Assembly: GCF_024266585.1 (NCBI RefSeq)
Contig: NZ_CP100647.1
Coordinates: 2,151,001 to 2,215,000, forward strand
Reading direction: 5' to 3'
Source of the DNA: Xanthomonas sacchari
GTDB taxonomy: Bacteria > Pseudomonadota > Gammaproteobacteria > Xanthomonadales > Xanthomonadaceae
Length of the DNA: 64,000 nucleotides
Shown here: positions 1 through 64,000 of the stretch, in pieces
Numbering within the stretch: the stretch's first letter is position 1
How the letters are laid out: every line of letters starts with the position of its first letter
The notes under the pieces: model-generated
What the model was told of the DNA's origin: nothing
Databases searched by the model: none
Seen by the model: the letters and a program-made list of their open reading frames with translations, nothing else
Position numbers and translations under genes: made by a program

Positions 1-357
1 GTCGACGAGGCGGTGGTGCGCGCCATCATCCACGCCGAGTCCGCCTACAACCCGATGGCGCTCAGCCGCGCCGGCGCGCAGGGACTGATGCAGCTAATGC
101 CGCCGACCGCGCGCCGCTTCGGCGTCAGCGATTCTTTTGATGCAGCGCAAAACATTCGCGGCGGCGTGCAGTACCTGGCGTGGCTGCTGAAGCGCTTCAA
201 CGGCAACCTCAGCCTGGCCGCGGCCGGCTACAACGCCGGCGAGGGCGCGGTAGACAAACACGGCGGGGTGCCGCCGTACAGCGAGACCCAACGCTACGTG
301 CAACGGGTGGGCGTGCTCGCCGAGCGCTACCGCGGCGTGCTGGCGACCGCGCGTTGA
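1..357 (+). CDS. Lytic transglycosylase SLT domain, C-terminal part (5' end outside window)
   Basis: The reading frame is open from the first base, so the gene begins before the window; a GTG at 13 is only an internal codon. The visible 118 residues are the second part of a soluble lytic transglycosylase (GH23) fold: the family motif AIIHAESAYNPMALSRAGAQ carries the catalytic Glu of the H-x-E-S segment, followed by GLMQLMPPTA and AAGYNAGEGAV. Such enzymes cut the MurNAc-GlcNAc bond of peptidoglycan in the periplasm and form 1,6-anhydro ends. The signal peptide and N-terminal domains are not visible, so the exact family member cannot be named. petABC follows after about 150 bases in the same direction but is probably a separate unit. 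Confidence 0.9.
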   Translation, partial: VDEAVVRAIIHAESAYNPMALSRAGAQGLMQLMPPTARRFGVSDSFDAAQNIRGGVQYLAWLLKRFNGNLSLAAAGYNAGEGAVDKHGGVPPYSETQRYVQRVGVLAERYRGVLATAR

Positions 358-395
358 GCCGCCGCCGCGGCTCTGCACACGGCGTTGCGTCTCCA

Positions 396-425
396 TTGTC
401 GACGCGTTAAGGGTTCCGCTACACT
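396..425 (+). promoter_or_regulatory. Candidate sigma-70 promoter of petABC
   Basis: TTGTCG (396-401) and TACACT (420-425) are separated by 18 bases and lie 78 bases before the petA start. The hexamers match the consensus fairly well and the position fits, but nothing else supports the call. Confidence 0.4.
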
Positions 426-503
426 GCAATGGATTTAGTGCGGCTCGCCCCCCACCGAGCTGCTGGCAGCCTCACGCTACCCAATCACAGATCGGAGTGC
501 CGG

Positions 504-1133
504 ATGGCCAACGATGGGGTCAACGATTCTGTAAACGCAGGACGCCGCCGCTTTCTCACCGCCACCACGTCCGTCGTGGGTGCGGTCGGTGCGGGGTTCG
601 TCGCGGTTCCTTTCATCAAGTCCTGGAATCCGAGCGCAAAGGCCAAGCTGGCCGGCGCGCCGGTCACCGCCGACATCAGCGCCCTGCAGGAAGGCCAGCG
701 CCTGATCCTGGAATGGCGCGGCCAGCCGATCTGGATCGTCAAGCGCTCCAAGGCGATGCTCGATGCGTTGCCGTCGCTGGACAGCCGGCTCAAGGATCCG
801 GAGTCCACCAACAAGGACCAGCAGCCGGACTACGTGCTGAAGAATCCGGAGTACCGCTCGATCAAGCCCGACGTCTCGGTGCTGGTCGGCCTGTGCACGC
901 ACCTGGGCTGCTCGCCGGAAATGGTCGCCGAGATCCGCCCCGAACCCTACGACCCCGACTGGAAGGGCGGCTATTTCTGCCCCTGCCACAAGTCGCGCTT
1001 CGACATGTCCGGACGCGTGTTCCAGGGCGTGCCGGCGCCGATCAACCTGCTGGTGCCGCCGCACCACTACCAGGACGACAACACGCTGGTGATCGGCGTG
1101 GATCCGGGCGCGTCCGCAAAGGGAGGGGTGTAA
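504..1133 (+). CDS. petA: Ubiquinol-cytochrome c reductase, Rieske iron-sulfur subunit
   Basis: Rieske 2Fe-2S subunit of the cytochrome bc1 complex; it takes an electron from ubiquinol at the Qo site and passes it to cytochrome c1. The protein has 209 residues. Near the N-terminus a GRRRFLT stretch precedes one hydrophobic helix, which fits the Tat-dependent membrane anchor of this family. The cluster-binding boxes CTHLGC and CPCHKS are both intact, giving two Cys and two His ligands plus the structural Cys pair. The ATG at 504 is chosen because it starts directly before the twin-arginine segment; an upstream in-frame start at 429 would add unrelated sequence. It is the first gene of petABC, 3 bases before petB. 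Confidence 0.97.
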   Translation: MANDGVNDSVNAGRRRFLTATTSVVGAVGAGFVAVPFIKSWNPSAKAKLAGAPVTADISALQEGQRLILEWRGQPIWIVKRSKAMLDALPSLDSRLKDPESTNKDQQPDYVLKNPEYRSIKPDVSVLVGLCTHLGCSPEMVAEIRPEPYDPDWKGGYFCPCHKSRFDMSGRVFQGVPAPINLLVPPHHYQDDNTLVIGVDPGASAKGGV

Positions 1134-1136
1134 GTC

Positions 1137-2399
1137 ATGGCCGACAACCTCCTCACCCGCACCGCGGGCAACGTGTTCGACTGGGTCAACGAGCGCGCCC
1201 CCGGGCTGATGCCGTTCTACCGCAAGCACGTCAGCGAGTACTACGCGCCGAAGAACTTCAACCTCTGGTACTACTTCGGCTCGCTGGCGCTGGTGGTGCT
1301 GGTCAACCAGATCGTCACCGGCATCTTCCTGACGATGCACTACAAGACCAGCGCGGCCGAGGCGTTCAACTCGGTCGAGTACATCATGCGCGACGTCGAG
1401 TGGGGCTGGCTGATCCGCTACATGCACTCCACCGGCGCCTCGCTGTTCTTCATCGTGGTGTACCTGCACATGTTCCGCGGGCTGATGTACGGCAGCTACA
1501 AGAAGCCGCGCGAGCTGGTGTGGATCCTGGGCATGCTGATCTACCTGGTGCTGATGGCCGAAGCCTTCATGGGCTACGTGCTGCCCTGGGGGCAGATGTC
1601 GTTCTGGGGCGCCAAGGTGATCATCTCGCTGTTCGGCGCGATCCCGGTGATCGGCAACGGCCTGACCGAGTGGATCATGGGCGACTACCTGCCGTCCGAC
1701 GCCACCCTCAACCGCTTCTTCGCCCTGCACGTGATCGCGCTGCCGCTGGTGTTGTTGCTGCTGGTGGTGCTGCACCTGGGCGCGCTGCACGAGGTCGGTT
1801 CCAACAACCCCGACGGTGTGGAGATCAAGAAGGGCCCCAAGGGCAACCGCTGGAGCCCGAACAAGCCGGCCGACGGCATCCCGTTCCATCCGTACTACAC
1901 GGTCAAGGACATGGTCGGCGTCGGCTTCCTGCTGATGATCGGCGCCTTCATCATCTTCTTCGCGCCCGGCTTCGGCGGCCTGTTCCTGGAGCACGACAAC
2001 TTCACCGAGGCCAACCGCCTGGTGACGCCGGAGCACATCAAGCCGGTGTGGTACTACACGCCGTACTACGCGATGTTGCGGGTGGTGCCGAACAAGCTCG
2101 GCGGCGTGCTGGTGATGTTCTCGGCGATCGCGATCCTGTTCCTGGTGCCCTGGCTGGACCGCGCCAAGGTCAAGTCGATCCGCTACCGCGGCTGGATCTC
2201 GCGGGTGATGCTGGGGGTGCTGGCGGTGTGCTTCGTCTGGCTCGGCGTGATCGGTTCCGGTCCCGGTACCGAGATCATCGAGACCTACATCGGCCGCGTG
2301 CTGACCGTGCTGTATTTCGCCTTCTTCCTGACGATGCCGATATGGACGTCGCTGGATCGAACCAAGCCGGTGCCGGAGCGGGTGAGCAGCCATGACTAA
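1137..2399 (+). CDS. petB: Ubiquinol-cytochrome c reductase, cytochrome b subunit
   Basis: Membrane core of the bc1 complex, carrying hemes bL and bH and the Qo and Qi quinone sites. The protein has 420 residues, normal for proteobacterial cytochrome b, with about eight to nine hydrophobic helices. The heme-ligand histidines lie in helices around RYMHSTGAS and VYLHMFRG (helix B) and in FFALHVIALP and VVLHLGALHE (helix D). The Qo motif reads PVWY in place of the PEWY of mitochondria and alphaproteobacteria; that substitution is known in beta/gammaproteobacteria. The stop overlaps the petC start by 8 bases, which indicates translational coupling. Confidence 0.97.
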   Translation: MADNLLTRTAGNVFDWVNERAPGLMPFYRKHVSEYYAPKNFNLWYYFGSLALVVLVNQIVTGIFLTMHYKTSAAEAFNSVEYIMRDVEWGWLIRYMHSTGASLFFIVVYLHMFRGLMYGSYKKPRELVWILGMLIYLVLMAEAFMGYVLPWGQMSFWGAKVIISLFGAIPVIGNGLTEWIMGDYLPSDATLNRFFALHVIALPLVLLLLVVLHLGALHEVGSNNPDGVEIKKGPKGNRWSPNKPADGIPFHPYYTVKDMVGVGFLLMIGAFIIFFAPGFGGLFLEHDNFTEANRLVTPEHIKPVWYYTPYYAMLRVVPNKLGGVLVMFSAIAILFLVPWLDRAKVKSIRYRGWISRVMLGVLAVCFVWLGVIGSGPGTEIIETYIGRVLTVLYFAFFLTMPIWTSLDRTKPVPERVSSHD

Positions 2400-3138
2400 G
2401 CGCCTGATCGCCGTTCTCGCCGGCCTTGCGTCGGCGCTGCTGCTGTCCGCCTCGGCCATGGCCGCCGAGGGCGCGGCCACCTTGCAGGCCGGCAACGACC
2501 TGGGCGACCGCGCCTCGCTGCAGCGCGGCGCCAAGCTGTTCATGAACTACTGTTCAGGCTGCCATTCGCTGAAGTACCTGCGCTACCAGCGCATGGCCGA
2601 GGACCTGGGCCTGAGCGATGACGAGGTGATGCAGAACCTCAACTTCACCGGCGCCAAGATCGGCGAACACATCGAGACGGCGATGCCGCACGATGCGGCG
2701 ACCAAGTGGTTCGGCAAGGCGCCGCCGGATCTGAGCCTGATCGCCCGCGTGCGCGGCACCGACTGGGTCTACACCTACCTCAAGTCGTTCTATCTCGACC
2801 AGTCGCGGCCGCTGGGCTGGAACAACCAGCTGTTCGCCAACGCCTCCATGCCCAATCCGCTGTGGGAGCTGCAGGGCCTGCAGCAGCCGGTCTACGGCAA
2901 GGCCGAGCAGCCGGGCGTGGACAAGCCGGTGGCGAGGCTGCAGCTGGCGACGCCGGGCAAGCAGACCCCGGTCGAGTTCGACCAGACGGTGCGCGACATC
3001 AGCAATTTCCTCGAGTACGCCAGCGAGCCGGCGGCGCTCAAGCGGCAGAGCCTGGGCGTGTGGGTGGTGCTGTTCCTGGCGCTGTTGACCTTCCTGGCCT
3101 ATCTGCTGAAGAAGGAATACTGGAAGGACGTGCATTGA
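2392..3138 (+). CDS. petC: Ubiquinol-cytochrome c reductase, cytochrome c1
   Basis: Periplasmic heme c subunit that receives electrons from the Rieske centre and delivers them to soluble cytochrome c or the oxidase. The protein has 248 residues. It starts with a cleavable signal peptide ending near SASAMAAEG. The heme-binding motif is YCSGCHSLKYLRY (CxxCH). A single C-terminal anchor helix (VWVVLFLALLTFLAYLL) is followed by a basic cytoplasmic tail. The ATG start lies inside the end of petB (8-base overlap). This completes the three-subunit bacterial bc1 operon. Confidence 0.97.
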   Translation: MTKRLIAVLAGLASALLLSASAMAAEGAATLQAGNDLGDRASLQRGAKLFMNYCSGCHSLKYLRYQRMAEDLGLSDDEVMQNLNFTGAKIGEHIETAMPHDAATKWFGKAPPDLSLIARVRGTDWVYTYLKSFYLDQSRPLGWNNQLFANASMPNPLWELQGLQQPVYGKAEQPGVDKPVARLQLATPGKQTPVEFDQTVRDISNFLEYASEPAALKRQSLGVWVVLFLALLTFLAYLLKKEYWKDVH

Positions 3139-3308
3139 GCGCGGGCCGTTTCGGCGGAGCCCCGGCTGCACCGTTGCTGAGCCGATCCCCTGTTCATCCT
3201 ATTGGCTTTTGTGAGCGAGGGTTGCACACTCAGGGGCCGTGACGACCGTCCGCAAGGTGCGGGCGGCGTCGATGCGGCCGGCGGATTCCGGCCGTCGGAG
3301 AGCCTTGA

Positions 3309-3944
3309 ATGGCGGCGAGTTTGCGCATGCGAAATACCTTGACGTTGTTTTCCTCCACGGATGATGTCCTGTGCCACCGCGTCCGCCTGGTGCTCGCGGC
3401 CAAGGGCGTCACCTACGATTTCGTGGCGGTGGATCCGCAGAATCCGCCGGAAGACCTGATCGACCTGAATCCCTACCACTCGGTGCCGACGCTGGTGGAG
3501 CGCGAGCTGGTGCTGTATGCCGCGTCCGTGGTCAGCGAGTACCTGGACGAACGCTACCCGCATCCGCCGCTGATGCCGGTCGATCCGCTCTCGCGCGCGC
3601 GCCTGCGCCTGGCGATGCTGCGCATCGAACACGACTGGGTTCCGCAGGTGCAGGCGATCCAGCTCGGCAACAAGGCCCAGGCCGAAGCCGGGCGCAAGCG
3701 CCTGAAGGAACTGCTGACCGCGTCGGTGCCGCTGTTCAAGGCCAGCAAGTTCTTCCTCAATCCGGAGATGAGCCTGGCGGACTGCGCGATGGCGCCGATC
3801 ATCTGGCGCCTGCAGGCGCTGGACATCCCGCTGCCGAAGGACGGCAAGGCGATCGAGGATTACGGCAACCGCATCTTCCGCAATCCGGGTTTCATCCGCA
3901 GCCTGACCGACCAGGAAAAGAAACTGCGCGACCTGCCGGCATGA
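3309..3944 (+). CDS. sspA: Stringent starvation protein A (GST-fold, RNA polymerase-associated)
   Basis: The protein has 211 residues with a glutathione-S-transferase fold: a thioredoxin-like N-terminal half (TLFSSTDDVLCHRVRLVLAA, then NPYHSVPTLVERELVLY) and an all-helical C-terminal half. SspA proteins bind RNA polymerase and support stress and stationary-phase gene expression, and they lack GST activity. Length equals the E. coli protein (about 212). The ATG at 3309 is used; a second ATG at 3327 (MRNTLTLF) is equally close to the family N-terminus. sspB follows 73 bases later, the usual proteobacterial arrangement. The 170 bases between petC and this gene hold no recognisable element. Confidence 0.95.
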   Translation: MAASLRMRNTLTLFSSTDDVLCHRVRLVLAAKGVTYDFVAVDPQNPPEDLIDLNPYHSVPTLVERELVLYAASVVSEYLDERYPHPPLMPVDPLSRARLRLAMLRIEHDWVPQVQAIQLGNKAQAEAGRKRLKELLTASVPLFKASKFFLNPEMSLADCAMAPIIWRLQALDIPLPKDGKAIEDYGNRIFRNPGFIRSLTDQEKKLRDLPA

Positions 3945-4017
3945 TGGCGGCAGGCGCGCCGTCCCCGTTGTCTTTGGAGTTGTACCGGCGTTGCGCGCCG
4001 GCACGTAGAATGGGCGC

Positions 4018-4449
4018 ATGACCGACGAGACTTCCCGCATGACCAGCCATCGCCCGTACCTGCTGCGGGCGCTGGTGGAATGGATCAACGACAACGGCAT
4101 GACCCCGCACATCCTGGTGGACGCCGGCCTGCCCGGCGTGCAGGTGCCGCCGAGCGCGGTCAAGGACGGGCGGGTGGTGCTGAACATCGCCGAGCGGGCG
4201 GTGGTGCGTCTGCAGATCGACAACGATGGGGTCAGCTTCACCGCGCGCTTCGGCGGGGTCAGCTATCCGGTGCAGGTGCCGATGTCCGCGGTCTTGGCGG
4301 TCTACGCACGCGAAACCGGGCAGGGCATGGCGCTGCCGGACGACATCCACGGTGCCAGCGAGCCGCCGGGCGACGACACCCCGCCACCGCCGCGGCCGGG
4401 CGGTTCCGACGACGCCGGCAGGCGGCCGCGCCTGCGCGTGGTCAAGTAG
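4018..4449 (+). CDS. sspB: ClpXP specificity-enhancing factor SspB
   Basis: Adaptor that binds ssrA-tagged peptides and delivers them to ClpXP. The protein has 143 residues, somewhat shorter than the E. coli protein (about 165). The substrate-binding domain is recognisable from RPYLLRALVEWINDNGMTPH through the FTARFGGVSYPVQVPMSAVL core. A Pro/Asp/Gly-rich linker leads to the C-terminal ClpX-binding tail RPRLRVVK, almost the same as the E. coli tail, which strongly supports function. The gene is downstream of sspA in the same direction. Confidence 0.95.
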   Translation: MTDETSRMTSHRPYLLRALVEWINDNGMTPHILVDAGLPGVQVPPSAVKDGRVVLNIAERAVVRLQIDNDGVSFTARFGGVSYPVQVPMSAVLAVYARETGQGMALPDDIHGASEPPGDDTPPPPRPGGSDDAGRRPRLRVVK

Positions 4450-4542
4450 GCAGTCGATGCGCGGCCTCGGGGCCGCGCGCTGTACCTATCCCTACGCGTT
4501 GGCATTTCTGGTGTGCGCGTATTGCACGCGCCATGTTCTGTC

Positions 4543-4608
4543 GTAGCAGCGGCTTCAGCCGCGATGGGCGTTCCTGGTAGCGCCCGTCGCGGCTGAAGCC
4601 GCTCCTAC
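4543..4608. repeat. GTAG-type REP hairpin (paired inverted repeats)
   Basis: Two inverted arms, GTAGCAGCGGCTTCAGCCGC and the reverse complement of GTAGGAGCGGCTTCAGCCGC, face each other around a short centre that contains another GGGCG/CGCCC pair. The GTAG head and the GGCTTCAGCC stem match the REP class common in Xanthomonas and Stenotrophomonas (SMAG-type elements, mobilised in trans by RAYT transposases). It sits in the 280-base gap between sspB (+) and the DUF3301 gene (-), that is, between convergent genes, where such hairpins may protect or terminate both transcripts. Confidence 0.85.
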
Positions 4609-4731
4609 AACAGGCGCGTGGGGCCCTGCGGTCGCCCTCCATTCCAGGTGGCATGCGCAGCGGTCTCGCACGCACCTTCACTGTCGCCCAAGAGGTCGCG
4701 CGCGCCATCGGTGCGCGGCTTGGTAGATGGC

Positions 4732-5076
4732 TCAGTCGCGCTGCGCGCGCGCGTCCTGCAGGTTGCTCACGCTCGCCACCGACGGCCCGGTGAAGGCGAT
4801 CAACTGGTCGCCGAGCAGCACCAGGCGGCCGCTGTGGCGGTCGGTCCCGTCGTAGGAATAGTCGAAGCGGAAGCTGCGCTCGAAGCCGAGCCAGCCGCTG
4901 GGCAGGCGCCGCAGGCGCAGGCCGGTGCCGTGCACGCTCTGGTCCAGCCACTGCACGTCGGCGGCCTTGCAGGCGTTGCGGCCGAGGATTTCGGCGCGTT
5001 CGGCAGCGGCACGCGAGGCGTTCCAGAACGCGAACACCGCCGCGCCGGCGATCATCAACAGGATCAGGCTGGGCAT
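4732..5076 (-). CDS. DUF3301 family small membrane-anchored protein
   Basis: The protein has 114 residues: an N-terminal hydrophobic segment (PSLILLMIAGAAVFAFWNAS), then a soluble region with the family features AERAEILGRNACKAADVQWLDQSVHG and RSFRFDYSYDGTDRHSG. This matches DUF3301, a family of unknown function in gammaproteobacteria. The ATG at 5076 is chosen because it begins exactly at the hydrophobic segment; a longer frame would read through the heptamer repeat. The gene lies alone on the minus strand, convergent with sspB. Confidence 0.8.
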   Translation of the reverse strand: MPSLILLMIAGAAVFAFWNASRAAAERAEILGRNACKAADVQWLDQSVHGTGLRLRRLPSGWLGFERSFRFDYSYDGTDRHSGRLVLLGDQLIAFTGPSVASVSNLQDARAQRD

Positions 5077-5122
5077 GGCGTCACTGTAGCGAGGCGCTGG
5101 TGGGCGGGCAATCTTGGGGGCG

Positions 5123-5178
5123 GGGATTGGGGATTGGGGATTGGGGATTCGGGATTCGGGATTCGGGATTAGGGATTG
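5123..5178. repeat. Heptamer tandem repeat GGGATT(G/C/A), eight units
   Basis: Eight perfect 7-base units lie head to tail: three GGGATTG, three GGGATTC, one GGGATTA and one GGGATTG. It is upstream of the minus-strand DUF3301 gene. Related copies occur at 9710-9738, 58352-58379 and, as an inverted pair, 60379-60483. Copy number and the seventh base vary between loci. Confidence 0.9.
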
Positions 5179-5379
5179 GCAGGCGCCTCGGCGGTTGCCG
5201 GGGCGATGCCGTGCGCTCGTGCGCCTGCAGTTAGCTGCGGGAGAGGTGCCGAGGCCCATCAGCGCTCGCGGCCGCCATGGCCCTGGGCAGGCGCGCACGG
5301 CGCCTTGATTGCGCGAGGTGTTCAACCACAGGAGCTTGGTTTTTAGCGGTGCCCAGCGGCGCGATGGTGCGAACGCGTG

Positions 5380-6507
5380 CTAGCGCTGTGGCTGCGGTTC
5401 GGTCCTGGGCGCTTGGCTGCCGGGGGATGCGTCGGGTTGTGGCGGTGGAGGCGCTGCGGCGGGTGCCGGCGGTGGCGGCGTGTTCGGGGCGGTGGGCGGT
5501 GCCGGTGGGACGACAGGCGTGCCGGGTGCGGCGCCTGCTGGAGTGGCCGGCGGCGTCGCGATCGGTACGACGCCAGGCACGCCGGGCGGAACCGGCGGCA
5601 GCACCTGCGCCTGCGGTTGCAGTTTCAGCAGGGCCGACCAGTCCTGGCGGTTGAAGTCGCACAGTTCCTCGTGGCCGGGCGTGCATTCGAGCGCGGCGCC
5701 TTCGTCGTTCTGCTCCTGCGCCAGCGGCGCATCCAGTTGCAGGCGCCCGCTGCGGTCCAGCTTGAGCTTGCGCATGGTCACCGCGTTGAACACGTTGCCG
5801 CCGATCAGGTACAGGGTCTGGTCGCCGCCGACGTTGGCTGCGACCACGATGTCGCAATGCGATTCCCACGGCAGCGGGCGGCCGCGCGCCAGCGCCTCGC
5901 GCAGGCCGGCGGCGCCGACCGGCTGCCGGCGTCCGCGCAGGAAGCACAACAGGTCGCCGGGGGCGGGCTTTTCCTGCTGCGGGTCGGCGTAGCGGTAGGG
6001 CAGGCCGTCGGCACCGGCCTGGTAGGCGGCGCGGATGTAGTCGATGTGGCGGATCGAGCTGCGGAAGCCGGCCACGCCGGCGCGCACCATCACGTAGGAC
6101 ACGAAGGCCGCCGACCACGGATTGTCGACGAGGAAGGCGCGGCAGTCGTTCTCGCGGTAGCGCGAGCCGTCCAACTCCTGGCAGCTCTCGGCGCCGTCGA
6201 TGCGTCCCATCGCGCCCAGCGTGCCGCTGTCGCGCCAGTACGCGGCGACACGCTGCCAGGCTTCGATGCCGTCGTCGGCGAGGTCGGCGCGTTCGGCCTC
6301 GGTGACGCGCAGGCCGGCGAGGCGGCCGTCGCGGTCGATGAACGGACGCCACCACAGGCGGTGTTCGTTGCAGGCGGTGCGCACGATCGCCACCGCCGCC
6401 GGGGTCAGGCCGAAGCGCGGCGGCAGATCGCAGACTTCCGCGGCCGCGGCGCGGCCGGCAGGAAACAGGGCGGCGGCGCACAGCAACGCGAACCAGGGGC
6501 GGAGCAT
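5380..6507 (-). CDS. Secreted DUF2272 domain protein with proline-rich tail
   Basis: The protein has 375 residues from the ATG at 6507, which begins a clear signal peptide (LRPWFALLCAAALFPAGRAAAA). The folded region, about residues 25-270, contains NPWSAAFVSYVMVRAGV, SSIRHIDYIRAAY, APGDLLCFLRG and SHCDIVVAANVGG, the pattern of DUF2272; such domains resemble CHAP/NlpC-type hydrolases with a Cys-His arrangement, but the activity is not established. The last 90 or so residues are a Pro/Ala-rich low-complexity tail, possibly a cell-wall or envelope spacer. The gene is monocistronic on the minus strand. The 270 bases between it and nadC hold nothing recognisable. Confidence 0.75.
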   Translation of the reverse strand: MLRPWFALLCAAALFPAGRAAAAEVCDLPPRFGLTPAAVAIVRTACNEHRLWWRPFIDRDGRLAGLRVTEAERADLADDGIEAWQRVAAYWRDSGTLGAMGRIDGAESCQELDGSRYRENDCRAFLVDNPWSAAFVSYVMVRAGVAGFRSSIRHIDYIRAAYQAGADGLPYRYADPQQEKPAPGDLLCFLRGRRQPVGAAGLREALARGRPLPWESHCDIVVAANVGGDQTLYLIGGNVFNAVTMRKLKLDRSGRLQLDAPLAQEQNDEGAALECTPGHEELCDFNRQDWSALLKLQPQAQVLPPVPPGVPGVVPIATPPATPAGAAPGTPVVPPAPPTAPNTPPPPAPAAAPPPPQPDASPGSQAPRTEPQPQR

Positions 6508-6777
6508 CGGCGAACTCGGTGGGGAGGAAGTACCGCGCAGCGTCGCAGAGCGGCGTTGGCGAAGTCGTGAAGTGTAGGACGCGCCGTGCGCCGGTGGTGG
6601 CGCACCGTGCTGGCGGCAGCGTTCGCAGGCGCATCTGCTGCGCCACGGTGTGTCGCGGCCTGCCCAGGCGTGTGCGGGCCGTATCCAGCGACGGCTGAAG
6701 GAGTCAATGCGCCTGGGCACGCCTTGGCGGGCTGCGCCTGCGCCGCCAGCGTGGGATTGGCCGCAGCGGCCGCCTCG

Positions 6778-7671
6778 TCAGCCGGCTGGCCGCGACGGCG
6801 GCGGCGGCCCGAGTTTCAGCGACAGATCCACCGCCTGCACGTGCTTGGTCAGCGCGCCGATGGAGATGCAGTCGACGCCGTCGGCGGCGATCGCACGCAC
6901 CGCCTCCAGGTTGACGCCACCGGAGACTTCCAGCGGAATTGCGCGATGGAACGGGGCGCCCGCGGCGATCGCCACCGCGTCGCGGCGCTGCGCCGGGGTG
7001 AAATCGTCGATCAGGATGCGGTCGCAGCCGGCCTGCAGCGCTTCGCGCAGCTGGTCCAGGGTTTCCACCTCGACCACCAGCGGCAGCGCCGGCCACTGCG
7101 CGCGCGCGGCCGCCACCGCCGCGGGCAGCGAACCGGCGGCGTGGATGTGGTTCTCCTTGAGCATCACCGTGTCGTACAGGCCGATCCGGTGGTTGCTGCC
7201 GCCGCCGCAGCGCACCGCGTACTTCTGCGCCAGGCGCAGGCCGGGCAGGGTCTTGCGCGTGTCCAGGATGCGCGCGCCGGTGCCGGCGACCGCGGCCACG
7301 TAGGCGGCGGTGGCGGTGGCGGTGGCCGACAGGGTCTGCAGGAAGTTCAGCGAGGCGCGTTCGGCGCTGACCAGGGCGCGGCTGCGTCCGTGCAGCAAGG
7401 CCAGCACGGTGCCGGCGGCCACGCGCTGGCCTTCGCTCACGTGCCAGTCGATCCGCACCTGCGGATCCAGGGCGCGGTGGCAGGCGTCGAACCAGGGCCG
7501 GCCGGCGATCACCGCGTCCTGCTTGCACAGCAGGTAGGCGCTGTCGGCGCGGTCGGGCAACAGCGCCGCGGTGACGTCGCCGCTGCCGAGATCCTCGGCC
7601 AGCGCACGCGCGACATCGGCGGCGATCAGTTCCGGCGCGGGCGCCTGCGGCGGCGCCGGGTCGCGGCTCAT
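6778..7671 (-). CDS. nadC: Nicotinate-nucleotide pyrophosphorylase (quinolinate phosphoribosyltransferase)
   Basis: Converts quinolinate and PRPP to nicotinate mononucleotide, CO2 and pyrophosphate in de novo NAD synthesis. The protein has 297 residues. Family signatures are ALLHGRSRALVSAERASLNF, ILDTRKTLPGLRLAQKYAV, GGGSNHRIGLYDTVMLKENH and the C-terminal LEVSGGVNLEAVRAIAADGV/ISIGALTKH barrel segments, all intact. The ATG start overlaps the end of the Trm112-like gene by 4 bases, so the two form one minus-strand operon. Confidence 0.96.
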   Translation of the reverse strand: MSRDPAPPQAPAPELIAADVARALAEDLGSGDVTAALLPDRADSAYLLCKQDAVIAGRPWFDACHRALDPQVRIDWHVSEGQRVAAGTVLALLHGRSRALVSAERASLNFLQTLSATATATAAYVAAVAGTGARILDTRKTLPGLRLAQKYAVRCGGGSNHRIGLYDTVMLKENHIHAAGSLPAAVAAARAQWPALPLVVEVETLDQLREALQAGCDRILIDDFTPAQRRDAVAIAAGAPFHRAIPLEVSGGVNLEAVRAIAADGVDCISIGALTKHVQAVDLSLKLGPPPPSRPAG

Positions 7672-7937
7672 TTGGCCGGGAAGTCGGCGAGCTGCGCGGT
7701 GCCGATGGCTTCATCGGCCAGCAGCACCGGAATGCCGTCGTCGACGCGGAACACCTGCTTGCGGTCGCGGGTGATCAGGGCTTCGCGCAGCGGTTGCGCC
7801 TGCGCACTGCCATCGGCGCGCTGCACGCCGCCGGCGGCGATGGCGCGGTTCAACGCCTCCAGGCCGCGCGCCTCCAGCAGCGCCAGCGGTTGGCGGGTGT
7901 CGGGCGAGCACAGCAGGTCGAGCAGTTTGCGGTCCAT
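7668..7937 (-). CDS. Trm112-like small protein
   Basis: The protein has 89 residues and starts MDRKLLDLLCSPDTRQPL, the N-terminal signature of the Trm112/YcaR-type family; the C-terminal half has the typical DGIPVLLADEA segment. Classical zinc-binding members have two Cys pairs; only Cys10 is present here, so this copy probably does not bind zinc in the usual way. An insertion of about 25 residues lies in the middle. In other bacteria the gene is often next to lpxK/kdsB; here it precedes nadC with a 4-base overlap. Its function is unknown. Confidence 0.8.
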   Translation of the reverse strand: MDRKLLDLLCSPDTRQPLALLEARGLEALNRAIAAGGVQRADGSAQAQPLREALITRDRKQVFRVDDGIPVLLADEAIGTAQLADFPAK

Positions 7938-7995
7938 CCGGTCTTCGTCTTGCGTGGAAGATGGCTAGAATACGTCTTTAAGGCAGGGGACGGCC

Positions 7996-8499
7996 ATGAC
8001 CTCCAAGCAAACCGCGCCGCTCGTCGGCATCGTGATGGGTTCCCGCTCCGACTGGGAGACCATGCAGCATGCGGCGCAGAAACTCGATGCGCTGGGTGTG
8101 CCCTATGAAGTGAAGGTGGTGTCGGCGCACCGCACGCCGGACGTGCTGTTCACCTACGCCGAGCAGGCGGCCGGGCGCGGCCTGCGCGCGATCGTGGCCG
8201 GCGCCGGCGGCGCCGCGCACCTGCCGGGCATGCTCGCGGCCAAGACCGCGGTGCCGGTGCTGGGCGTGCCGGTGCAGTCCAAGGCGCTCAACGGCATGGA
8301 CTCGCTGCTGTCGATCGTGCAGATGCCGGCCGGCATCCCGGTGGCCACCTTCGCGATCGGCACCGCCGGCGCGGCCAACGCCGCGCTGTTCGCCGCGGCG
8401 ATGCTGGCCCACGACCACGCCGACATCGGCAGCGCGCTTGGCGATTTCCGCCAGCGCCAGACCGACGACGTGATGGCCAAGGACGATCCGCGCCAATGA
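7996..8499 (+). CDS. purE: N5-carboxyaminoimidazole ribonucleotide mutase
   Basis: Class I PurE; moves the carboxylate of N5-CAIR to C4, giving CAIR in purine synthesis. The protein has 167 residues. The active-site motifs are [12 protein letters not shown] and VVSAHRTPD with the catalytic His, followed by the conserved [14 protein letters not shown] and [14 protein letters not shown] loops. The gene is divergent from the Trm112-nadC unit and overlaps purK by 4 bases (ATGA), which implies coupled translation with the enzyme that makes its substrate. Confidence 0.97.
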
Positions 8500-9644
8500 C
8501 CACCGTTGGCATTCTGGGGGCAGGGCAATTGGCACGCATGCTGGCCGTGGCCGGCGTCCCGCTGGGCCTGCGCTTCGCGTTGCTGGATCCGGCGGCCGAT
8601 GCCTGCGCCGGGCAGGTCGCGCCGCTGCGGGTCGGCGACTATGCCGACGAGACCGCGCTGGCCGCGTTCGCGGACGCGGTGGAGGTGGCGACCTTCGATT
8701 TCGAGAACGTGCCTGCGGCCAGCGCCGCTTGGCTGGCCGGGCAGGTGCCGGTGTTCCCGAACCCGGATGCGCTGGCCGTGGCGCAGGACCGCCTGGCCGA
8801 GAAGACCCTGTTCCGCGAACTCGGCATTCCGGTGCCGGCGTTCGCCGCGGTGGACAGTCGTGCGGACCTGGACGCGGCGCTGGCCCAGGTCGGCACGCCG
8901 TGCATCCTCAAGACCCGCCGGCTCGGCTACGACGGCAAGGGCCAGTTCCGCATTGCCTCGGTTGCCGATGCCGATGCGGCCTGGGCGGCGCTGGGCGCGC
9001 AGGCGGCCAGTGTGGGCCTGATCGCCGAGGCGTTCGTGCCGTTCCAGCGCGAGGTCAGCGTGGTGGCGGTGCGCGGCCGCGACGGCGAGTTCCGTACCTG
9101 GCCGCTGACCGAGAACTGGCATGTGCACGGCGTGCTGTCGGCCAGCCTGGCGCCGGCGCAGGCCGATGCCGCGCTGGAGCAGGCGGCGGTGGCGCATGCG
9201 CGTGCGCTGGCCGAGCGCCTGCAGTACGTGGGCGTGTTCGCGCTGGAACTGTTCTGCCGCGACGGCGAACTGCTGGCCAACGAGATGGCCCCGCGCGTGC
9301 ACAACTCCGGGCACTGGACCATCGAAGGCGCGGAGACCTCGCAGTTCGAGAACCACCTGCGCGCCGTGTTGGGGCTGCCCTTGGGATCCACGCGCATGCG
9401 CGGCCATGCCTGCATGCTCAACTGGATCGGGGCGATGCCCGATGCCGCGCCGGTCCTGGCGCAGCCCGGCGGGCATTGGCACGACTACGGCAAGGAGCCG
9501 CGCGAGGGCCGCAAGGTCGGCCACGCCACCTTGCGCGAGGACACGCCGGAGGCGCTGGCGCAGGCCCTGCAGACCGTGGGCGCACAACTGCAGCGCGAGA
9601 CCCAGGTCGCCCCGGTGATCGCCGCCCTGCGCGGCGAGCGCTGA
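8496..9644 (+). CDS. purK: N5-carboxyaminoimidazole ribonucleotide synthase
   Basis: ATP-grasp ligase that makes N5-CAIR from AIR, bicarbonate and ATP. The protein has 382 residues, as usual for PurK. It begins with the Rossmann-like [17 protein letters not shown], has the ATP-grasp segments [15 protein letters not shown] and [16 protein letters not shown], and the metal/ATP site [20 protein letters not shown]. It is second in the purEK operon. A short GGGATT-type repeat follows the stop codon, between it and the convergent sod gene. Confidence 0.97.
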
Positions 9645-9709
9645 ACCAGCAACACGAAGTCCGGGCCGCCCCCGGGGCAAGGACCGGCGGCCACGGCCGC
9701 CGCTCTTGC

Positions 9710-9738
9710 GAATCCCCAATCCCAAATCCCCAATCCCG
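9710..9738. repeat. GGGATT-type heptamer repeat, short degenerate copy
   Basis: Four units of about 7 bases read GAATCCC-like on the plus strand (GAATCCC, CAATCCC, AAATCCC, CAATCCC). It fills the gap between the convergent purK and superoxide dismutase genes and is the same family as the array at 5123-5178. Confidence 0.8.
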
Positions 9739-9740
9739 GC

Positions 9741-10316
9741 TCAGCGCAGATTGGACGCCGCGAACTCCCAGTTCACCAGTTTCCAGAACGCCTGCAGGTA
9801 GCGCGCGCGGTCGCCGGGGTAGTCGGTGTAGTAGGCGTGTTCCCAGACGTCGCAGGCCAGCAGCGGCGTGTCGTCGCCGGTCAGCGGGGTGCCGGCGTTG
9901 GCGGTGCTGACCACGGCCAGGTGGCCGTCCGGACGCTGCACCAGCCAGACCCAGCCGGAGCCGAACAGCGCCAGGGCCATGCGCTCGAACTCGGCCTTGA
10001 ACCGGGCCACGTCGCCGAAGCTCTTGGCCAGGCGCTCGCCGAGCGCGCCGCCGGGTTCGCCGCCGCCGCGCGGGCGCAGGCCGCGCCAGTAGAACGCGTG
10101 GTTCCAGACCTCGGCCGCCTCCTGGAACAGCCGGCCCTGGGCGCGCCGCAGCAGGTCCGGCAGCGCCAGCTCGGCCAGGTCGCTGCCGTCCAGCCGCGCA
10201 TTGAGCCGTTCCACCAAGGCGCGCTCATGGGCGTGGTGCTGTTCCACCGCCGCGGCGGACAGGTGCGGGGCCAGCGCCGCGGCGGCGTAGGGCAGGGGAG
10301 CGAGTTCGATGGGCAT
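9741..10316 (-). CDS. Divergent iron/manganese superoxide dismutase
   Basis: The protein has 191 residues and is clearly an Fe/Mn-SOD: ELAPLPYAAAALAPH at the start, WNHAFYW (second metal ligand His), FGSGWVWLV, NAGTPL, and the C-terminal DVWEHAYYTDY that supplies the Asp and His ligands. The first ligand His27 is present (EQH). The rest of that helix is unusual: the conserved His-His pair is replaced by Glu31-Arg32, one residue is missing, and the second-shell Tyr (Tyr35 in the E. coli FeSOD count) is absent. Metal binding looks possible, but catalysis may be altered. It is divergent from grxD and could be redox-regulated with it. Confidence 0.88.
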   Translation of the reverse strand: MPIELAPLPYAAAALAPHLSAAAVEQHHAHERALVERLNARLDGSDLAELALPDLLRRAQGRLFQEAAEVWNHAFYWRGLRPRGGGEPGGALGERLAKSFGDVARFKAEFERMALALFGSGWVWLVQRPDGHLAVVSTANAGTPLTGDDTPLLACDVWEHAYYTDYPGDRARYLQAFWKLVNWEFAASNLR

Positions 10317-10440
10317 GGATCCTCGGGCGGTTTCGGATGCGTGTCGCGGTACTGCCGCGTGCAGGGCTTACACTATGCGGCTACGCGAGAGTCTAGCCGA
10401 CCGCCGAGGTCGTTCTTTCGCCCCAGCAGGAGATACCCGC

Positions 10441-10761
10441 ATGCAGGTGATGGAGCGCATCCAGGCCGACGTCGAACGCCATCCCATCGTGTTGTTCATG
10501 AAGGGCACGCCGCAGTACCCGATGTGCGGCTTTTCCAGCCGTGCGTTGCAAGCGCTGCTGGCCGCCGGCGCCGACCGCCTGCATACCGTCAACGTGCTCG
10601 ACGAGCCGGAGATCCGCGCCAATCTGCCGCGCTATTCGAACTGGCCGACGTTCCCGCAGCTGTTCATCCATGGCGAACTGATCGGTGGCTGCGACATCAC
10701 CCTGGAACTGTTCGAATCCGGCGAACTGCAGCGCATCGTGACCGAGGCCTACCAGTCGTGA
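10441..10761 (+). CDS. grxD: Monothiol glutaredoxin, Grx4 type
   Basis: The protein has 106 residues with the CGFS active site in KGTPQYPMCGFSSRALQALL, plus WPTFPQLFIHGELIGGCDI, the glutathione-binding segment of the family. Grx4-type proteins bind a bridging 2Fe-2S cluster with glutathione and act in cluster delivery and iron homeostasis. The ATG at 10441 is preceded by AGGAG at 10428-10432 and begins at the conserved helix MERIQADVERHP; an in-frame start at 10309 would add about 44 residues foreign to the family. It overlaps the SDR gene by 4 bases (GTGA), forming a grxD-SDR-marC operon. Confidence 0.95.
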   Translation: MQVMERIQADVERHPIVLFMKGTPQYPMCGFSSRALQALLAAGADRLHTVNVLDEPEIRANLPRYSNWPTFPQLFIHGELIGGCDITLELFESGELQRIVTEAYQS

Positions 10762-11498
10762 GCGCGCCTGCGTCGCCGCCGGCCGGCGCGCTGGCGCAGC
10801 GGGTGATCCTGGTCAGCGGCGCCGCCGGCGGACTCGGCAGCGCCGCGGCGCTGGCCTGCGCCCAGGCCGGGGCCACCGTGGTCCTGCTCGGGCACAAGCC
10901 GGCACGCCTGAACCGGGTCTACGACGCGATCGCCGCGGTCGGCGCGGCGCCGTTGCTGTATCCCCTGGACCTGCTCGGCGCCACCCCGCCGGACTACGCG
11001 ACCCTGGCCGAGCGCCTGCAGGGCGAGCTTGGCCGCCTGGACGGGCTGCTGCACTGCGCCGCGGACTTCGCCGGGCTGACCCCGTTCGAGCATGCCGATC
11101 CGGCCCAGTTCGCGCGCGCCATCCACGTCAACCTGACCGCCGCGGCCTGGCTGACCCGGGCCTGCCTGCCGTTGCTGCGGCAGGCGCCGGATGCCGCGAT
11201 CGTGTTTGCCGTCGACGATCCGGCGCGGGTCGGCCAGGCCTACTGGGGCGGCTACGGTGCGGCCCAGCATGGCCGCCGCGGCCTGTTGGCGAGCCTGCAC
11301 GGGGAACTGGCCGCCTCGCACGTGCGCGTGGCCGGCCTGCAGCCGGGTCCGATGCGCAGCGCCTTGCGCGCCCGCGCCTATACCCATCAAGAAGACCGCG
11401 ACGCGGTCGACCCGGCGCGCTACGCCGGCGCCTGCGTCGAACTGCTGTCGCCCGCCGGTGCCGCGCACCGCGGCGCAATCTGGAAGCCCCTGGCATGA
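10758..11498 (+). CDS. YciK-like short-chain dehydrogenase with degenerate active site
   Basis: The protein has 246 residues from GTG 10758, which overlaps the grxD stop. It has a Rossmann fold with the nucleotide loop VSGAAGGLGSAA (residues 19-30) and a conserved Asn (VNLT, about 125). It aligns with YciK-type SDRs through the WGGYGAAQHGRRGLLASLHGELA region. The catalytic Tyr166 is kept, but the YxxxK lysine is Gln170 and the catalytic Ser position reads DDPAR. It may therefore bind a nucleotide without normal oxidoreductase activity. It is embedded between grxD and marC with 4-base overlaps on both sides. Confidence 0.85.
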   Translation: MSAPASPPAGALAQRVILVSGAAGGLGSAAALACAQAGATVVLLGHKPARLNRVYDAIAAVGAAPLLYPLDLLGATPPDYATLAERLQGELGRLDGLLHCAADFAGLTPFEHADPAQFARAIHVNLTAAAWLTRACLPLLRQAPDAAIVFAVDDPARVGQAYWGGYGAAQHGRRGLLASLHGELAASHVRVAGLQPGPMRSALRARAYTHQEDRDAVDPARYAGACVELLSPAGAAHRGAIWKPLA

Positions 11499-12094
11499 CC
11501 ATCCTGTCGGCAGCGCTGCTGCTGTTCCTGATCCTCGACCCGCTGGGCAACATCCCGGTGTTCCTGAGCGTGCTCAAGCCGCTGCCGGCGCGGCGCCAGC
11601 GTGTCGTGCTGGCGCGCGAACTGCTGATCGCGCTGGGCGTGCTGATGGGCTTCCTGTGGGGCGGCAAGTACGCGCTGGAAGTGATGCACCTGCGCCAGGA
11701 GTCGGTGGCGATCGCCGGCGGCATCGTGCTGTTCCTGATCGGCATCCGCATGATCTTCCCGCGCCCGGAAGGGCTGATGGGCGAGATCCCGGACGGCGAA
11801 CCCTTCATCGTGCCGCTGGCCATCCCGCTGGTGGCCGGCCCGTCCGGCATGGCCGCGGTGATGCTGATGGGCAGCAACGAGCCGACCCGCCTGGGCGAAT
11901 GGAGTCTGGCGCTGATCCTGGCCTGGCTGGCGACCTCGGCGCTGCTGTTCTCCGGCACGCTGCTGTACAAGCTGCTCGGCATGCGCGTGCTGACCGCGGT
12001 CGAGCGGCTGATGGGCATGCTGCTGGTGGCGATCTCGGTGCAGATGTTCCTGGACGGGCTCAGCGCCTACCTGAAGCTGCCGGTCGCCGGCTGA
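11495..12094 (+). CDS. MarC family integral membrane protein (UPF0056)
   Basis: The protein has 199 residues, nearly all hydrophobic, with about six predicted helices. The family start FLILDPLGNIPVFLSVLK and the second half FIVPLAIPLVAGPSGMAAVML (its internal repeat) are characteristic of MarC/YhgN-type proteins. The function is unresolved; an earlier link to multiple antibiotic resistance was not supported. It is the last gene of the grxD-SDR-marC operon, overlapping the SDR by 4 bases (ATGA). Confidence 0.9.
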   Translation: MTILSAALLLFLILDPLGNIPVFLSVLKPLPARRQRVVLARELLIALGVLMGFLWGGKYALEVMHLRQESVAIAGGIVLFLIGIRMIFPRPEGLMGEIPDGEPFIVPLAIPLVAGPSGMAAVMLMGSNEPTRLGEWSLALILAWLATSALLFSGTLLYKLLGMRVLTAVERLMGMLLVAISVQMFLDGLSAYLKLPVAG

Positions 12095-12436
12095 GGCTGC
12101 CTCGCGGCTGGGCGGGGGACGCCGCCCGCGGCGCCGTGCCCGCCGCCGCGGGCGCCGTCGCGGCCTCGGCCGTACGCCGTGGGCCCGGTGAGCGGGCAGG
12201 GCGTCCGTGGCCGATCGCCGTGACGTGTCGACCTCCGTCTCGACATTCCCCGGGAACGCCCAAAGCTGTTCCCGCGGCGGACCGTGGTAAAGGGTGACGG
12301 GTGACAGGTTTTCGCTTTGCGCTCGCCCAGGCGGGGGCGCCGCGCCCGTAGCACGCCTGTCCTGGCGGTGTCCTCGATGCCCGCCAGGACTGGGATCGAC
12401 GTCTTCTGATGTCCGCTTTTGCCCGGCTGTCACGGT
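12095..12436. other. Intergenic region before the TonB-dependent receptor
   Basis: The 340 bases contain no reading frame with coding character. They are very GC-rich at the left (runs of GCCGC) and moderately GC-rich towards the receptor. No terminator with a T-run is visible after marC. Confidence 0.5.
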
Positions 12437-12465
12437 TTGGCAACAAATCGGCTCTATGGTGTTAA
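12437..12465 (+). promoter_or_regulatory. Candidate sigma-70 promoter of the Oar-like receptor
   Basis: TTGGCA (12437-12442) and TGTTAA (12460-12465) are 17 bases apart, about 120 bases before the start codon. The short AT-richer stretch with CACGTTAAC just after it is out of character with its surroundings. It is a weak but plausible promoter. Confidence 0.4.
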
Positions 12466-12584
12466 ACTCACGTTAACCCTTGCGGGGAATCGGCAAGGGG
12501 GACCAGCCCTCCATTTCGCGGTCGTGCGCCCGTACCCGCACGGCTTGCCACGCGCATTTCGTCAACTCCATCGAGGCTATTGCA

Positions 12585-15500
12585 ATGATCCAACCCCGTC
12601 TGCGGATGTCCAAGCTCACCCTGGGCCTCGTTGCGGCGCTCGCTGCCGCGCCGGTGTTCGCCCAGAGCACTTCCGCCGGTGTCGGCGGCGTGGTGACCCA
12701 TGCCGGCCAGCCGGTCGCGGGCGCCGAGGTGACCATCACCCACGTCGAGTCGGGCACGGTCAGCCGCGCCACCACCGATGCCGCCGGTCGCTACAACGCG
12801 CGCGGCCTGCGCGTCGGCGGTCCGTACAGCATCACCATCACCAAGCCGGGCGACGGCACAAAGACCGAAGACGGCGTGTACCTGAGCGTCAACCAGAACG
12901 CCACCATCAACGCCGACCTGACCGGCGACCTGGCCGCGCCGACCACGCTGGAGACGGTCAACGCCGTGGCCATCGCCAGCGGCTCGGAAGTGTTCAGCGC
13001 CACCAAGATGGGCTCGGGCACCAATGTCGGCCGCGAGCAGATCGAGGCGCTGCCGTCGATGAACGGCAACATCCAGGACTACATGCGCCTGGATCCGCGC
13101 GTGGCCTTCGTCGATCGCGCCTCGGGCACGATCAGCGCCGGCGGCCTCAACCCGCGCTACAACTCGATCAACATCGACGGCGTCTCGGCCAGCGATACCT
13201 TCGGCCTGGAAGGCAACAACATGACCACCCGGCGCCAGCCGGTGTCGATGGAGGCCATCGAGGCCATCGACGTCAACCTGTCCAACTACGACGTCAGCAT
13301 CGCCAGCGCCGCCGGCGCCACCGTCAACGCGGTGACCAAGTCCGGTACCAACGAGTTCCACGGCTCGGTGTACGGCAGCTATCGCGACGGCGACTGGTTC
13401 GGCGACAACCCGGACGGCAGCAAGTTCAACGGCTTCACCAAGGAGAAGACCTACGGCGCGACCTTCGGCGGCCCGATCGTCAAGGACAAGCTGTTCTTCT
13501 TCGCCAACTACGAGAAGTTCCAGCAGGACGCGCCGGGCCTGGACCTGGGCAGCACCGCGCTGGGCAAGGCCAACGCCAAGTACGGCATGGCCGACGTGAC
13601 CCGCGCCCAGCAGATCGCCAAGAACTACGGCTTCGACGCCGGCACCCTGGACAGCGACGGCAACACCGACCTGAAGGAATACGCGCTCAAGCTCGACTGG
13701 AACATCAACGACAACCACCGCGCCAGCTTCCGCTACAGCAAGCTCGACCAGAGCAAGCTGCGCATCAACGGTGCCGGCAACTCCAGCCAGGCCTCGCTGA
13801 GCTCGTACTGGTACCAGCACGAGAAGTCGGTCGAGAGCTACGTCGGCCAGCTGTTCAGCGACTGGTCCGAGAACTTCTCCACCGAGTTCAAGGTGTCCTA
13901 CCGCGACTACTCCGCGATCCGCGTGGTGCCGACCAACGCGCCGAGCATCGCCGTGTACTTCGACGGCTCGGTCGCCAACCCGACCGGCGACGTGCTGTAC
14001 CTGGGCACCGAGACCAACTCGCAGGGCAACATCCTCACCACCAAGACCTGGAACTACTACGGTGCGGGCACCCTGACCCTGGACAACCACAACCTGAAGT
14101 TCGGCGTCGACTACAGCACCAACGACATCTACAACCTGTACGGCCGCAACACCTGGGGCGTGTACACCTTCTTCGGCCTGGACAACTTCGCCAGCGGCCG
14201 CTGGAGCTCGTACCAGCTCAACCAGGAGCGTAGCCCGGGTTCGATCGCGGCCGACTACAAGAACAGCAACCTCGGCCTGTTCGTGCAGGACACCTGGTAC
14301 GTCAACAACAACCTGACCCTGACCCTGGGCCTGCGCGGCGACCGTCCGCAGGTGAGCCCGGATCCGACCTACAACGCCGGGGCGCAGGCCTACTTCGGCT
14401 ACGACAACAGCAAGATCTTCAGCGGCGATTTCCTGATCCAGCCGCGCTTCGGCTTCAACTACACCTTCGACACCGACCGTCCGACCCAGTTGCGCGGTGG
14501 CGTGGGCCTGTTCCAGGGCGATGCGCCGCAGGTGTGGATCGGCAACAGCTACTCCAACACCGGCTTCAACTACAACGCCTACAGCTACACCAGCTACAAC
14601 CCGGCGCTGCCGTTCAGCCCGAACAAGGACACCCAGCCGGTGCCGACCACCCCGGGTTCGGCGACGCAGGGCGTGAGCTTCGTCGGCAACGACTTCAAGC
14701 TGCCGTCGCTGTACAAGGCCAACCTGGCCCTGGATCACGAGCTGCCGTGGTACGGCATCGTGGCCTCGGCCGAGTTGCTGGTGACCAAGGTCAAGGACGG
14801 CCTGTACTACAAGAGCCTGAACATCGGCCGCGTCAATGGCCCGGGCCAGGATCCGAGCCCCGCCTACTACGGTCCGGACGGCCGCGCGCTGTACTGGAAC
14901 CCGTCGCAGACCGGTCGTCCGTGGGCCACCGGCAACAACCGCTACAACCGCAACCAGGCCTACAGCGACGTCTACCTGATCGACAACACCGACAAGGGCA
15001 AGACCCAGCAGTTCACCGTGTCGCTGTCCAAGCCGTTCAGCGAAGGCGGCGACTGGTCCTGGACCCTGGGCTACACCTACACCCACGCCACCGAAGTCGG
15101 TTCGCTGACCAGCTCCACCGCCAGCTCGGGCTGGGGCTACCAGTACGCGTTCAACGCCAACTCGGAAACCGAGAACACCTCGCGCTACGAGATCAAGGAC
15201 CGCATCTCCGGCTCGCTGGACTGGAAGCACATGTTCTTCGGCGACTACGAGACCCGCGTGGGCCTGGTCTACGAAGGCCGCAGCGGCCGTCCGTACAGCT
15301 ACGTGTTCAACGGCGACGCCAACGGCGACGGCCGTTCGACCAACGACCTGTTCTACGTGCCGAAGGGCCCGGGCGACGTGCTGTTCGGCACGCTGAGCAG
15401 CACCGGCGCGTTCACCGCCAACCCGGCGCTGCAGCAGCAGTTCTTCGACTGGCTGGCCAAGAACCCGCAGCTGGCCAAGTACGCCGGCAGCTACGCCCCG

Positions 15501-15827
15501 GCCAACGGCTTCCGTTCCGGCTGGATCAACACCTTCGACGTGCGCATCACCCAGCAGCTGCCGGGCTTCTTCAAGGGCCACAAGTCCGAGGTCTGGCTGG
15601 ACATCCAGAACGTGGGCAACCTGCTGAACAAGAAGTGGGGCCGGATCTACGACTACGGCTTCTACGCCGACGCCCGCGTCGCCAACCTGCAGGGCATCTA
15701 CCAGGGCAAGTACGTGTACAACACCCTGTACACCGACCGGCCGACGGCCGCCAACGCCGACGCCGACGGGTTCAACACCGGCGTGTCGCAGTGGTCGCTG
15801 CAGTTGGGCTTCCGCTATCAGTTCTGA
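12585..15827 (+). CDS. Oar-like TonB-dependent outer-membrane receptor
   Basis: The protein has 1080 residues with a signal peptide (KLTLGLVAALAAAPVFAQ), then an N-terminal carboxypeptidase-regulatory-like beta-sandwich (GGVVTHAGQPVAGAEVTITH), a plug domain (INIDGVSASDTFGL) and a large 22-strand barrel rich in Tyr/Asn, ending in the typical aromatic C-terminus FRYQF. This is the Oar/TonB-receptor architecture of Xanthomonas. The substrate is unknown; Oar-like receptors in this group have been linked to adhesion or peptide/polysaccharide uptake. The ATG at 12585 is used, with a second ATG at 12606 (MSKLTLG). Codon use is strongly biased, suggesting high expression. A good terminator follows. 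Confidence 0.92.
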   Translation: MIQPRLRMSKLTLGLVAALAAAPVFAQSTSAGVGGVVTHAGQPVAGAEVTITHVESGTVSRATTDAAGRYNARGLRVGGPYSITITKPGDGTKTEDGVYLSVNQNATINADLTGDLAAPTTLETVNAVAIASGSEVFSATKMGSGTNVGREQIEALPSMNGNIQDYMRLDPRVAFVDRASGTISAGGLNPRYNSINIDGVSASDTFGLEGNNMTTRRQPVSMEAIEAIDVNLSNYDVSIASAAGATVNAVTKSGTNEFHGSVYGSYRDGDWFGDNPDGSKFNGFTKEKTYGATFGGPIVKDKLFFFANYEKFQQDAPGLDLGSTALGKANAKYGMADVTRAQQIAKNYGFDAGTLDSDGNTDLKEYALKLDWNINDNHRASFRYSKLDQSKLRINGAGNSSQASLSSYWYQHEKSVESYVGQLFSDWSENFSTEFKVSYRDYSAIRVVPTNAPSIAVYFDGSVANPTGDVLYLGTETNSQGNILTTKTWNYYGAGTLTLDNHNLKFGVDYSTNDIYNLYGRNTWGVYTFFGLDNFASGRWSSYQLNQERSPGSIAADYKNSNLGLFVQDTWYVNNNLTLTLGLRGDRPQVSPDPTYNAGAQAYFGYDNSKIFSGDFLIQPRFGFNYTFDTDRPTQLRGGVGLFQGDAPQVWIGNSYSNTGFNYNAYSYTSYNPALPFSPNKDTQPVPTTPGSATQGVSFVGNDFKLPSLYKANLALDHELPWYGIVASAELLVTKVKDGLYYKSLNIGRVNGPGQDPSPAYYGPDGRALYWNPSQTGRPWATGNNRYNRNQAYSDVYLIDNTDKGKTQQFTVSLSKPFSEGGDWSWTLGYTYTHATEVGSLTSSTASSGWGYQYAFNANSETENTSRYEIKDRISGSLDWKHMFFGDYETRVGLVYEGRSGRPYSYVFNGDANGDGRSTNDLFYVPKGPGDVLFGTLSSTGAFTANPALQQQFFDWLAKNPQLAKYAGSYAPANGFRSGWINTFDVRITQQLPGFFKGHKSEVWLDIQNVGNLLNKKWGRIYDYGFYADARVANLQGIYQGKYVYNTLYTDRPTAANADADGFNTGVSQWSLQLGFRYQF

Positions 15828-15853
15828 TCGCGGCGCAGGCTAGCTGATGCGTT

Positions 15854-15888
15854 GGAAACGGCCGGGGCGACCCGGCCGTTTTCCTTTT
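15854..15888 (+). terminator. Rho-independent terminator after the Oar-like receptor
   Basis: A 13-base stem (GGAAACGGCCGGG with CCCGGCCGTTTTCC, one extra T) around a four-base loop is followed by TTTT. It lies 26 bases after the receptor stop codon. Confidence 0.85.
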
Positions 15889-15893
15889 GTGGG

Positions 15894-15920
15894 GGCTGAC
15901 GTTAAAGTCAGCCGGCTGAC
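15894..15920. promoter_or_regulatory. Three alternating GGCTGAC/GTCAGCC arms upstream of ppnN
   Basis: GGCTGAC (15894-15900), six bases, GTCAGCC (15907-15913), and directly GGCTGAC (15914-15920). The last two arms make the perfect 14-base palindrome GTCAGCCGGCTGAC, and the first two make a stem with a GTTAAA loop. The element ends 21 bases before the ppnN start codon. It could be an operator or alternative RNA hairpins; no protein can be assigned. Confidence 0.55.
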
Positions 15921-15941
15921 CACAACGACAAGAACTTCGAT

Positions 15942-17330
15942 ATGACGACGAGCAATACGGCCGCACGCGCGCTGCCGGTAGTGGATGCGCGGATCTACCC
16001 GCGCGGCGGCCTGGACATCCTCTCGCGCGTGGAAGTGGCGCGCCTGCGCGATGCGTCCAGCGGCGGCCTGCACGAACTGCTGCGGCGCTGCGCACTGGCG
16101 GTGCTGACCAGCGGCAGCGCGTCCGACGATCCGCGCGCGGCGCGCGATCTGTATCCCGACTTCGACATCCAGGTGGTGCAGCGCGACCGTGGCGTGCGCA
16201 TCGACCTGCTCAATGCGCCGGCGATGGCCTTCGTCGACGGCGAGATCATCAACGGCGTGGCCGAGCTGCTGTTCGCCGTGGTCCGCGACCTGGCCTACAT
16301 GGCCATCGAACTCGGCCCCGAATCCAGTACCGACCTGCACTCCAGCGAGGGCATCACCAACGCGGTGTTCGGCCAGTTGCGCAATGCGCGCATCCTGCAG
16401 CCCACCGATCCCAAGCTGGTGGTGTGTTGGGGCGGCCATTCGATCTCGCGCGACGAATACCTGTACACCAAGCAGGTCGGCTACGAGCTGGGCCTGCGCG
16501 GGCTGGACATCTGCACCGGCTGCGGTCCGGGCGCGATGAAGGGGCCGATGAAGGGCGCCACCATCGCCCATGCCAAGCAGCGCAAGCACGACAACCGCTA
16601 CATCGGTGTGACCGAGCCGGGCATCATCGCCGCCGAGTCGCCGAACCCGATCGTCAACCACCTGGTGATCATGCCGGACATCGAGAAGCGCCTGGAGGCC
16701 TTCGTCCGCATCGGCCACGGCATCATCGTGTTCCCCGGCGGCGTCGGCACCGCCGAGGAGATCCTGTACCTGCTCGGCATCCTGCTGCGCGAGGAGAACC
16801 GCGACCTGCCGTTCCCGCTGATCCTCACCGGCCCGACCATCGCCGCGCCGTACTTCGAGCAGATCGACCGCTTCCTGCGCCTGACCCTGGGCGAAGTGGC
16901 GACCTCGCGCTACGAGATCGTGGTCGGCGATCCGGTGGCGGTGGCGCGCAAGATGGCCGCCGGCATCCAGCAGGTGCGCGCGCACCGCAAGGAGCAGAAG
17001 GACGCGTTCTACTTCAACTGGTCCGTGGACATCCCGCTGGAGTACCAGCGTCCGTTCGAACCGACCCATGAGGCGATGGCGGCGCTGGATCTGCACCACG
17101 GCCGCCCGCCGCATGCGCTGGCCGCGGACCTGCGCCGCGCCTTCTCCGGCATCGTCGCCGGCAACGTCAAGGAAGACGGCATGCGCCGGATCGAGCAGCA
17201 CGGCCCGTTCGAGATCCATGGCGACGCGGACATGATGCAGGCCCTGGACGAACTGCTGCGGGCCTTCGTCGAACAGCGCCGCATGAAGATCTCCGGCGAG
17301 TACCGGCCTTGCTATCGGGTCATGGCCTGA
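15942..17330 (+). CDS. ppnN: Pyrimidine/purine nucleotide 5'-monophosphate nucleosidase
   Basis: The protein has 462 residues, in line with E. coli PpnN (YgdH, about 454). The domain order is an N-terminal PpnN-specific domain (about 1-140), the LOG/lysine-decarboxylase-like nucleosidase domain with GCGPGAMKGPMKGA and the signature FPGGVGTAEEILYLL, then the C-terminal PpnN domain. PpnN cleaves nucleoside monophosphates into base and ribose 5-phosphate and is stimulated by (p)ppGpp in E. coli. The catalytic PGGxGTxxE motif is intact. The gene stands alone and is convergent with the kinase gene. The repeated element just upstream suggests specific control. Confidence 0.93.
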   Translation: MTTSNTAARALPVVDARIYPRGGLDILSRVEVARLRDASSGGLHELLRRCALAVLTSGSASDDPRAARDLYPDFDIQVVQRDRGVRIDLLNAPAMAFVDGEIINGVAELLFAVVRDLAYMAIELGPESSTDLHSSEGITNAVFGQLRNARILQPTDPKLVVCWGGHSISRDEYLYTKQVGYELGLRGLDICTGCGPGAMKGPMKGATIAHAKQRKHDNRYIGVTEPGIIAAESPNPIVNHLVIMPDIEKRLEAFVRIGHGIIVFPGGVGTAEEILYLLGILLREENRDLPFPLILTGPTIAAPYFEQIDRFLRLTLGEVATSRYEIVVGDPVAVARKMAAGIQQVRAHRKEQKDAFYFNWSVDIPLEYQRPFEPTHEAMAALDLHHGRPPHALAADLRRAFSGIVAGNVKEDGMRRIEQHGPFEIHGDADMMQALDELLRAFVEQRRMKISGEYRPCYRVMA

Positions 17331-17369
17331 GGGCGAAGCGGGAACGCTGGCGGCGAGATGTTCACGCCA

Positions 17370-18401
17370 TCAGGAAGAGCGCGGCAATTCCAGCAGGCTG
17401 ACGAAGCGGTCGGCCTCGCGCCTGGCGCTCAGGCGTCCGCCGCTGATGCTCTCCACGCGGGCGCGGACCCCGGCCAGGCCGATCCCATGTCCGCGGCCGA
17501 CGGTCGATTCGCCGGCAGCGGGCAGGGAGTTGGCGATTTCGATCTTGACCCAGTGCGCATCCTGTTCGATTCGCAGCTGGACATGACCGCCGCGGGTGCT
17601 GGGTTCGATGCCGTGTCGGATCGCGTTCTCCACCAGCGGCTGGATCGAGAGGGTGGGCACCTCGATCGCCGGAAGCGGATCGGGGAGCTGCCAGTCCACC
17701 CTCAGTCGATCGCCCAGGCGCATCCGCTCGATGCCGAGATAGCGCCGAGCGAGCGTCAACTCCTCTTCCAGGCGCAGTCGATCCGGCCCGGCCAGGGCTG
17801 CACGGAACAGGTCGGCCAGATCCAGTAGCAGGTGTTCCGCCTGTTCCGGGCAGGAGCGCGCCAGCGTCGCGCCGGTGTTGAGTGTGTTGAACAAGAAGTG
17901 GGGCTGGATACGGGCGCGCAGCGCTTCGAGCTGGGCCTGCTTGGCCTGTACCGCCAAGTGCTGCACGCGCCAGTGGTTCTGGAACGCCAGCAGTGCCATC
18001 AGCCCCAGGGTCAGGGCGATGGCCGCCACTCTCAGCAGGAAGCTGTGCCAGCTTCCCTGCAGCAGCGACAGCTCGCTGAGTATCGCCCAGGCGATCGCGT
18101 GCACGCCGACGGCGACGAGCACCAAGACGGCCACCGCCAGATAGGCGATCTGCTGGGGCCTGCGGCGGCGCAGGTTGCCGCGCATCAGGTAGAGCAAGGC
18201 CAGCGTCGTCAATGCCGTCCATTGCAGCAGCAGCGAGGTCAGGCCGAAATGGATCCAGCCATTGCTGGACTGCCCCGGCGCCAGACTCAGCACCACGGCC
18301 ACCGCCTCGCCGGCAAGCACCACCCACATCAGGGTCGTGGGTTGCCACAGGATGTCGAGGGTCATGGCCGGTGGGGGGCTGGGGGCGGGGGACATGGGCA
18401 T
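17370..18401 (-). CDS. LytS/AlgZ-type membrane sensor histidine kinase (orphan)
   Basis: The protein has 343 residues. The N-terminal half has about four hydrophobic helices (for example LMWVVLAGEAVAVVLSL and YLAVAVLVLVAVGVHAIAW). The kinase half carries the His_kinase motif LRARIQPHFLFNTLNT with the phospho-accepting His, the N-box IQPLVENAIRHGIE and the G-box GHGIGLAGVRARVESISGG. This is the LytS/AlgZ (FimS) type, which normally pairs with a LytTR response regulator. None is visible here: ppnN is convergent on one side and the pilin operon divergent on the other. The divergent position next to pilus genes is compatible with a role like AlgZ/FimS in pilus control, which is inference. Confidence 0.88.
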   Translation of the reverse strand: MPMSPAPSPPPAMTLDILWQPTTLMWVVLAGEAVAVVLSLAPGQSSNGWIHFGLTSLLLQWTALTTLALLYLMRGNLRRRRPQQIAYLAVAVLVLVAVGVHAIAWAILSELSLLQGSWHSFLLRVAAIALTLGLMALLAFQNHWRVQHLAVQAKQAQLEALRARIQPHFLFNTLNTGATLARSCPEQAEHLLLDLADLFRAALAGPDRLRLEEELTLARRYLGIERMRLGDRLRVDWQLPDPLPAIEVPTLSIQPLVENAIRHGIEPSTRGGHVQLRIEQDAHWVKIEIANSLPAAGESTVGRGHGIGLAGVRARVESISGGRLSARREADRFVSLLELPRSS

Positions 18402-18552
18402 GGGGAGGGGAGGCCAGCCGCATCATGCCCCGGTTCCAGCCCCCATGTCGTCAACCGTGCCGTTCGGCTACGATCTGCCACCGCCCATCGGACCCCGCTG
18501 GCATCGTTCCGGCTGGAGTTCTAGCTTAGGGGTGGGAAAGAGGGGATACGAT

Positions 18553-19146
18553 ATGCCGCGTTTTCACGCCGCGCGACCGCGCCGCTCCGCAAGGCGCCGA
18601 GGGATCGGCGGATTCAGCCTGGTCGAACTGATGGTGACGGTCGCCGTGCTGGCGGTGGTGATGAGCATCGCCATTCCCAGTTATACCTATCTGATCAACT
18701 CCAGCCGGCTGACCGCCGCCGCCAACGAAATGGTGGCCTCGCTGCAGCTCGCGCGCTCGGAAGCGATCCGGCTCAACCGCAACGTGGCGGTGTGCCGCAG
18801 CGATAACGGCAGCAGTTGCGCCGCCGGCGGCGCATGGAACCAGTGGATCACCATCGTGGTGACCGACTCCACCGTGCTGCGCGTCAGTACGGTGAAGGCG
18901 CCGGTGCAAATGAGCGTGAGCGCGGCGGTCAGCGGCAACAATGACCGCATCGTCTTCAGCCCCGATGGCGTTGCCCGTAACAGCACCGGAATGTTGCTCA
19001 ATGCGGGCTTTTCCAGTTGCATCGCCACAACGCGTCCGAGCGACAATCTGCGTGTGGTGTACATCGCCGGCGGCAGTCGGGTGGCGTTCTACAGTACCCC
19101 CGGGAACGTCGCATGTCCTGCACCCTCGGATTCCCCATCGAAGTGA
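18553..19146 (+). CDS. fimT: Type IV minor pilin FimT (GspH-like)
   Basis: The protein has 197 residues. A basic leader (MPRFHAARPRRSARRRGIGG) precedes the prepilin site: Gly, then FSLVELMVTVAVLAVVMS with Glu at position +5. The remainder resembles the GspH/FimT domain (AANEMVASLQLARSEAIRLNRNV; a DGVA segment near the C-terminus). Minor pilins prime pilus assembly and sit at the tip with PilY1; FimT-type pilins can also bind DNA in competent bacteria. The ATG at 18553 gives a normal short leader. It is the first gene of fimT-pilV-pilW-pilX-pilY1-pilE. Confidence 0.9.
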   Translation: MPRFHAARPRRSARRRGIGGFSLVELMVTVAVLAVVMSIAIPSYTYLINSSRLTAAANEMVASLQLARSEAIRLNRNVAVCRSDNGSSCAAGGAWNQWITIVVTDSTVLRVSTVKAPVQMSVSAAVSGNNDRIVFSPDGVARNSTGMLLNAGFSSCIATTRPSDNLRVVYIAGGSRVAFYSTPGNVACPAPSDSPSK

Positions 19147-19151
19147 ACGTC

Positions 19152-19622
19152 ATGCACATTTCCTCTCCGCGATCGGTCGCGATGGCATCGCAACGCGGCG
19201 TCAGTCTGATCGAAGTGATGATCTCCGTGTTGATCATGGGCATTGGCATGCTGGGCGTGGCCGCTCTGCAGGCGACCGCGTTGCGCAACAACCAGAGTTC
19301 CTTCGAACGTAGCCAGGTGGTGGTCGGCACGACCGGGGTCTTCGATGCGATGCGGGCCAATCTCAGCGCGGCTCGCAACGGCAACTACAACATGAGCATG
19401 ACCTGTGTCGCGCCCAGTGGTACCTCGCAGGTGGTGGTCGACCAGCGCAATTTCATTAACTCGCTGCAGGCGATCATGGGTGCCTCTGCATGCGGCGCGA
19501 TCAACTGCAGTGCCACGGCATGTCAGGTGACGGTGCAGTGGGATGACAGCAGGGGCAGTCATGCGGCCGCCGACGCGACGGCGGTGCAAACGCAGCAGTT
19601 CCAGACGGTGACCAGACTATGA
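19152..19622 (+). CDS. pilV: Type IV pilus minor pilin PilV
   Basis: The protein has 156 residues. The type III signal SQRG precedes VSLIEVMISVLIMGIGMLGV, with Glu at +5 and the typical GMLGVAALQ of PilV. The ATG at 19152 is 5 bases after the fimT stop; a GTG at 19143, overlapping that stop, is an alternative that adds three residues. The stop overlaps pilW by 4 bases. It is a minor pilin of the PilVWXY1E tip/priming complex at the inner membrane. Confidence 0.92.
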   Translation: MHISSPRSVAMASQRGVSLIEVMISVLIMGIGMLGVAALQATALRNNQSSFERSQVVVGTTGVFDAMRANLSAARNGNYNMSMTCVAPSGTSQVVVDQRNFINSLQAIMGASACGAINCSATACQVTVQWDDSRGSHAAADATAVQTQQFQTVTRL

Positions 19623-20629
19623 GCCGCATGCGCCGGGGAAATGCGCCATGCCGGCGCCGCAGTGCGGGCCTGAGCCTGATCGAGTTGATGATCTCGCTGG
19701 TGCTGGGCCTGCTCGTCGTGGGGGCGGCCATCGGCATCTTCCTCACCAATCGGCGTACCTACACGGCCACGGAGAATCTGGGGCGCATACAGGAGAACGT
19801 GCGCACCGCGTTCGAGCTGATGACCCGCGACATCCGCGAGGCTGGCGGCAATCAATGCAACAGTAGCGACAATATGGGGATGTCGAACGTCATCAACGAT
19901 CCGGCGTCGCGTTGGTGGACGAACTGGTCGGGTAACCGGTTGGTCGGCGTGTCGGCGAGCGGCAGTTTTCCCGATGTCGTGTCCAATCGCGTGGCCAATA
20001 CGGATGGCTTGATGCTGTTGTCTTCCGGCGACGCGACCGCGATCGTGACCGCGCATAACCCGGCGTCCGCGCGATTCACGGTGAATGCGAATACCCATGG
20101 CTTCAAAAATGGCGACTTCCTGATCGCGTGCGGTCCGAATTCCGAAACCACCGGGGTATTGCGAATGGGCGCGCTGTTCCAGATGAGCAGCGGCCAAGGG
20201 GGGACCACCATCGGCCATGCCGCCTCCGGGTCGCCGGGAAATTCCAGTGCCAACCTTGGCATCAACGGTTCCGTCTTCACCTACGGGCCGAACACGCTGC
20301 TCAGTCGGCTCAACGCATCGCGCTGGTTCATCGGCACCAATCCTCGCGGGGGGCGCTCGCTGTACCAGGGCGTGTTGACCAACACCTCTGGTACTCCGGC
20401 GATCGTCGATCAGGAAGTGGCCGAGAACGTGCAGAACATGACCATCACCTATCTGATTCCCGACGATGGCGGCTACGTCAATGCCGCGGCCGTAGGGACG
20501 CGTTGGGGGCAGGTGACCGCCATCAATCTGTCCTTGACCTTCCAGACCCAGGATACGATCGGAACCAACGGGCTGCCGGTGACACGCACGATCAGCAATG
20601 TCATCACCTTGCGGAATCGCAACGAATGA
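19619..20629 (+). CDS. pilW: Type IV pilus assembly protein PilW
   Basis: The protein has 336 residues, usual for PilW, with the prepilin motif SAGLSLIELMISLVLGLLVV (Glu +5). It is the largest of the minor pilins. In Pseudomonas, PilW with PilX connects the priming complex to PilY1. ATGA overlaps with pilV before it and pilX after it show tight translational coupling. Confidence 0.92.
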   Translation: MSRMRRGNAPCRRRSAGLSLIELMISLVLGLLVVGAAIGIFLTNRRTYTATENLGRIQENVRTAFELMTRDIREAGGNQCNSSDNMGMSNVINDPASRWWTNWSGNRLVGVSASGSFPDVVSNRVANTDGLMLLSSGDATAIVTAHNPASARFTVNANTHGFKNGDFLIACGPNSETTGVLRMGALFQMSSGQGGTTIGHAASGSPGNSSANLGINGSVFTYGPNTLLSRLNASRWFIGTNPRGGRSLYQGVLTNTSGTPAIVDQEVAENVQNMTITYLIPDDGGYVNAAAVGTRWGQVTAINLSLTFQTQDTIGTNGLPVTRTISNVITLRNRNE

Positions 20630-21159
20630 GCACAACGCCTCGCCCCATCCCCGTCGCGCGCCAGGCCGGCGTGTCCTTGATCGTCGTGCTGTTGCTGCTG
20701 CTGGTGATGACCCTGCTGGGCTTGGCGGTCGTGCGCGGAACGCTGATGCAGGAGCGGATGAGCGGCAACCTGCTTGATCGCAGCGTCAACTTCCAGGCCG
20801 CCGAATCGGCGTTGCGCGAGGGCGAAGCGCTGGCGGCTGCGCAGACCGTCGTGCCCACCGGCAACGGATGCAGCGCTGGCGTTTGCGGACGCCCGCAGGC
20901 GACCCAGACCGAGCGCTGGCGCGACCCCGGCTTCACTGGTTGGATCAACGCCAGTGCCGCCAGCCGTAGTGCGTCGGCCTCCACCACGAGTTTCTATATC
21001 GAATACATGGGCTCGTCCGAAGCCTGGTTCGAGTGCAACAGCGACGAGAAGTACACCGGCCAGCAGATCTGCGTGCGACCGATGTACCGGGTGGTGGCGC
21101 GCAGCCAGGCGCCTGGCCGCGCCAGCGTCATTCTTCAATCCAGTTATATCGCGCCGTAA
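20626..21159 (+). CDS. pilX: Type IV pilus assembly protein PilX
   Basis: The protein has 177 residues. The prepilin region reads RQAGVSLIVVLLLLLVMTLLGLA: the +5 Glu is replaced by Val, as in other PilX proteins (the GspK-like member). The conserved QERMSGNLLDRSVNFQAAESALREGE after the helix is typical of PilX. The ATG overlaps the pilW stop (ATGA). pilY1 begins 15 bases downstream. Confidence 0.93.
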   Translation: MSTTPRPIPVARQAGVSLIVVLLLLLVMTLLGLAVVRGTLMQERMSGNLLDRSVNFQAAESALREGEALAAAQTVVPTGNGCSAGVCGRPQATQTERWRDPGFTGWINASAASRSASASTTSFYIEYMGSSEAWFECNSDEKYTGQQICVRPMYRVVARSQAPGRASVILQSSYIAP

Positions 21160-21174
21160 GACGGAGTCACCGCC

Positions 21175-24100
21175 ATGAGCCAGTTTCACGACCATCGTGT
21201 GCAGCGACGCGGCCTTTGGCCCCGTCTCAATGCATTCGCTACGGCCTTTGCCTGCACCATGCTGGCGCTCCCGGCCAGTGCCGGCATCGTGGTGCCAAGC
21301 TACCCGCTGCAGTCGGGTGGGCGTATCGCGCCCAATGTGTTGTTCATTTTGGACGACTCCGGCTCCATGGAATTTAGCTACATGCCGGATTCGGTGCCGC
21401 AGACCAGGGACAGCAGGGGCGGTAACAGTATTGGTAGCTTCGCTTATACGCGAAATTCCATCTACTACAACCCGGCGGTGAACTATCAGCCGTGGGTGGA
21501 CTCCACCGGAGCGCCCATGACTGGTGGCATGGATTATGGGAGTGCTTATGACAATTCGCATGACCTCACGTCGTCAATCAATCTTTACGACTCTACGAGG
21601 ACGTTCTATGTCCCGAAGGATACTGGAAACAATTCGGAATCCTATCTGTCGGATACGGCAAATTACTATCGTTATCAGATCATGGGTGATGGTGTCATCA
21701 TCCGCAGCGAGTTGCTGAACAACGTCGCGAACCAACAGGGGTTGGCGGGGCGTGGTTGCTCCAATTCCCGTAATGATTGGCAGTGGAAGAACTGCACGCG
21801 CGCAACGCCCACTGGCAGAAGCGAGGCGGACGAGCGTACCAACTTTGCGACATGGTATTCCTACAGCCGCACGCGCATCAAAGTGGCCAAAGGCAGCGCA
21901 GGACATGCGTTTTCCGACCTGGGGACCAATGTCCGGGTCGGGTTCCGCACGATCTGGCAGAGAACGGCAGATTCACTTCCGATGAACCATGCAAACCCCA
22001 TTCCAGTGAATAGGAATGACGGTTTGTTCGACAACCCCAATGGGGTGAATGGGGATAATAATAATCGCAAGGTCTGGTACGACCGCCTGTATGCTGCCTA
22101 TGGCAACAATGGCACGCCGCTGCACCGGGCGCTCAGCAGTGCCGGCATGTATTTCAGTAGCAGCGATGCTGCGGGTCCCTATGGTCCGCAAGCCGGCGCC
22201 GCGCAGCTCGTTTGCCGGCAGAACTTCACGATTCTGACCACCGATGGTTACTGGAATTCCAAGGGCGACTACACGCCTGTCAACGAGCAGGATAACGTCG
22301 CCGGCGCCACCATCTCCAGTCCGACCGGCAATACGTACACCTATACCCCGTCACGGCCTTATGCAAGTCCTGATTCGGACACCCTGGCCGACGTGGCGAT
22401 GCGCTACTGGAAGTCGGATCTAAGATCCGACATGGCGAACTCCGTGCCTACCAATTCCGCAGATCCCGCTTTCTGGCAGCACATGACGACGTTCGCGATT
22501 TCTATCGGTGCGAAGGGGACTCTGGATCCGAAACAGGATCTTCCGGCCCTCACTTCGGGCGCGAAGAGCTGGCCGACGCCTTCCGCCGATAGTGTCGCCA
22601 ATATCGACGATTTGTGGCACGCGGCGGTGAATGGTCATGGCAGTTTCATCGTCGCGAGCAATCCCGACGAATTCACGCAGGGGCTTAAATCTGCGCTTGG
22701 TTCGATCGTCGAGCGTACCGGCACCGCCGGCAATCTCGCGGCGAATTCCAGCAGCCTCACCAGCAGTACGCATGTCTATCAGGCCAGTTTCGTTTCCGGT
22801 AAATGGACTGGTGCGCTCAAGGCGATTCCGGTCACCAGTACCGGCGTAGATGCGACCAATCCGTCCTGGGTGGCAAGCATTCCCGGTTCGGGGCGCAATA
22901 TCCGCACGTGGAGCGGCACCGCCGGCACGACCTTTCCCACTTCCGCGCAGCGGACGGCGCTGACGCGCGCGGCCACCTCAACCGCCGCCGCCGTCACCGG
23001 CGCCGACAACGCGGCCTATATCGCCGGAACCCAGGACCTGGAGCAAGATCACCCCAACGGGTATCTGCGCACCCGTAGCACCTTGATCGGCGACCTCGTC
23101 AATTCTTCCCCGGCCTACGACACGGTCAGCGGGACCATTTTCATCGGCTCCAACGACGGCATGATGCATGCCTTCAATGCCGATACTGGCGTGGAGCGAT
23201 TTGCGTATGTGCCGGCCAGTCTCAACTTCACCGACCTGGCCACCCTCAGTGCGCCCGACTACGACCATCGCTTCTTCGTGGATGGCCCGATCAGCCTTTC
23301 CCGACGCGATCAACTGAGCAACCAGACGATCCTGGTCGGCACGCTCGGGCGCGGCGGCAAGGGGATCTATGCGTTGGATGTCACCAATCCCGACAGTTTC
23401 TCCAACAGCAACGTGCTGTGGGAAAAAGCCGGCGATAATCGGGCGTCCACGACGGCCGACAACAACATGGGCCTGAATCTGGGCGCTCCCGTCATCGCCA
23501 AGCTCAACAATGGCGATCTCGGGGTGCTCGTGGCCAACGGCCCCAATAGCACCAACGAGCGCGCAGCCTTGTTCGTGTATCGGCTCAGCGATGGTGCGTT
23601 GCTTTCGGAAATCGACACGGGGGTAGGTTCTTCCTCGTCTCCGAACGGACTGTTTGCGCCCTCTGCGCGCGACGTCGACGGCAACGGTACCATCGACTTC
23701 GTCTACGCTGGCGACATGCAGGGGAACCTATGGCGCTTCGACCTTTCCGCCACCACCTCTTCCAGCTGGAACGCTGCGAGTAATCGCCTGCGCCTGTTCA
23801 CCGCGACCAACTCCGCAGGGACGCCGCAGCCCATCACCTCGGCACCGGCGATCGCGCGTGACCCTGCCAGCTTCCAGTTGTGGATCTTCTTCGGTACTGG
23901 TCGTTTTCTCACCACCGACGACGTGACCGACATGACCGTGCAGTCGGTCTATGGAATCAAGGACGCCACGAGCGGTGTTGCCAAGTCCGACCTGCAGCGG
24001 CGCAAGTTCGCGGCGAGCGGCGTGGTCAACAATCAGAGGGTGCGGGTCATGGAGGCCAACAGCGCGCTGGCAGCCGGCAAGAAGGGCTGGTATCTGGATT

Positions 24101-24537
24101 TGATCGATCCGCCTGTGTCCGACCCCGCGCCTGCAACGGCCGATGGCGAGCGCGTCTATACCGGGGTGAATGTCATTTCCGGCGTTCTGACGTTCACCAG
24201 CAACATTCCCGACGATGACCCGTGTCTGCCTGGCGGCAAGGGCCAGGACAACGCCATCGATGCGTTCACGGGCTCCAGTCTCAACCAGTCGTTCTTCGAC
24301 CTGAATCAGGACGGCTCCTATGCCGACGAAACGCTGACGGTCGGGGGCGTGTCGATTCCCGTCGCGTCCGTCGCCCTGGGCGGCTTGGGCAGCTCGAGCA
24401 ATTACTTCACCGGCGGCGCGGGTGGCAGCGGCGGTCTGGCTTGCCTGAATATCAACGATGGCAGCGCCGTCTGCAAAAAGATTCGCGAAATTCGCAAAGT
24501 GGGACGTGTGCAATGGAAGGAGCTACTCCAGGAATGA
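21175..24537 (+). CDS. pilY1: Type IV pilus tip adhesin PilY1
   Basis: The protein has 1120 residues with a signal peptide ending near ALPASAG. The N-terminal half has the von Willebrand A-like start NVLFILDDSGSMEF with an intact DxSxS MIDAS. The C-terminal half is the PilY1 beta-propeller with FIGSNDGMMHAFNADTG, GTLGRGGKGIYALDV and the calcium loop DVDGNGTIDF. PilY1 proteins act in adhesion, surface sensing and control of extension and retraction. The N-terminal half, about 21500-22500, has visibly lower GC content than its neighbours, including AT-rich Asn/Asp runs, as expected for a fast-evolving surface region. It lies between pilX and pilE in the operon. Confidence 0.95.
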   Translation: MSQFHDHRVQRRGLWPRLNAFATAFACTMLALPASAGIVVPSYPLQSGGRIAPNVLFILDDSGSMEFSYMPDSVPQTRDSRGGNSIGSFAYTRNSIYYNPAVNYQPWVDSTGAPMTGGMDYGSAYDNSHDLTSSINLYDSTRTFYVPKDTGNNSESYLSDTANYYRYQIMGDGVIIRSELLNNVANQQGLAGRGCSNSRNDWQWKNCTRATPTGRSEADERTNFATWYSYSRTRIKVAKGSAGHAFSDLGTNVRVGFRTIWQRTADSLPMNHANPIPVNRNDGLFDNPNGVNGDNNNRKVWYDRLYAAYGNNGTPLHRALSSAGMYFSSSDAAGPYGPQAGAAQLVCRQNFTILTTDGYWNSKGDYTPVNEQDNVAGATISSPTGNTYTYTPSRPYASPDSDTLADVAMRYWKSDLRSDMANSVPTNSADPAFWQHMTTFAISIGAKGTLDPKQDLPALTSGAKSWPTPSADSVANIDDLWHAAVNGHGSFIVASNPDEFTQGLKSALGSIVERTGTAGNLAANSSSLTSSTHVYQASFVSGKWTGALKAIPVTSTGVDATNPSWVASIPGSGRNIRTWSGTAGTTFPTSAQRTALTRAATSTAAAVTGADNAAYIAGTQDLEQDHPNGYLRTRSTLIGDLVNSSPAYDTVSGTIFIGSNDGMMHAFNADTGVERFAYVPASLNFTDLATLSAPDYDHRFFVDGPISLSRRDQLSNQTILVGTLGRGGKGIYALDVTNPDSFSNSNVLWEKAGDNRASTTADNNMGLNLGAPVIAKLNNGDLGVLVANGPNSTNERAALFVYRLSDGALLSEIDTGVGSSSSPNGLFAPSARDVDGNGTIDFVYAGDMQGNLWRFDLSATTSSSWNAASNRLRLFTATNSAGTPQPITSAPAIARDPASFQLWIFFGTGRFLTTDDVTDMTVQSVYGIKDATSGVAKSDLQRRKFAASGVVNNQRVRVMEANSALAAGKKGWYLDLIDPPVSDPAPATADGERVYTGVNVISGVLTFTSNIPDDDPCLPGGKGQDNAIDAFTGSSLNQSFFDLNQDGSYADETLTVGGVSIPVASVALGGLGSSSNYFTGGAGGSGGLACLNINDGSAVCKKIREIRKVGRVQWKELLQE

Positions 24538-24582
24538 CAGCGTTCAGCCCGAAACGTTTCCCACATCCATTGGAGCTAAGGC

Positions 24583-25020
24583 ATGCCCAGTCGTAGTCGA
24601 TTCGCAGCACAGCGCGGTTTCAGCCTGATCGAACTGATGATCACGGTGGCGATCATTGCGATCCTCGCCAGCATTGCAATGGTCAGTTACAACTGGGTGA
24701 TGATCAAGGCGCGGCGTTCGGCCGCAGCCGGTTGCTTGCAGGAGGCGGCGCAGTACATGGAGCGCTTTCACACGACCAACATGAGCTATCTGAGCGCAGC
24801 CGGTGCCGCGCCTACGCTGCCGGCATGCAGTACCGATGTCAGCAACTTCTACACGGTGAGTCTGGCTGCCAGCACTGCAACCAGTTTCAGTATCACTGCG
24901 GTGCCGATCTCGGGAAAGGCGCAAGCGCGGGATACGGAATGCGCGACATTGACGATCGACCAGCGCGGCGTGCGTTCGGCCAGTGGCTCTCTGTCCTCAA
25001 CCCCGGCGAAGTGCTGGTGA
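24583..25020 (+). CDS. pilE: Type IV pilin PilE-like protein
   Basis: The protein has 145 residues with the leader MPSRSRFAAQRG and mature start FSLIELMITVAIIAILASIA (Phe +1, Glu +5), a pilin globular domain (RRSAAAGCLQEAAQYMERF) and two C-terminal cysteines that can form the D-loop (ECATLTIDQRG to PAKCW). It closes the minor pilin operon, as in Pseudomonas and Xanthomonas, and is probably a minor pilin rather than the major subunit PilA. It is followed at once by a strong terminator. Confidence 0.93.
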   Translation: MPSRSRFAAQRGFSLIELMITVAIIAILASIAMVSYNWVMIKARRSAAAGCLQEAAQYMERFHTTNMSYLSAAGAAPTLPACSTDVSNFYTVSLAASTATSFSITAVPISGKAQARDTECATLTIDQRGVRSASGSLSSTPAKCW

Positions 25021-25023
25021 TGC

Positions 25024-25060
25024 AAAAAAAAAAACCGCCGAGCAACGGCGGTTTTTTTTT
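25024..25060. terminator. Bidirectional rho-independent terminator
   Basis: A run of eleven A, then ACCGCCG, a short loop, CGGCGGT and a run of T. Both strands have the stem plus T-run, so it can stop the pil operon on plus and tRNA-Asn transcription on minus, between which it lies. Confidence 0.92.
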
Positions 25061-25063
25061 AGG

Positions 25064-25140
25064 TGGCGCCCGAAGTTGGACTCGAACCAACGACCCCCTG
25101 ATTAACAGTCAAGTGCTCTAACCGGCTGAGCTATTCGGGC
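25064..25140 (-). tRNA. tRNA-Asn (anticodon GTT)
   Basis: On the minus strand the 77-base sequence folds as a cloverleaf. A 7-base acceptor stem (GCCCGAA with TTCGGGC), an anticodon loop CTGTTAA with GTT, the T-arm GGTTCGAGTCC and an encoded CCA end are all visible. It is transcribed towards the bidirectional terminator. Confidence 0.97.
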
Positions 25141-25149
25141 GAGGCGCGC

Positions 25150-25178
25150 ATTGTAAGCAGATCTTGGGCGCCTGGCAA
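25150..25178 (-). promoter_or_regulatory. Promoter of tRNA-Asn
   Basis: On the minus strand TTGCCA (25173-25178) and TACAAT (25150-25155) are separated by exactly 17 bases and sit 9 bases before the mature tRNA 5' end. Confidence 0.75.
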
Positions 25179-25192
25179 GCACCTTTTTGTTG

Positions 25193-25720
25193 CTACTGCC
25201 CGCATGGGGGCTCGCCTGCATGGCGAACCGAGCGCGCCCTTCCGGTTGCGCTGACGATCACTTCGGACGCGATGGCCTGTCGGCGGCAGATCCTGAAGGT
25301 CACATTGCTTCCCGTAGCGCGCCCATCGGGGAGGTAGCGCATCTGTGAACGCCCGAGAGACGACAGTACGCGCAGTCTGGAGCGGCCGGGTGCTGCGGCT
25401 TCGCTCAGGATGTCGCTGCTCCGATTGGGCTGCCGGTCACCATCCGGATCCGCGTAGATCATCCAGTTGTTGCTCCACTCGATCTCGGCGGTGCAGCGTC
25501 CCTGGGTCCTGGATGGGCACAGGGCGACGGGTTGGCCGCGGGAGACGGCCCAACTGCGCGCCAGGGCAAGCTGCGTCAGTAACGCGTTGGTGGCCGCCAG
25601 TTCCTGATGCCTGTCCAGCAATCGTCCGAAGGCCGGAAGCCCGACGCTCAGTATCACCAGGACGACCGCCAGACTGACGATCATCTCCAGCAGGGTGAAA
25701 CCTTGGGTTCTTCTGGCCAT
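25193..25720 (-). CDS. FimT/GspH-like pseudopilin, second copy
   Basis: The protein has 175 residues from the ATG at 25720, which begins directly at the short prepilin leader MARRTQG followed by FTLLEMIVSLAVVLVILSVG (Phe +1, Glu +5). The GspH-type domain follows (ALLTQLALARSWAVSRGQPVALC). It is a paralogue of the fimT gene at 18553, encoded on the other strand just beyond tRNA-Asn and not part of that operon. Possible roles are a minor pilin in type IV pili or DNA uptake. Confidence 0.85.
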   Translation of the reverse strand: MARRTQGFTLLEMIVSLAVVLVILSVGLPAFGRLLDRHQELAATNALLTQLALARSWAVSRGQPVALCPSRTQGRCTAEIEWSNNWMIYADPDGDRQPNRSSDILSEAAAPGRSRLRVLSSLGRSQMRYLPDGRATGSNVTFRICRRQAIASEVIVSATGRARSVRHAGEPPCGQ

Positions 25721-25867
25721 GTCCGCTCCTTGGCTGGTGTTCCACAAGCTAGCGGTGGGGGCGAGGCCGAGGCATCGCCGGGATGCCGACAGTGCTGTAG
25801 GAATAATCCAGACATGGCTGTCATCCGCCGCTCGCTATACTCATCTGTCGTCTCCAGGTGAAGGTCC

Positions 25868-27892
<2,025 letters not shown>

Positions 27893-27918
27893 GCGGCCGG
27901 CCGAGTGGGTGGTGGGTA

Positions 27919-27947
27919 TTGTTCTTGTCCGCCAGGTGGGCTAAGAT
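27919..27947 (+). promoter_or_regulatory. Candidate promoter of tRNA-Val
   Basis: TTGTTC (27919-27924) and TAAGAT (27942-27947) are 17 bases apart, ending 34 bases before the mature tRNA. Confidence 0.55.
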
Positions 27948-27981
27948 TCGCGCCCCTGCAGCGGTGCGCCGCGGCAGAGAA

Positions 27982-28056
27982 GGGCGGTTAGCTCAGCGGT
28001 AGAGCACTACCTTGACATGGTAGGGGTCACAGGTTCGAACCCTGTACCGCCCACCA
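27982..28056 (+). tRNA. tRNA-Val (anticodon GAC)
   Basis: The 75-base cloverleaf has acceptor stem GGGCGGT/ACCGCCC, anticodon loop TTGACAT with GAC, T-arm GGTTCGAACCC, and an encoded CCA. A terminator follows. It is the last housekeeping feature before the secretion locus. Confidence 0.97.
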
Positions 28057-28087
28057 CGACGCGAAGATGCGGACGTGGAAACGAACA

Positions 28088-28111
28088 AAGCCGGCGGAAG
28101 CCGGCTTTTTT
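28088..28111 (+). terminator. Rho-independent terminator after tRNA-Val
   Basis: AAGCCGG, a six-base loop, CCGGCTT and a run of six T in total. It lies 31 bases after the tRNA end. Confidence 0.85.
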
Positions 28112-28221
28112 GTGTCTGTGCCCCGGCTGCCCGGCAATCGGGGCGTGAAGGCGGGCCGCTGGCCGCGCGGCCAGGCTTGCTTTAGCATCCGAGCGGACGA
28201 TCAGGCGAGGAGGCCAGACGC

Positions 28222-28479
28222 ATGGTGGAATACCATCATACGGTGCAAGTCAAAGGACGCTACCAGCTCGTGGCGTTGACCCGGGAGCCGGACTACAGCC
28301 CGGCCAACGTGGTGGGCTATACGGTCACAACCGACGGCGGGGCGCGCGTGGATCCGCACGACATGTCCTGGGACGAGGCGCGGGTGTTCCTGGACACCCT
28401 GATCGAGCGCGATCGGGAGGCGGTCAGCACGGAAAGGAAGCCGTCGCGGCACAAGCCGAGTACGCGGCAGCGCCGGTAG
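28222..28479 (+). CDS. Small hypothetical protein
   Basis: The protein has 85 residues and is preceded by a good Shine-Dalgarno sequence (GAGGAGG about 7 bases before the ATG). It starts MVEYHHTVQVKGRYQLVA, has an acidic middle (DPHDMSWDEARVFLDTLIERD) and a very basic tail (RKPSRHKPSTRQRR). No family is recognised. It stands alone between tRNA-Val and virD4; nothing ties it to the secretion system except position. The following 220 bases up to virD4 hold no other gene. Confidence 0.6.
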   Translation: MVEYHHTVQVKGRYQLVALTREPDYSPANVVGYTVTTDGGARVDPHDMSWDEARVFLDTLIERDREAVSTERKPSRHKPSTRQRR

Positions 28480-28718
28480 GGCGCGCCGCGCGCGTCGAGG
28501 CACGCGCGAGCCGGCCGGCGGCGCTCGCACAAGACATGCCGGAGTCCGGCGCGCCGCCGTAGGCGGGATGGGCGAGCATCGTGGCTCGCGGCGGGGCACA
28601 GCCTGCTCAGCTTCCCGCACGCGGCCGACGTCACGCCGCACGGATCGCCGACGCGCTGGTCGCAAAGTGCGGAACTCGCTCTAGAATATTCGCCAGGATG
28701 GATCAAGGAGGATGGGGC

Positions 28719-30392
28719 TTGTCGAATCGTAAACTCGTTGCGGCGGCGCTCGTCGTCGTGCTCGCGGCCGCCTGCGGCTACTTCCTGTCCGGCTACCTGG
28801 TCCTGCTGCTGCTGAAGCTGGACACGCGGATGTTCGGGCTGGGCACCTATTACCAGTACGTGCACGCCATCGGCCTGCCGGAGGTGGCTCCCTACGTCGG
28901 CAAGATCAAATGGGCCGGCTACCTCGGCTTCGGCTTGCCTGGCTTGCTGGCCTTGCTGATCCTGGTGCTGATGTTCAAGCCGGCCAAGCGCAGCCTGCAT
29001 GGCGACGCGCGCTTCGCCGGTGCGGCCGACCTGTCCAGGCACGGGCTGTTCAAGGCCAGCGGCGACGGCATCGTGATCGGCAAGTTCCGCGGCAAACTGG
29101 TGCGCCTCAGCGGTCAGCAGTTCGTGATCCTGGCGGCCCCGACCCGCTCGGGCAAGGGCGTCGGCGTGGTCATCCCGAACCTGCTCGAGTACCAGGAGTC
29201 GGTGGTGGTCCTGGACATCAAGCAGGAGAACTTCGATCTGACCAGCGGCTGGCGCGCCAGCCAGGGCCAGGAGGTGTTCCTGTTCAATCCCTTCGCGGAG
29301 GACCGCCGCACCCATCGCTGGAATCCGCTCAGCTATGTCTCCGACGACCCGGCGTTCCGCGTCTCGGACCTGATGAGCATCGCCGCCATGCTGTACCCGG
29401 ACGGCTCCGACGACCAGAAGTTCTGGGTCAGCCAGGCGCGCAACGCGTTCATGGCGTTCTCGCTGTACCTGTTCGAGAACTGGGACGACGAGCGCAACAT
29501 CGGCTTCCCCGGCGGTCTCGGCACGCCGACGCTGGGGGCGATCTACCGTCTGTCGTCCGGCGACGGCACCGATCTGAAGAAGTACCTGAAGTCGCTGTCG
29601 GAGCGGCGCTTCCTCAGCGGCAACGCCAAGTCGGCGTTCTCCAACCTGCTGTCGCAGGCGGACGAGACCTTCGCCTCGATCATGGGCACGCTCAAGGAGC
29701 CGCTCAACGCCTGGATCAATCCGGTGCTGGATGCGGCCACCAGCGACAACGACTTCCTGCTGACCGACTTGCGCAAGAAGAAGATGACCATCTACATCGG
29801 CATCCAGCCCAACAAGCTGGCCGAAAGCCGCCTGATCATCAACCTGTTCTTCAGCCAGATCATCAACCTCAACACCAAGGAACTGCCTAAGAGCAATCCG
29901 GCATTGAAGTACCAGTGCCTGCTGCTGATGGACGAGTTCACCGCGATCGGCAAGGTCGACATCATCGCCTCGGCAGTGTCATACATGGCTGGCTACAATG
30001 TCCGCCTTCTGCCGATCATCCAGAGCATGGCCCAGCTCGATGCCACCTATGGCAAGGACATCTCGCGGACCATCATCACGAATCATGCACTGCAGATTCT
30101 CTACGCTCCGCGCGAGCAGCAGGACGCCAACGACTACTCCGAGATGCTCGGCTACACCACCTTCCGCAAGAAGAACGTCACCCGTGGCAAGGATGTGACC
30201 CGGAGCGTATCGGAGGAAAAGCGGGCGTTGATGCTGCCGCAGGAGTTGAAGGCGATGGGGAACGATCAAGAGGTGTTCCTGTACGAGGGCATCCCGCATC
30301 CGGTGAAGTGCGACAAGATCAAGTACTACAAGGATCGCTACTTCACCGCACGGCTGCGCCCCAAAGTCGATATTCCGACGCTTTCGATTTGA
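28719..30392 (+). CDS. virD4: Type IV secretion coupling protein VirD4
   Basis: ATPase that recruits substrates to the VirB channel; in Xanthomonas it binds the C-terminal XVIPCD signal of antibacterial effectors. The protein has 557 residues from TTG 28719, chosen because AAGGAGG (28705-28711) lies 7 bases before it; an ATG at 28698 would add seven residues but has poor spacing. Two N-terminal hydrophobic helices are followed by Walker A (LAAPTRSGKGVGVVIPNLL), VVVLDIKQEN, and Walker B (CLLLMDEF) with the typical C-terminal IITNHALQILYAPREQQDA. It stands first in the locus, with its own gap of about 380 bases before virB7. Confidence 0.95.
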   Translation: MSNRKLVAAALVVVLAAACGYFLSGYLVLLLLKLDTRMFGLGTYYQYVHAIGLPEVAPYVGKIKWAGYLGFGLPGLLALLILVLMFKPAKRSLHGDARFAGAADLSRHGLFKASGDGIVIGKFRGKLVRLSGQQFVILAAPTRSGKGVGVVIPNLLEYQESVVVLDIKQENFDLTSGWRASQGQEVFLFNPFAEDRRTHRWNPLSYVSDDPAFRVSDLMSIAAMLYPDGSDDQKFWVSQARNAFMAFSLYLFENWDDERNIGFPGGLGTPTLGAIYRLSSGDGTDLKKYLKSLSERRFLSGNAKSAFSNLLSQADETFASIMGTLKEPLNAWINPVLDAATSDNDFLLTDLRKKKMTIYIGIQPNKLAESRLIINLFFSQIINLNTKELPKSNPALKYQCLLLMDEFTAIGKVDIIASAVSYMAGYNVRLLPIIQSMAQLDATYGKDISRTIITNHALQILYAPREQQDANDYSEMLGYTTFRKKNVTRGKDVTRSVSEEKRALMLPQELKAMGNDQEVFLYEGIPHPVKCDKIKYYKDRYFTARLRPKVDIPTLSI

Positions 30393-30457
30393 GAGTGTGA
30401 CGAAATTCATCTATTTTCTGGGCGTCGTCGTCAATTGAACGTTTTTTTGCCAAATGC

Positions 30458-30486
30458 TTGACGTGGGCATGCCCCTGCGGCACATT
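30458..30486 (+). promoter_or_regulatory. Candidate promoter of the virB7-virB4 operon
   Basis: TTGACG (30458-30463) and CACATT (30481-30486) are 17 bases apart, within the virD4-virB7 gap. A start near 30493 would leave a leader of about 280 bases containing several GGA triplets. In X. citri the virB operon is known to be repressed by CsrA, so a long GGA-bearing leader fits. The assignment of this promoter is inference. Confidence 0.45.
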
Positions 30487-30558
30487 CTCGCGGGTATGGC
30501 GGTAAGTTGGTAACAGGAACAGGAGCGTGGGTCGAACCGGCACACGTTAAGGGGTGAC

Positions 30559-30777
30559 ATGGAAGGTTTGCTGTCAAATTCCGTTTTCTTTGGCGCTGGT
30601 CGTGCGGCCTCGGGCACCTGCCGCTGGCTGCCGCAGATCCGCGCCGGCGCCATCCGCGGCGCCTTCCTTCCCGCATCGCGCGTGTCGCGTCGTCGCGTCG
30701 AACTCCGCAATCCAGCAGTGGGCCGCCTGCGCGCCGCCCGCTCTTCATACGTTTCCGCAATTCAGAGGCTCGCGTGA
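30559..30777 (+). CDS. Possible small leader ORF overlapping the virB7 start
   Basis: A 72-codon frame starts at an ATG with AGGGG 5 bases upstream and ends in a TGA that overlaps the GTG start of virB7 by 4 bases (GTGA). The product is basic and Ala/Arg-rich with no recognised family, so it may simply be open by composition. The start signal and the exact overlap make translational coupling to virB7 possible. Confidence 0.3.
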   Translation: MEGLLSNSVFFGAGRAASGTCRWLPQIRAGAIRGAFLPASRVSRRRVELRNPAVGRLRAARSSYVSAIQRLA

Positions 30778-31217
30778 AAAGAACGCATATGTTTCGGCTG
30801 ATCGCTACGTTGAGCGCCGTCGCGCTGTTGAGCGCCTGTGCAACCAGGCCGGCACCCGACTTCCGCGGCAAGTGGAAGCCGGTCAATCGTTTCTCCGAGT
30901 CGACCATGGAGATTCCGCTGTACTCGTCGTACGTGTACCAGGCGATCCCGATGGACGGCACGCTGAAGACGATGCTCGAGCGCTGGGCCAAGGATTCGAA
31001 CATGCAGCTGTCCTATGGCATCCAGTCCGACTACACGCTGTACGCGCCGGTCGCCAAGATCAACACGACCAGCATCCAGCAGGCGGTCGCCGAGCTGAGC
31101 GTGGTCTATGCGCAGGAAGGAGTGAGCGTGACCGCTGCAGGCAATCGCATCCTGGTGCAGCCGTCGTCATCGCTGAGCGGCGCGCCAGCGGCCACGGCCA
31201 GTGGCAGCGCGAAGTGA
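30774..31217 (+). CDS. virB7: VirB7 lipoprotein with C-terminal N0-like domain
   Basis: Outer-membrane lipoprotein of the type IV secretion core complex. The lipobox LLSAC places the lipidated Cys at residue 22. The protein has 147 residues, far longer than the roughly 50-residue Agrobacterium VirB7. The extra part (about 55-135, from YVYQAIPMDGTLKTMLERWA to VSVTAAGNRILVQ) fits the N0 domain described for Xanthomonas VirB7, similar to secretin N0 domains. The start is GTG 30774; ATG 30789 is an alternative that still retains the signal peptide. It is the first gene of the virB run. Confidence 0.9.
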   Translation: MKRTHMFRLIATLSAVALLSACATRPAPDFRGKWKPVNRFSESTMEIPLYSSYVYQAIPMDGTLKTMLERWAKDSNMQLSYGIQSDYTLYAPVAKINTTSIQQAVAELSVVYAQEGVSVTAAGNRILVQPSSSLSGAPAATASGSAK

Positions 31218-31278
31218 CGTCACCGTCGGCGCGCACGCGGTGCGCCGGCAGCCACATTACGAAACCTGGTGAAGTCTG

Positions 31279-32289
31279 ATGTTCGGTAAAAAGCCGGTCG
31301 AAAGCGAAAACGTCAACAAAGCGGTAGCGAAGGCGGTCAATTACGAAATCAGCATCGCTGATCTGGCCCGCCGCAGCGAGCGCCGTGCCTGGTGGGTCGC
31401 GTTCGGCGCCATCATCCTGTGCCTGCTGCTTGGCGGCGGGTACTACTACATGCTGCCGTTGAAGGAAAAAGTGCCGTATCTGGTGATGGCGGATGCGTAT
31501 ACCGGCACCTCCACGGTCTCGGTGTTGCGCAACAGCGGGGACGTGCAGAGCATCACCAGCAGTGAAGCTTTGGCCAAGAGCAATGTGGCGCGTTTCATCA
31601 CTGCACGTGAGTCCTACGACTCGGAGATGATGGGGCTCAACGACTGGAATACGGTGTTTTCGATGGCGCCGCGGGATACCGCCGTGGGGGCCGAGTATTT
31701 CAATCTGCACGCGCCCAACAACCCCTCGGCCCCGTATTACACCTACGGCAAGGCGCGCTCGATTCGGGTCAAGATTCTGAGCATCTCGCTGCTCGGCGGC
31801 GGCGGCAAGCCCTACAGCGGTGCGAATGTGCGCTTCCAGCGCAGCATCTACGACAAGAAGACGGGGCAATCCACGCTGCTCGACAACAAGTTCGCCATCA
31901 TGGCCTTCCGCTACAACAGCAACCTGGCCATGGGAGACGAACTGCGGGTGCAGAATCCGCTGGGGTTCCAGGTGACCGATTACCGGGTCGATAACGACTA
32001 CTCGGCCATGCCGGTTCCGCCGTCGTCCGCCGTGCAGACCCCCGCCACCGGCGCGGCTCAGCAGCCCGCGGCCGCCCAGATGCCGGGAGCGGCAGGACAA
32101 GTGCCGGTGCAGCAGATGCCTGGTCAGCCGATGGCGCCGGGCGCGAACGGCACGATGCCGGTTCCGCAGGAGGCGCCGACGGTCAATCCGGCGAGCGCGC
32201 CTGTCTATCCAGGAGCGCAGCCGGCTGCGGCGCGTCCTGCACCCAGCGTTGCACCTCAGCACAACGGTAATGGAGCGAACGTTCGATGA
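31279..32289 (+). CDS. virB8: VirB8 inner-membrane component with long Pro/Gln/Ala-rich tail
   Basis: Bitopic inner-membrane protein of the VirB channel. A cytoplasmic N-terminus is followed by one helix (WWVAFGAIILCLLLGGGYYYM, about 38-58) and a periplasmic NTF2-like domain (VARFITARESYDSEMMGLNDW to DNKFAIMAFRYN). The folded part ends near residue 245. The last 90 or so residues are low-complexity Pro/Ala/Gln/Met sequence, an extension absent from classical VirB8 of about 230-240 residues. It overlaps virB9 by 4 bases (ATGA). Confidence 0.93.
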   Translation: MFGKKPVESENVNKAVAKAVNYEISIADLARRSERRAWWVAFGAIILCLLLGGGYYYMLPLKEKVPYLVMADAYTGTSTVSVLRNSGDVQSITSSEALAKSNVARFITARESYDSEMMGLNDWNTVFSMAPRDTAVGAEYFNLHAPNNPSAPYYTYGKARSIRVKILSISLLGGGGKPYSGANVRFQRSIYDKKTGQSTLLDNKFAIMAFRYNSNLAMGDELRVQNPLGFQVTDYRVDNDYSAMPVPPSSAVQTPATGAAQQPAAAQMPGAAGQVPVQQMPGQPMAPGANGTMPVPQEAPTVNPASAPVYPGAQPAAARPAPSVAPQHNGNGANVR

Positions 32290-33047
32290 GTTTCCTGACG
32301 AAAACCGGTTCGGCGCATCTTGCGTTGCTGGCTCTGGGCCTGTTCGCGCCGATCGCGTCGGCCCAGGTGGTCCAGCAGTACGAGTACGAGCCCGACAAGA
32401 TCTATCAGGTGCGTACCGGCCTGGGCATCACCACCCAGATCGAACTGAGCCCGAACGAGAAGATCCTGGATTACAGCACCGGTTTCACCAGTGGCTGGGA
32501 ACTCAGTCGTCGCGAGAACGTCTTCTATCTGAAGCCGAAGAACGTCGACGTCGACACCAACATGATGATCCGCACCGCTACCCATTCCTACATCCTGGAA
32601 TTGAAGGTGGTAGCCACGGATTGGCAGCGGCTGGAGCAGGCCAAGCAGGCCGGCGTGCAGTACAAGGTGACCTTCACCTATCCGAAGGACACCAGCTTTG
32701 CCGCGGCCAGCGACGAGGTGAAGGATGAGTCGCAGCTCGACACGCGCCTGACCAAGGACCGTCATTACTACTTCGATTACGACTATTCGACGCGTTCCAA
32801 GCAACCATGGATCGTGCCGAGCAGCGTCTACGACGATGGCAAGTTCACCTACATCAAAATGGATCTGACGCGTTTCCCGACAGGCAATTTCCCGGCCGTG
32901 TTCGGCCGCGAGAAGGAGAGCGATGAGGATTTCCTGGTCAATACCACAGTCGAGGGCAACACCCTGATTGTCCACGGGACCTATCCCTTCCTGGTCATCC
33001 GCCACGGCAAGAATGTTGTCGGCTTGCGTAGGAACAAGCAAAAGTGA
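32286..33047 (+). CDS. virB9: VirB9 outer-membrane core component
   Basis: The protein has 253 residues with a signal peptide cleaved near IASAQVV. The N-terminal domain has the family pattern YEPDKIYQVRTGLGITTQIEL, and the C-terminal domain (about 160-250) contains FTYIKMDLTRFPTGNFPAVF and ends LVIRHGKNVVGLRR, which binds VirB7. VirB7, VirB9 and VirB10 form the 14-fold core complex that spans the envelope. It overlaps virB8 (ATGA) and virB10 (GTGA). Confidence 0.95.
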   Translation: MSFLTKTGSAHLALLALGLFAPIASAQVVQQYEYEPDKIYQVRTGLGITTQIELSPNEKILDYSTGFTSGWELSRRENVFYLKPKNVDVDTNMMIRTATHSYILELKVVATDWQRLEQAKQAGVQYKVTFTYPKDTSFAAASDEVKDESQLDTRLTKDRHYYFDYDYSTRSKQPWIVPSSVYDDGKFTYIKMDLTRFPTGNFPAVFGREKESDEDFLVNTTVEGNTLIVHGTYPFLVIRHGKNVVGLRRNKQK

Positions 33048-34225
33048 ACTCGAATCTACCCCCGTCTGACGAAAATTACGGCAACGACCACGGTCAGTCG
33101 CGTTCCCCGCGTGCGGACGATGCGCCGCGCGAGAATCCCTATTTCGCTCGCCAGCAGCAGACTGCCGACCCGGATCTGGACGCCAACGAGCCGGTGCTCC
33201 GGTCCAGCGACCTGAAGAAGCTCAACCGCAAGGCGCTGGTGTTCCTCGCCGGTATCGCCGCGCTGCTGATCCTGGCGATCTTCTGGCTGGTGAGCGGCAG
33301 CAGCACGCCCGAGCCGGCACCGAAGCCGCGCCAGGAAGCGGTGGTGGCACCTGCGTTGCCGCAGACCGCGGCGCCGCCGCCGGTGCAGCAGGTAGAGCCG
33401 GTGCCACTGGCCGAGCAGCCGAGCCTGCCGCCGTTGCCGCCGATGCCCACCAACGCAGATGCGCAGATGCAGTCGGCGGCGCGGCAGGAGCGCGGACCAT
33501 CGTTGCTGGAGCGGCGTATGGCCGGCCTGCAACAGGAGTCTGGTGGTGGCCAGGGCATGGGCGGCATGCTGCCGGGACAGGAGCAGGGTGGCGCACCGCT
33601 GCAGCAAGGGCAGGAGACCTCTGCCAAGCCGATCGCCAACCCGGACGGTTTGCTGGTGCGCGGCACCTACATCCGCTGCGTGCTGGAGACCCGGATCATC
33701 ACCGACTTCCCGGGTTTCACCTCCTGCATCATCACCGAGCCGGTCTACTCCATCAACGGCCGCCGCCTGCTGTTACCGAAGGGGTCGAAGATCCTCGGTC
33801 AGTACGGGGCTGCAGAGCCGACCGGTCCGCGCATGCAGGTGGTCTGGGATCGCATCACCACGCCCACCGGCATCGATGTGACGCTGGTTGGACCGGGCGT
33901 CGACAATCTCGGCAGCTCCGGCCACCCGGGTCAATACAGCGCGCATTGGGCAAGCCGCATCTCGTCCGCGCTGATGATCAGCATGCTGAGCGACGCCTTC
34001 AAGTGGGCAGCGGCCGAGAATGGTCCGAAGACGACGACGGTGGGTCTCAACTCCGGCGTGGTCACCCAGCAGCCGTACGAGAGCAACACGGCCCAGTCCA
34101 TCCAGCGTCTGGCCGACCAGGCCCTGGATCGCCGCCGCCCCGCCACCGTGACCATCAACCAGGGCACCATCGTCAACGTCTACGTGGCCAAGGACGTCGA
34201 CTTCACCGCGGTGTTGCCGCGTTGA
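33044..34225 (+). CDS. virB10: VirB10 core/channel component
   Basis: The protein has 393 residues from GTG 33044, overlapping the virB9 stop. A cytoplasmic N-terminus is followed by a membrane helix (ALVFLAGIAALLILAIFWLV, about 67-86), a Pro-rich periplasmic stretch (about 90-150), then the TrbI-like C-terminal domain with RGTYIRCVLETRIITDFPG and LPKGSKILGQYGA. The antenna region that crosses the outer membrane lies near HWASRISSALMISMLSDAF. It links both membranes and senses energy from the ATPases. Confidence 0.95.
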   Translation: MNSNLPPSDENYGNDHGQSRSPRADDAPRENPYFARQQQTADPDLDANEPVLRSSDLKKLNRKALVFLAGIAALLILAIFWLVSGSSTPEPAPKPRQEAVVAPALPQTAAPPPVQQVEPVPLAEQPSLPPLPPMPTNADAQMQSAARQERGPSLLERRMAGLQQESGGGQGMGGMLPGQEQGGAPLQQGQETSAKPIANPDGLLVRGTYIRCVLETRIITDFPGFTSCIITEPVYSINGRRLLLPKGSKILGQYGAAEPTGPRMQVVWDRITTPTGIDVTLVGPGVDNLGSSGHPGQYSAHWASRISSALMISMLSDAFKWAAAENGPKTTTVGLNSGVVTQQPYESNTAQSIQRLADQALDRRRPATVTINQGTIVNVYVAKDVDFTAVLPR

Positions 34226-34244
34226 TCGCGAGCGAGACAGCGAC

Positions 34245-35288
34245 GTGACGTTCGACGACTCTCCGACTGCGCAGATCTCCACGGATTTCCTGGATTACCA
34301 GTACTCGGTGCTGGGCATCCTGGATTACCTGAACTCGCCGGAAGTGACGGAAATCTGTATCAACCGTCCTGGCGAGCTGTATCTGGAGACCCTGCGTGGC
34401 TGGCAGCGACTGGAGATTCCGTCGCTGACGTTCGAGCGCGCGCGGCAGTTTTGCACGGCAGTGGTCAACGAGAGCAACACCGGCCAGCGCATCACCGATG
34501 CCGATCCCGTGGTGTCGTTGACCTTTCCTACCGGTCAGCGCGCGCAGTTCGTGATCCCGCCGGCCTGCGACGCCGGCAAGGTATCCATCACCATCCGTCT
34601 GCCGTCCAAGCACACCAAGACCCTGGAGCAGTACAAGGAAGACGGCTTCTTCCAGGAAATCCTGGAGGTGCAATCGGGCCTCAGCGAGCAGGATCGGGAG
34701 TTGCTGGAACTGCGGCGGCAGCGCGATTACGCCGAATTCTTCAAGAAGGCGGTGCTGTTCAAGAAGAACGTCGTCGTCGCCGGCGCCACCGGCAGCGGCA
34801 AGACCACCTTCATGAAGTCGCTGGTGAACCACATTCCGCACGAAGAACGGCTGGTGACGATCGAAGACGCGCGCGAGCTCTTCATCAGCCAGCCCAATTC
34901 CGTGCATTTGCTCTATTCGAAAGGCGGACAAAGCACCAGTAACGTCACGGCGAAGAGTTGCATGGAAGCGTGCCTGCGCATGAAGCCCGACCGCATCATC
35001 CTGGCCGAGCTGCGAGGCGACGAGTCGTTCTACTTCATCCGCAACTGCGCCTCCGGTCATCCAGGTTCCATCACCAGTTGCCATGCTGGCAGCATCGGGC
35101 AGACCTGGGACCAGTTGGCGCTGATGGTCAAGGCGTCGGCCGAAGGATCGGGCCTGGAGTTTTCCGTCATCAAGCGGCTGCTGATGATGACCATCGACAT
35201 CGTTGTCCACATCAAATCGCACGCGGGCCGGCGCTATATCACCGGTATCGATTTCGATCCGGAGCGCATGCATTCGGGTGGTGGATGA
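34245..35288 (+). CDS. virB11: VirB11 hexameric secretion ATPase
   Basis: The protein has 347 residues. Walker A is VVAGATGSGKTTFMKSL (near residue 180), the Asp box is TIEDARELF, Walker B lies in RIILAELRGDE, and the His box is GHPGSITSCHAGS. VirB11 is a soluble hexamer that works with VirB4 and VirD4 in pilus assembly and substrate transfer. The start is GTG 34245; no earlier in-frame start is credible. It is 19 bases after virB10. Confidence 0.95.
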   Translation: MTFDDSPTAQISTDFLDYQYSVLGILDYLNSPEVTEICINRPGELYLETLRGWQRLEIPSLTFERARQFCTAVVNESNTGQRITDADPVVSLTFPTGQRAQFVIPPACDAGKVSITIRLPSKHTKTLEQYKEDGFFQEILEVQSGLSEQDRELLELRRQRDYAEFFKKAVLFKKNVVVAGATGSGKTTFMKSLVNHIPHEERLVTIEDARELFISQPNSVHLLYSKGGQSTSNVTAKSCMEACLRMKPDRIILAELRGDESFYFIRNCASGHPGSITSCHAGSIGQTWDQLALMVKASAEGSGLEFSVIKRLLMMTIDIVVHIKSHAGRRYITGIDFDPERMHSGGG

Positions 35289-35422
35289 ATATGTTCACCG
35301 AGGTGATAGGGCAAAACAGCGCCGATTGACTTTGAATTTTTCTTCCAACACGATTGATTTGCGACATCTGCGGTGTTCCGGACGCGTTTCCGGTGCGCCG
35401 ATGCATAAGGAGTAACCACGGC

Positions 35423-36307
35423 ATGTTGCCAGGCATGGAACTACTGAGCTGTCCCGAAATGGCGGTTCCGGCTGAAGTCATGCAGCACGTTGTGCGCGTC
35501 GAGTCGTCGCACAATCCGTTCGCGATCGGGGTGGTCGGCGGGCGCCTGGTGCGCCAGCCGCAAAACCTGTCCGAAGCGGTCGCGACGGCGCGGATGCTGG
35601 AGGAGAAGGGCTACAACTTTTCGCTCGGCCTGGGGCAGGTCAATCGCTACAACCTGATCAAGTACGGTCTGGATACCTACGAAAAGGCGTTCAAGACCTG
35701 CCCGAATCTGCAGGCCGCGTCGAAGATCCTGGCCGAATGCTACAACCGCTCCGGCGGCAACTGGGGCAAGTCGTTCAGTTGCTACTACTCCGGCAACTTC
35801 GAGACCGGGTATCGGCACGGTTACGTGCAGAAGGTCTATGCGTCGATCAACCAGGGCAGGGCGCTTGCCGGTTCCACCGCAGGTGCGATCCCGGTGATCC
35901 CGGCAGGGGGCGTGCGCCGCGTTGTCACCGACTCCGTCAGGGCTGCAGCGATACGTGAAGTCGATTCGATCGTGTCGCGGCGCATCGACTCTGCGGCCGA
36001 TCGGCTCGCCAGCGGTTTCACGAGGGAAACGCAACCGTCCGTGCCCGCCCAGGCTGCCATTGCGGCGCCGGTGCAGCCAACGGCGGGTGCCGTAGCGGCT
36101 GCACCCGCTCAGGCCGCTGCTGCAGATTCCGATCTTTATGTAATACGACCGACAGGCGCCGGCAAAGGAGTGGCGGTTCCTGCAGGTGGCGGAGAGCCCC
36201 CAGCTCCGCACGCTGCCGCACACGCGCCTCCAGTCGTGGCGGGAGCGGCCGTTCCTGGCACAAGTACGTCGTCGCCGACGTCTGGCGACGGGGCCTTCGT
36301 ATTCTAG
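35423..36307 (+). CDS. virB1: VirB1 lytic transglycosylase
   Basis: The protein has 294 residues from the ATG at 35423, which follows AAGGAG at 35407-35412; a longer in-frame start at 35354 lacks that signal. The SLT-like domain has the catalytic Glu in MQHVVRVESSHNPFAIG, then SLGLGQVNRYN and AECYNRSGGNWGKSFSCYYSGN. The C-terminal half is Ala/Pro-rich and low in complexity. VirB1 opens the peptidoglycan for assembly of the machine. No clear N-terminal signal peptide is seen, which is odd for a periplasmic enzyme. Confidence 0.92.
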   Translation: MLPGMELLSCPEMAVPAEVMQHVVRVESSHNPFAIGVVGGRLVRQPQNLSEAVATARMLEEKGYNFSLGLGQVNRYNLIKYGLDTYEKAFKTCPNLQAASKILAECYNRSGGNWGKSFSCYYSGNFETGYRHGYVQKVYASINQGRALAGSTAGAIPVIPAGGVRRVVTDSVRAAAIREVDSIVSRRIDSAADRLASGFTRETQPSVPAQAAIAAPVQPTAGAVAAAPAQAAAADSDLYVIRPTGAGKGVAVPAGGGEPPAPHAAAHAPPVVAGAAVPGTSTSSPTSGDGAFVF

Positions 36308-36374
36308 CCAGATGCAGTAGCACGGCCATGCAAATGGCTTTTGACCACCCTGTTTCCAAGTCAAGGAGAAACCC

Positions 36375-36773
36375 ATGATGTTCAAGAAAGCTGAAGTGAA
36401 TTCGAACGCCAAGATCATCGGTATGGCGGCATTGAAGGCGGCGATGTTCACCGCGGCCGTATTCGCCTCCGGCGCCGCGATGGCGACTGGTACCGACTAC
36501 GCCGGTGCAGATCAGAAGGTCTGTGGTTTCCTCGGCAAGACCAACAACATCCTGAACATGGCCTCGATTGTGGTGGTGACCATCGCGGTTGTCTTCGCCG
36601 GTTACCAGATCGCCTTCGCGCACAAGCGCGTTGCCGAAGTGGCGCCGGTGCTGCTGGGGGGCGTGCTGATCGGTGCTGCCGGCCAGTTGGCCAAGATGCT
36701 GATCGGCGATACCGGCCAGACGTCCTGCACTGCCGCCATCACGCTCGTCCAGCACGCGATGCAGTATGCATAA
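36375..36773 (+). CDS. virB2: VirB2 pilin subunit
   Basis: The protein has 132 residues. A long signal region ends near GAAMATG, followed by mature pilin with two hydrophobic helices (NMASIVVVTIAVVFAGYQIAF and VLLGGVLIGAAGQLAKMLIG) and two cysteines. It is the major subunit of the type IV secretion pilus. The start ATG-ATG at 36375/36378 follows AAGGAG at 36362-36367. It overlaps virB3 by 8 bases. Confidence 0.93.
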   Translation: MMFKKAEVNSNAKIIGMAALKAAMFTAAVFASGAAMATGTDYAGADQKVCGFLGKTNNILNMASIVVVTIAVVFAGYQIAFAHKRVAEVAPVLLGGVLIGAAGQLAKMLIGDTGQTSCTAAITLVQHAMQYA

Positions 36774-37077
36774 GAACGTACTTTTCCGGGGCTGTACGCG
36801 GCCTGCGATGTTTTTCGGGGTGCCCTACGTCCCGTTCTTCATCGGTGCCGGTGGCGGCTTCCTGATGGGTATCTATTTCAATATGTGGCTGCTGGCGCTC
36901 ATTCCGGTCATCGTCTTCGTCATGCAGCAGATGACCAAGCGGGACGAGATGATCTTCCGCATGCTCGGCTTGCGCTGGATGATGAGGATGCGCGTGCGCA
37001 ACCTGCAGCGCTATTCCGGCATGTGGGTGTTCTCGCCGAATGAGTACAGGAAAGACGTGCCAGGCGCCAAGCGCTAG
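36766..37077 (+). CDS. virB3: VirB3 inner-membrane component
   Basis: The protein has 103 residues with two hydrophobic segments (GVPYVPFFIGAGGGFLMGIY, FNMWLLALIPVIVFVMQ), then the conserved MTKRDEMIFRMLGLRW, a typical VirB3/TrbD pattern. It associates with VirB4 at the inner membrane. The gene overlaps virB2 by 8 bases and is followed by a 13-base-pair hairpin before virB4. Confidence 0.93.
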   Translation: MHKNVLFRGCTRPAMFFGVPYVPFFIGAGGGFLMGIYFNMWLLALIPVIVFVMQQMTKRDEMIFRMLGLRWMMRMRVRNLQRYSGMWVFSPNEYRKDVPGAKR

Positions 37078-37102
37078 TTTGGAGCCGGGCACCGGGTGTC
37101 GA

Positions 37103-37134
37103 CCCCATGCACGACGTATGTGTCGTGCATGGGG
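37103..37134 (+). terminator. Perfect 13-bp hairpin between virB3 and virB4
   Basis: CCCCATGCACGAC (37103-37115), loop GTATGT, and GTCGTGCATGGGG (37122-37134). TTGTTCGGTTTTT follows, a broken T-run. It sits in the 167-base gap between virB3 and virB4, the longest gap within the virB run. It may be a partial terminator or an RNA-stabilising hairpin that lowers virB4 expression relative to virB7-B3. Confidence 0.6.
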
Positions 37135-37244
37135 TTGTTCGGTTTTTCGTGTCGGCGCGCGATGGCGGTAGCGCGTGGCTGGCGGTTCCCGGAGCATCTG
37201 CGCCGGGCCTTTGCAAGACGAAACGGATTCTGAGTTATTCCCTT

Positions 37245-39716
37245 ATGTTCATCCCGGATACTTCGATCAGCGAGTTCATCTCCATCTCCACGCATGTGGC
37301 GCCGTCCGTGCTGAAGACGACGGGAGGAGATTTCATGCTGATCTGGCACTTGGGCGGGCTTCCGTTCGTGGGCCGCGAAGAGTGGGAGATCGAACACCGT
37401 CACAACACCTTCAATCGCATGCTGCAGACCCTGCGTGCCCCGGATTTCGCCAACGTGGCGTTCTGGGTGCACGACGTGCGCCGCCGTCGCCGCATCAAGA
37501 ATGCGGGAAAGTTCAAGCAGGCCTTCAACCAGGACCTGTCGGACCAGTATTACGGCACCTTGTCGTCGCAGAAGATCATGCAGAACGAGCTGTACATGAC
37601 GATGATCTATCGCCCGGTGGTGACGGGCAAGCGTCTCATGGACAAGTCGTCGAGCATTCCCCAGCTGCAGTCCGAGCAGGACCAGGCGATCGCCAAGGTG
37701 CTCGAGTTGGCGGGCAATGTCGAAGCCGTGCTGAAGGACTATTCGCCCTACCGCCTGAGCATGTACGAAGCCAGCAATGGCGTGGTGTTCTCCGAGGCGC
37801 TGGAGTTCTTCGGCTATCTGATCAACCGCATCGACGAGCCGGTGCCGGTGCTGCAGGCGCCGGTGCCCGCCTATCTGCCGGTCAGCAAGCACATGTTCGC
37901 CAACAAGACCGGCGACTTCGTGATCAAGACGCCTGAAGGCATCAATCACTTCGGCGCCATTCTGAACATCAAGGAATACACCGACGGGACCTATCCCGGC
38001 ATTCTCAATGGCTTGAAGTATCTCGATTTCGAGTACGTGGTGACCCACTCCTTCAGCCCGATGGGGCGGCACGATGCGCTGAAGGTGCTCGATCGCACCA
38101 AGGGCATGATGGTGTCCTCCGGCGACAAGGCGGTCAGCCAGATCCACGAGCTCGACCTGGCCATGGACCAGTTGTCGTCGGGCAATTTCGTGTTGGGCGA
38201 GTACCACTTCACCATCGCCGTCTACGCGGATACGCAGGAGAAGCTCGCGCAGCAGGTCGCCACCACGCGTGCGGAGCTGTCCAATGCCGGTTTCGTCTCG
38301 ACCAAGGAGGATCTGGCGGTCGCGTCCTCCTTCTACGCCCAATTGCCGGGGAACTGGCGCTACCGCACGCGTATCGCCAGTGTCAGCTCGCTGAACTTCC
38401 TTGGCCTGTCGCCGCTGCACAACTTCGCCCAGGGCAAGCGCGACAACAATCCGTGGGGCGAGTGCGTCACCACCTTGCAGACCACCAACGGTCAGCCGTA
38501 CTACTTCAATTTCCACGCGACGCACCCGGCGGAGAACTCGCTGGGCGAAAAGGCGATCGCCAACACCATGGTGATCGGCAAGTCGGGTACCGGTAAGACC
38601 GCATTGATCAACTTCCTGCTCAGCCAGGTGCAGAAGTTCGATCCGGTCCCGACCATCTTCTTCTTCGACAAGGACCGCGGCGCCGAGATCTTCGTGCGCG
38701 CCTGCGGCGGCAATTACCTGGCGCTGGAGAACGGCAAGCCCACCGGCTTCAATCCGTTCCAGTGCGAGCGCACCGAGGCGAACGTGCAGTTCCTGGCCGA
38801 CCTGATCAAGGTACTGGCCGGCAAGATCGAGTACACCTCGCGCGAAGAGGAGGACATCTTCCGTGGCGTGGAAGGCATGCTCGATACGCCGATGCACCTG
38901 CGCAGCATGACCAACTTCCGCAAGAGCCTGCCCAACATGGGCGACGACGGCCTGTACGCCCGCATGCGCAAGTGGACCGCCGGCAACTCGCACGGCTGGG
39001 TGTTCGACAACCCGGTCGATACCATCGACCTCGAGAAGGCCAGCATCATCGGCTTCGACTACACCGACGTCATCGACAACCCGGAAGTGCGCGTTCCGGT
39101 CATCAACTACCTGCTGCATCGGCTGGAGGCGCTGATCGACGGCCGGCCGTTGATCTACGTGATGGACGAGTTCTGGAAGATCCTCGACGGCAAGGGCGGC
39201 CTGAAGGAATTCGCCAAGAACAAGCAGAAGACCATCCGTAAGCAGAACGGTCTGGGTATATTCGCCACGCAGAGCCCGGAGGATGCGCTCGCCAGCGACA
39301 TCTCCGCGGCGCTGGTAGAACAGACCGCCACCATGATCCTGCTGCCCAATCCCAATGCCAGCAAGGAAGACTACATGGACGGTCTCAAGCTCACCGAGGC
39401 CGAGTACCAGGTCGTGGTCAGCCTGGACGAGCGCTCGCGCTGCTTCCTGGTCAAGCAGGGCCACGGGTCGTCGGTGTGCCAGCTCAACCTCCGCGGCATG
39501 GACGATGCGCTGTCGGTCATCTCGGCGTCGACCGACAATATCGAAATCATGCACGAGGTGTTGGAGCGCAAGGCCAAGGAACATGGCGTCGCGCCGGACG
39601 ACCTGACGCCAGAACAGTGGTTGAACGAGTTCTATGCACGGCGTAAGGGATCCGGAAAATCGGCTCCGGCGAGATCGATGTCTTCGGATAATCGGGGGGC
39701 GGCGGCGGTCAACTGA
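37245..39716 (+). CDS. virB4: VirB4 secretion ATPase
   Basis: Largest ATPase of the system and part of the inner-membrane complex. The protein has 823 residues. The N-terminal CagE/VirB4 domain is followed by Walker A (VIGKSGTGKTALINFLLSQ, near residue 450) and Walker B (PLIYVMDEFWKIL), then KTIRKQNGLGIFATQSPEDA. The ATG at 37245 gives the family N-terminus FIPDTSISEF; an ATG at 37107 lies inside the hairpin and would add unrelated residues. The ribosome-binding site is poor, which fits reduced translation. It is the last recognisable VirB gene; no virB5 or virB6 follows. Confidence 0.95.
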   Translation: MFIPDTSISEFISISTHVAPSVLKTTGGDFMLIWHLGGLPFVGREEWEIEHRHNTFNRMLQTLRAPDFANVAFWVHDVRRRRRIKNAGKFKQAFNQDLSDQYYGTLSSQKIMQNELYMTMIYRPVVTGKRLMDKSSSIPQLQSEQDQAIAKVLELAGNVEAVLKDYSPYRLSMYEASNGVVFSEALEFFGYLINRIDEPVPVLQAPVPAYLPVSKHMFANKTGDFVIKTPEGINHFGAILNIKEYTDGTYPGILNGLKYLDFEYVVTHSFSPMGRHDALKVLDRTKGMMVSSGDKAVSQIHELDLAMDQLSSGNFVLGEYHFTIAVYADTQEKLAQQVATTRAELSNAGFVSTKEDLAVASSFYAQLPGNWRYRTRIASVSSLNFLGLSPLHNFAQGKRDNNPWGECVTTLQTTNGQPYYFNFHATHPAENSLGEKAIANTMVIGKSGTGKTALINFLLSQVQKFDPVPTIFFFDKDRGAEIFVRACGGNYLALENGKPTGFNPFQCERTEANVQFLADLIKVLAGKIEYTSREEEDIFRGVEGMLDTPMHLRSMTNFRKSLPNMGDDGLYARMRKWTAGNSHGWVFDNPVDTIDLEKASIIGFDYTDVIDNPEVRVPVINYLLHRLEALIDGRPLIYVMDEFWKILDGKGGLKEFAKNKQKTIRKQNGLGIFATQSPEDALASDISAALVEQTATMILLPNPNASKEDYMDGLKLTEAEYQVVVSLDERSRCFLVKQGHGSSVCQLNLRGMDDALSVISASTDNIEIMHEVLERKAKEHGVAPDDLTPEQWLNEFYARRKGSGKSAPARSMSSDNRGAAAVN

Positions 39717-39774
39717 CCGCCTTGCCTTGGTTACGCGCGGGGGATGTTTCTACAAGATCTTTGTTGAGGTGCGC

Positions 39775-40042
39775 ATGGACAAGAGGACGAAAGCATTCAG
39801 TCGTGTTCGTGTCGTTCGTGTCGTTGGTGTGGTTGCGCTGCTCACGCTGTTGCCAGCGGGATCCTGCGACTGGTAGGCCCTATACGCCGCAGTCGCCTGG
39901 CAATGACGCGTCCTATCGAGGCAATGATTTCAATCCCTCCAGCGCTGTTACGCAGAATCATGCGCTGAGACAACCTGGCTTCTCCTCCGATGCGAATGGC
40001 CAGACGGGAGTTCGCAGATTCAGGCCTCAGGACCTAGGTTAA
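39775..40042 (+). pseudogene. Small lipoprotein gene, apparently frame-disrupted
   Basis: An ATG at 39775 starts a basic, hydrophobic signal (VVGVVALLTLLPAGSC) with a lipobox Cys, but the frame stops two codons later at TAG 39874-39876. The +1 frame then stays open to a TAA at 40042 with sequence of coding character (RPYTPQSPGNDASYRGNDF to RRFRPQDLG). Joined, the two parts would give a lipoprotein of about 88 residues. A slippery GTTCGTGTC-like tandem repeat lies in the signal region. It may be a true frameshift, a sequencing error or, less likely, a programmed +1 shift. The position after virB4 suggests a secretion-associated lipoprotein. Confidence 0.5.
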
Positions 40043-40061
40043 TCAGGTTTTGGAGGCTGCT

Positions 40062-40538
40062 GTGAAAGCCATCTTCTTTTTATCTTGTCTGTTGATCAGC
40101 TCGATGGCATCTGCGCAAACGGCGTGTCCATCCGGCGTGGCGCCTGGTAGTCCTCGGTGTGGCCCAAGTCCTGGCGGTGCCGAGGCTCCTGCTCGTCCGA
40201 CAGGAGAGTGGATTAAAACGTGGGGTGCGATCGCGACGGCGTCCAGTGGAGACATCGGAAGCAGCACCGGTAGATTTTCCGAAAAGGATGCTGAGGCTGG
40301 CGCGTTGAAAAGATGTGCTGATCTCGGCAATTCGGATTGCAAAGTTGCTTTCACGTATAAAAACCAGTGCGTAGCGGTCGTCCAGGGCCCCGACGGCAGC
40401 GGAGTGGGAAAGATAGTAAGTGCTGTAAGTGTCGAGGCGGCTACGAAAGAGGCGTTGCGCCGGTGTAAGGAGGCATCTGGCTCCGAATGTGTTGTCAGAG
40501 GCACGGATTGTTCGGAGGCTCAGTTTAAGAAATATTGA
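40062..40538 (+). CDS. Secreted DUF4189 protein next to the secretion locus
   Basis: The protein has 158 residues from GTG 40062, preceded by GGAGG at 40052-40056. A signal peptide ends near SSMASAQ. The C-terminal 110 residues match DUF4189: EWIKTWGAIATASS, a SEKDAEAGALKRC helix, CKVAFTYKNQCVAVV, a second EAATKEALRRCKEASG repeat and several cysteines likely to be disulfide-bonded. DUF4189 has no established role. Location directly after virB4 suggests an envelope accessory or immunity protein for the bacteria-killing system, which is inference. GC content is lower than the genes around it. Confidence 0.75.
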   Translation: MKAIFFLSCLLISSMASAQTACPSGVAPGSPRCGPSPGGAEAPARPTGEWIKTWGAIATASSGDIGSSTGRFSEKDAEAGALKRCADLGNSDCKVAFTYKNQCVAVVQGPDGSGVGKIVSAVSVEAATKEALRRCKEASGSECVVRGTDCSEAQFKKY

Positions 40539-40640
40539 TTCGTAAGGGAATTTAATTTTTCGTTGAAATTTTAATTTATGATTTGAATTCTTTATTTCTG
40601 GTTTGTTGCTTGTCCGTGCGAACTCTGACGTGCCAGCAAT
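40539..40640. other. AT-rich stretch at the end of the secretion locus
   Basis: The 100 bases after the DUF4189 gene are AT-rich (TTTAATTTTTCG, TTTTAATTTATGATTTG), in sharp contrast to the GC-rich chromosome. No gene is present. It marks the boundary between the secretion locus and the maltose locus and may be a scar of insertion or deletion. Confidence 0.6.
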
Positions 40641-40686
40641 TTCGTCTCGCCGCCGGCCTCCAACCAGTTTTATCCGTCCGTTGGCG

Positions 40687-40700
40687 TGAATACGTATGCA
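40687..40700. promoter_or_regulatory. LacI-type operator TGAATACGTATGCA before the GH13 alpha-glucosidase
   Basis: A near-perfect palindrome centred on TACGTA with a central CG, typical of LacI-family operators. The identical 14-mer occurs at 46083-46096 (inverted) and 48626-48639. Here it lies 92 bases before the start codon. TTGGCG directly before it and TATGTC shortly after could be -35 and -10 boxes, so a bound repressor would block the promoter. Confidence 0.75.
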
Positions 40701-40792
40701 TCTATGTCTGAACTTGAGACATCAACGCTACTCTAACGCGGCGTTTCGCGTGCCTGTCGCACGCGCGATTTCTGCCCGAAGGGGGGCGTTGC

Positions 40793-42403
40793 ATGTCTCA
40801 GGCTCCATGGTGGCGCGGTGCCGTCATCTATCAGATCTATCCGCGTAGCTTCCTCGACGCCAACGGCGATGGCATCGGCGATCTGCCGGGAATCGTGCGC
40901 AAGCTGGACTACATCGCGGCATTGGGCGTCGATGCGATCTGGATCTCGCCGTTCTTCAAGTCGCCGATGGCCGATTTCGGCTACGACATCGCCGACTACC
41001 GCGAGGTCGATCCGCTGTTCGGCACCATGGCCGACTTCGATGCTCTGCTGGCCAAGGCGCATGCGCTGGGCCTGAAGGTGATGATCGACCAGGTGCTCAG
41101 CCATACCTCGGTCGAGCACGGCTGGTTCAAGGAGAGCCGGCAAAGCCGCGACAATCCGAAGGCCGATTGGTACGTGTGGGCCGATGCGCGCGAGGATGGG
41201 ACGCCGCCGAACAACTGGCTGTCGATCTTCGGCGGCGTGGCGTGGCAATGGGAGCCGCGCCGGGGGCAGTACTATCTGCACAACTTCCTGGCGTCGCAGC
41301 CGGATCTGAACTTCCACAATCCGCAGGTGCAGCAGGCGACGCTGGACAACGTCGAGTTCTGGCTGGCGCGCGGCGTGGACGGCTTCCGGCTGGATGCGAT
41401 CAATTTCTGCTTCCACGATCCGCAACTGCGCGACAACCCGCCCAAGCCGCCGGAAAAGCGCGTCGGCCGCGGCTTCAGCCCGGATAACCCGTACGCGTTC
41501 CAGTATCACTACTACAACAATACGCAGGCGGAGAATCTGCCGTTCCTGCAGAAGCTGCGCAGCCTGCTCGACCGCTATCCGGGGACGGTGAGCCTGGGCG
41601 AGATCTCGTCGGAAGATTCGCTGGCGACCACGGCCGAGTACACGCGGGCCGGGCATCTGCACATGGGCTACAGCTTCGAACTGCTGACCGACGATTTCAG
41701 CGCCGCCTACATCCGCCAGACGGTCTCCCGCCTGGAAGCGGCGATGACCGAAGGCTGGCCGTGTTGGGCGATCTCCAATCATGACGTGCAGCGCGCAGTG
41801 ACGCGTTGGGGGCAGGGCGCCGAGACGCCGGCCTTCGCGCGCCTGCTGGTCGCGATGCTGTGCTCGCTGCGCGGCTCGGTCTGCCTCTACCAGGGCGAAG
41901 AGCTGGGCCTGGGCGAGGCGGACGTGCCGTTCGAGGCCTTGCAGGACCCCTATGGCATCGCGTTCTGGCCGAACTTCAAGGGCCGCGATGGATGCCGGAC
42001 GCCGCTGCCGTGGGATGCCGGCGAGCAGGCCGGCTTCAGTACGGGCACGCCCTGGCTGCCGGTCGCGCCAGCGCATCGTGCGCAATCGGTGGCGGCGCAG
42101 GAGGCCGACCCGCAGTCGGTACTGCTAGCGATCCGCCGGTTCCTGGCCTGGCGCAAGCGCCATCCGGCGCTGCGCGAGGGCGACATCGTGTTCCACGAGA
42201 CGGCCGAGCCCGTGCTGATGTTCCAGCGCCGCCACGCGACGCAAACCTTGCTGCTGGCGTTCAACTTGTCCGCCGAGGCCGCCGAGGTGGCGGTGCCGGA
42301 GGGAGCCTGGCAGGCGCTGGAGGTACCGGGCGTGGAGCCTGGGGCGCTCGGCGAGCGCTTGCGTTTGCCCGGCTATGCGATGGTGTGCCTGCAGGGCGCG
42401 TGA
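40793..42403 (+). CDS. aglA: GH13 alpha-glucosidase
   Basis: The protein has 536 residues without a signal peptide, so it is cytoplasmic. It is an oligo-1,6-glucosidase/alpha-glucosidase type GH13: WWRGAVIYQIYPRSFLDANGDGIGD start, nucleophile Asp in GFRLDAINF, acid/base Glu in VSLGEISSED, third Asp in AISNHDVQRAV. The family's usual DQVLSHTS segment is present. It probably hydrolyses maltose and short maltodextrins to glucose after import. Upstream is the LacI-type operator. It is transcribed alone; about 740 bases without a recognisable gene follow. Confidence 0.93.
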   Translation: MSQAPWWRGAVIYQIYPRSFLDANGDGIGDLPGIVRKLDYIAALGVDAIWISPFFKSPMADFGYDIADYREVDPLFGTMADFDALLAKAHALGLKVMIDQVLSHTSVEHGWFKESRQSRDNPKADWYVWADAREDGTPPNNWLSIFGGVAWQWEPRRGQYYLHNFLASQPDLNFHNPQVQQATLDNVEFWLARGVDGFRLDAINFCFHDPQLRDNPPKPPEKRVGRGFSPDNPYAFQYHYYNNTQAENLPFLQKLRSLLDRYPGTVSLGEISSEDSLATTAEYTRAGHLHMGYSFELLTDDFSAAYIRQTVSRLEAAMTEGWPCWAISNHDVQRAVTRWGQGAETPAFARLLVAMLCSLRGSVCLYQGEELGLGEADVPFEALQDPYGIAFWPNFKGRDGCRTPLPWDAGEQAGFSTGTPWLPVAPAHRAQSVAAQEADPQSVLLAIRRFLAWRKRHPALREGDIVFHETAEPVLMFQRRHATQTLLLAFNLSAEAAEVAVPEGAWQALEVPGVEPGALGERLRLPGYAMVCLQGA

Positions 42404-43142
42404 GCGCAGATGGGCGATCGCTGTCGAGGGGAATGCCGCATCGCTGCTGATGCGGCTGCGGCACTGCGGAGAGGCCGTTGGCTGATGTGACGATCCGGCT
42501 CGCACCGGACTGGGCCGTATGCGTGCGGAGGCCACGTCGGCGCCTGAGTGGGTGGTACGGATCGATCCGGAGTGCCGGCATCGGTTGGTGGCATGCGCCA
42601 GCGGCCACGACGTCGCGGTAGGTGCCGCCAGCACACAAGGGCCGATCCAGACACGGCGTTGCTGGTCCACACGATGAACCGCCCGTCGTGCCGCCTATAA
42701 CGCCGCGATGGGGGGGCGCCACGTCGCCGCGTGGGCGTTGCGCCGCACTGTCGGGCATCGTCCCGAGGTCGCCAGGCCCACGCGTCGGCCTCGGCGATCT
42801 GCAACACCGCCTTTCCCGCCGACGCGGGCAGTTGCGCGTGCTCGCGGTCTTCCGCTGCAAGCCATTGTCCACGATGGTGATGCCATGCTTGATCGGCTGC
42901 CGTAGCCCCGCTTTGTCGGAGCCCTATCGTCCGGAGGGCGACCAGGTTGGTCCGGACTCCCGATCGGACGTTCGGGTATGGAGCTTCCTCGCTTTCGGTA
43001 AGAGTAGCGCGCGCGTCCCTGCGAACTACTCGTCTTCCCTCCGGATGACGAAAGAGACTGCCACCGCTGCGCGATCGCGATCTCCCCTCTCGCCGCTGAG
43101 CTCCCAGGCATTCGACCTCACCGCGGCCGCAACCGCGCAACG
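42404..43142. other. 740-base gap without a recognisable gene
   Basis: Several overlapping frames are open on both strands, but none shows a known domain, signal peptide or ribosome-binding site, and codon use is unlike the flanking genes. GC content is more even than in the neighbours. It could be a decayed gene or insertion; no terminal repeats were found. Confidence 0.45.
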
Positions 43143-43174
43143 AAAAAACGCCCGCCGGGTGCGCCGGCGGGCGT
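43143..43174 (-). terminator. Rho-independent terminator of the TonB-dependent receptor
   Basis: On the minus strand ACGCCCGCCGG, a five-base loop and CCGGCGGGCGT are followed by six T. It lies 24 bases after the receptor stop codon. Confidence 0.9.
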
Positions 43175-43197
43175 CGTCTGCATCCTCTAGGCGGGGC

Positions 43198-45948
43198 TCA
43201 GAACTTGTAGTTCACGCCCAGCATGTAGGTGCGTCCCCATTCGACGTACTCCAGCGGGCGGTCCTTGGTGCCGGCGTACGTGCGGTAGGGCGAGTTGGTC
43301 AGGTTGCTCGCCTGCAGCAGCAGGCTCAGCCCGGCCAGGGTGCTGCCGTCGGCGAAGGTGTAGCTGAGCTGGGCGTCGGTGACGTTCTCGCCGACCACAT
43401 AGCGCAGCGTACGGTTGCCATTGAAGTTGCCGATCTCGCCGATGAAGTCCGAGCGCCGCCGCTGGCTGACGCGCGCCTCGAAGCCGTTGCGCTCGTAGTA
43501 GGCGGTGACGTTGTACACGCGCTTGGACAGGCCGGGCAGGTCGATCGGCGCCGAGCCGACGCTGGAGGCGCTTTCCGGATCGAGGATCTTGATGTCGCTG
43601 TCGTTGAAGGTCGCGCTGGCCTGCACGCCGAAGCCGCGCAGGCTGTCGGTCAACATGTCCAACGGCAACGACGCGGTCAGCTCCAGGCCGCGCAAGGTGC
43701 CGCCCTTGCCGTTCTGCGGCGAGGAGAAGGTGCCCGTCGTCTGCACGGGCACGGTCATGCCCGGCGGACGCACATAGCTGGCGAGCAAGGCGGAAAAGTC
43801 GTAGTCGTCGCGCGACTGCGTATAGATGTAGCTCTTCAGGTCCTTGTAGAACACCGCGGCCGCCACGTACGCCTTCTCGCCGAAGTACTTCTCGTACGAC
43901 AGGTCCAGCGCGTTGGCGCGCCACGGGTCCAGCAGGGGATTGCCGCCGCTGCCGCCGGGCTTGCCGGTGGAGGTGTCGACGCCGAAGTCCAGGCCGGCGC
44001 GCATCTGGTCCACGCGCGGCCGCGCCACCTGCTTGGCCGCGGCGAAGCGCAGGGTCTGCTGGTGCGGGAACAGGAAGGCCAGGTTGAGGCTCGGCAGCCA
44101 GTCGTTGTAGGTCTTGCCGGCATCGATCGGCAGCACGTTCTGGCCCGCGGGACGCGATTGGTCGAAGTAGCTGGATTGCGAGCTCTGGTCGGCGTGCTGC
44201 AGCTGCACGCCGATGTTGCCGCGCACCCCGACCTCGCCGATGTCGGTGTTGATGTTGGCGCGGACCCAGGCCGTGGTGATCTTCTCCTGCACGGTCCACG
44301 ACTTCGGGATCAGGTAGTCCAGATTGGTGACCGGATTGAAGCTCATGTAGCGCGAGACCGCCGCCGGCACGTTCCAGGCCGGGATCGTGCCGATGCCGGC
44401 GAAGCCCAGGTTGACCGGGTCGTACTGCAGGTCGCTGGCGATGCTGGTGTCGCCCTGCGCGCCGAGCAGGATGTTGCCCTCGGCCTGGGTCTTCTGCTTG
44501 CGGCGGTCGGCGTAGTTCACGCCCACGTCGATGTCCGAAAACCAGGTCAACGCCTGCGGTGCCGGCAAGGTCGCCGCCAGGCGGCCACCCTTCAGGCGGT
44601 CCTCGACCTCCGGCACCTTGCCGTAGCCGGAGCCGTAGATGGTGTTGGTCAGGAACAGGTCGTTCGGGTTGGAGTAGTCGCGGCCAGGGGTGATCTGCGA
44701 GAAGCCGTTGGGCTTGATCACCAGGCCGACGGTATCGAGCTGCGGCATCGGCACCAGCTGCAGGTTGTTCTCCAGGTTCAACTCCTTGCGGGTCGCCTTG
44801 GAGTAGTTCAGGTCGGCCATCAGGCGCACGCTGCCGAGGTTGAACTCGTTGTTCCAACCGAACGCGTCGATCTTGTCCTTGCGCTTGTTGTACATGCCGC
44901 GCACCAGCGGATACACGCCGCTGGCGGTGCCGCCGGTGAAGCTGCCGCTGGCGTCGACCTGCGGGTTGGTGATCAGCAGGCCGGGCGTGTAGCCGCCGTT
45001 GAAGTTGCTGAGATTGACCTCGAACTGGTTGGCGGTGTCGATCTGCTCGGCTTCGGTATGGAACGCGTCGAAGGTGCTGGTCCAGCTGCTGGACGGACGG
45101 AACTGCACGGTCGCCATCACGCCGTCGCGCTTGTTGTTGCCGGTGCGGCGCAGCGCCTTGATGCCGTCGGAGAAGTAGGTGCCCGGGGCCACGCCGGGAC
45201 GGCTGCCGCTGTCGGTGTTCTGCGTGGTCCACGGCTCGTACAGGCCGACCTGGTTTTCCTGGATCGGCATGTCGCTGTGGGCGTAGCCGATCGAAACGCC
45301 CAGGGTGTTGTCCAGGAACTGGTCGATGTAGCTGGCGCTGAAGCGGTTGCCGAAGGCGTCGACATCGGCGGCCTTGCCGAGCGAGCTCTTCTGCAGGCGG
45401 CCGCTGAGCGCGATCACCCGGTCCGGGAAGCTCAGCGGGCGCACGGTCTGCATGTCGATGGTGCCGGACAGGCCCTGGCCGACCAGGCCGGCATCGGGCG
45501 TCTTGTACACGGTCACGCCGTTGACCAGTTCCGAGGGGTACTGGTCGAACTCGACGCTGCGGTTGTCGCCGGTGCTGACCACTTCGCGGCCGTTGAGCAA
45601 GGTAGTGGCGAAGTCGGGCGACAGGCCGCGCACGCTGATCACCTGGGCGCGGCCGGCGACGCGCTGCGCGGCTAGGCCGGGCAGGCGGCCGAGCGATTCG
45701 GCGATGCTCACGTCCGGCAGCTTGCCGATGTCCTCGGCCGAGATCGCCTCGACGATGGACGTGGCGTCCTGCTTGACCGCGATGGCGTTTTCGATGCCGC
45801 GGCGGATGCCGGTCACCTGGACCTTGTCCAGTTCGGTGACCGGATCGTTGGACGTGGTGGTGGCGGTCTCGGACTGTGCAGCGGCCAGCATCGGCGTCAG
45901 TGCGACGGCCAGCGCCAGCGTCAGCGCGTTGCGCTTGTGGTTCAACAT
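43198..45948 (-). CDS. TonB-dependent receptor of the maltose/starch locus
   Basis: The protein has 916 residues with a signal peptide (NALTLALAVALTPMLAAAQ), the N-terminal ELDKVQVTGIRRGIENAIAVKQ typical of Xanthomonadaceae carbohydrate receptors, a plug with VISVRGLSPDFATTLLNGRE, and a C-terminal barrel ending in GVNYKF. It probably imports maltodextrins across the outer membrane. The ATG at 45948 follows GGGAGGGG by a few bases. The start is 134 bases from the shared LacI-type operator, and a strong terminator follows. The context of GH13, GH97 and MFS genes sets the substrate prediction. Confidence 0.93.
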   Translation of the reverse strand: MLNHKRNALTLALAVALTPMLAAAQSETATTTSNDPVTELDKVQVTGIRRGIENAIAVKQDATSIVEAISAEDIGKLPDVSIAESLGRLPGLAAQRVAGRAQVISVRGLSPDFATTLLNGREVVSTGDNRSVEFDQYPSELVNGVTVYKTPDAGLVGQGLSGTIDMQTVRPLSFPDRVIALSGRLQKSSLGKAADVDAFGNRFSASYIDQFLDNTLGVSIGYAHSDMPIQENQVGLYEPWTTQNTDSGSRPGVAPGTYFSDGIKALRRTGNNKRDGVMATVQFRPSSSWTSTFDAFHTEAEQIDTANQFEVNLSNFNGGYTPGLLITNPQVDASGSFTGGTASGVYPLVRGMYNKRKDKIDAFGWNNEFNLGSVRLMADLNYSKATRKELNLENNLQLVPMPQLDTVGLVIKPNGFSQITPGRDYSNPNDLFLTNTIYGSGYGKVPEVEDRLKGGRLAATLPAPQALTWFSDIDVGVNYADRRKQKTQAEGNILLGAQGDTSIASDLQYDPVNLGFAGIGTIPAWNVPAAVSRYMSFNPVTNLDYLIPKSWTVQEKITTAWVRANINTDIGEVGVRGNIGVQLQHADQSSQSSYFDQSRPAGQNVLPIDAGKTYNDWLPSLNLAFLFPHQQTLRFAAAKQVARPRVDQMRAGLDFGVDTSTGKPGGSGGNPLLDPWRANALDLSYEKYFGEKAYVAAAVFYKDLKSYIYTQSRDDYDFSALLASYVRPPGMTVPVQTTGTFSSPQNGKGGTLRGLELTASLPLDMLTDSLRGFGVQASATFNDSDIKILDPESASSVGSAPIDLPGLSKRVYNVTAYYERNGFEARVSQRRRSDFIGEIGNFNGNRTLRYVVGENVTDAQLSYTFADGSTLAGLSLLLQASNLTNSPYRTYAGTKDRPLEYVEWGRTYMLGVNYKF

Positions 45949-46082
45949 TTTCCCCTCCCAGGCAATGTTGTCTTGCGAAGATCTGAACCGGCGAGGCGGC
46001 CGGATGTGCGTGTCGCGCCGCCGCACGGCGGTGTCGCGATTGCGCTGTATGGTAGACACGCGGCTTCGTCGCGAACGCCCGC

Positions 46083-46096
46083 TGCATACGTATTCA
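46083..46096. promoter_or_regulatory. LacI-type operator (inverted copy) before the TonB-dependent receptor
   Basis: TGCATACGTATTCA is the exact reverse complement of the copy at 40687-40700. It lies 134 bases upstream of the minus-strand receptor start, in the 480-base gap between that gene and the end of the GH97 gene. The rest of the gap shows no other element. Confidence 0.75.
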
Positions 46097-46428
46097 CTGG
46101 AGCGCATCGCATTGGAAGCGCTTTCAGGGCCGCACTGTCGCGTGCACGTCGCGACGCCGGTATCGTTGCGAACAGGCGCATGCTCGATGCGTCGACGTGG
46201 CCCCTCGTGAACGCGCGGACGCGGCGCGGTAGCAGTGCCACGGTTTCGCGCCAGTGCGGGGTTACTGGGGCGCGTTGCGGATGGCACGGCACACGTATTG
46301 CCCAATTGCCCTGCGCCACAGCGCTGTCCTGCCGCGCACGATGGCGTGACGCCGTGCATGTGACCAGGCATCGCGCGCGTGCGCCGCCGACGTGCCGCCG
46401 GCGGCGCCGCATGCGGCACGGTGGCGCG

Positions 46429-48552
46429 CTAGCGCGGCGCGGCCGTGCCGGCGGAGGCCGGCGCCGGATCCAGCGGGACGAAGCGGATCGCCTGGCCGCC
46501 GCCGGGGGCCAGCTTCACCTGCAATCGATCGCCGCTGGTGACTTCGCGCTGCTCGCGCACGAAGTCGAACGGATTGCGCTGGTAGTCGGCGGCATCGCCG
46601 TCGCGGTAGATCTCGGCGCGGTAGCGCACGCCCGGCTCGAGGAAGCCCAGCGCGATCGGCAGGACGCGGCCGTGTTCGTCGGTGATGCTGCCGAGGAACC
46701 AGTCGCGACTGTGCCGGTCCTTGCGCACGATGGTCACGTAATCGCCGACCTCGCCGTCGAGTACGCGGCTGTCGTCCCAGTCCACTGCCACGTCCTCGAT
46801 GAAACGGAAGGCGTCGCGGTGCTGCAGGTAGTGTTCGGGCAGGTCGGCCGCCATCTGGATCGGGCTGTACAGGGTCACGTACAGCGCCAGCTGCCGCGCC
46901 AGCGTGCTCGGAATCGCGCGTCCGTCGCGGCCCTTCAGGCTGAGGATGCCGGGGGTGTAGTCCATGGGGCCGGCCAGCATCCGCGTGAACACCAGATCGA
47001 CTTCGTGCTCCGGCGGATTCGGCGGCTCGCCCCAGGCGTTGTATTCCATGCCGCGCGCGCCTTCGCGCGAGAGCCAGTTCGGGTAGGTACGGCGCAGGCC
47101 GGTATCCTTGATCGGCTCGTGGGCGTTGACCGACAGGTGGCGCTTGGCCGCCTCCTGCACCACCTTGAGATGGTGGCGGGCCATGAACTGGCCATCGTGC
47201 CATTCGCGCCACAGCGGACCGCCGGCCGGATTGCGCCGGTCCACCTGGCCGTCCTCGCAGACGTAGCCGGTCTTGAAGGTGTCCACGCCCAGCCGCGCAT
47301 ACAGATCCAGCGCCGCATCCAACTGGTCCTCGTAGTGTTCCACCGCGCAACCGGTCTCGTGATGGCCGATCAGGTGCACGCCCTTTTTCGCTGCGTAGGC
47401 GCTGAGCGCGGCGATGTCGAAGTCCGCGGTGGGGCGAGTGAAGTCGAAGTCATAGCCGTTGCCGCCCCAGTCGCCGTCCCAGCCGGGGTTCCAGCCTTCC
47501 ACCAGCACGCCGCGGAAGCCGTGCGCGGCGGCGAAGTCGATGTAGCGGCGGGTGTTGGCGGTGGTGGCGGCATGCCTGGGGCCGCGTGCCCAGGTCTGCT
47601 CGTTCAAATGCATTGACCACCACACGCCGACGTACTTGGCCGGATGCACCCAGCTCACGTCGCCCAGCGCATTGGGTTCGTTGAGGTTGAGGATCAGGTT
47701 GGAATCGACCAGGCCGCCGGCGGTGTCGCTGATCTGCAGCGTGCGCCACGGCGTGTCGAAGGGCAGGGCGCGGCGCACCTTCCAGCCTTCCGCCGACGGC
47801 GACAGTTGCGCGTGCAGGCGCTGGCCTTCGCCACGGCGCAGCCACATGCCGGCGTAGTCGACCAGGGCCGCTTCGTGGATGGACAGGTGCAGGCCGTCCT
47901 GGCTGCGCAGGGTGAACGGCGTGTGCGCCAGCGGCACTTCGCGCAGCGGCGTACGCCGGTACAGGTATTCGTAGTGGATGGTGCCGCCGGCCGGGATCCA
48001 CCAGGCGGTCGCATCGGGGACGATGTCGAACTCGGTCAGCTCCTCGTCGATGATCGCTTCCTGCATGCCGGCCTGCTGCGGAAAGCTGTAGCGGAAGCCG
48101 AGCCCGTCGTCGTAGACGCGGAACACCACCGCGAAGCGGCGCTGGCGGCCGCCGCGCTCGCCCAGCTCCACACGCAACTCGTTGTAGTGGTTGCGCACGT
48201 AGCGGCGCTCGCCCCATGGCTGTTCCCAGGTCTCGTCGACGCTGCGGCTGCGCTGGTCCAGCACGGCCAGGTCGCGGTCCAAATTGCCGTCGCGCAACTG
48301 GAAGCCGAGCCGCGAGTCGCCGACCACCGGTTCGCCCAGGCGCAGCACGCGGTAGCTGGGGCGGCCGTCGTCCAGTTGCAGCGAGACCTGCAGGACCTTG
48401 CCGGGCGAGTCGACGCTGGCCACCGTCTGCGGTGCCGCGTGCAGCTGTGGTGCGATGCACAACAGCACGCTCGCCAGCAGCGACGGCAGGCGTCGCGCCG
48501 GACGCGGGCGAAACGCGGGCAGGCGCGACAAAACGTGAAGCGGCAGCGGCAT
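46429..48552 (-). CDS. susB: GH97 alpha-glucosidase (SusB-like)
   Basis: The protein has 707 residues. It starts at the ATG at 48552, after GGGAGGGG, with a signal peptide (PSLLASVLLCIAPQLHAAP). The N-terminal GH97 domain (VLQVSLQLDDGRPSYRV), catalytic barrel (VLVEGWNPGWDGDW, GVDTFKTGYVCEDGQ) and the family Glu motifs NAHEPIKDTGLRRTYPNW and REGARGMEYNAWGEPP are intact. The C-terminal beta domain is present. SusB-type enzymes hydrolyse alpha-glucosidic bonds of maltooligosaccharides in the periplasm. The operator copy lies 73 bases upstream. It is co-oriented with the TonB-dependent receptor downstream. Confidence 0.93.
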   Translation of the reverse strand: MPLPLHVLSRLPAFRPRPARRLPSLLASVLLCIAPQLHAAPQTVASVDSPGKVLQVSLQLDDGRPSYRVLRLGEPVVGDSRLGFQLRDGNLDRDLAVLDQRSRSVDETWEQPWGERRYVRNHYNELRVELGERGGRQRRFAVVFRVYDDGLGFRYSFPQQAGMQEAIIDEELTEFDIVPDATAWWIPAGGTIHYEYLYRRTPLREVPLAHTPFTLRSQDGLHLSIHEAALVDYAGMWLRRGEGQRLHAQLSPSAEGWKVRRALPFDTPWRTLQISDTAGGLVDSNLILNLNEPNALGDVSWVHPAKYVGVWWSMHLNEQTWARGPRHAATTANTRRYIDFAAAHGFRGVLVEGWNPGWDGDWGGNGYDFDFTRPTADFDIAALSAYAAKKGVHLIGHHETGCAVEHYEDQLDAALDLYARLGVDTFKTGYVCEDGQVDRRNPAGGPLWREWHDGQFMARHHLKVVQEAAKRHLSVNAHEPIKDTGLRRTYPNWLSREGARGMEYNAWGEPPNPPEHEVDLVFTRMLAGPMDYTPGILSLKGRDGRAIPSTLARQLALYVTLYSPIQMAADLPEHYLQHRDAFRFIEDVAVDWDDSRVLDGEVGDYVTIVRKDRHSRDWFLGSITDEHGRVLPIALGFLEPGVRYRAEIYRDGDAADYQRNPFDFVREQREVTSGDRLQVKLAPGGGQAIRFVPLDPAPASAGTAAPR

Positions 48553-48625
48553 ATCCCCTCCCAAGGCGACCGTGGCAGCGCAACGACTATAGCCGCGGCA
48601 TCGCATGCCGCCGTTGCGCAGCGCA

Positions 48626-48639
48626 TGAATACGTATGCA
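48626..48639. promoter_or_regulatory. LacI-type operator between the divergent GH97 and glycosidase operons
   Basis: Third copy of TGAATACGTATGCA. It lies 73 bases from the GH97 start (minus) and 153 bases from the plus-strand glycosidase start, so one site may serve both. A TATAGT on the minus strand at 48586-48591 is a possible -10 box for GH97. Confidence 0.75.
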
Positions 48640-48792
48640 AGCGCACGCGCCGCCGTGCCGCCCGTCTACCATGTCCACAGCGCCCCGCGATGCGGAGGCG
48701 GCGACCGCGGCGCCGGCAATGTCGGCCCGTGCTTTCACCACGCAGGCAAAGAGGGAGGGAGGTCGATCGGTGCGAGCCGGTCTGCCGCTTCG

Positions 48793-50994
48793 ATGCTGAA
48801 GATGATCTGCTTGGCCGCCACCTTGGGTGCTGCGGCGTCGGCGTCTGCTGGACAGACGTCATTGCACTGGCGTGGCCAGACCGCGCAGGCCGAGGCCACC
48901 GCCGATGGCGGCTTCGTGCTGCACGCGGCGCACGGCACGCGTACGCTGCCGGCACAGCCGCTGCGCAGCGAGACCGACAGCCCGCTGTTCGATGCGCTGT
49001 TCGCGCTGGCGCAGCAGGAACTGCGCGACGACCAGGTGCAGGCGATTCGCGACCCGGCGTTCGATCACGGCAAGCCGTTGCCGTGCGATTGCTACCAGAC
49101 CGGCGAGCGCTGGCCCTACGTATGGACCCGCGATGTCAGCTATGCCGCGGATCTGGCCCTGGCACGGCTGGACCCGGAGCGCACGCGGCGTTCGCTGCGC
49201 TTCAAGCTGTCGCCGATGCGCGGCGCCGATGCGCTGCCGGGGCTGTTCGTGGCGCAGGACACCGGCTCCGGCGGCAGCTGGCCGGTGAGCAGCGACCGCG
49301 TGGTGTGGTTCCTGGCTGCGCGCCACCTGCTGGACGAACCGGGCTTCGCCGCCGACACCCGCGCCGCGCTCGCCGCCACGCTGGCGCAGGACCGTGCGTT
49401 CGCGTTCGATCCGCGCATCGGCCTGTACCGCGGCGAGACCTCGTTCCTGGACTGGCGCGAGCAGACCTATCCGGCCTGGACCCGCGAGGACGTCGGCTTC
49501 ATCGCCAGTTCCTTCGCGCTGTCCACCAACGTGCTGCACTACCAGGCGCTGCGCCTGGGCGAGCGCCTGGCCCGCGAGCAGGGCGACACGCAGGCGGCCA
49601 CGCGCTATGCCGGCTGGGCCGATGCGCTGCGCCAGGCGATCGCCGAGCGCTTCTGGCGCGAGGACCGCGGCACCTACGTCAGCTATATCGGCACCGCCGA
49701 GCATCCAGTGCGCTACGAAAGCTACGATCTGCTGGGCCTGTCGCTGGCGGTGCTGGCCGACGTGCTGCCCGCCGCGCGCGCGCGCCAGGCGCTGGCGCGC
49801 TATCCGGCGGTGGAGGCGGGCAGCCCGGTGGTGTGGCCGCAGCAGCGCGAGGTACCGATCTACCACAACCGGGCGATCTGGCCGTTCGTCAGCGCCTATG
49901 CGCTGCGCGCGGCGCGGCATACCGACGACAGCGCGCGCATCGACCTGGAAGTGCGTTCGCTGCTGCGCGGCGCCGCGCTGGCCGGCTCGAACATGGAGAA
50001 CTACGAGTTCCTGAGCCAGGCCGCGCATGTCGACGACGGCCCGCTCAGCGGGCCGGTGGTCAATTCGCCGCGGCAGCTGTGGTCGGTGGCCGGCTATCTG
50101 GCGATGGTGGTCGAGGGCGTGTTCGGGGTGGAGGACGACGGCCGCGTGTTGCCCAAGCTGCCCGCCAGCCTGGTGCCGTTGCTGTTCGGCGAGCGCCAGG
50201 AGATCGCCTTGCAGTTGCAGGACCGACGCGTCGTGCTGCGGCGGCCGGCGCAACTGCAGGGCGACCTGCTGGTCGCCGGCGATACCCGCAGCCAGGACGG
50301 CGTGACCACCGTCGATCTGGTCGCGCGGCGCAGCGGTAGCGCGCCCCTGCATGTGCTCGCGGCGGCGGACGTCTTCGCGCCGCTGGCGCCGCCGGCACCG
50401 CAGGTGCGGCGCGAGGCGCAGGGCTGGCGCGTGCAGGCCGCCGCGGACACGCTGCTGTACGTCGATGGGCAGGCGCGCACGGGAAGCGCCGACGGCATGC
50501 TGTTGCCGCTGGCCGAGCGCGTGCAGTGCCTGAGCCTGACCCGGCGCGGGGACCGCTGGGAGTCGCTGCACAGTCCCACCGTCTGCGTCGGCGACGTCGC
50601 GCGCGTGGACGGCGCCGACGACTGGGCGTGGACGGCGCCGCACGATGGCGAATACCGGCTGAGCCTGCGCTACGTCAACGCGCATGGCCCGATCAACACC
50701 GGCGTCACCGCCGCGGTGAAACGCCTGCAGGTGCAATGCGGTGCGGCGTCACCGCAGACGCAGCCGCTGGTGATGCCGCACAGCGTGGGCGAGCAGACCT
50801 CCACGGCGGCGGCGTTCACCCTGCAGGCCGGGCAGCGCTGCCACGCGCGGCTGTTGCCGGCGGCGAACATGAGCGCGCTGCAACACTTCGCGCGCTACAC
50901 CGGCGGGCAGGGCGGCGCCGATGGCGTGGTCAATGCCGCCGATGTCGCCGCACTGTTGATCGCGCCGATCGGCGCTGCCGGAGGTCGCCCATGA
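48793..50994 (+). CDS. Six-hairpin (alpha/alpha)6 glycosidase, secreted
   Basis: The protein has 733 residues with a signal peptide (CLAATLGAAASASAG). The central region has the pattern of six-hairpin glycosidases: YVWTRDVSYAADLALARLDP, RGETSFLDWREQTYP, PIYHNRAIWPFVSAYALRA and NMENYEFLSQ. The C-terminus (about 560-720) is beta-rich. The family assignment is to the fold rather than to a numbered GH family; maltose- or glucan-cleaving activity is inferred from the operon. The ATG at 48793 is used; ATG 48802 is an alternative. It overlaps the MFS gene by 4 bases. Confidence 0.8.
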   Translation: MLKMICLAATLGAAASASAGQTSLHWRGQTAQAEATADGGFVLHAAHGTRTLPAQPLRSETDSPLFDALFALAQQELRDDQVQAIRDPAFDHGKPLPCDCYQTGERWPYVWTRDVSYAADLALARLDPERTRRSLRFKLSPMRGADALPGLFVAQDTGSGGSWPVSSDRVVWFLAARHLLDEPGFAADTRAALAATLAQDRAFAFDPRIGLYRGETSFLDWREQTYPAWTREDVGFIASSFALSTNVLHYQALRLGERLAREQGDTQAATRYAGWADALRQAIAERFWREDRGTYVSYIGTAEHPVRYESYDLLGLSLAVLADVLPAARARQALARYPAVEAGSPVVWPQQREVPIYHNRAIWPFVSAYALRAARHTDDSARIDLEVRSLLRGAALAGSNMENYEFLSQAAHVDDGPLSGPVVNSPRQLWSVAGYLAMVVEGVFGVEDDGRVLPKLPASLVPLLFGERQEIALQLQDRRVVLRRPAQLQGDLLVAGDTRSQDGVTTVDLVARRSGSAPLHVLAAADVFAPLAPPAPQVRREAQGWRVQAAADTLLYVDGQARTGSADGMLLPLAERVQCLSLTRRGDRWESLHSPTVCVGDVARVDGADDWAWTAPHDGEYRLSLRYVNAHGPINTGVTAAVKRLQVQCGAASPQTQPLVMPHSVGEQTSTAAAFTLQAGQRCHARLLPAANMSALQHFARYTGGQGGADGVVNAADVAALLIAPIGAAGGRP

Positions 50995-52475
50995 GGGACG
51001 TGGCCCGCGCCAAGCCGGCGCTGTCGTTCTGGCAGATCTGGAACATGTGCTTCGGCTTCCTGGGCATCCAGTTCGGCTTCGCCCTGCAGAACGCCAACGC
51101 CAGCCGCATCTTCCAGACCCTGGGCGCGGACATGGAGCAGGTGCCGGGGCTGTGGATCGCCGCGCCGCTGACCGGGCTGATCGTGCAGCCCATCGTCGGC
51201 TACCTGTCCGACCGCACCTGGAACCGCTTCGGCCGGCGCCGGCCGTACTTCATGGTCGGCGCGCTGTTCACCACGCTGGCGCTGCTGGCGATGCCGAACT
51301 CGCCGGCGCTGTGGGTGGCGGCCGGCACGCTGTGGGTGCTGGACGCCTCGATCAACATCTCGATGGAGCCGTTCCGTGCCTTCGTCGGCGACCAGTTGCC
51401 GCCGCGCCAGCGCGCCAGCGGCTACGCGATGCAGAGCTTCTTCATCGGCGTCGGCGCGGTGGTGGCGAGCATGTTGCCGTGGCTGCTGGCGCACTGGGGC
51501 GTCAGCAACACCGCCGCCCCCGGCGAGGTGCCGGCGACGGTGCGTTACGCGTTCTACCTCGGCGGCGCGGTGCTGTTCCTGTCCATCGGCTGGACCGTGC
51601 TGCGCACCCGCGAGTATCCGCCCGAGGATCTGCACGGTTTCGACGATGCCGTGCCGGCCGCGCCGGCGGCGCAGCCGCGCCGCGCCGATGTCGCCGCTGC
51701 GCTGTGGGGCGCGGTGGGCATCGCCGGGGGCGCCGCCATCGCCGTCAGTGGCGGCGACCGCATGCTGTACGTGCTGGCCGGGCTGTGCCTGGGCTACGGC
51801 GCGCTGCAGGGGCTGGCGCCGCGCCTGCGCCGCGGGCACATGCTGGCGGCGATCGTCTGCGATCTGCAGACCATGCCGCAGGCGATGCGGCGCCTGGCTT
51901 GGGTGCAGTTCTTCTCGTGGTTCGCGCTGTTCGCGATGTGGATCTACACCACCGCGGCGGTCACCCAGACCCATTACGGCACCCACGATGCGACCTCGGC
52001 CGCATACAACGACGGCGCCAACTGGGTCGGCGTGCTGTTCGCCGCCTACAACGGCTTCGCCGCGCTGGCGGCGATCGCGATCCCGCGGCTGGTGCGCGCC
52101 TGCGGGCTGCGCATGAGCCATCTGCTGAACCTGTGCCTGGGCGCGGCCGGCCTGCTGTCGTTCCTGTGGATCCGCGATCCGCAGTGGCTGCTGCTGTCGA
52201 TGGTCGGGGTGGGCTTCGCCTGGGCCTCGATCCTGTCGCTGCCCTACGCCTTGCTGTCGGACAGCGTGCCGGCGGCGAAGATGGGCGTGTACATGGGTAT
52301 CTTCAATTTCTTCATCGTGATCCCGCAGTTGGTCGCGGTCAGCGTGCTGGGCTTCGTGCTCACGCACTGGCTCGATGGCCGGCCGCTGTACGCGCTGGTG
52401 ATCGGCGGCGGCAGCCTGCTGGTGGCGGCGCTGTGCGTGCTGCGGGTGCCGTCGGATTCGGGAGCAACTGCATGA
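50991..52475 (+). CDS. MFS sugar permease (maltose-type)
   Basis: The protein has 494 residues with about 12 hydrophobic helices. It is typical of the MFS/GPH-like sugar carriers: FLGIQFGFALQNANASRIFQTLG, the cytoplasmic loop GYLSDRTWNRFGRRRPY (MFS signature) and GVYMGIFNFFIVIPQLVA near the end. Related permeases in alpha- and gammaproteobacterial maltose and sucrose loci import disaccharides with protons. The position between two glycosidase genes, with 4-base overlaps on both sides, supports maltose/maltodextrin uptake across the inner membrane. Confidence 0.92.
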   Translation: MRDVARAKPALSFWQIWNMCFGFLGIQFGFALQNANASRIFQTLGADMEQVPGLWIAAPLTGLIVQPIVGYLSDRTWNRFGRRRPYFMVGALFTTLALLAMPNSPALWVAAGTLWVLDASINISMEPFRAFVGDQLPPRQRASGYAMQSFFIGVGAVVASMLPWLLAHWGVSNTAAPGEVPATVRYAFYLGGAVLFLSIGWTVLRTREYPPEDLHGFDDAVPAAPAAQPRRADVAAALWGAVGIAGGAAIAVSGGDRMLYVLAGLCLGYGALQGLAPRLRRGHMLAAIVCDLQTMPQAMRRLAWVQFFSWFALFAMWIYTTAAVTQTHYGTHDATSAAYNDGANWVGVLFAAYNGFAALAAIAIPRLVRACGLRMSHLLNLCLGAAGLLSFLWIRDPQWLLLSMVGVGFAWASILSLPYALLSDSVPAAKMGVYMGIFNFFIVIPQLVAVSVLGFVLTHWLDGRPLYALVIGGGSLLVAALCVLRVPSDSGATA

Positions 52476-54157
52476 TCGATCGGATGTCGCTGCTGGCGCT
52501 GGCCCTGTTGGGGGCCTGTGCCGCGTCCGCGCAGGCCCATGCGCCTGCGCAGGAGGAGTTCTACGGCACGCTCGAGCCGTTCGCCAGCGAGGCGGTGTAC
52601 TTTGTGGTCACCGACCGTTTCGTCAACGGCGACCCGGGCAACGATCACCGCGACCAGGGCGGCGCGCACCGCACCTTTGACATCCCGATCCCGGCGCCGC
52701 CGGGCGAGAGCGACAACATCGGCTACCTCGGCGGCGACTTCAAGGGCGTGGTCGACAACGCCGGCTACATCCGCGACCTGGGTTTCGGCGCGGTGTGGAT
52801 CACCCCGATCGTCGACAACCCCGACCAAGCCTTCACCGGCGGCAAGCCGATCACCTGGGGCAGTTCGCTGAGCGATCGCGGCAAGACCGGCTACCACGGC
52901 TACTGGGGCGTCAATTTCTACAAGCTCGACGAGCATCTGCCGAGCCCGGGGCTGGATTTCGCCGGCTTCACCCAGGCCATGCACGCGCAGCAGCTGAAGG
53001 TGGTGCTGGACATCGTCGGCAACCACGGCTCGCCGGCCTGGACCATGCCCAAGCGGCAGCCGATGTTCGGCCAGGTGTTCGACCGCGACGGCAAGCTGAT
53101 CGCCGACCACCAGAACCTGCCGCCATCCAAGCTGGACCCGGCACACAACCCGCTGCACGCGTTCTACAACACCGGCGGCAACCTGGCGCAACTGTCCGAT
53201 TTCAACGAGCGCAACCCGGCGGTGATGGACTACCTGGTCGGCGCCTACTCGCAATGGCTGGGGCAGGGTGCCGACGCGTTCCGCATCGACACCATCGGCT
53301 GGATGCCGGACAGCTTCTGGCATGCGTTCGTGCGCCGCATCCGCGCGCAGCGCCCGGGCATGTTCATGTTCGGCGAGGACTTCGACTACGACGCGCGCAA
53401 GATCGCCGGCCACACCTGGGCGAACAATGCGGGTGTCAGCGTGCTGGATTTCCCGCTCAAGCAGGCGCTGGCGGCGACGTTCGGACACGCCCGGCGCGGC
53501 TACGAGACGCTGCAGCCGGCGCTGTACATGGAGCGCGGCCCGTACGCCAATCCGTACGAGCTGATGACCTTCTACGACAACCACGACATGGCGCGGCTGG
53601 ACGCCAGCGACGCCGGTTTCATCGACGCGCACAACTGGCTGTTCACCGCGCGCGGCATCCCGGTGATCTACTACGGCTCGGAGACCGGCTTCATGCGCGG
53701 CCGCGCCGAGCATGCCGGCAACCGCAACTACTTCGGCCAGGAGCGGGTGAATGCCGCCCCGTCCAGCCCGATCTTCGCGCCGCTGCGGCGCATCGCCACG
53801 CTGCGCCAGCGCAGCCCGGCGTTGCAGCGTGGGCTGCAGCTCAACCTGCGCCTGTCCGGCGACGAGGCGGTGTTCTACCGCGTGTTCCAGCATGCGGGCA
53901 CCACCCAGACCGCGCTGGTGCTGCTCAACAAGGGCGATGCGCCGCGCACGCTGGAGGTGCGCCGCTACCTGCAGCCCGGCATCTGGCGCGACGGCTTCGA
54001 CGGCAGCGCCACCGAGGTGAGCGATGCGTTGCGCGCCGAGGTGCCGGCACACGGCGTGCGCGTGTTCCTGTCCGATGCGCCGATCGTGCGGCCGGACCTG
54101 CGCGCGCGCCTGCGCTGGCTGATGGCGGCCAAGGACGGGGTCGCGCCGACGCCCTGA
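52472..54157 (+). CDS. GH13 alpha-amylase/cyclodextrinase-type enzyme, secreted
   Basis: The protein has 561 residues with a signal peptide (LLALALLGACAASAQA), so it acts in the periplasm or outside. GH13 motifs: GFGAVWITPI, LDIVGNHGS, nucleophile Asp in GADAFRIDTIGW, acid/base Glu in MFMFGEDFD and the third Asp in FYDNHDMARLD. The early VYFVVTDRFVNGDPGND is common in cyclomaltodextrin glucanotransferase-like enzymes. It likely cuts starch or maltodextrin. It is the last gene of the plus-strand operon and convergent with the regulator. Confidence 0.92.
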   Translation: MIDRMSLLALALLGACAASAQAHAPAQEEFYGTLEPFASEAVYFVVTDRFVNGDPGNDHRDQGGAHRTFDIPIPAPPGESDNIGYLGGDFKGVVDNAGYIRDLGFGAVWITPIVDNPDQAFTGGKPITWGSSLSDRGKTGYHGYWGVNFYKLDEHLPSPGLDFAGFTQAMHAQQLKVVLDIVGNHGSPAWTMPKRQPMFGQVFDRDGKLIADHQNLPPSKLDPAHNPLHAFYNTGGNLAQLSDFNERNPAVMDYLVGAYSQWLGQGADAFRIDTIGWMPDSFWHAFVRRIRAQRPGMFMFGEDFDYDARKIAGHTWANNAGVSVLDFPLKQALAATFGHARRGYETLQPALYMERGPYANPYELMTFYDNHDMARLDASDAGFIDAHNWLFTARGIPVIYYGSETGFMRGRAEHAGNRNYFGQERVNAAPSSPIFAPLRRIATLRQRSPALQRGLQLNLRLSGDEAVFYRVFQHAGTTQTALVLLNKGDAPRTLEVRRYLQPGIWRDGFDGSATEVSDALRAEVPAHGVRVFLSDAPIVRPDLRARLRWLMAAKDGVAPTP

Positions 54158-54305
54158 AGCTTGGGGATGCGCGTCCGCCTGGTGCGTCGGCCTGCGCTCG
54201 CCGTCCACGCGTGTTGGGTGGTGTGAGCCGGTCTTGCGGACTCCGCGTTTCGCTCCTGGAGCCGGCCTGCGTCCGGCTCGCGACCCGACGCGCGGGCGTG
54301 ACGCC

Positions 54306-55370
54306 TCAGCCGCGCAGCGAGGAGCCGCGCAGCGCCAGCGTCACCGGCAAGGTGCGGCTGCTCACCGGCTGCCCGGCGATCTGCGCCAGCAGGGTCTCCA
54401 CCAGCACCGCGCCGGCCAGCTTGGTGTCCTGCTGCACGGTCGACAGCGCCGGGTCGACGCTGGCCGCCACCGGGATGTCGTCGAAGCCGGCCAGGGCCAC
54501 GTCCTCGGGCACGCGCAGCCCGTGCTCGCGCAAGGCCTTCAGCGCGCCGATCGCGATCAGGTCGCTGGCGGCGAACAGCGCATCGAAGCGCTCGCCGCGG
54601 CCGAGCAGGGCCAGCGCCGCGGCGTAGCCGGACTGTTCGGTGGTGATCGCGTCGACCTGCAGCGCCGGCGTGGCCTCGGCAGCGGCCGTGCGCAGCGCCT
54701 GCAGGTGGCCGCGGTAGCGTTCCAGGAATTCGGGGTAATGGTTGGAGGCGTCGCCGAGGAAGGCGATGCGGCGGCGGCCCTGCGCCAGCAGGTGCGCGGT
54801 GATGTCGTGGCCGCCCTGGAAGTTGTCGCTGCCGATCGACACGCCCGGCTGCCCGGGCAGCACCGCGCCCCAGCGCACGAAATGGATACCCTGGTCGACC
54901 AGGTGCTGCAGCCGCTGTTGCGCCTGCAGGTAGTCGCCGTAGCCGAGCAGGATCAGCCCGTCGGCCTTCTGGCTGTCGCCGTAGTCGGCGCGCCAGTTGT
55001 CCGACAACTGCTGGAACGACACCAGCAGGTCGTAGCCATGGCGGGCGCAGGCGCGGGTGATCGACCCCAGCATCGAGTGGAAGAACGGGTTGATCAGCGA
55101 GTCGTCGGTGGTCGGGTCCTCGAAGAACAGCAGCGCCAGGGTGCCGGCATTGCGCAGGCGCAGGCTGGAGGCGTGCTTGTCGACCTTGTAGTTCAGCTCG
55201 CGGGCGATCGCCAGGATCTTGCGCCGGGTCTGCTCGTTGACCGCCGGGCTGCCGCGCAGCGCGCGCGAGACGGTGGGTTGCGACACGCCTGCCAGGTAGG
55301 CGATGTCCAGCGATGTGGCCTTGCCTTTGATGACGGCGCGTCCGATGCGGAGAAAACGTGACCGAAGCAT
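54306..55370 (-). CDS. LacI-family transcriptional regulator of the maltose locus
   Basis: The protein has 354 residues from the ATG at 55370. The N-terminal LacI helix-turn-helix is KATSLDIAYLAGVSQPTVSRALRG (residues 17-40), the hinge follows with NYKVDKHASSLR, and the periplasmic-binding-protein-like sensor has SDLIAIGALKALREHGLRVPEDVALAGFDD near the end. Given its place at the edge of the maltose locus and the palindromic TGAATACGTATGCA sites, it is the likely regulator; this pairing is inference. The N-terminal extension before the HTH is somewhat long (about 15 residues). It is divergent from thrS. Confidence 0.9.
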   Translation of the reverse strand: MLRSRFLRIGRAVIKGKATSLDIAYLAGVSQPTVSRALRGSPAVNEQTRRKILAIARELNYKVDKHASSLRLRNAGTLALLFFEDPTTDDSLINPFFHSMLGSITRACARHGYDLLVSFQQLSDNWRADYGDSQKADGLILLGYGDYLQAQQRLQHLVDQGIHFVRWGAVLPGQPGVSIGSDNFQGGHDITAHLLAQGRRRIAFLGDASNHYPEFLERYRGHLQALRTAAAEATPALQVDAITTEQSGYAAALALLGRGERFDALFAASDLIAIGALKALREHGLRVPEDVALAGFDDIPVAASVDPALSTVQQDTKLAGAVLVETLLAQIAGQPVSSRTLPVTLALRGSSLRG

Positions 55371-55718
55371 GCCACGGCGCCCGCCGCAGCTCTTGCTGCG
55401 GCGCAGCGAGGCGGTGGCGAGGGTCGGTCCGCTGGCGTCCAGGAGGGGCTGTCGGCGCGAGCCGGGATCGCCAAAAGTTACCAATTGCGCGCTAACTGGT
55501 TTACCATCGTGCCCATCACCTGATCCGGACCTGGGTGGCCCGCGGCAACGCCGGCCGAGCGTGCGACATGAGCACTACCACCGCCCTCGCGTGAGTTCCC
55601 GCCCAAGGCTGTCCGAGCAGGCGCCCTTGTGGCGCCTTCTTTCTGTCCCGCGCCCAGTCGCGACCGCCGCCGTGGTGGCGTGGACGCCGTCCTTCCGTTT
55701 CCCTTTCCGCCGACTCCC
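55371..55718. other. Divergent intergenic region between the LacI regulator and thrS
   Basis: 348 bases. A short AT-richer stretch at 55472-55510 has two TTACCA direct repeats (in GTTACCA and TTTACCA) and probably contains a promoter. The remainder is a GC-rich leader of thrS without an obvious leader peptide, T-box or tRNA-like structure. Confidence 0.4.
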
Positions 55719-57623
55719 ATGATCACGATCACGCTCCCCGACGGCAGCCGCCGCGAATTCGAACACCCCGTCAGCCCCATGGACGTGGCCCAGTCCATCG
55801 GCCCCGGCCTGGCCAAGGCGACCATCGCCGGCCAGGTCGACGGCCGCCTGGTCGACGCCTGCGACCTGATCGACCACGATGCCAGCCTGCGCCTGATCAC
55901 CGCCAAGGACGCCGAGGGCGTGGAGATCATCCGCCACTCCTGCGCGCACCTGGTCGGTCACGCGGTCAAGCAGCTGTACCCCGAGGTCAAGATGGTGATC
56001 GGCCCGGTCATCGCCGAGGGCTTCTACTACGACATCTACAGCGAGCGCCCGTTCACCCCCGAGGACCTGGCGGCGATCGAGAAGCGCATGCAGGAGCTGA
56101 TCGCGCAGGACTACGACGTGATCAAGAAGGTCACCCCGCGCGCCGAGGTGATCGAACTGTTCAAGCAGCGCGGCGAGGACTACAAGCTGCGCCTGATCGA
56201 GGAGATGCCCGACGACGTCACCGCGATGGGCCTGTACTACCACCAGGAATACGTGGACATGTGCCGCGGCCCGCACGTGCCGAACACGCGCTTCCTCAAG
56301 GCCTTCAAGCTGACCCGCATCTCCGGCGCCTACTGGCGCGGCGACGCCAAGAACGAGCAGCTGCAGCGCATCTACGGCACCGCCTGGGCCGACAAGAAGC
56401 AGCTCGACGCCTACATCCTGCGGATGGAGGAGGCCGACAAGCGCGACCACCGCAAGATCGGCAAGCAGCAGGACCTGTTCCACCTGCAGGAAGAGGGCCC
56501 GGGCCTGGTGTTCTGGCACCCCAAGGGCTGGTCGATCTGGCAGGTGGTCGAGCAGTACATGCGCAAGGTCTACCGCGACAGCGGCTACGGCGAGGTGCGC
56601 TGCCCGCAGATCCTGGACGTGTCGCTGTGGCAGAAGTCCGGCCACTGGGACAACTACCAGGACAACATGTTCTTCACCGAGTCGGAGAAGCGCACCTACG
56701 CGGTCAAGCCGATGAACTGCCCGGGCCACGTGCAGGTGTTCAACCAGGGCCTGCACAGCTACCGCGACCTGCCGATCCGCTACGGCGAGTTCGGCGCCTG
56801 CCACCGCAACGAGCCGTCCGGCGCGCTGCACGGCATCCTGCGCGTGCGCGGCTTCACCCAGGACGACGGCCACATCTTCTGCACCGAGCAGCAGATCGAG
56901 GCCGAGGTCACCGCCTTCCACCAGCAGGCGCTGAAGGTGTACGCCGACTTCGGCTTCGACGACATCCAGATCAAGATCGCCTTGCGCCCGGAAAAGCGCC
57001 TCGGCGACGACGCCACCTGGGACAAGGCCGAGGCCGCCCTGCGCGCCGCGCTCGGCGCCTGCGGGGTGGAGTGGCAGGAGCTGCCGGGCGAGGGCGCCTT
57101 CTACGGCCCGAAGATCGAGTACCACCTGAAGGACGCGATCGGCCGCACCTGGCAGCTCGGCACCATGCAGGTCGATTTCATGATGCCCGGCCGCCTCGGC
57201 GCCGAGTACGTGGACGAGCACAGCCAGAAGAAGCATCCGGTCATGCTGCACCGGGCCATCGTCGGCTCGATGGAGCGGTTCATCGGCATCCTGATCGAGC
57301 ACCACGCCGGCATGTTCCCGGCCTGGCTGGCGCCGGTGCAGGCCGTGGTCATGAACATCACCGACGCGCAGGCGGAGTATGTAGACAACGTGCGGAAACT
57401 CCTTGCAAATCAAGGCTTCCGCATCGAGGCCGATTTGCGGAACGAAAAAATCGGCTATAAGATTCGCGAACACACGCTGCAGCGGGTGCCGTACCTGTTG
57501 GTGGCGGGCGACCGCGAGACCGAAAACGGCGCCATTGCGGTCCGCACGCGATCGGGGGAGGATCTGGGCACCATGTCGGTCGCCGCCTTCGCCGATCGGC
57601 TGCGCGCCGAGCAGTTGGCGTGA
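55719..57623 (+). CDS. thrS: Threonyl-tRNA synthetase
   Basis: Class II synthetase. The protein has 634 residues, normal length. The N-terminal TGS domain ([17 protein letters not shown]) is followed by the editing domain with [16 protein letters not shown] and the catalytic core: motif 1, zinc ligand Cys in [10 protein letters not shown], motif 2 in [21 protein letters not shown], motif 3 at [13 protein letters not shown], and a C-terminal anticodon-binding domain. The ATG at 55719 matches the TGS start. infC follows after 63 bases, as in many proteobacteria. Confidence 0.98.
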
Positions 57624-57686
57624 CACCACCCTGGCGCGGACGGAGCCTCCGACCGCGCCAGTCCGATTCCCCTGGGAGATTGCAAC

Positions 57687-58211
57687 ATCAGTACCCCTGA
57701 CAACAAACAGAACCGCAAGAACCAAGAGATCCGCGTCCCGCGCGTGCGCGTGATCGGCGCGGACGGCGAGATGGTCGGCGTGTTGACCCGCGACGAAGCG
57801 CTGGCGATGGCCGAGGAAGACGGTCTGGATCTGGTCGAGATCCAGCCGCAGGCCGATCCGCCGGTCTGCAAGATCATGGACTTCGGCAAGTTCAAGTTCG
57901 AGCAGCAGAAGAAGGCCAACGAAGCCAAGAAGAAGACCAAGCAGGTCGAGATCAAGGAAATCAAGTTCCGTCCGGTCACGGACGAGGGCGATTACCAGAT
58001 CAAGCTGCGCAACATGCGCCGCTTCCTCGAAGAGGGCGACAAGGTCAAGGTCAACATCCGCTTCCGCGGCCGCGAGATGAGCCATCAGGAGCTCGGTCGC
58101 GAAATGGCGGCACGGATCGAGGCCGATCTGGGCGAGGACATCGTCATCGAATCGCGCCCGCGCCTGGAAGGCCGGCAGATGGTGATGATGATCGCGCCGA
58201 AGAAGCGCTGA
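57687..58211 (+). CDS. infC: Translation initiation factor IF-3 with ATC start codon
   Basis: The protein has 174 residues. The conserved N-terminus [23 protein letters not shown] is open only from an ATC codon at 57687, preceded by GGGAG at 57674-57678. The first in-frame standard start, GTG 57744, would cut off 19 conserved residues. E. coli infC starts with the equally rare AUU, which IF-3 discriminates against, giving autorepression; the same logic probably applies here. The N- and C-terminal domains ([25 protein letters not shown]) and the basic end MMIAPKKR are complete. Confidence 0.93.
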
Positions 58212-58351
58212 TCCGCGGACCGCAGCCCAGGATCGCGCCCCGCCACTGGTGGGTGCGCGTTTCCTCGTCATCTGCGGGCAGCTCCTTCTGACACTCCGGG
58301 CGCAGCGTGGCTGCGCTGCCGCGGCGTGCCCGTGCGCCGTGCAGCCTGTGC

Positions 58352-58379
58352 GAATCCCGAATCCCGAATCCCGAATCCC
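58352..58379. repeat. GGGATTC-type heptamer repeat, four units
   Basis: Four perfect GAATCCC units in tandem between infC and rpmI, same family as 5123-5178, in opposite orientation. The rest of the 385-base infC-rpmI gap has no gene; its end must hold the leader of rpmI. Confidence 0.9.
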
Positions 58380-58596
58380 GGCGCGCCAGCGCCCAGATCG
58401 AACTGCATGATTTGCAAGGCATTCCAAGCCCTGGCATAATGCGCGGCCCAGTTCATCGGGATTGCCGTTCGCGCGGCAACAGGACCCGCCCGGATCCTCA
58501 GTGGATCAAGGGCTTACAAGCAGGTAAGGGCACGGACGGAAAGTGTGGCGCAGCCACCGCCCTGACCAGTGACAAAACACCATCAAGGACATTGCA

Positions 58597-58794
58597 ATGC
58601 CCAAGATCAAGACCAACCGGGCGGCGGCCAAGCGTTTCCGCAAGACCGCCTCCGGCAAGTACAAGGCCGGCCACGCCAACCGTAGCCACATCCTCACCAA
58701 GAAAGCGACCAAGCGGAAGCGCAACCTGCGGCAGACGAACCACGTCCGTGCCGAGGACGCAGGCCGTCTGGACCGTATGCTTCCCTACCTCTGA
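58597..58794 (+). CDS. rpmI: 50S ribosomal protein L35
   Basis: The protein has 65 residues, highly basic, with the L35 pattern [22 protein letters not shown] and [15 protein letters not shown]. It is followed after 10 bases by rplT, as in nearly all bacteria. In E. coli the pair is autoregulated by L20 at the leader; the leader here was not resolved. Confidence 0.97.
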
Positions 58795-58804
58795 GGACTG
58801 AACC

Positions 58805-59164
58805 ATGGCTCGAGTCAAGCGTGGCGTCCAGGCGCGCCGTCGTCACAAGAAAGTTCTGAACCTCGCCAAGGGCTACTACAACGCCCGTCGCAAGGTCTTC
58901 CGCGTCGCCAAGCAGGCGGTGATCAAGGCGCAGCAGTACGCCTACATCGGCCGCAAGCAGAAGAAGCGCAATTTCCGTTCGCTGTGGATCACCCGCATCA
59001 ATGCGGCGGCCCGCATCAACGGCATGAGCTACAGCCGTTTCATGAACGGCCTGCTCAAGGCCGGCATCACCCTCGACCGCAAGGTGCTGGCGGACATCGC
59101 CGTGCACGACGCGCAGGGCTTTGCCGCCCTGGCGGAGAAGGCGAAGGGCGCGCTGGCGGCATAA
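58805..59164 (+). CDS. rplT: 50S ribosomal protein L20
   Basis: The protein has 119 residues: [19 protein letters not shown] start and [20 protein letters not shown], typical for L20. It binds 23S rRNA early in assembly. It is co-transcribed with rpmI and followed by a terminator before pheS. Confidence 0.97.
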
Positions 59165-59230
59165 GTGCGAGTCCCCGCAGGCACCCGCGCGTCCATGTGC
59201 GGGTTTCGGCGGGAGCAATCGCAGGCATGC

Positions 59231-59259
59231 AGGGGAAGGGCGCAAGTCCTTCCCCTTTT
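59231..59259 (+). terminator. Rho-independent terminator between rplT and pheS
   Basis: GGGGAAGG (59232-59239), eight-base loop, CCTTCCCC (59248-59255), then TTTT. It lies 68 bases after rplT. No Phe-rich leader peptide precedes it, so E. coli-like pheST attenuation is not apparent. Confidence 0.85.
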
Positions 59260-59353
59260 GCGTTTTTGGGCGTCCCGGCGACGGGGCGCCTGCCGGAGAG
59301 TGAGGTTCCGCATCGGCGGGACACGGTGGCCACGGGTTCGGCCGGAGCAGTGA

Positions 59354-60361
<1,008 letters not shown>

Positions 60362-60378
60362 GGCTGGGAGTCGGGAAA

Positions 60379-60483
60379 CGGGAATCGGGAATGGGCAAGG
60401 CAATGCACAGGCTCGTTTCCACTCTCCGTTTCCGTTCCAGCAGACCGCGCCTTCGATTCCCCATTCTCCATTCCCGATTCCCG
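60379..60483. repeat. Inverted pair of GGGAATC-type repeats between pheS and pheT
   Basis: CGGGAATCGGGAATGG (60379-60394) and its exact reverse complement CCATTCCCGATTCCCG (60468-60483) flank 73 bases, so the pheS-pheT transcript can fold into a long stem-loop. The right arm ends only 8 bases before the pheT ATG, where it could mask the ribosome-binding site. Same sequence family as the other heptamer arrays. Confidence 0.85.
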
Positions 60484-60491
60484 GCCCTTCA

Positions 60492-62870
60492 ATGAAATTC
60501 AGCGAAAACTGGCTGCGCAGCCACGTTCCGACCCAGGCCTCGCGCGAGCAGCTCGTGGCTACCCTGACCGCCATCGGCCTGGAGGTCGAGGAGGTCGTGC
60601 CGCTCGGCGACGGCCTGCAGCAGGTGGTGGTGGCGCGGATCGTCGAGGCCGCGCCGCATCCGGAGGCCGACCGGCTGCAGGTGTGCCGGGTCGATGCCGG
60701 GCAGGGCGAGTTGCTGCAGATCGTCTGCGGTGCGCCGAACGCGCGCGCCGGGCTGGTCGCGCCGCTGGCGCTGGTCGGCGCCCAGGTCGGCGGCATCGCG
60801 ATCAAGCCGGCCAAGCTGCGCGGGGTCGCCTCCAACGGCATGCTGTGCTCGGCCAAGGAATTGGGTCTGGACAGCGATGCGTCCGGCCTGTTCGAACTGC
60901 CCGACGATGCGCCGGTCGGCCAGGCGCTGACCGCGTACCTGGGGCTGCCCGACGCCAGCATCGAGATCAAGCTCACCCCCAACCGCGCCGACTGCTTCGG
61001 CGTGCGCGGCATCGCCTACGACGTGGCCGCGGCCTGCGGCAGCGATGTGCTGCCGCTGGTGGTGACGCCGGCCGAGGTGGGCAGCGCGCGCACGCTGCCG
61101 GTTGCGCTGGACGCGGGTGCCGATGCGCCGCGTTACTGCGGCCGCGTGGTCGAGGACCTGGACCCGGCGGCGAAGACGCCGCTGTGGATGGCCGAGCGCC
61201 TGCGCCGCAGCGGCGTGCGTCCGCTGTCGTTGCTGGTGGACATCACCCAGTACGTGATGCTGGAACTGGGCCAGCCGATGCATGCGTTCGACCTGGAGAC
61301 CCTGCAGGGTCCGATCAGCGTGCGCCACGCGCGCGCCGGCGAGACCCTGACCCTGCTCGACGGCCGCGAGGCCGCGCTGGATCCGGGCTTCCTGCTGGTC
61401 ACCGACGCCGACCGGCCGGTGGCGCTGGCCGGGCTGATGGGCGGCCACGCCACCCGCGTCACCGACACCACCCGGCACGTGTTCCTGGAAGCGGCGCATT
61501 TCGCCCCGGCGGCGATCATGGGCCGTGGCCGCAAGCTCGGCCTGCACACCGATGCCGGCCACCGTTTCGAACGCGGCGTGGACCCGGCGCTGCCGCGGCA
61601 GGCGCTGGAACTGGCGACGCGGCTGGTGCTGGAGCTGGCCGGCGGGCGCGCCGGTCCGGTGGTCGAGGCCGAGTTGCCCGAATTCCTGCCGGCACCGGCG
61701 CCGATCGCGCTGCGCCGCGCGCGCATCCTGCGCGTGCTCGGCATCGAGATCGCCGATGCCGACGTGGAGCGCATCCTGCGCGCGCTGGGCATGCAGGTGG
61801 TCGCGACGGCCGACGGCTGGCAGGTCACCGCGCCGAGCCGCCGCTTCGACATCGCCCTGGAAGAGGACCTGATCGAGGAGCTGGCACGCATCCACGGCTA
61901 CGACCGCCTGCCGACCACCTTGCCCGGCGGCGCCACGCGCATCGCCATGGACAGCGAGACCCAACTGGACGAGCGCAGCGTGCGCCGGCAGTTGCTGGCC
62001 CGCGACCTGCTGGAGACCATCAACTACGCCTTCGTCGATGCCGCGCTGCTGGACCAGTGGGGCCTGCACGAGGGCCGCGTGGCCCTGGCCAACCCGCTCA
62101 GCGCCGAGCTGGCGGTGATGCGTCCGTCGCTGCTGCCGGGCCTGGTCGCCGCGCTGGGGCGCAACGTGGCGCGCCAGGCTGGGCGCGTGCGCCTGTTCGA
62201 ACTGGGCAAGGTGTTCGCCGCGGCGGCGCAGGCCGGCGCGGCGCCGACCGAGACCCAGCGCGTGGCGGCCGCGGTGTGCGGCGATGCCGACGCCCTGCAG
62301 TGGTGCCTGCCGGCGCGCAAGGTCGATTTCCACGACCTCAAGGGCGATCTGGACTCCCTGGCCGCGGCGTCCGGCGCGCGCCTGGACTACCGGCCGTCGA
62401 CGCATCCGTTCGCGCATCCGACCCGCTCGGCCGATATCTATCGCGACGACGTGCGGATCGGCTGGATCGGCCAGCTGCACCCGCGGCTGCTGCAGGCCAT
62501 GCAGATCGACGTCGACGTGCTGGCGTTCGAGCTGGACCTGGCGCCGCTGGCCGCGCGTGCCCTGCCGCGCGCCGCCGAGCTGTCGCGGTTCCCGTCGGTG
62601 CGCCGCGACCTGGCTTTCGTGGTGCCGGAGGCGGTGAGCTGGGCGGCGCTGGCGCGCAGCGTGCGAGCGGCCGTGGGCCCCTTGCTGCGCGAGGTGGTGC
62701 TGTTCGACCGCTACGTCGGTGCGGGGGTCGAGGCTGGTTGCAAGAGTCTCGCTATGGGCTTGATTTTGCAGGACAACACGCGCACTCTGACAGACCGCGA
62801 CGTGGAGGCGGTGGTCGCCGAAGCGGTCGCGGCGCTGGCGCGCGAACACGACGCGCGGATGCGTGGTTGA
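60492..62870 (+). CDS. pheT: Phenylalanyl-tRNA synthetase beta subunit
   Basis: The protein has 792 residues, normal length. Order: tRNA-binding OB domain (VVVARIVEAAPHPEADRLQVC), B3/B4 editing domain, B5 domain (LRRARILRVLGIEI), catalytic-like core and the C-terminal FDX-ACB anticodon domain (FPSVRRDLAFVVPEAVSW). The start ATG follows a repeat arm closely and has no good Shine-Dalgarno sequence. ihfA follows after 24 bases. Confidence 0.98.
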   Translation: MKFSENWLRSHVPTQASREQLVATLTAIGLEVEEVVPLGDGLQQVVVARIVEAAPHPEADRLQVCRVDAGQGELLQIVCGAPNARAGLVAPLALVGAQVGGIAIKPAKLRGVASNGMLCSAKELGLDSDASGLFELPDDAPVGQALTAYLGLPDASIEIKLTPNRADCFGVRGIAYDVAAACGSDVLPLVVTPAEVGSARTLPVALDAGADAPRYCGRVVEDLDPAAKTPLWMAERLRRSGVRPLSLLVDITQYVMLELGQPMHAFDLETLQGPISVRHARAGETLTLLDGREAALDPGFLLVTDADRPVALAGLMGGHATRVTDTTRHVFLEAAHFAPAAIMGRGRKLGLHTDAGHRFERGVDPALPRQALELATRLVLELAGGRAGPVVEAELPEFLPAPAPIALRRARILRVLGIEIADADVERILRALGMQVVATADGWQVTAPSRRFDIALEEDLIEELARIHGYDRLPTTLPGGATRIAMDSETQLDERSVRRQLLARDLLETINYAFVDAALLDQWGLHEGRVALANPLSAELAVMRPSLLPGLVAALGRNVARQAGRVRLFELGKVFAAAAQAGAAPTETQRVAAAVCGDADALQWCLPARKVDFHDLKGDLDSLAAASGARLDYRPSTHPFAHPTRSADIYRDDVRIGWIGQLHPRLLQAMQIDVDVLAFELDLAPLAARALPRAAELSRFPSVRRDLAFVVPEAVSWAALARSVRAAVGPLLREVVLFDRYVGAGVEAGCKSLAMGLILQDNTRTLTDRDVEAVVAEAVAALAREHDARMRG

Positions 62871-62894
62871 GAAGGACAGGGGGATAGCAGGGCA

Positions 62895-63194
62895 ATGGCG
62901 TTGACCAAAGCGGAAATGGCCGAGCGGTTGTTCGACGAAGTCGGGCTGAACAAGCGCGAGGCCAAGGAATTCGTCGATGCGTTCTTCGACGTGCTGCGCG
63001 ATGCGCTCGAGCAGGGGCGTCAGGTGAAGCTGTCCGGTTTCGGCAACTTCGACCTGCGCCGCAAGAACCAACGGCCCGGTCGCAATCCCAAGACCGGCGA
63101 AGAGATCCCGATTTCGGCGCGGACGGTGGTGACCTTCCGTCCCGGACAGAAGCTCAAGGAGCGAGTGGAGGCGTATGCTGGACCCGGGCAGTAA
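62895..63194 (+). CDS. ihfA: Integration host factor alpha subunit
   Basis: The protein has 99 residues: [24 protein letters not shown] start, [23 protein letters not shown] with the DNA-intercalating Pro, and the C-terminal helix [12 protein letters not shown] bends DNA as a heterodimer with IhfB. The pheST-ihfA order matches the E. coli pheST-himA operon. It overlaps the MerR-type gene by 20 bases. Confidence 0.98.
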
Positions 63195-63531
63195 CCGCGA
63201 ACTTCCGCCGATTCCGGCCAAGCGCTACTTCACCATCGGCGAGGTCAGCGAGCTGTGCGACGTCAAGCCGCACGTGCTGCGCTACTGGGAGACCGAGTTC
63301 CCCAGCCTGGAACCGGTCAAGCGGCGCGGCAACCGGCGCTACTACCAGCGCCACGACGTGCTGATGGTGCGGCAGATCCGCAGCCTGCTGTACGAACAGG
63401 GCTACACCATCGGCGGCGCGCGGCTGCGCCTGGACGGCGAGGGCGCGCGTCAGGAATCGGCGCTGAGCAACCAGATCATCAAGCAGGTGCGGCAGGAGCT
63501 GGAAGAAGTCCTGCAGTTGCTGCGGCGCTGA
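63175..63531 (+). CDS. MerR-family regulator downstream of ihfA
   Basis: The protein has 118 residues. The MerR helix-turn-helix is [25 protein letters not shown], followed by the wing [20 protein letters not shown] and a coiled-coil C-terminus ([16 protein letters not shown]). No effector-binding domain or metal-binding Cys is present. This small MerR type is found after ihfA in many beta/gammaproteobacteria; its target is unknown. The ATG at 63175 overlaps the end of ihfA by 20 bases, implying coupling. Confidence 0.92.
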
Positions 63532-63578
63532 GCGGACGGCGGCGCCCCAGCCGCTAGGAATGCCTGCGGCAAACCCGC

Positions 63579-63584
63579 TATAAT
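63579..63584 (+). promoter_or_regulatory. -10 box (TATAAT) of tRNA-Pro
   Basis: A consensus TATAAT lies 48 bases before the mature tRNA. No good -35 hexamer is visible at 16-18 bases upstream. Confidence 0.45.
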
Positions 63585-63632
63585 CGCCAACTCGCCGCAA
63601 GGCGGGTCCGCCGCGACGGCGGAGACACCCAT

Positions 63633-63709
63633 CGGGGTATAGCGCAGCCTGGTAGCGCACTAGTCTGGGGGACTAGTGGTCGTCGGTTCGAATCCGGCTA
63701 CCCCGACCA
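63633..63709 (+). tRNA. tRNA-Pro (anticodon GGG)
   Basis: The 77-base cloverleaf has acceptor stem CGGGGTA/TACCCCG, anticodon stem CTAGT/ACTAG with loop CTGGGGG (anticodon GGG), T-arm GGTTCGAATCC, and an encoded CCA end. Confidence 0.97.
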
Positions 63710-63717
63710 TCTTTCGA

Positions 63718-63747
63718 AGGCCCATGTCCCGCGACATGGGCCTTTTT
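63718..63747 (+). terminator. Rho-independent terminator after tRNA-Pro
   Basis: AGGCCCATGTC, four-base loop, GACATGGGCCT and TTTT. It begins 8 bases after the tRNA. Confidence 0.92.
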
Positions 63748-64000
63748 GTTTGTGCCGCGTGCCGGGCGAGGGTGGGCGGCGGCGGGCGCGCGGCCCGCCC
63801 AGGTGCGAATGGCAACTTCGTGTCGGTGTCGCCATACATGGCGATCTGTAACGTCGCGCGGGCGGTCGAACCCGGCGCCGTAGACAAAATGTCCGGGATT
63901 GCGCCGTTCCGGAGCGCCGCCGCCGCCCTGCCGGAACGCAAAGCCGCACCGGAACTGGGAACCGCGCAGCGTCAATCCGTTGACATTGATCACGTTAACG
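63748..64000. other. Intergenic end of the window
   Basis: No coding frame with support. A TTGACA hexamer at 63980-63985, followed by ATTGATCACGTTAACG, sits at the very edge and may be the promoter of a gene beyond the window; the same CACGTTAAC string occurs before the receptor gene at 12585. Confidence 0.4.

Follow-up and report, generated by a model that had tools for sequence, protein, structure and literature searches.

A polar, promoter-phased 14-mer in Xanthomonas sacchari and its relatives: probable activator site of a MalR-type LacI-family regulator of alpha-glucan genes

The 14-mer TGAATACGTATGCA, which occurs three times in a sugar locus of Xanthomonas sacchari, is a directional site in phase with the predicted promoter, a property overlooked when an initial annotation of the same DNA read it as a LacI-type operator. 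The best explanation, and in our judgement a probable one, is that it is the polar site of a MalR-type LacI-family activator and marks an alpha-glucan regulon. Annotation had allowed no more than the guess that a LacI repressor lay close to sugar genes; the result is now a defined regulon with one near-invariant site and an unlinked amylase gene, amy, added to it. The locus and its induction by sugars have already been published; the regulon defined by the site, with amy included, and the polarity are added here. The locus lies in the window, by which we mean the whole stretch of 64,000 nucleotides analysed, and comprises the following features:

40687..40700, + strand: site 1, TGAATACGTATGCA, beginning 106 bp ahead of the ATG of the GH13 alpha-glucosidase gene
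40729..40734, + strand: predicted -10 TACTCT of the GH13 promoter, offset 43 from the start of site 1
40793..42403, + strand: GH13 alpha-glucosidase gene (PF00128)
43198..45948, - strand: TonB-dependent receptor gene (TIGR01782 above cut-off)
46049..46054, - strand: predicted -10 TACCAT of the receptor promoter, offset 43 from site 2
46083..46096, - strand: site 2, TGAATACGTATGCA, oriented toward the TonB-dependent receptor gene
46113..46126, strand not applicable: second, different LacI-style palindrome, 16 bp upstream of site 2
46429..48552, - strand: GH97 alpha-glucosidase gene (PF10566, PF14508, PF14509), ATG at 48552
48586..48591, - strand: possible -10 TATAGT for GH97, offset 49, on the reverse side of site 3
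48626..48639, + strand: site 3, TGAATACGTATGCA, between the divergent GH97 gene and GH15-like unit, facing the GH15-like unit
48667..48672, + strand: predicted -10 TACCAT of the GH15-like/MFS/GH13 unit, offset 42 from site 3
48793..50994, + strand: gene for an amylo-alpha-1,6-glucosidase/GH15-like protein (weak Pfam matches only)
50991..52475, + strand: MFS sugar transporter gene (PF07690)
52472..54157, + strand: gene for a second GH13 enzyme (PF00128)
54306..55370, - strand: gene for a LacI-family regulator, MalR type, start codon predicted; putative binder of the site

Sites 1 and 2 precede the GH13 and TonB-dependent receptor genes, as the initial annotation had it; site 3, which it had placed at a GH97/glycosidase divergent pair, faces the plus-strand gene at 48793 and has GH97 on its reverse side. 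The distance from site 1 to the ATG is identical in those 10 of the genus loci examined that possess the GH13 gene. The -35 positions of the GH13 promoter (GTCTGA, 40706-40711) and of the receptor promoter (CGTTCG, 46072-46077) are both poor. As a separate observation, GH97 in this locus has no forward site of its own; in two related loci (L038 and L040, from genomes G015 and G017) GH97 was not found between the sites or was present as a fragment only, and the site is kept nonetheless. Upstream of the sugar locus, 37107-39716 encodes a VirB4-like type IV secretion ATPase (PF03135, PF19044).

The three copies are exact at the coordinates and on the strands given above, in agreement with the initial annotation, and they are the only exact copies in the whole genome (4,889,028 bases, one contig), in which the reversed, not complemented, control pattern has 0 matches. 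With a zero-order model at 66.4% G+C and both strands counted, 0.004 copies are expected per genome and 0.00006 per window. At up to three mismatches the window yields the three known sites alone, each on both strands (6 matches), compared with a mean of 1.58 in shuffled windows; since 6 was nevertheless reached in 2 of 100 shuffles, the strength of the 14-mer lies in its exact identity and genome-wide uniqueness. Genome-wide, the same search returned 52 matches (24 forward, 28 reverse) versus 29 for the reversed control, and matches with three mismatches are therefore mostly noise. A motif frequent in unrelated promoters, or one not kept before orthologous genes, would have spoken against a regulatory role; 3 of 3 exact genomic copies fall in the sugar locus, and the motif is kept before the orthologous genes in the loci examined.

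The 14-mer has TG..CA ends and a CG centre, as LacI-family sites do, but where an even palindrome is usual for the family it is asymmetric at positions 3 and 12. When N was allowed at both positions, 67 of 75 family sites among the matches listed were exactly TGAATACGTATGCA; the symmetric forms TGAATACGTATTCA and TGCATACGTATGCA also occur. Asymmetry is thus preferred, not obligatory. A plain symmetric operator was rejected as a description of the site, because the asymmetric form dominates and mostly in one orientation.

Polarity was analyzed in a family collection of 181 oriented sites (159 exact), reduced to 135 by removal of flanks with at least 60% identity. The collection omits own-genome loci L005-L026, L043, and L119-L123, all symmetric forms, one-mismatch forms beyond seven named, exact duplicates, and sites near a contig end; in many family genomes it draws on the sites among the matches listed, and it includes 120 regions chosen for spread over genera, so that its counts per class of site are no census. 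In the alignment of the 135 sites, the 14-mer is nearly invariant and is preceded by A in 60%, a -10-like hexamer stands at 43-48, the -35 is weak, and nothing is conserved farther upstream. Promoters were predicted by scoring the best -10 hexamer in a 74-position window with a fixed sigma-70 matrix, its values taken from general knowledge. The best predicted -10 lies at offset 42-45 from the first base of the site, 28-31 bp past the last base of the 14-mer, in 101 family sites out of 135, and outside this range in the other 34; 200 shuffles of the downstream flank gave a mean of 6.9 and a maximum of 14. Offset 43 alone accounts for 62 of the 135 sites, and the commonest hexamer is TACCAT (58/135). 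In the forward direction the -10 is found at 42-45 in 95 of 129 sites, versus 4 of 129 in the reverse direction (6 sites were skipped because their flank was too short or another site lay close by).

A gene like those of the locus lies downstream of 152 of the 181 family sites, and a gene of target type lies on the reverse side of 53, some of these being divergent pairs. With site classes assigned by similarity to the proteins of this window and to amy, the phasing was found in 45/48 sites before TonB-dependent receptor (TBDR) genes, 13/15 before GH13 alpha-glucosidase, 7/7 before GH15-like, 9/10 before amy, 19/29 before MFS, 2/2 before GH97, and 6/24 before unclassified genes. It thus holds across non-homologous promoters with different hexamers.

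A second set came from a profile scan of named genomes, in which 576 relatives were ranked by their likeness to an Alteromonas-type regulator and the best 80 were used. These best 80 are mostly from Alteromonas, Paraglaciecola/Glaciecola, Colwellia, Shewanella, Pseudoalteromonas, and Rheinheimera and their kin; four Pseudoxanthomonas/Lysobacterales records (L385, L393, L394, and L404) overlap with the family, and the set is not fully independent of it. The count of 101 sites, which includes symmetric ones on both strands, fell to 80 when symmetric and edge sites were dropped and to 64 after removal of redundancy. Among these 64 non-redundant sites from the best 80 of 576 loci, the best -10 is at 42-45 in 26 and elsewhere in 38 (shuffle control: mean 3.7, maximum 10), with forward exceeding reverse by 24 to 3 in the 60 sites that remain when 4 are skipped for the reasons given above. 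In the same set, TTGT stands at 20-23, the place expected of a -35 at a spacing of 17 bases, and a locus-like gene follows 70 of the 80 sites.

Nine unclassified loci were tested, and seven of them precede alpha-glucan or uptake genes, encoding a pullulanase X25 protein, two CBM48 amylases, a carbohydrate phosphorylase, two TBDR plug proteins, and a sodium:solute symporter; the genes downstream of the remaining two encode a tryptophan halogenase-like protein and glucose-6-phosphate dehydrogenase. Among the individual cases, L129 and L130 have sites before a gene assigned as tryptophan halogenase-like, in L129 by Pfam and in L130 by a similar N-terminus, and neither shows an evident -10 at 42-45. 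The one-mismatch form before glucose-6-phosphate dehydrogenase (L211) and the exact site before the symporter gene (L241) may each be a real target or chance.

The sole copy with one mismatch in the X. sacchari genome, TGAATACGTATGTA at G000:C1:4248974, has its first base 138 bp before the start codon of amy, which encodes an alpha-amylase (PF00128), presumably extracellular judging from the description of XAC0798 and from its N-terminus. It is a fourth, unlinked site in addition to the three reported earlier. Sixteen amy loci were found in the genus: 13 carry TGAATACGTATGTA, 1 the exact TGAATACGTATGCA, and 1 a form with two mismatches; the remaining one, in which the amy match is partial, has no site. 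Because the regulator-negative genomes of the genus are also without amy, they offer no retained amy gene at which the site could have been lost.

The product of 54306-55370 matches PF00356, PF13377, and PF00532 above cut-off, which corresponds to a LacI helix-turn-helix joined to a periplasmic-binding-protein-like core. Its distribution follows that of the site. Within the genus, TGNATACGTATNCA is present in 16 of 20 genomes (three sites in 15, four in one) and absent from 4, and an ortholog of the LacI protein (87-100% identity) is found in exactly the same 16; the 4 motif-less genomes have just a paralog with 40-42% identity, which is present also in 12 of the 16 motif-positive ones. Of 119 family genomes, 85 have the motif and 89 a regulator match (E <= 1e-60; the weakest best match is 53% identical), and 40 of 54 family genera sampled have the motif. 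The strict motif is present in 83 of 89 regulator-positive versus 2 of 30 regulator-negative genomes, raw counts taken irrespective of kinship from lists crossed by hand, with ten of the 30 negatives identified by subtraction. The six regulator-positive genomes without it (G037, G073, G082, G109, G112, and G129) all have one-mismatch forms, in five cases TGAATACGTTTGCA; the two exceptions of the opposite kind are G042, whose genome is 83% complete, and G097, with the site TGGATACGTATCCA. Differences within genera (g1, g3, g4, g6, g9, g32, and g33) point to repeated joint gain or loss of site and regulator.

Beyond the family, 369 genomes of the class were searched. The exact 14-mer is present in 16 of these genomes, four of them family members. 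The other 12 fall into two groups: six with at least three copies or a divergent pair (G271, G275, G298, G387, G478, and G482) all have a regulator 52-60% identical to that of the window and orthologous to it by similarity, whereas in six with 1-2 scattered copies (G172, G281, G365, G371, G425, and G433) no regulator was found at E <= 1e-40. This search covered 44 selected genomes and matched 10, namely the six and four genus genomes with the paralog. Around the regulator loci of the named genomes (best 80 of 576), a site with at most one mismatch was present in the flank searched in 63 of 80 and absent from it in 17; the reversed control gave 0. As a side observation, locus L298 of G365, a genome without a regulator match, has TACCAT at offset 43 from a site that precedes a TBDR-like gene (26% identity); it lies near a contig end in a genome that is 94% complete, and is possibly contamination.

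The recognition helix of the window regulator reads VSQPTVSRAL, and VSQ(P/A/S)TVSR is found in 167 of 167 ortholog loci read; the first variable position is Q in all of them, whereas 7 paralogs read have E or K there. Seventeen genomes have TGAATACGTTTGCA among the matches listed, and in 15 of these the helix has QA followed by SRVL, with QS in the other two (G051 and G116). The association of this variant with the QA helix type is suggestive only: of 12 QA...SRVL genomes fetched that lack a listed TGAATACGTTTGCA, only G063, G064, and G095 were searched for mismatched forms, and none of the three has it among the matches listed; G129, which combines a QA...SRVL helix with other one-mismatch site forms, was set aside. 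Co-occurrence and recognition helix together lend good support to the pairing, put forward in the initial annotation, of a LacI-type alpha-glucan regulon with the 54306-55370 gene, and we consider it very probable, as far as sequence comparison can tell, that the MalR-type regulator binds the 14-mer. Autoregulation was rejected, because a site with at most one mismatch was found upstream of the regulator gene in 0 of 167 loci, in a search reaching up to 350 bp before the matched stretch.

With the start of the -10 set as -12, the 14-mer spans about -54 to -41. In the mechanism that we propose, a dimer of the regulator would sit there, its centre near -47.5 and five bases upstream of the weak -35 region. 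It would sense a breakdown product of alpha-glucans, the presumed effector, and in the effector-bound state would help RNA polymerase at an otherwise weak promoter whose -10 lies at a nearly constant distance. The regulon would comprise the GH13 alpha-glucosidase, the TonB-dependent receptor, the GH15-like/MFS/GH13 unit, probably the divergent GH97 gene, and the unlinked amy. The weak -35, the tight spacing, the single main orientation, and the lack of an autoregulatory site favour activation, and we regard activation by a MalR-type regulator, predicted on these grounds, as the probable mode. The directional, phased site favours it over the repression-and-release picture of the initial annotation. 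The predicted -10 offsets (42-45 in 101 of 135) place the site upstream of the -35 at a set distance, the geometry of the activator class; the classical repressor geometry, with the operator overlapping the core promoter or downstream of it, was not seen at the predicted promoters. A symmetric dimer should bind both orientations alike, and hence something beyond binding, such as contact with polymerase, bending, or a second protein, would have to read the direction. More tentatively, and with slightly less than even confidence, we suggest that a homodimer reads the asymmetric site as a direction code, the half-site variants being promoter-distal and promoter-proximal and the whole regulon polar and class II-like. 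The dimer would then dock polymerase one way only, in Xanthomonadaceae and in Alteromonas-like bacteria.

The alternative with most in its favour is a classical repressor: apo-MalR on the site would block polymerase just upstream of the -35 and leave upon binding of malto-oligosaccharide, and the spacing would mean merely that the site is kept where blocking is most effective. Among the LacI-family members covered by a survey, nearly 90% regulate sugar genes locally, and most bind DNA in the ligand-free state (PMC4052901); the authors of the Xanthomonas studies called or supposed the regulator a repressor (PMC1790865, PMC10714752), and induction by maltose or starch is compatible with either mode. 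Against repression speak a near-fixed distance and one-way orientation to the predicted -10 at non-homologous promoters in two genome sets, with the whole 14-mer upstream of a -35 that is itself weak; the 0 of 167 regulator genes with a site of their own also contrast with the 72% of the LacI-family regulators studied that are given as autoregulated in the same survey (PMC4052901). We consider repression unlikely, at roughly one chance in four.

It is much less probable that another protein reads the site and that the LacI gene merely travels with the locus. Site and regulator gene are often linked, joint gain and loss would yield co-occurrence, and some sites, for example the one at amy, are far from the regulator gene. 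Against this reading stand the LacI-family form of the motif (TG, CG centre, CA), the presence of the ortholog in 6/6 class genomes with at least three copies or a divergent pair and in 0/6 with 1-2 scattered copies, the helix Q in 167/167 ortholog loci compared with E or K in 7 paralogs, and the occurrence of TGAATACGTTTGCA with a QA helix in 15/17 genomes among the matches listed. That the 14-mer recurs by chance, or belongs to some repeated element with no role in regulation, has nothing but its short length to recommend it; this we regard as next to impossible, given 0.004 expected copies per genome, flanks without strong conservation beyond the -10, and a conservation (40 of 54 family genera; 152 of 181 sites before locus-like genes) that contradicts it. 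The polar activator site remains the reading that we prefer.

Activation by LacI-family proteins has been studied on Cra, among others. For CcpA, sites upstream of the -35 are described as activating and promoter-overlapping ones as repressing, with exceptions such as lev (PMC3463425), and activation by AraQ/MalR1 is discussed likewise (PMC6882875); the proposed regulator would resemble both in activating from upstream of the -35. As described there, cre sites are degenerate semi-palindromes that repress or activate according to position, whereas the 14-mer hardly varies, is asymmetric, and keeps mostly to one position and orientation.

Related loci have been reported in Xanthomonas. They include an XCC2469 receptor of X. 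campestris that is induced by maltose, with a regulator called a repressor by annotation (PMC1790865), and in Xanthomonas citri the rise on starch of XAC0798, 2596, 2597, 2599, 2600, and 2602, with the authors' suggestion that XAC2595 might repress the starch genes (PMC10714752). XAC2598, the counterpart of the gene faced by site 3, is not among the starch-induced genes named in that part of the report; its neighbours are, with XAC2597 and XAC2596 next to it and XAC2599 (GH97) on the other side (PMC10714752). The words operator, binding site, and promoter and the stem palindrom- do not occur in the main text (PMC10714752). The XCC2469 and XAC2595-2602 loci, with XAC0798, are equated with our locus by gene order and kind; as described, they match it in the kinds of genes present, one for a LacI protein included. 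Their regulator was assumed to repress, whereas an activator is proposed here. In Shewanella, a LacI-type MalR has predicted sites before a TonB receptor gene, malZ-glcP, susB (GH97), and malT-cga (Rodionov et al., 2010, PMC2996990). The kinds of target are the same when compared by description, the letters of the site appearing only in a figure logo; polarity and phasing to the -10 are not stated in the available parts of that paper (PMC2996990). Of three Shewanella regulator loci, two carry TGAATACGTATGTA, with TTGT in the place of the -35 and a TAACAT or TACTAT hexamer near 43; in the remaining one no site with up to two mismatches is present. The 14-mer was not found in print in the open-licence literature searched, in which only an 11-base string turned up, in papers on other subjects by title; nor did the listings from that literature yield an operator study of the regulator or binding, footprint, transcription-start, or regulator-mutant data.

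The proposal makes a sharp prediction: bound to its polar site at about -47, this member of the LacI family should act as an activator. If it is true, the 135 family and 64 named-genome non-redundant sites would form a large natural data set on LacI-family activation. The proposal also bears on the way in which starch use is turned on in Xanthomonas relatives and in some marine bacteria.

The second palindrome of the receptor promoter reads TGAAAGCGCTTCCA here, on the minus strand, and TGGAATCGATTCCA in most congeners read. Its position there suggests a second regulator at this promoter; its other near matches in this genome do not point to a clear regulon. The palindrome is also present at the receptor promoters of L253, L255, L257, L259, L261, L263, L265, L038, and L040.
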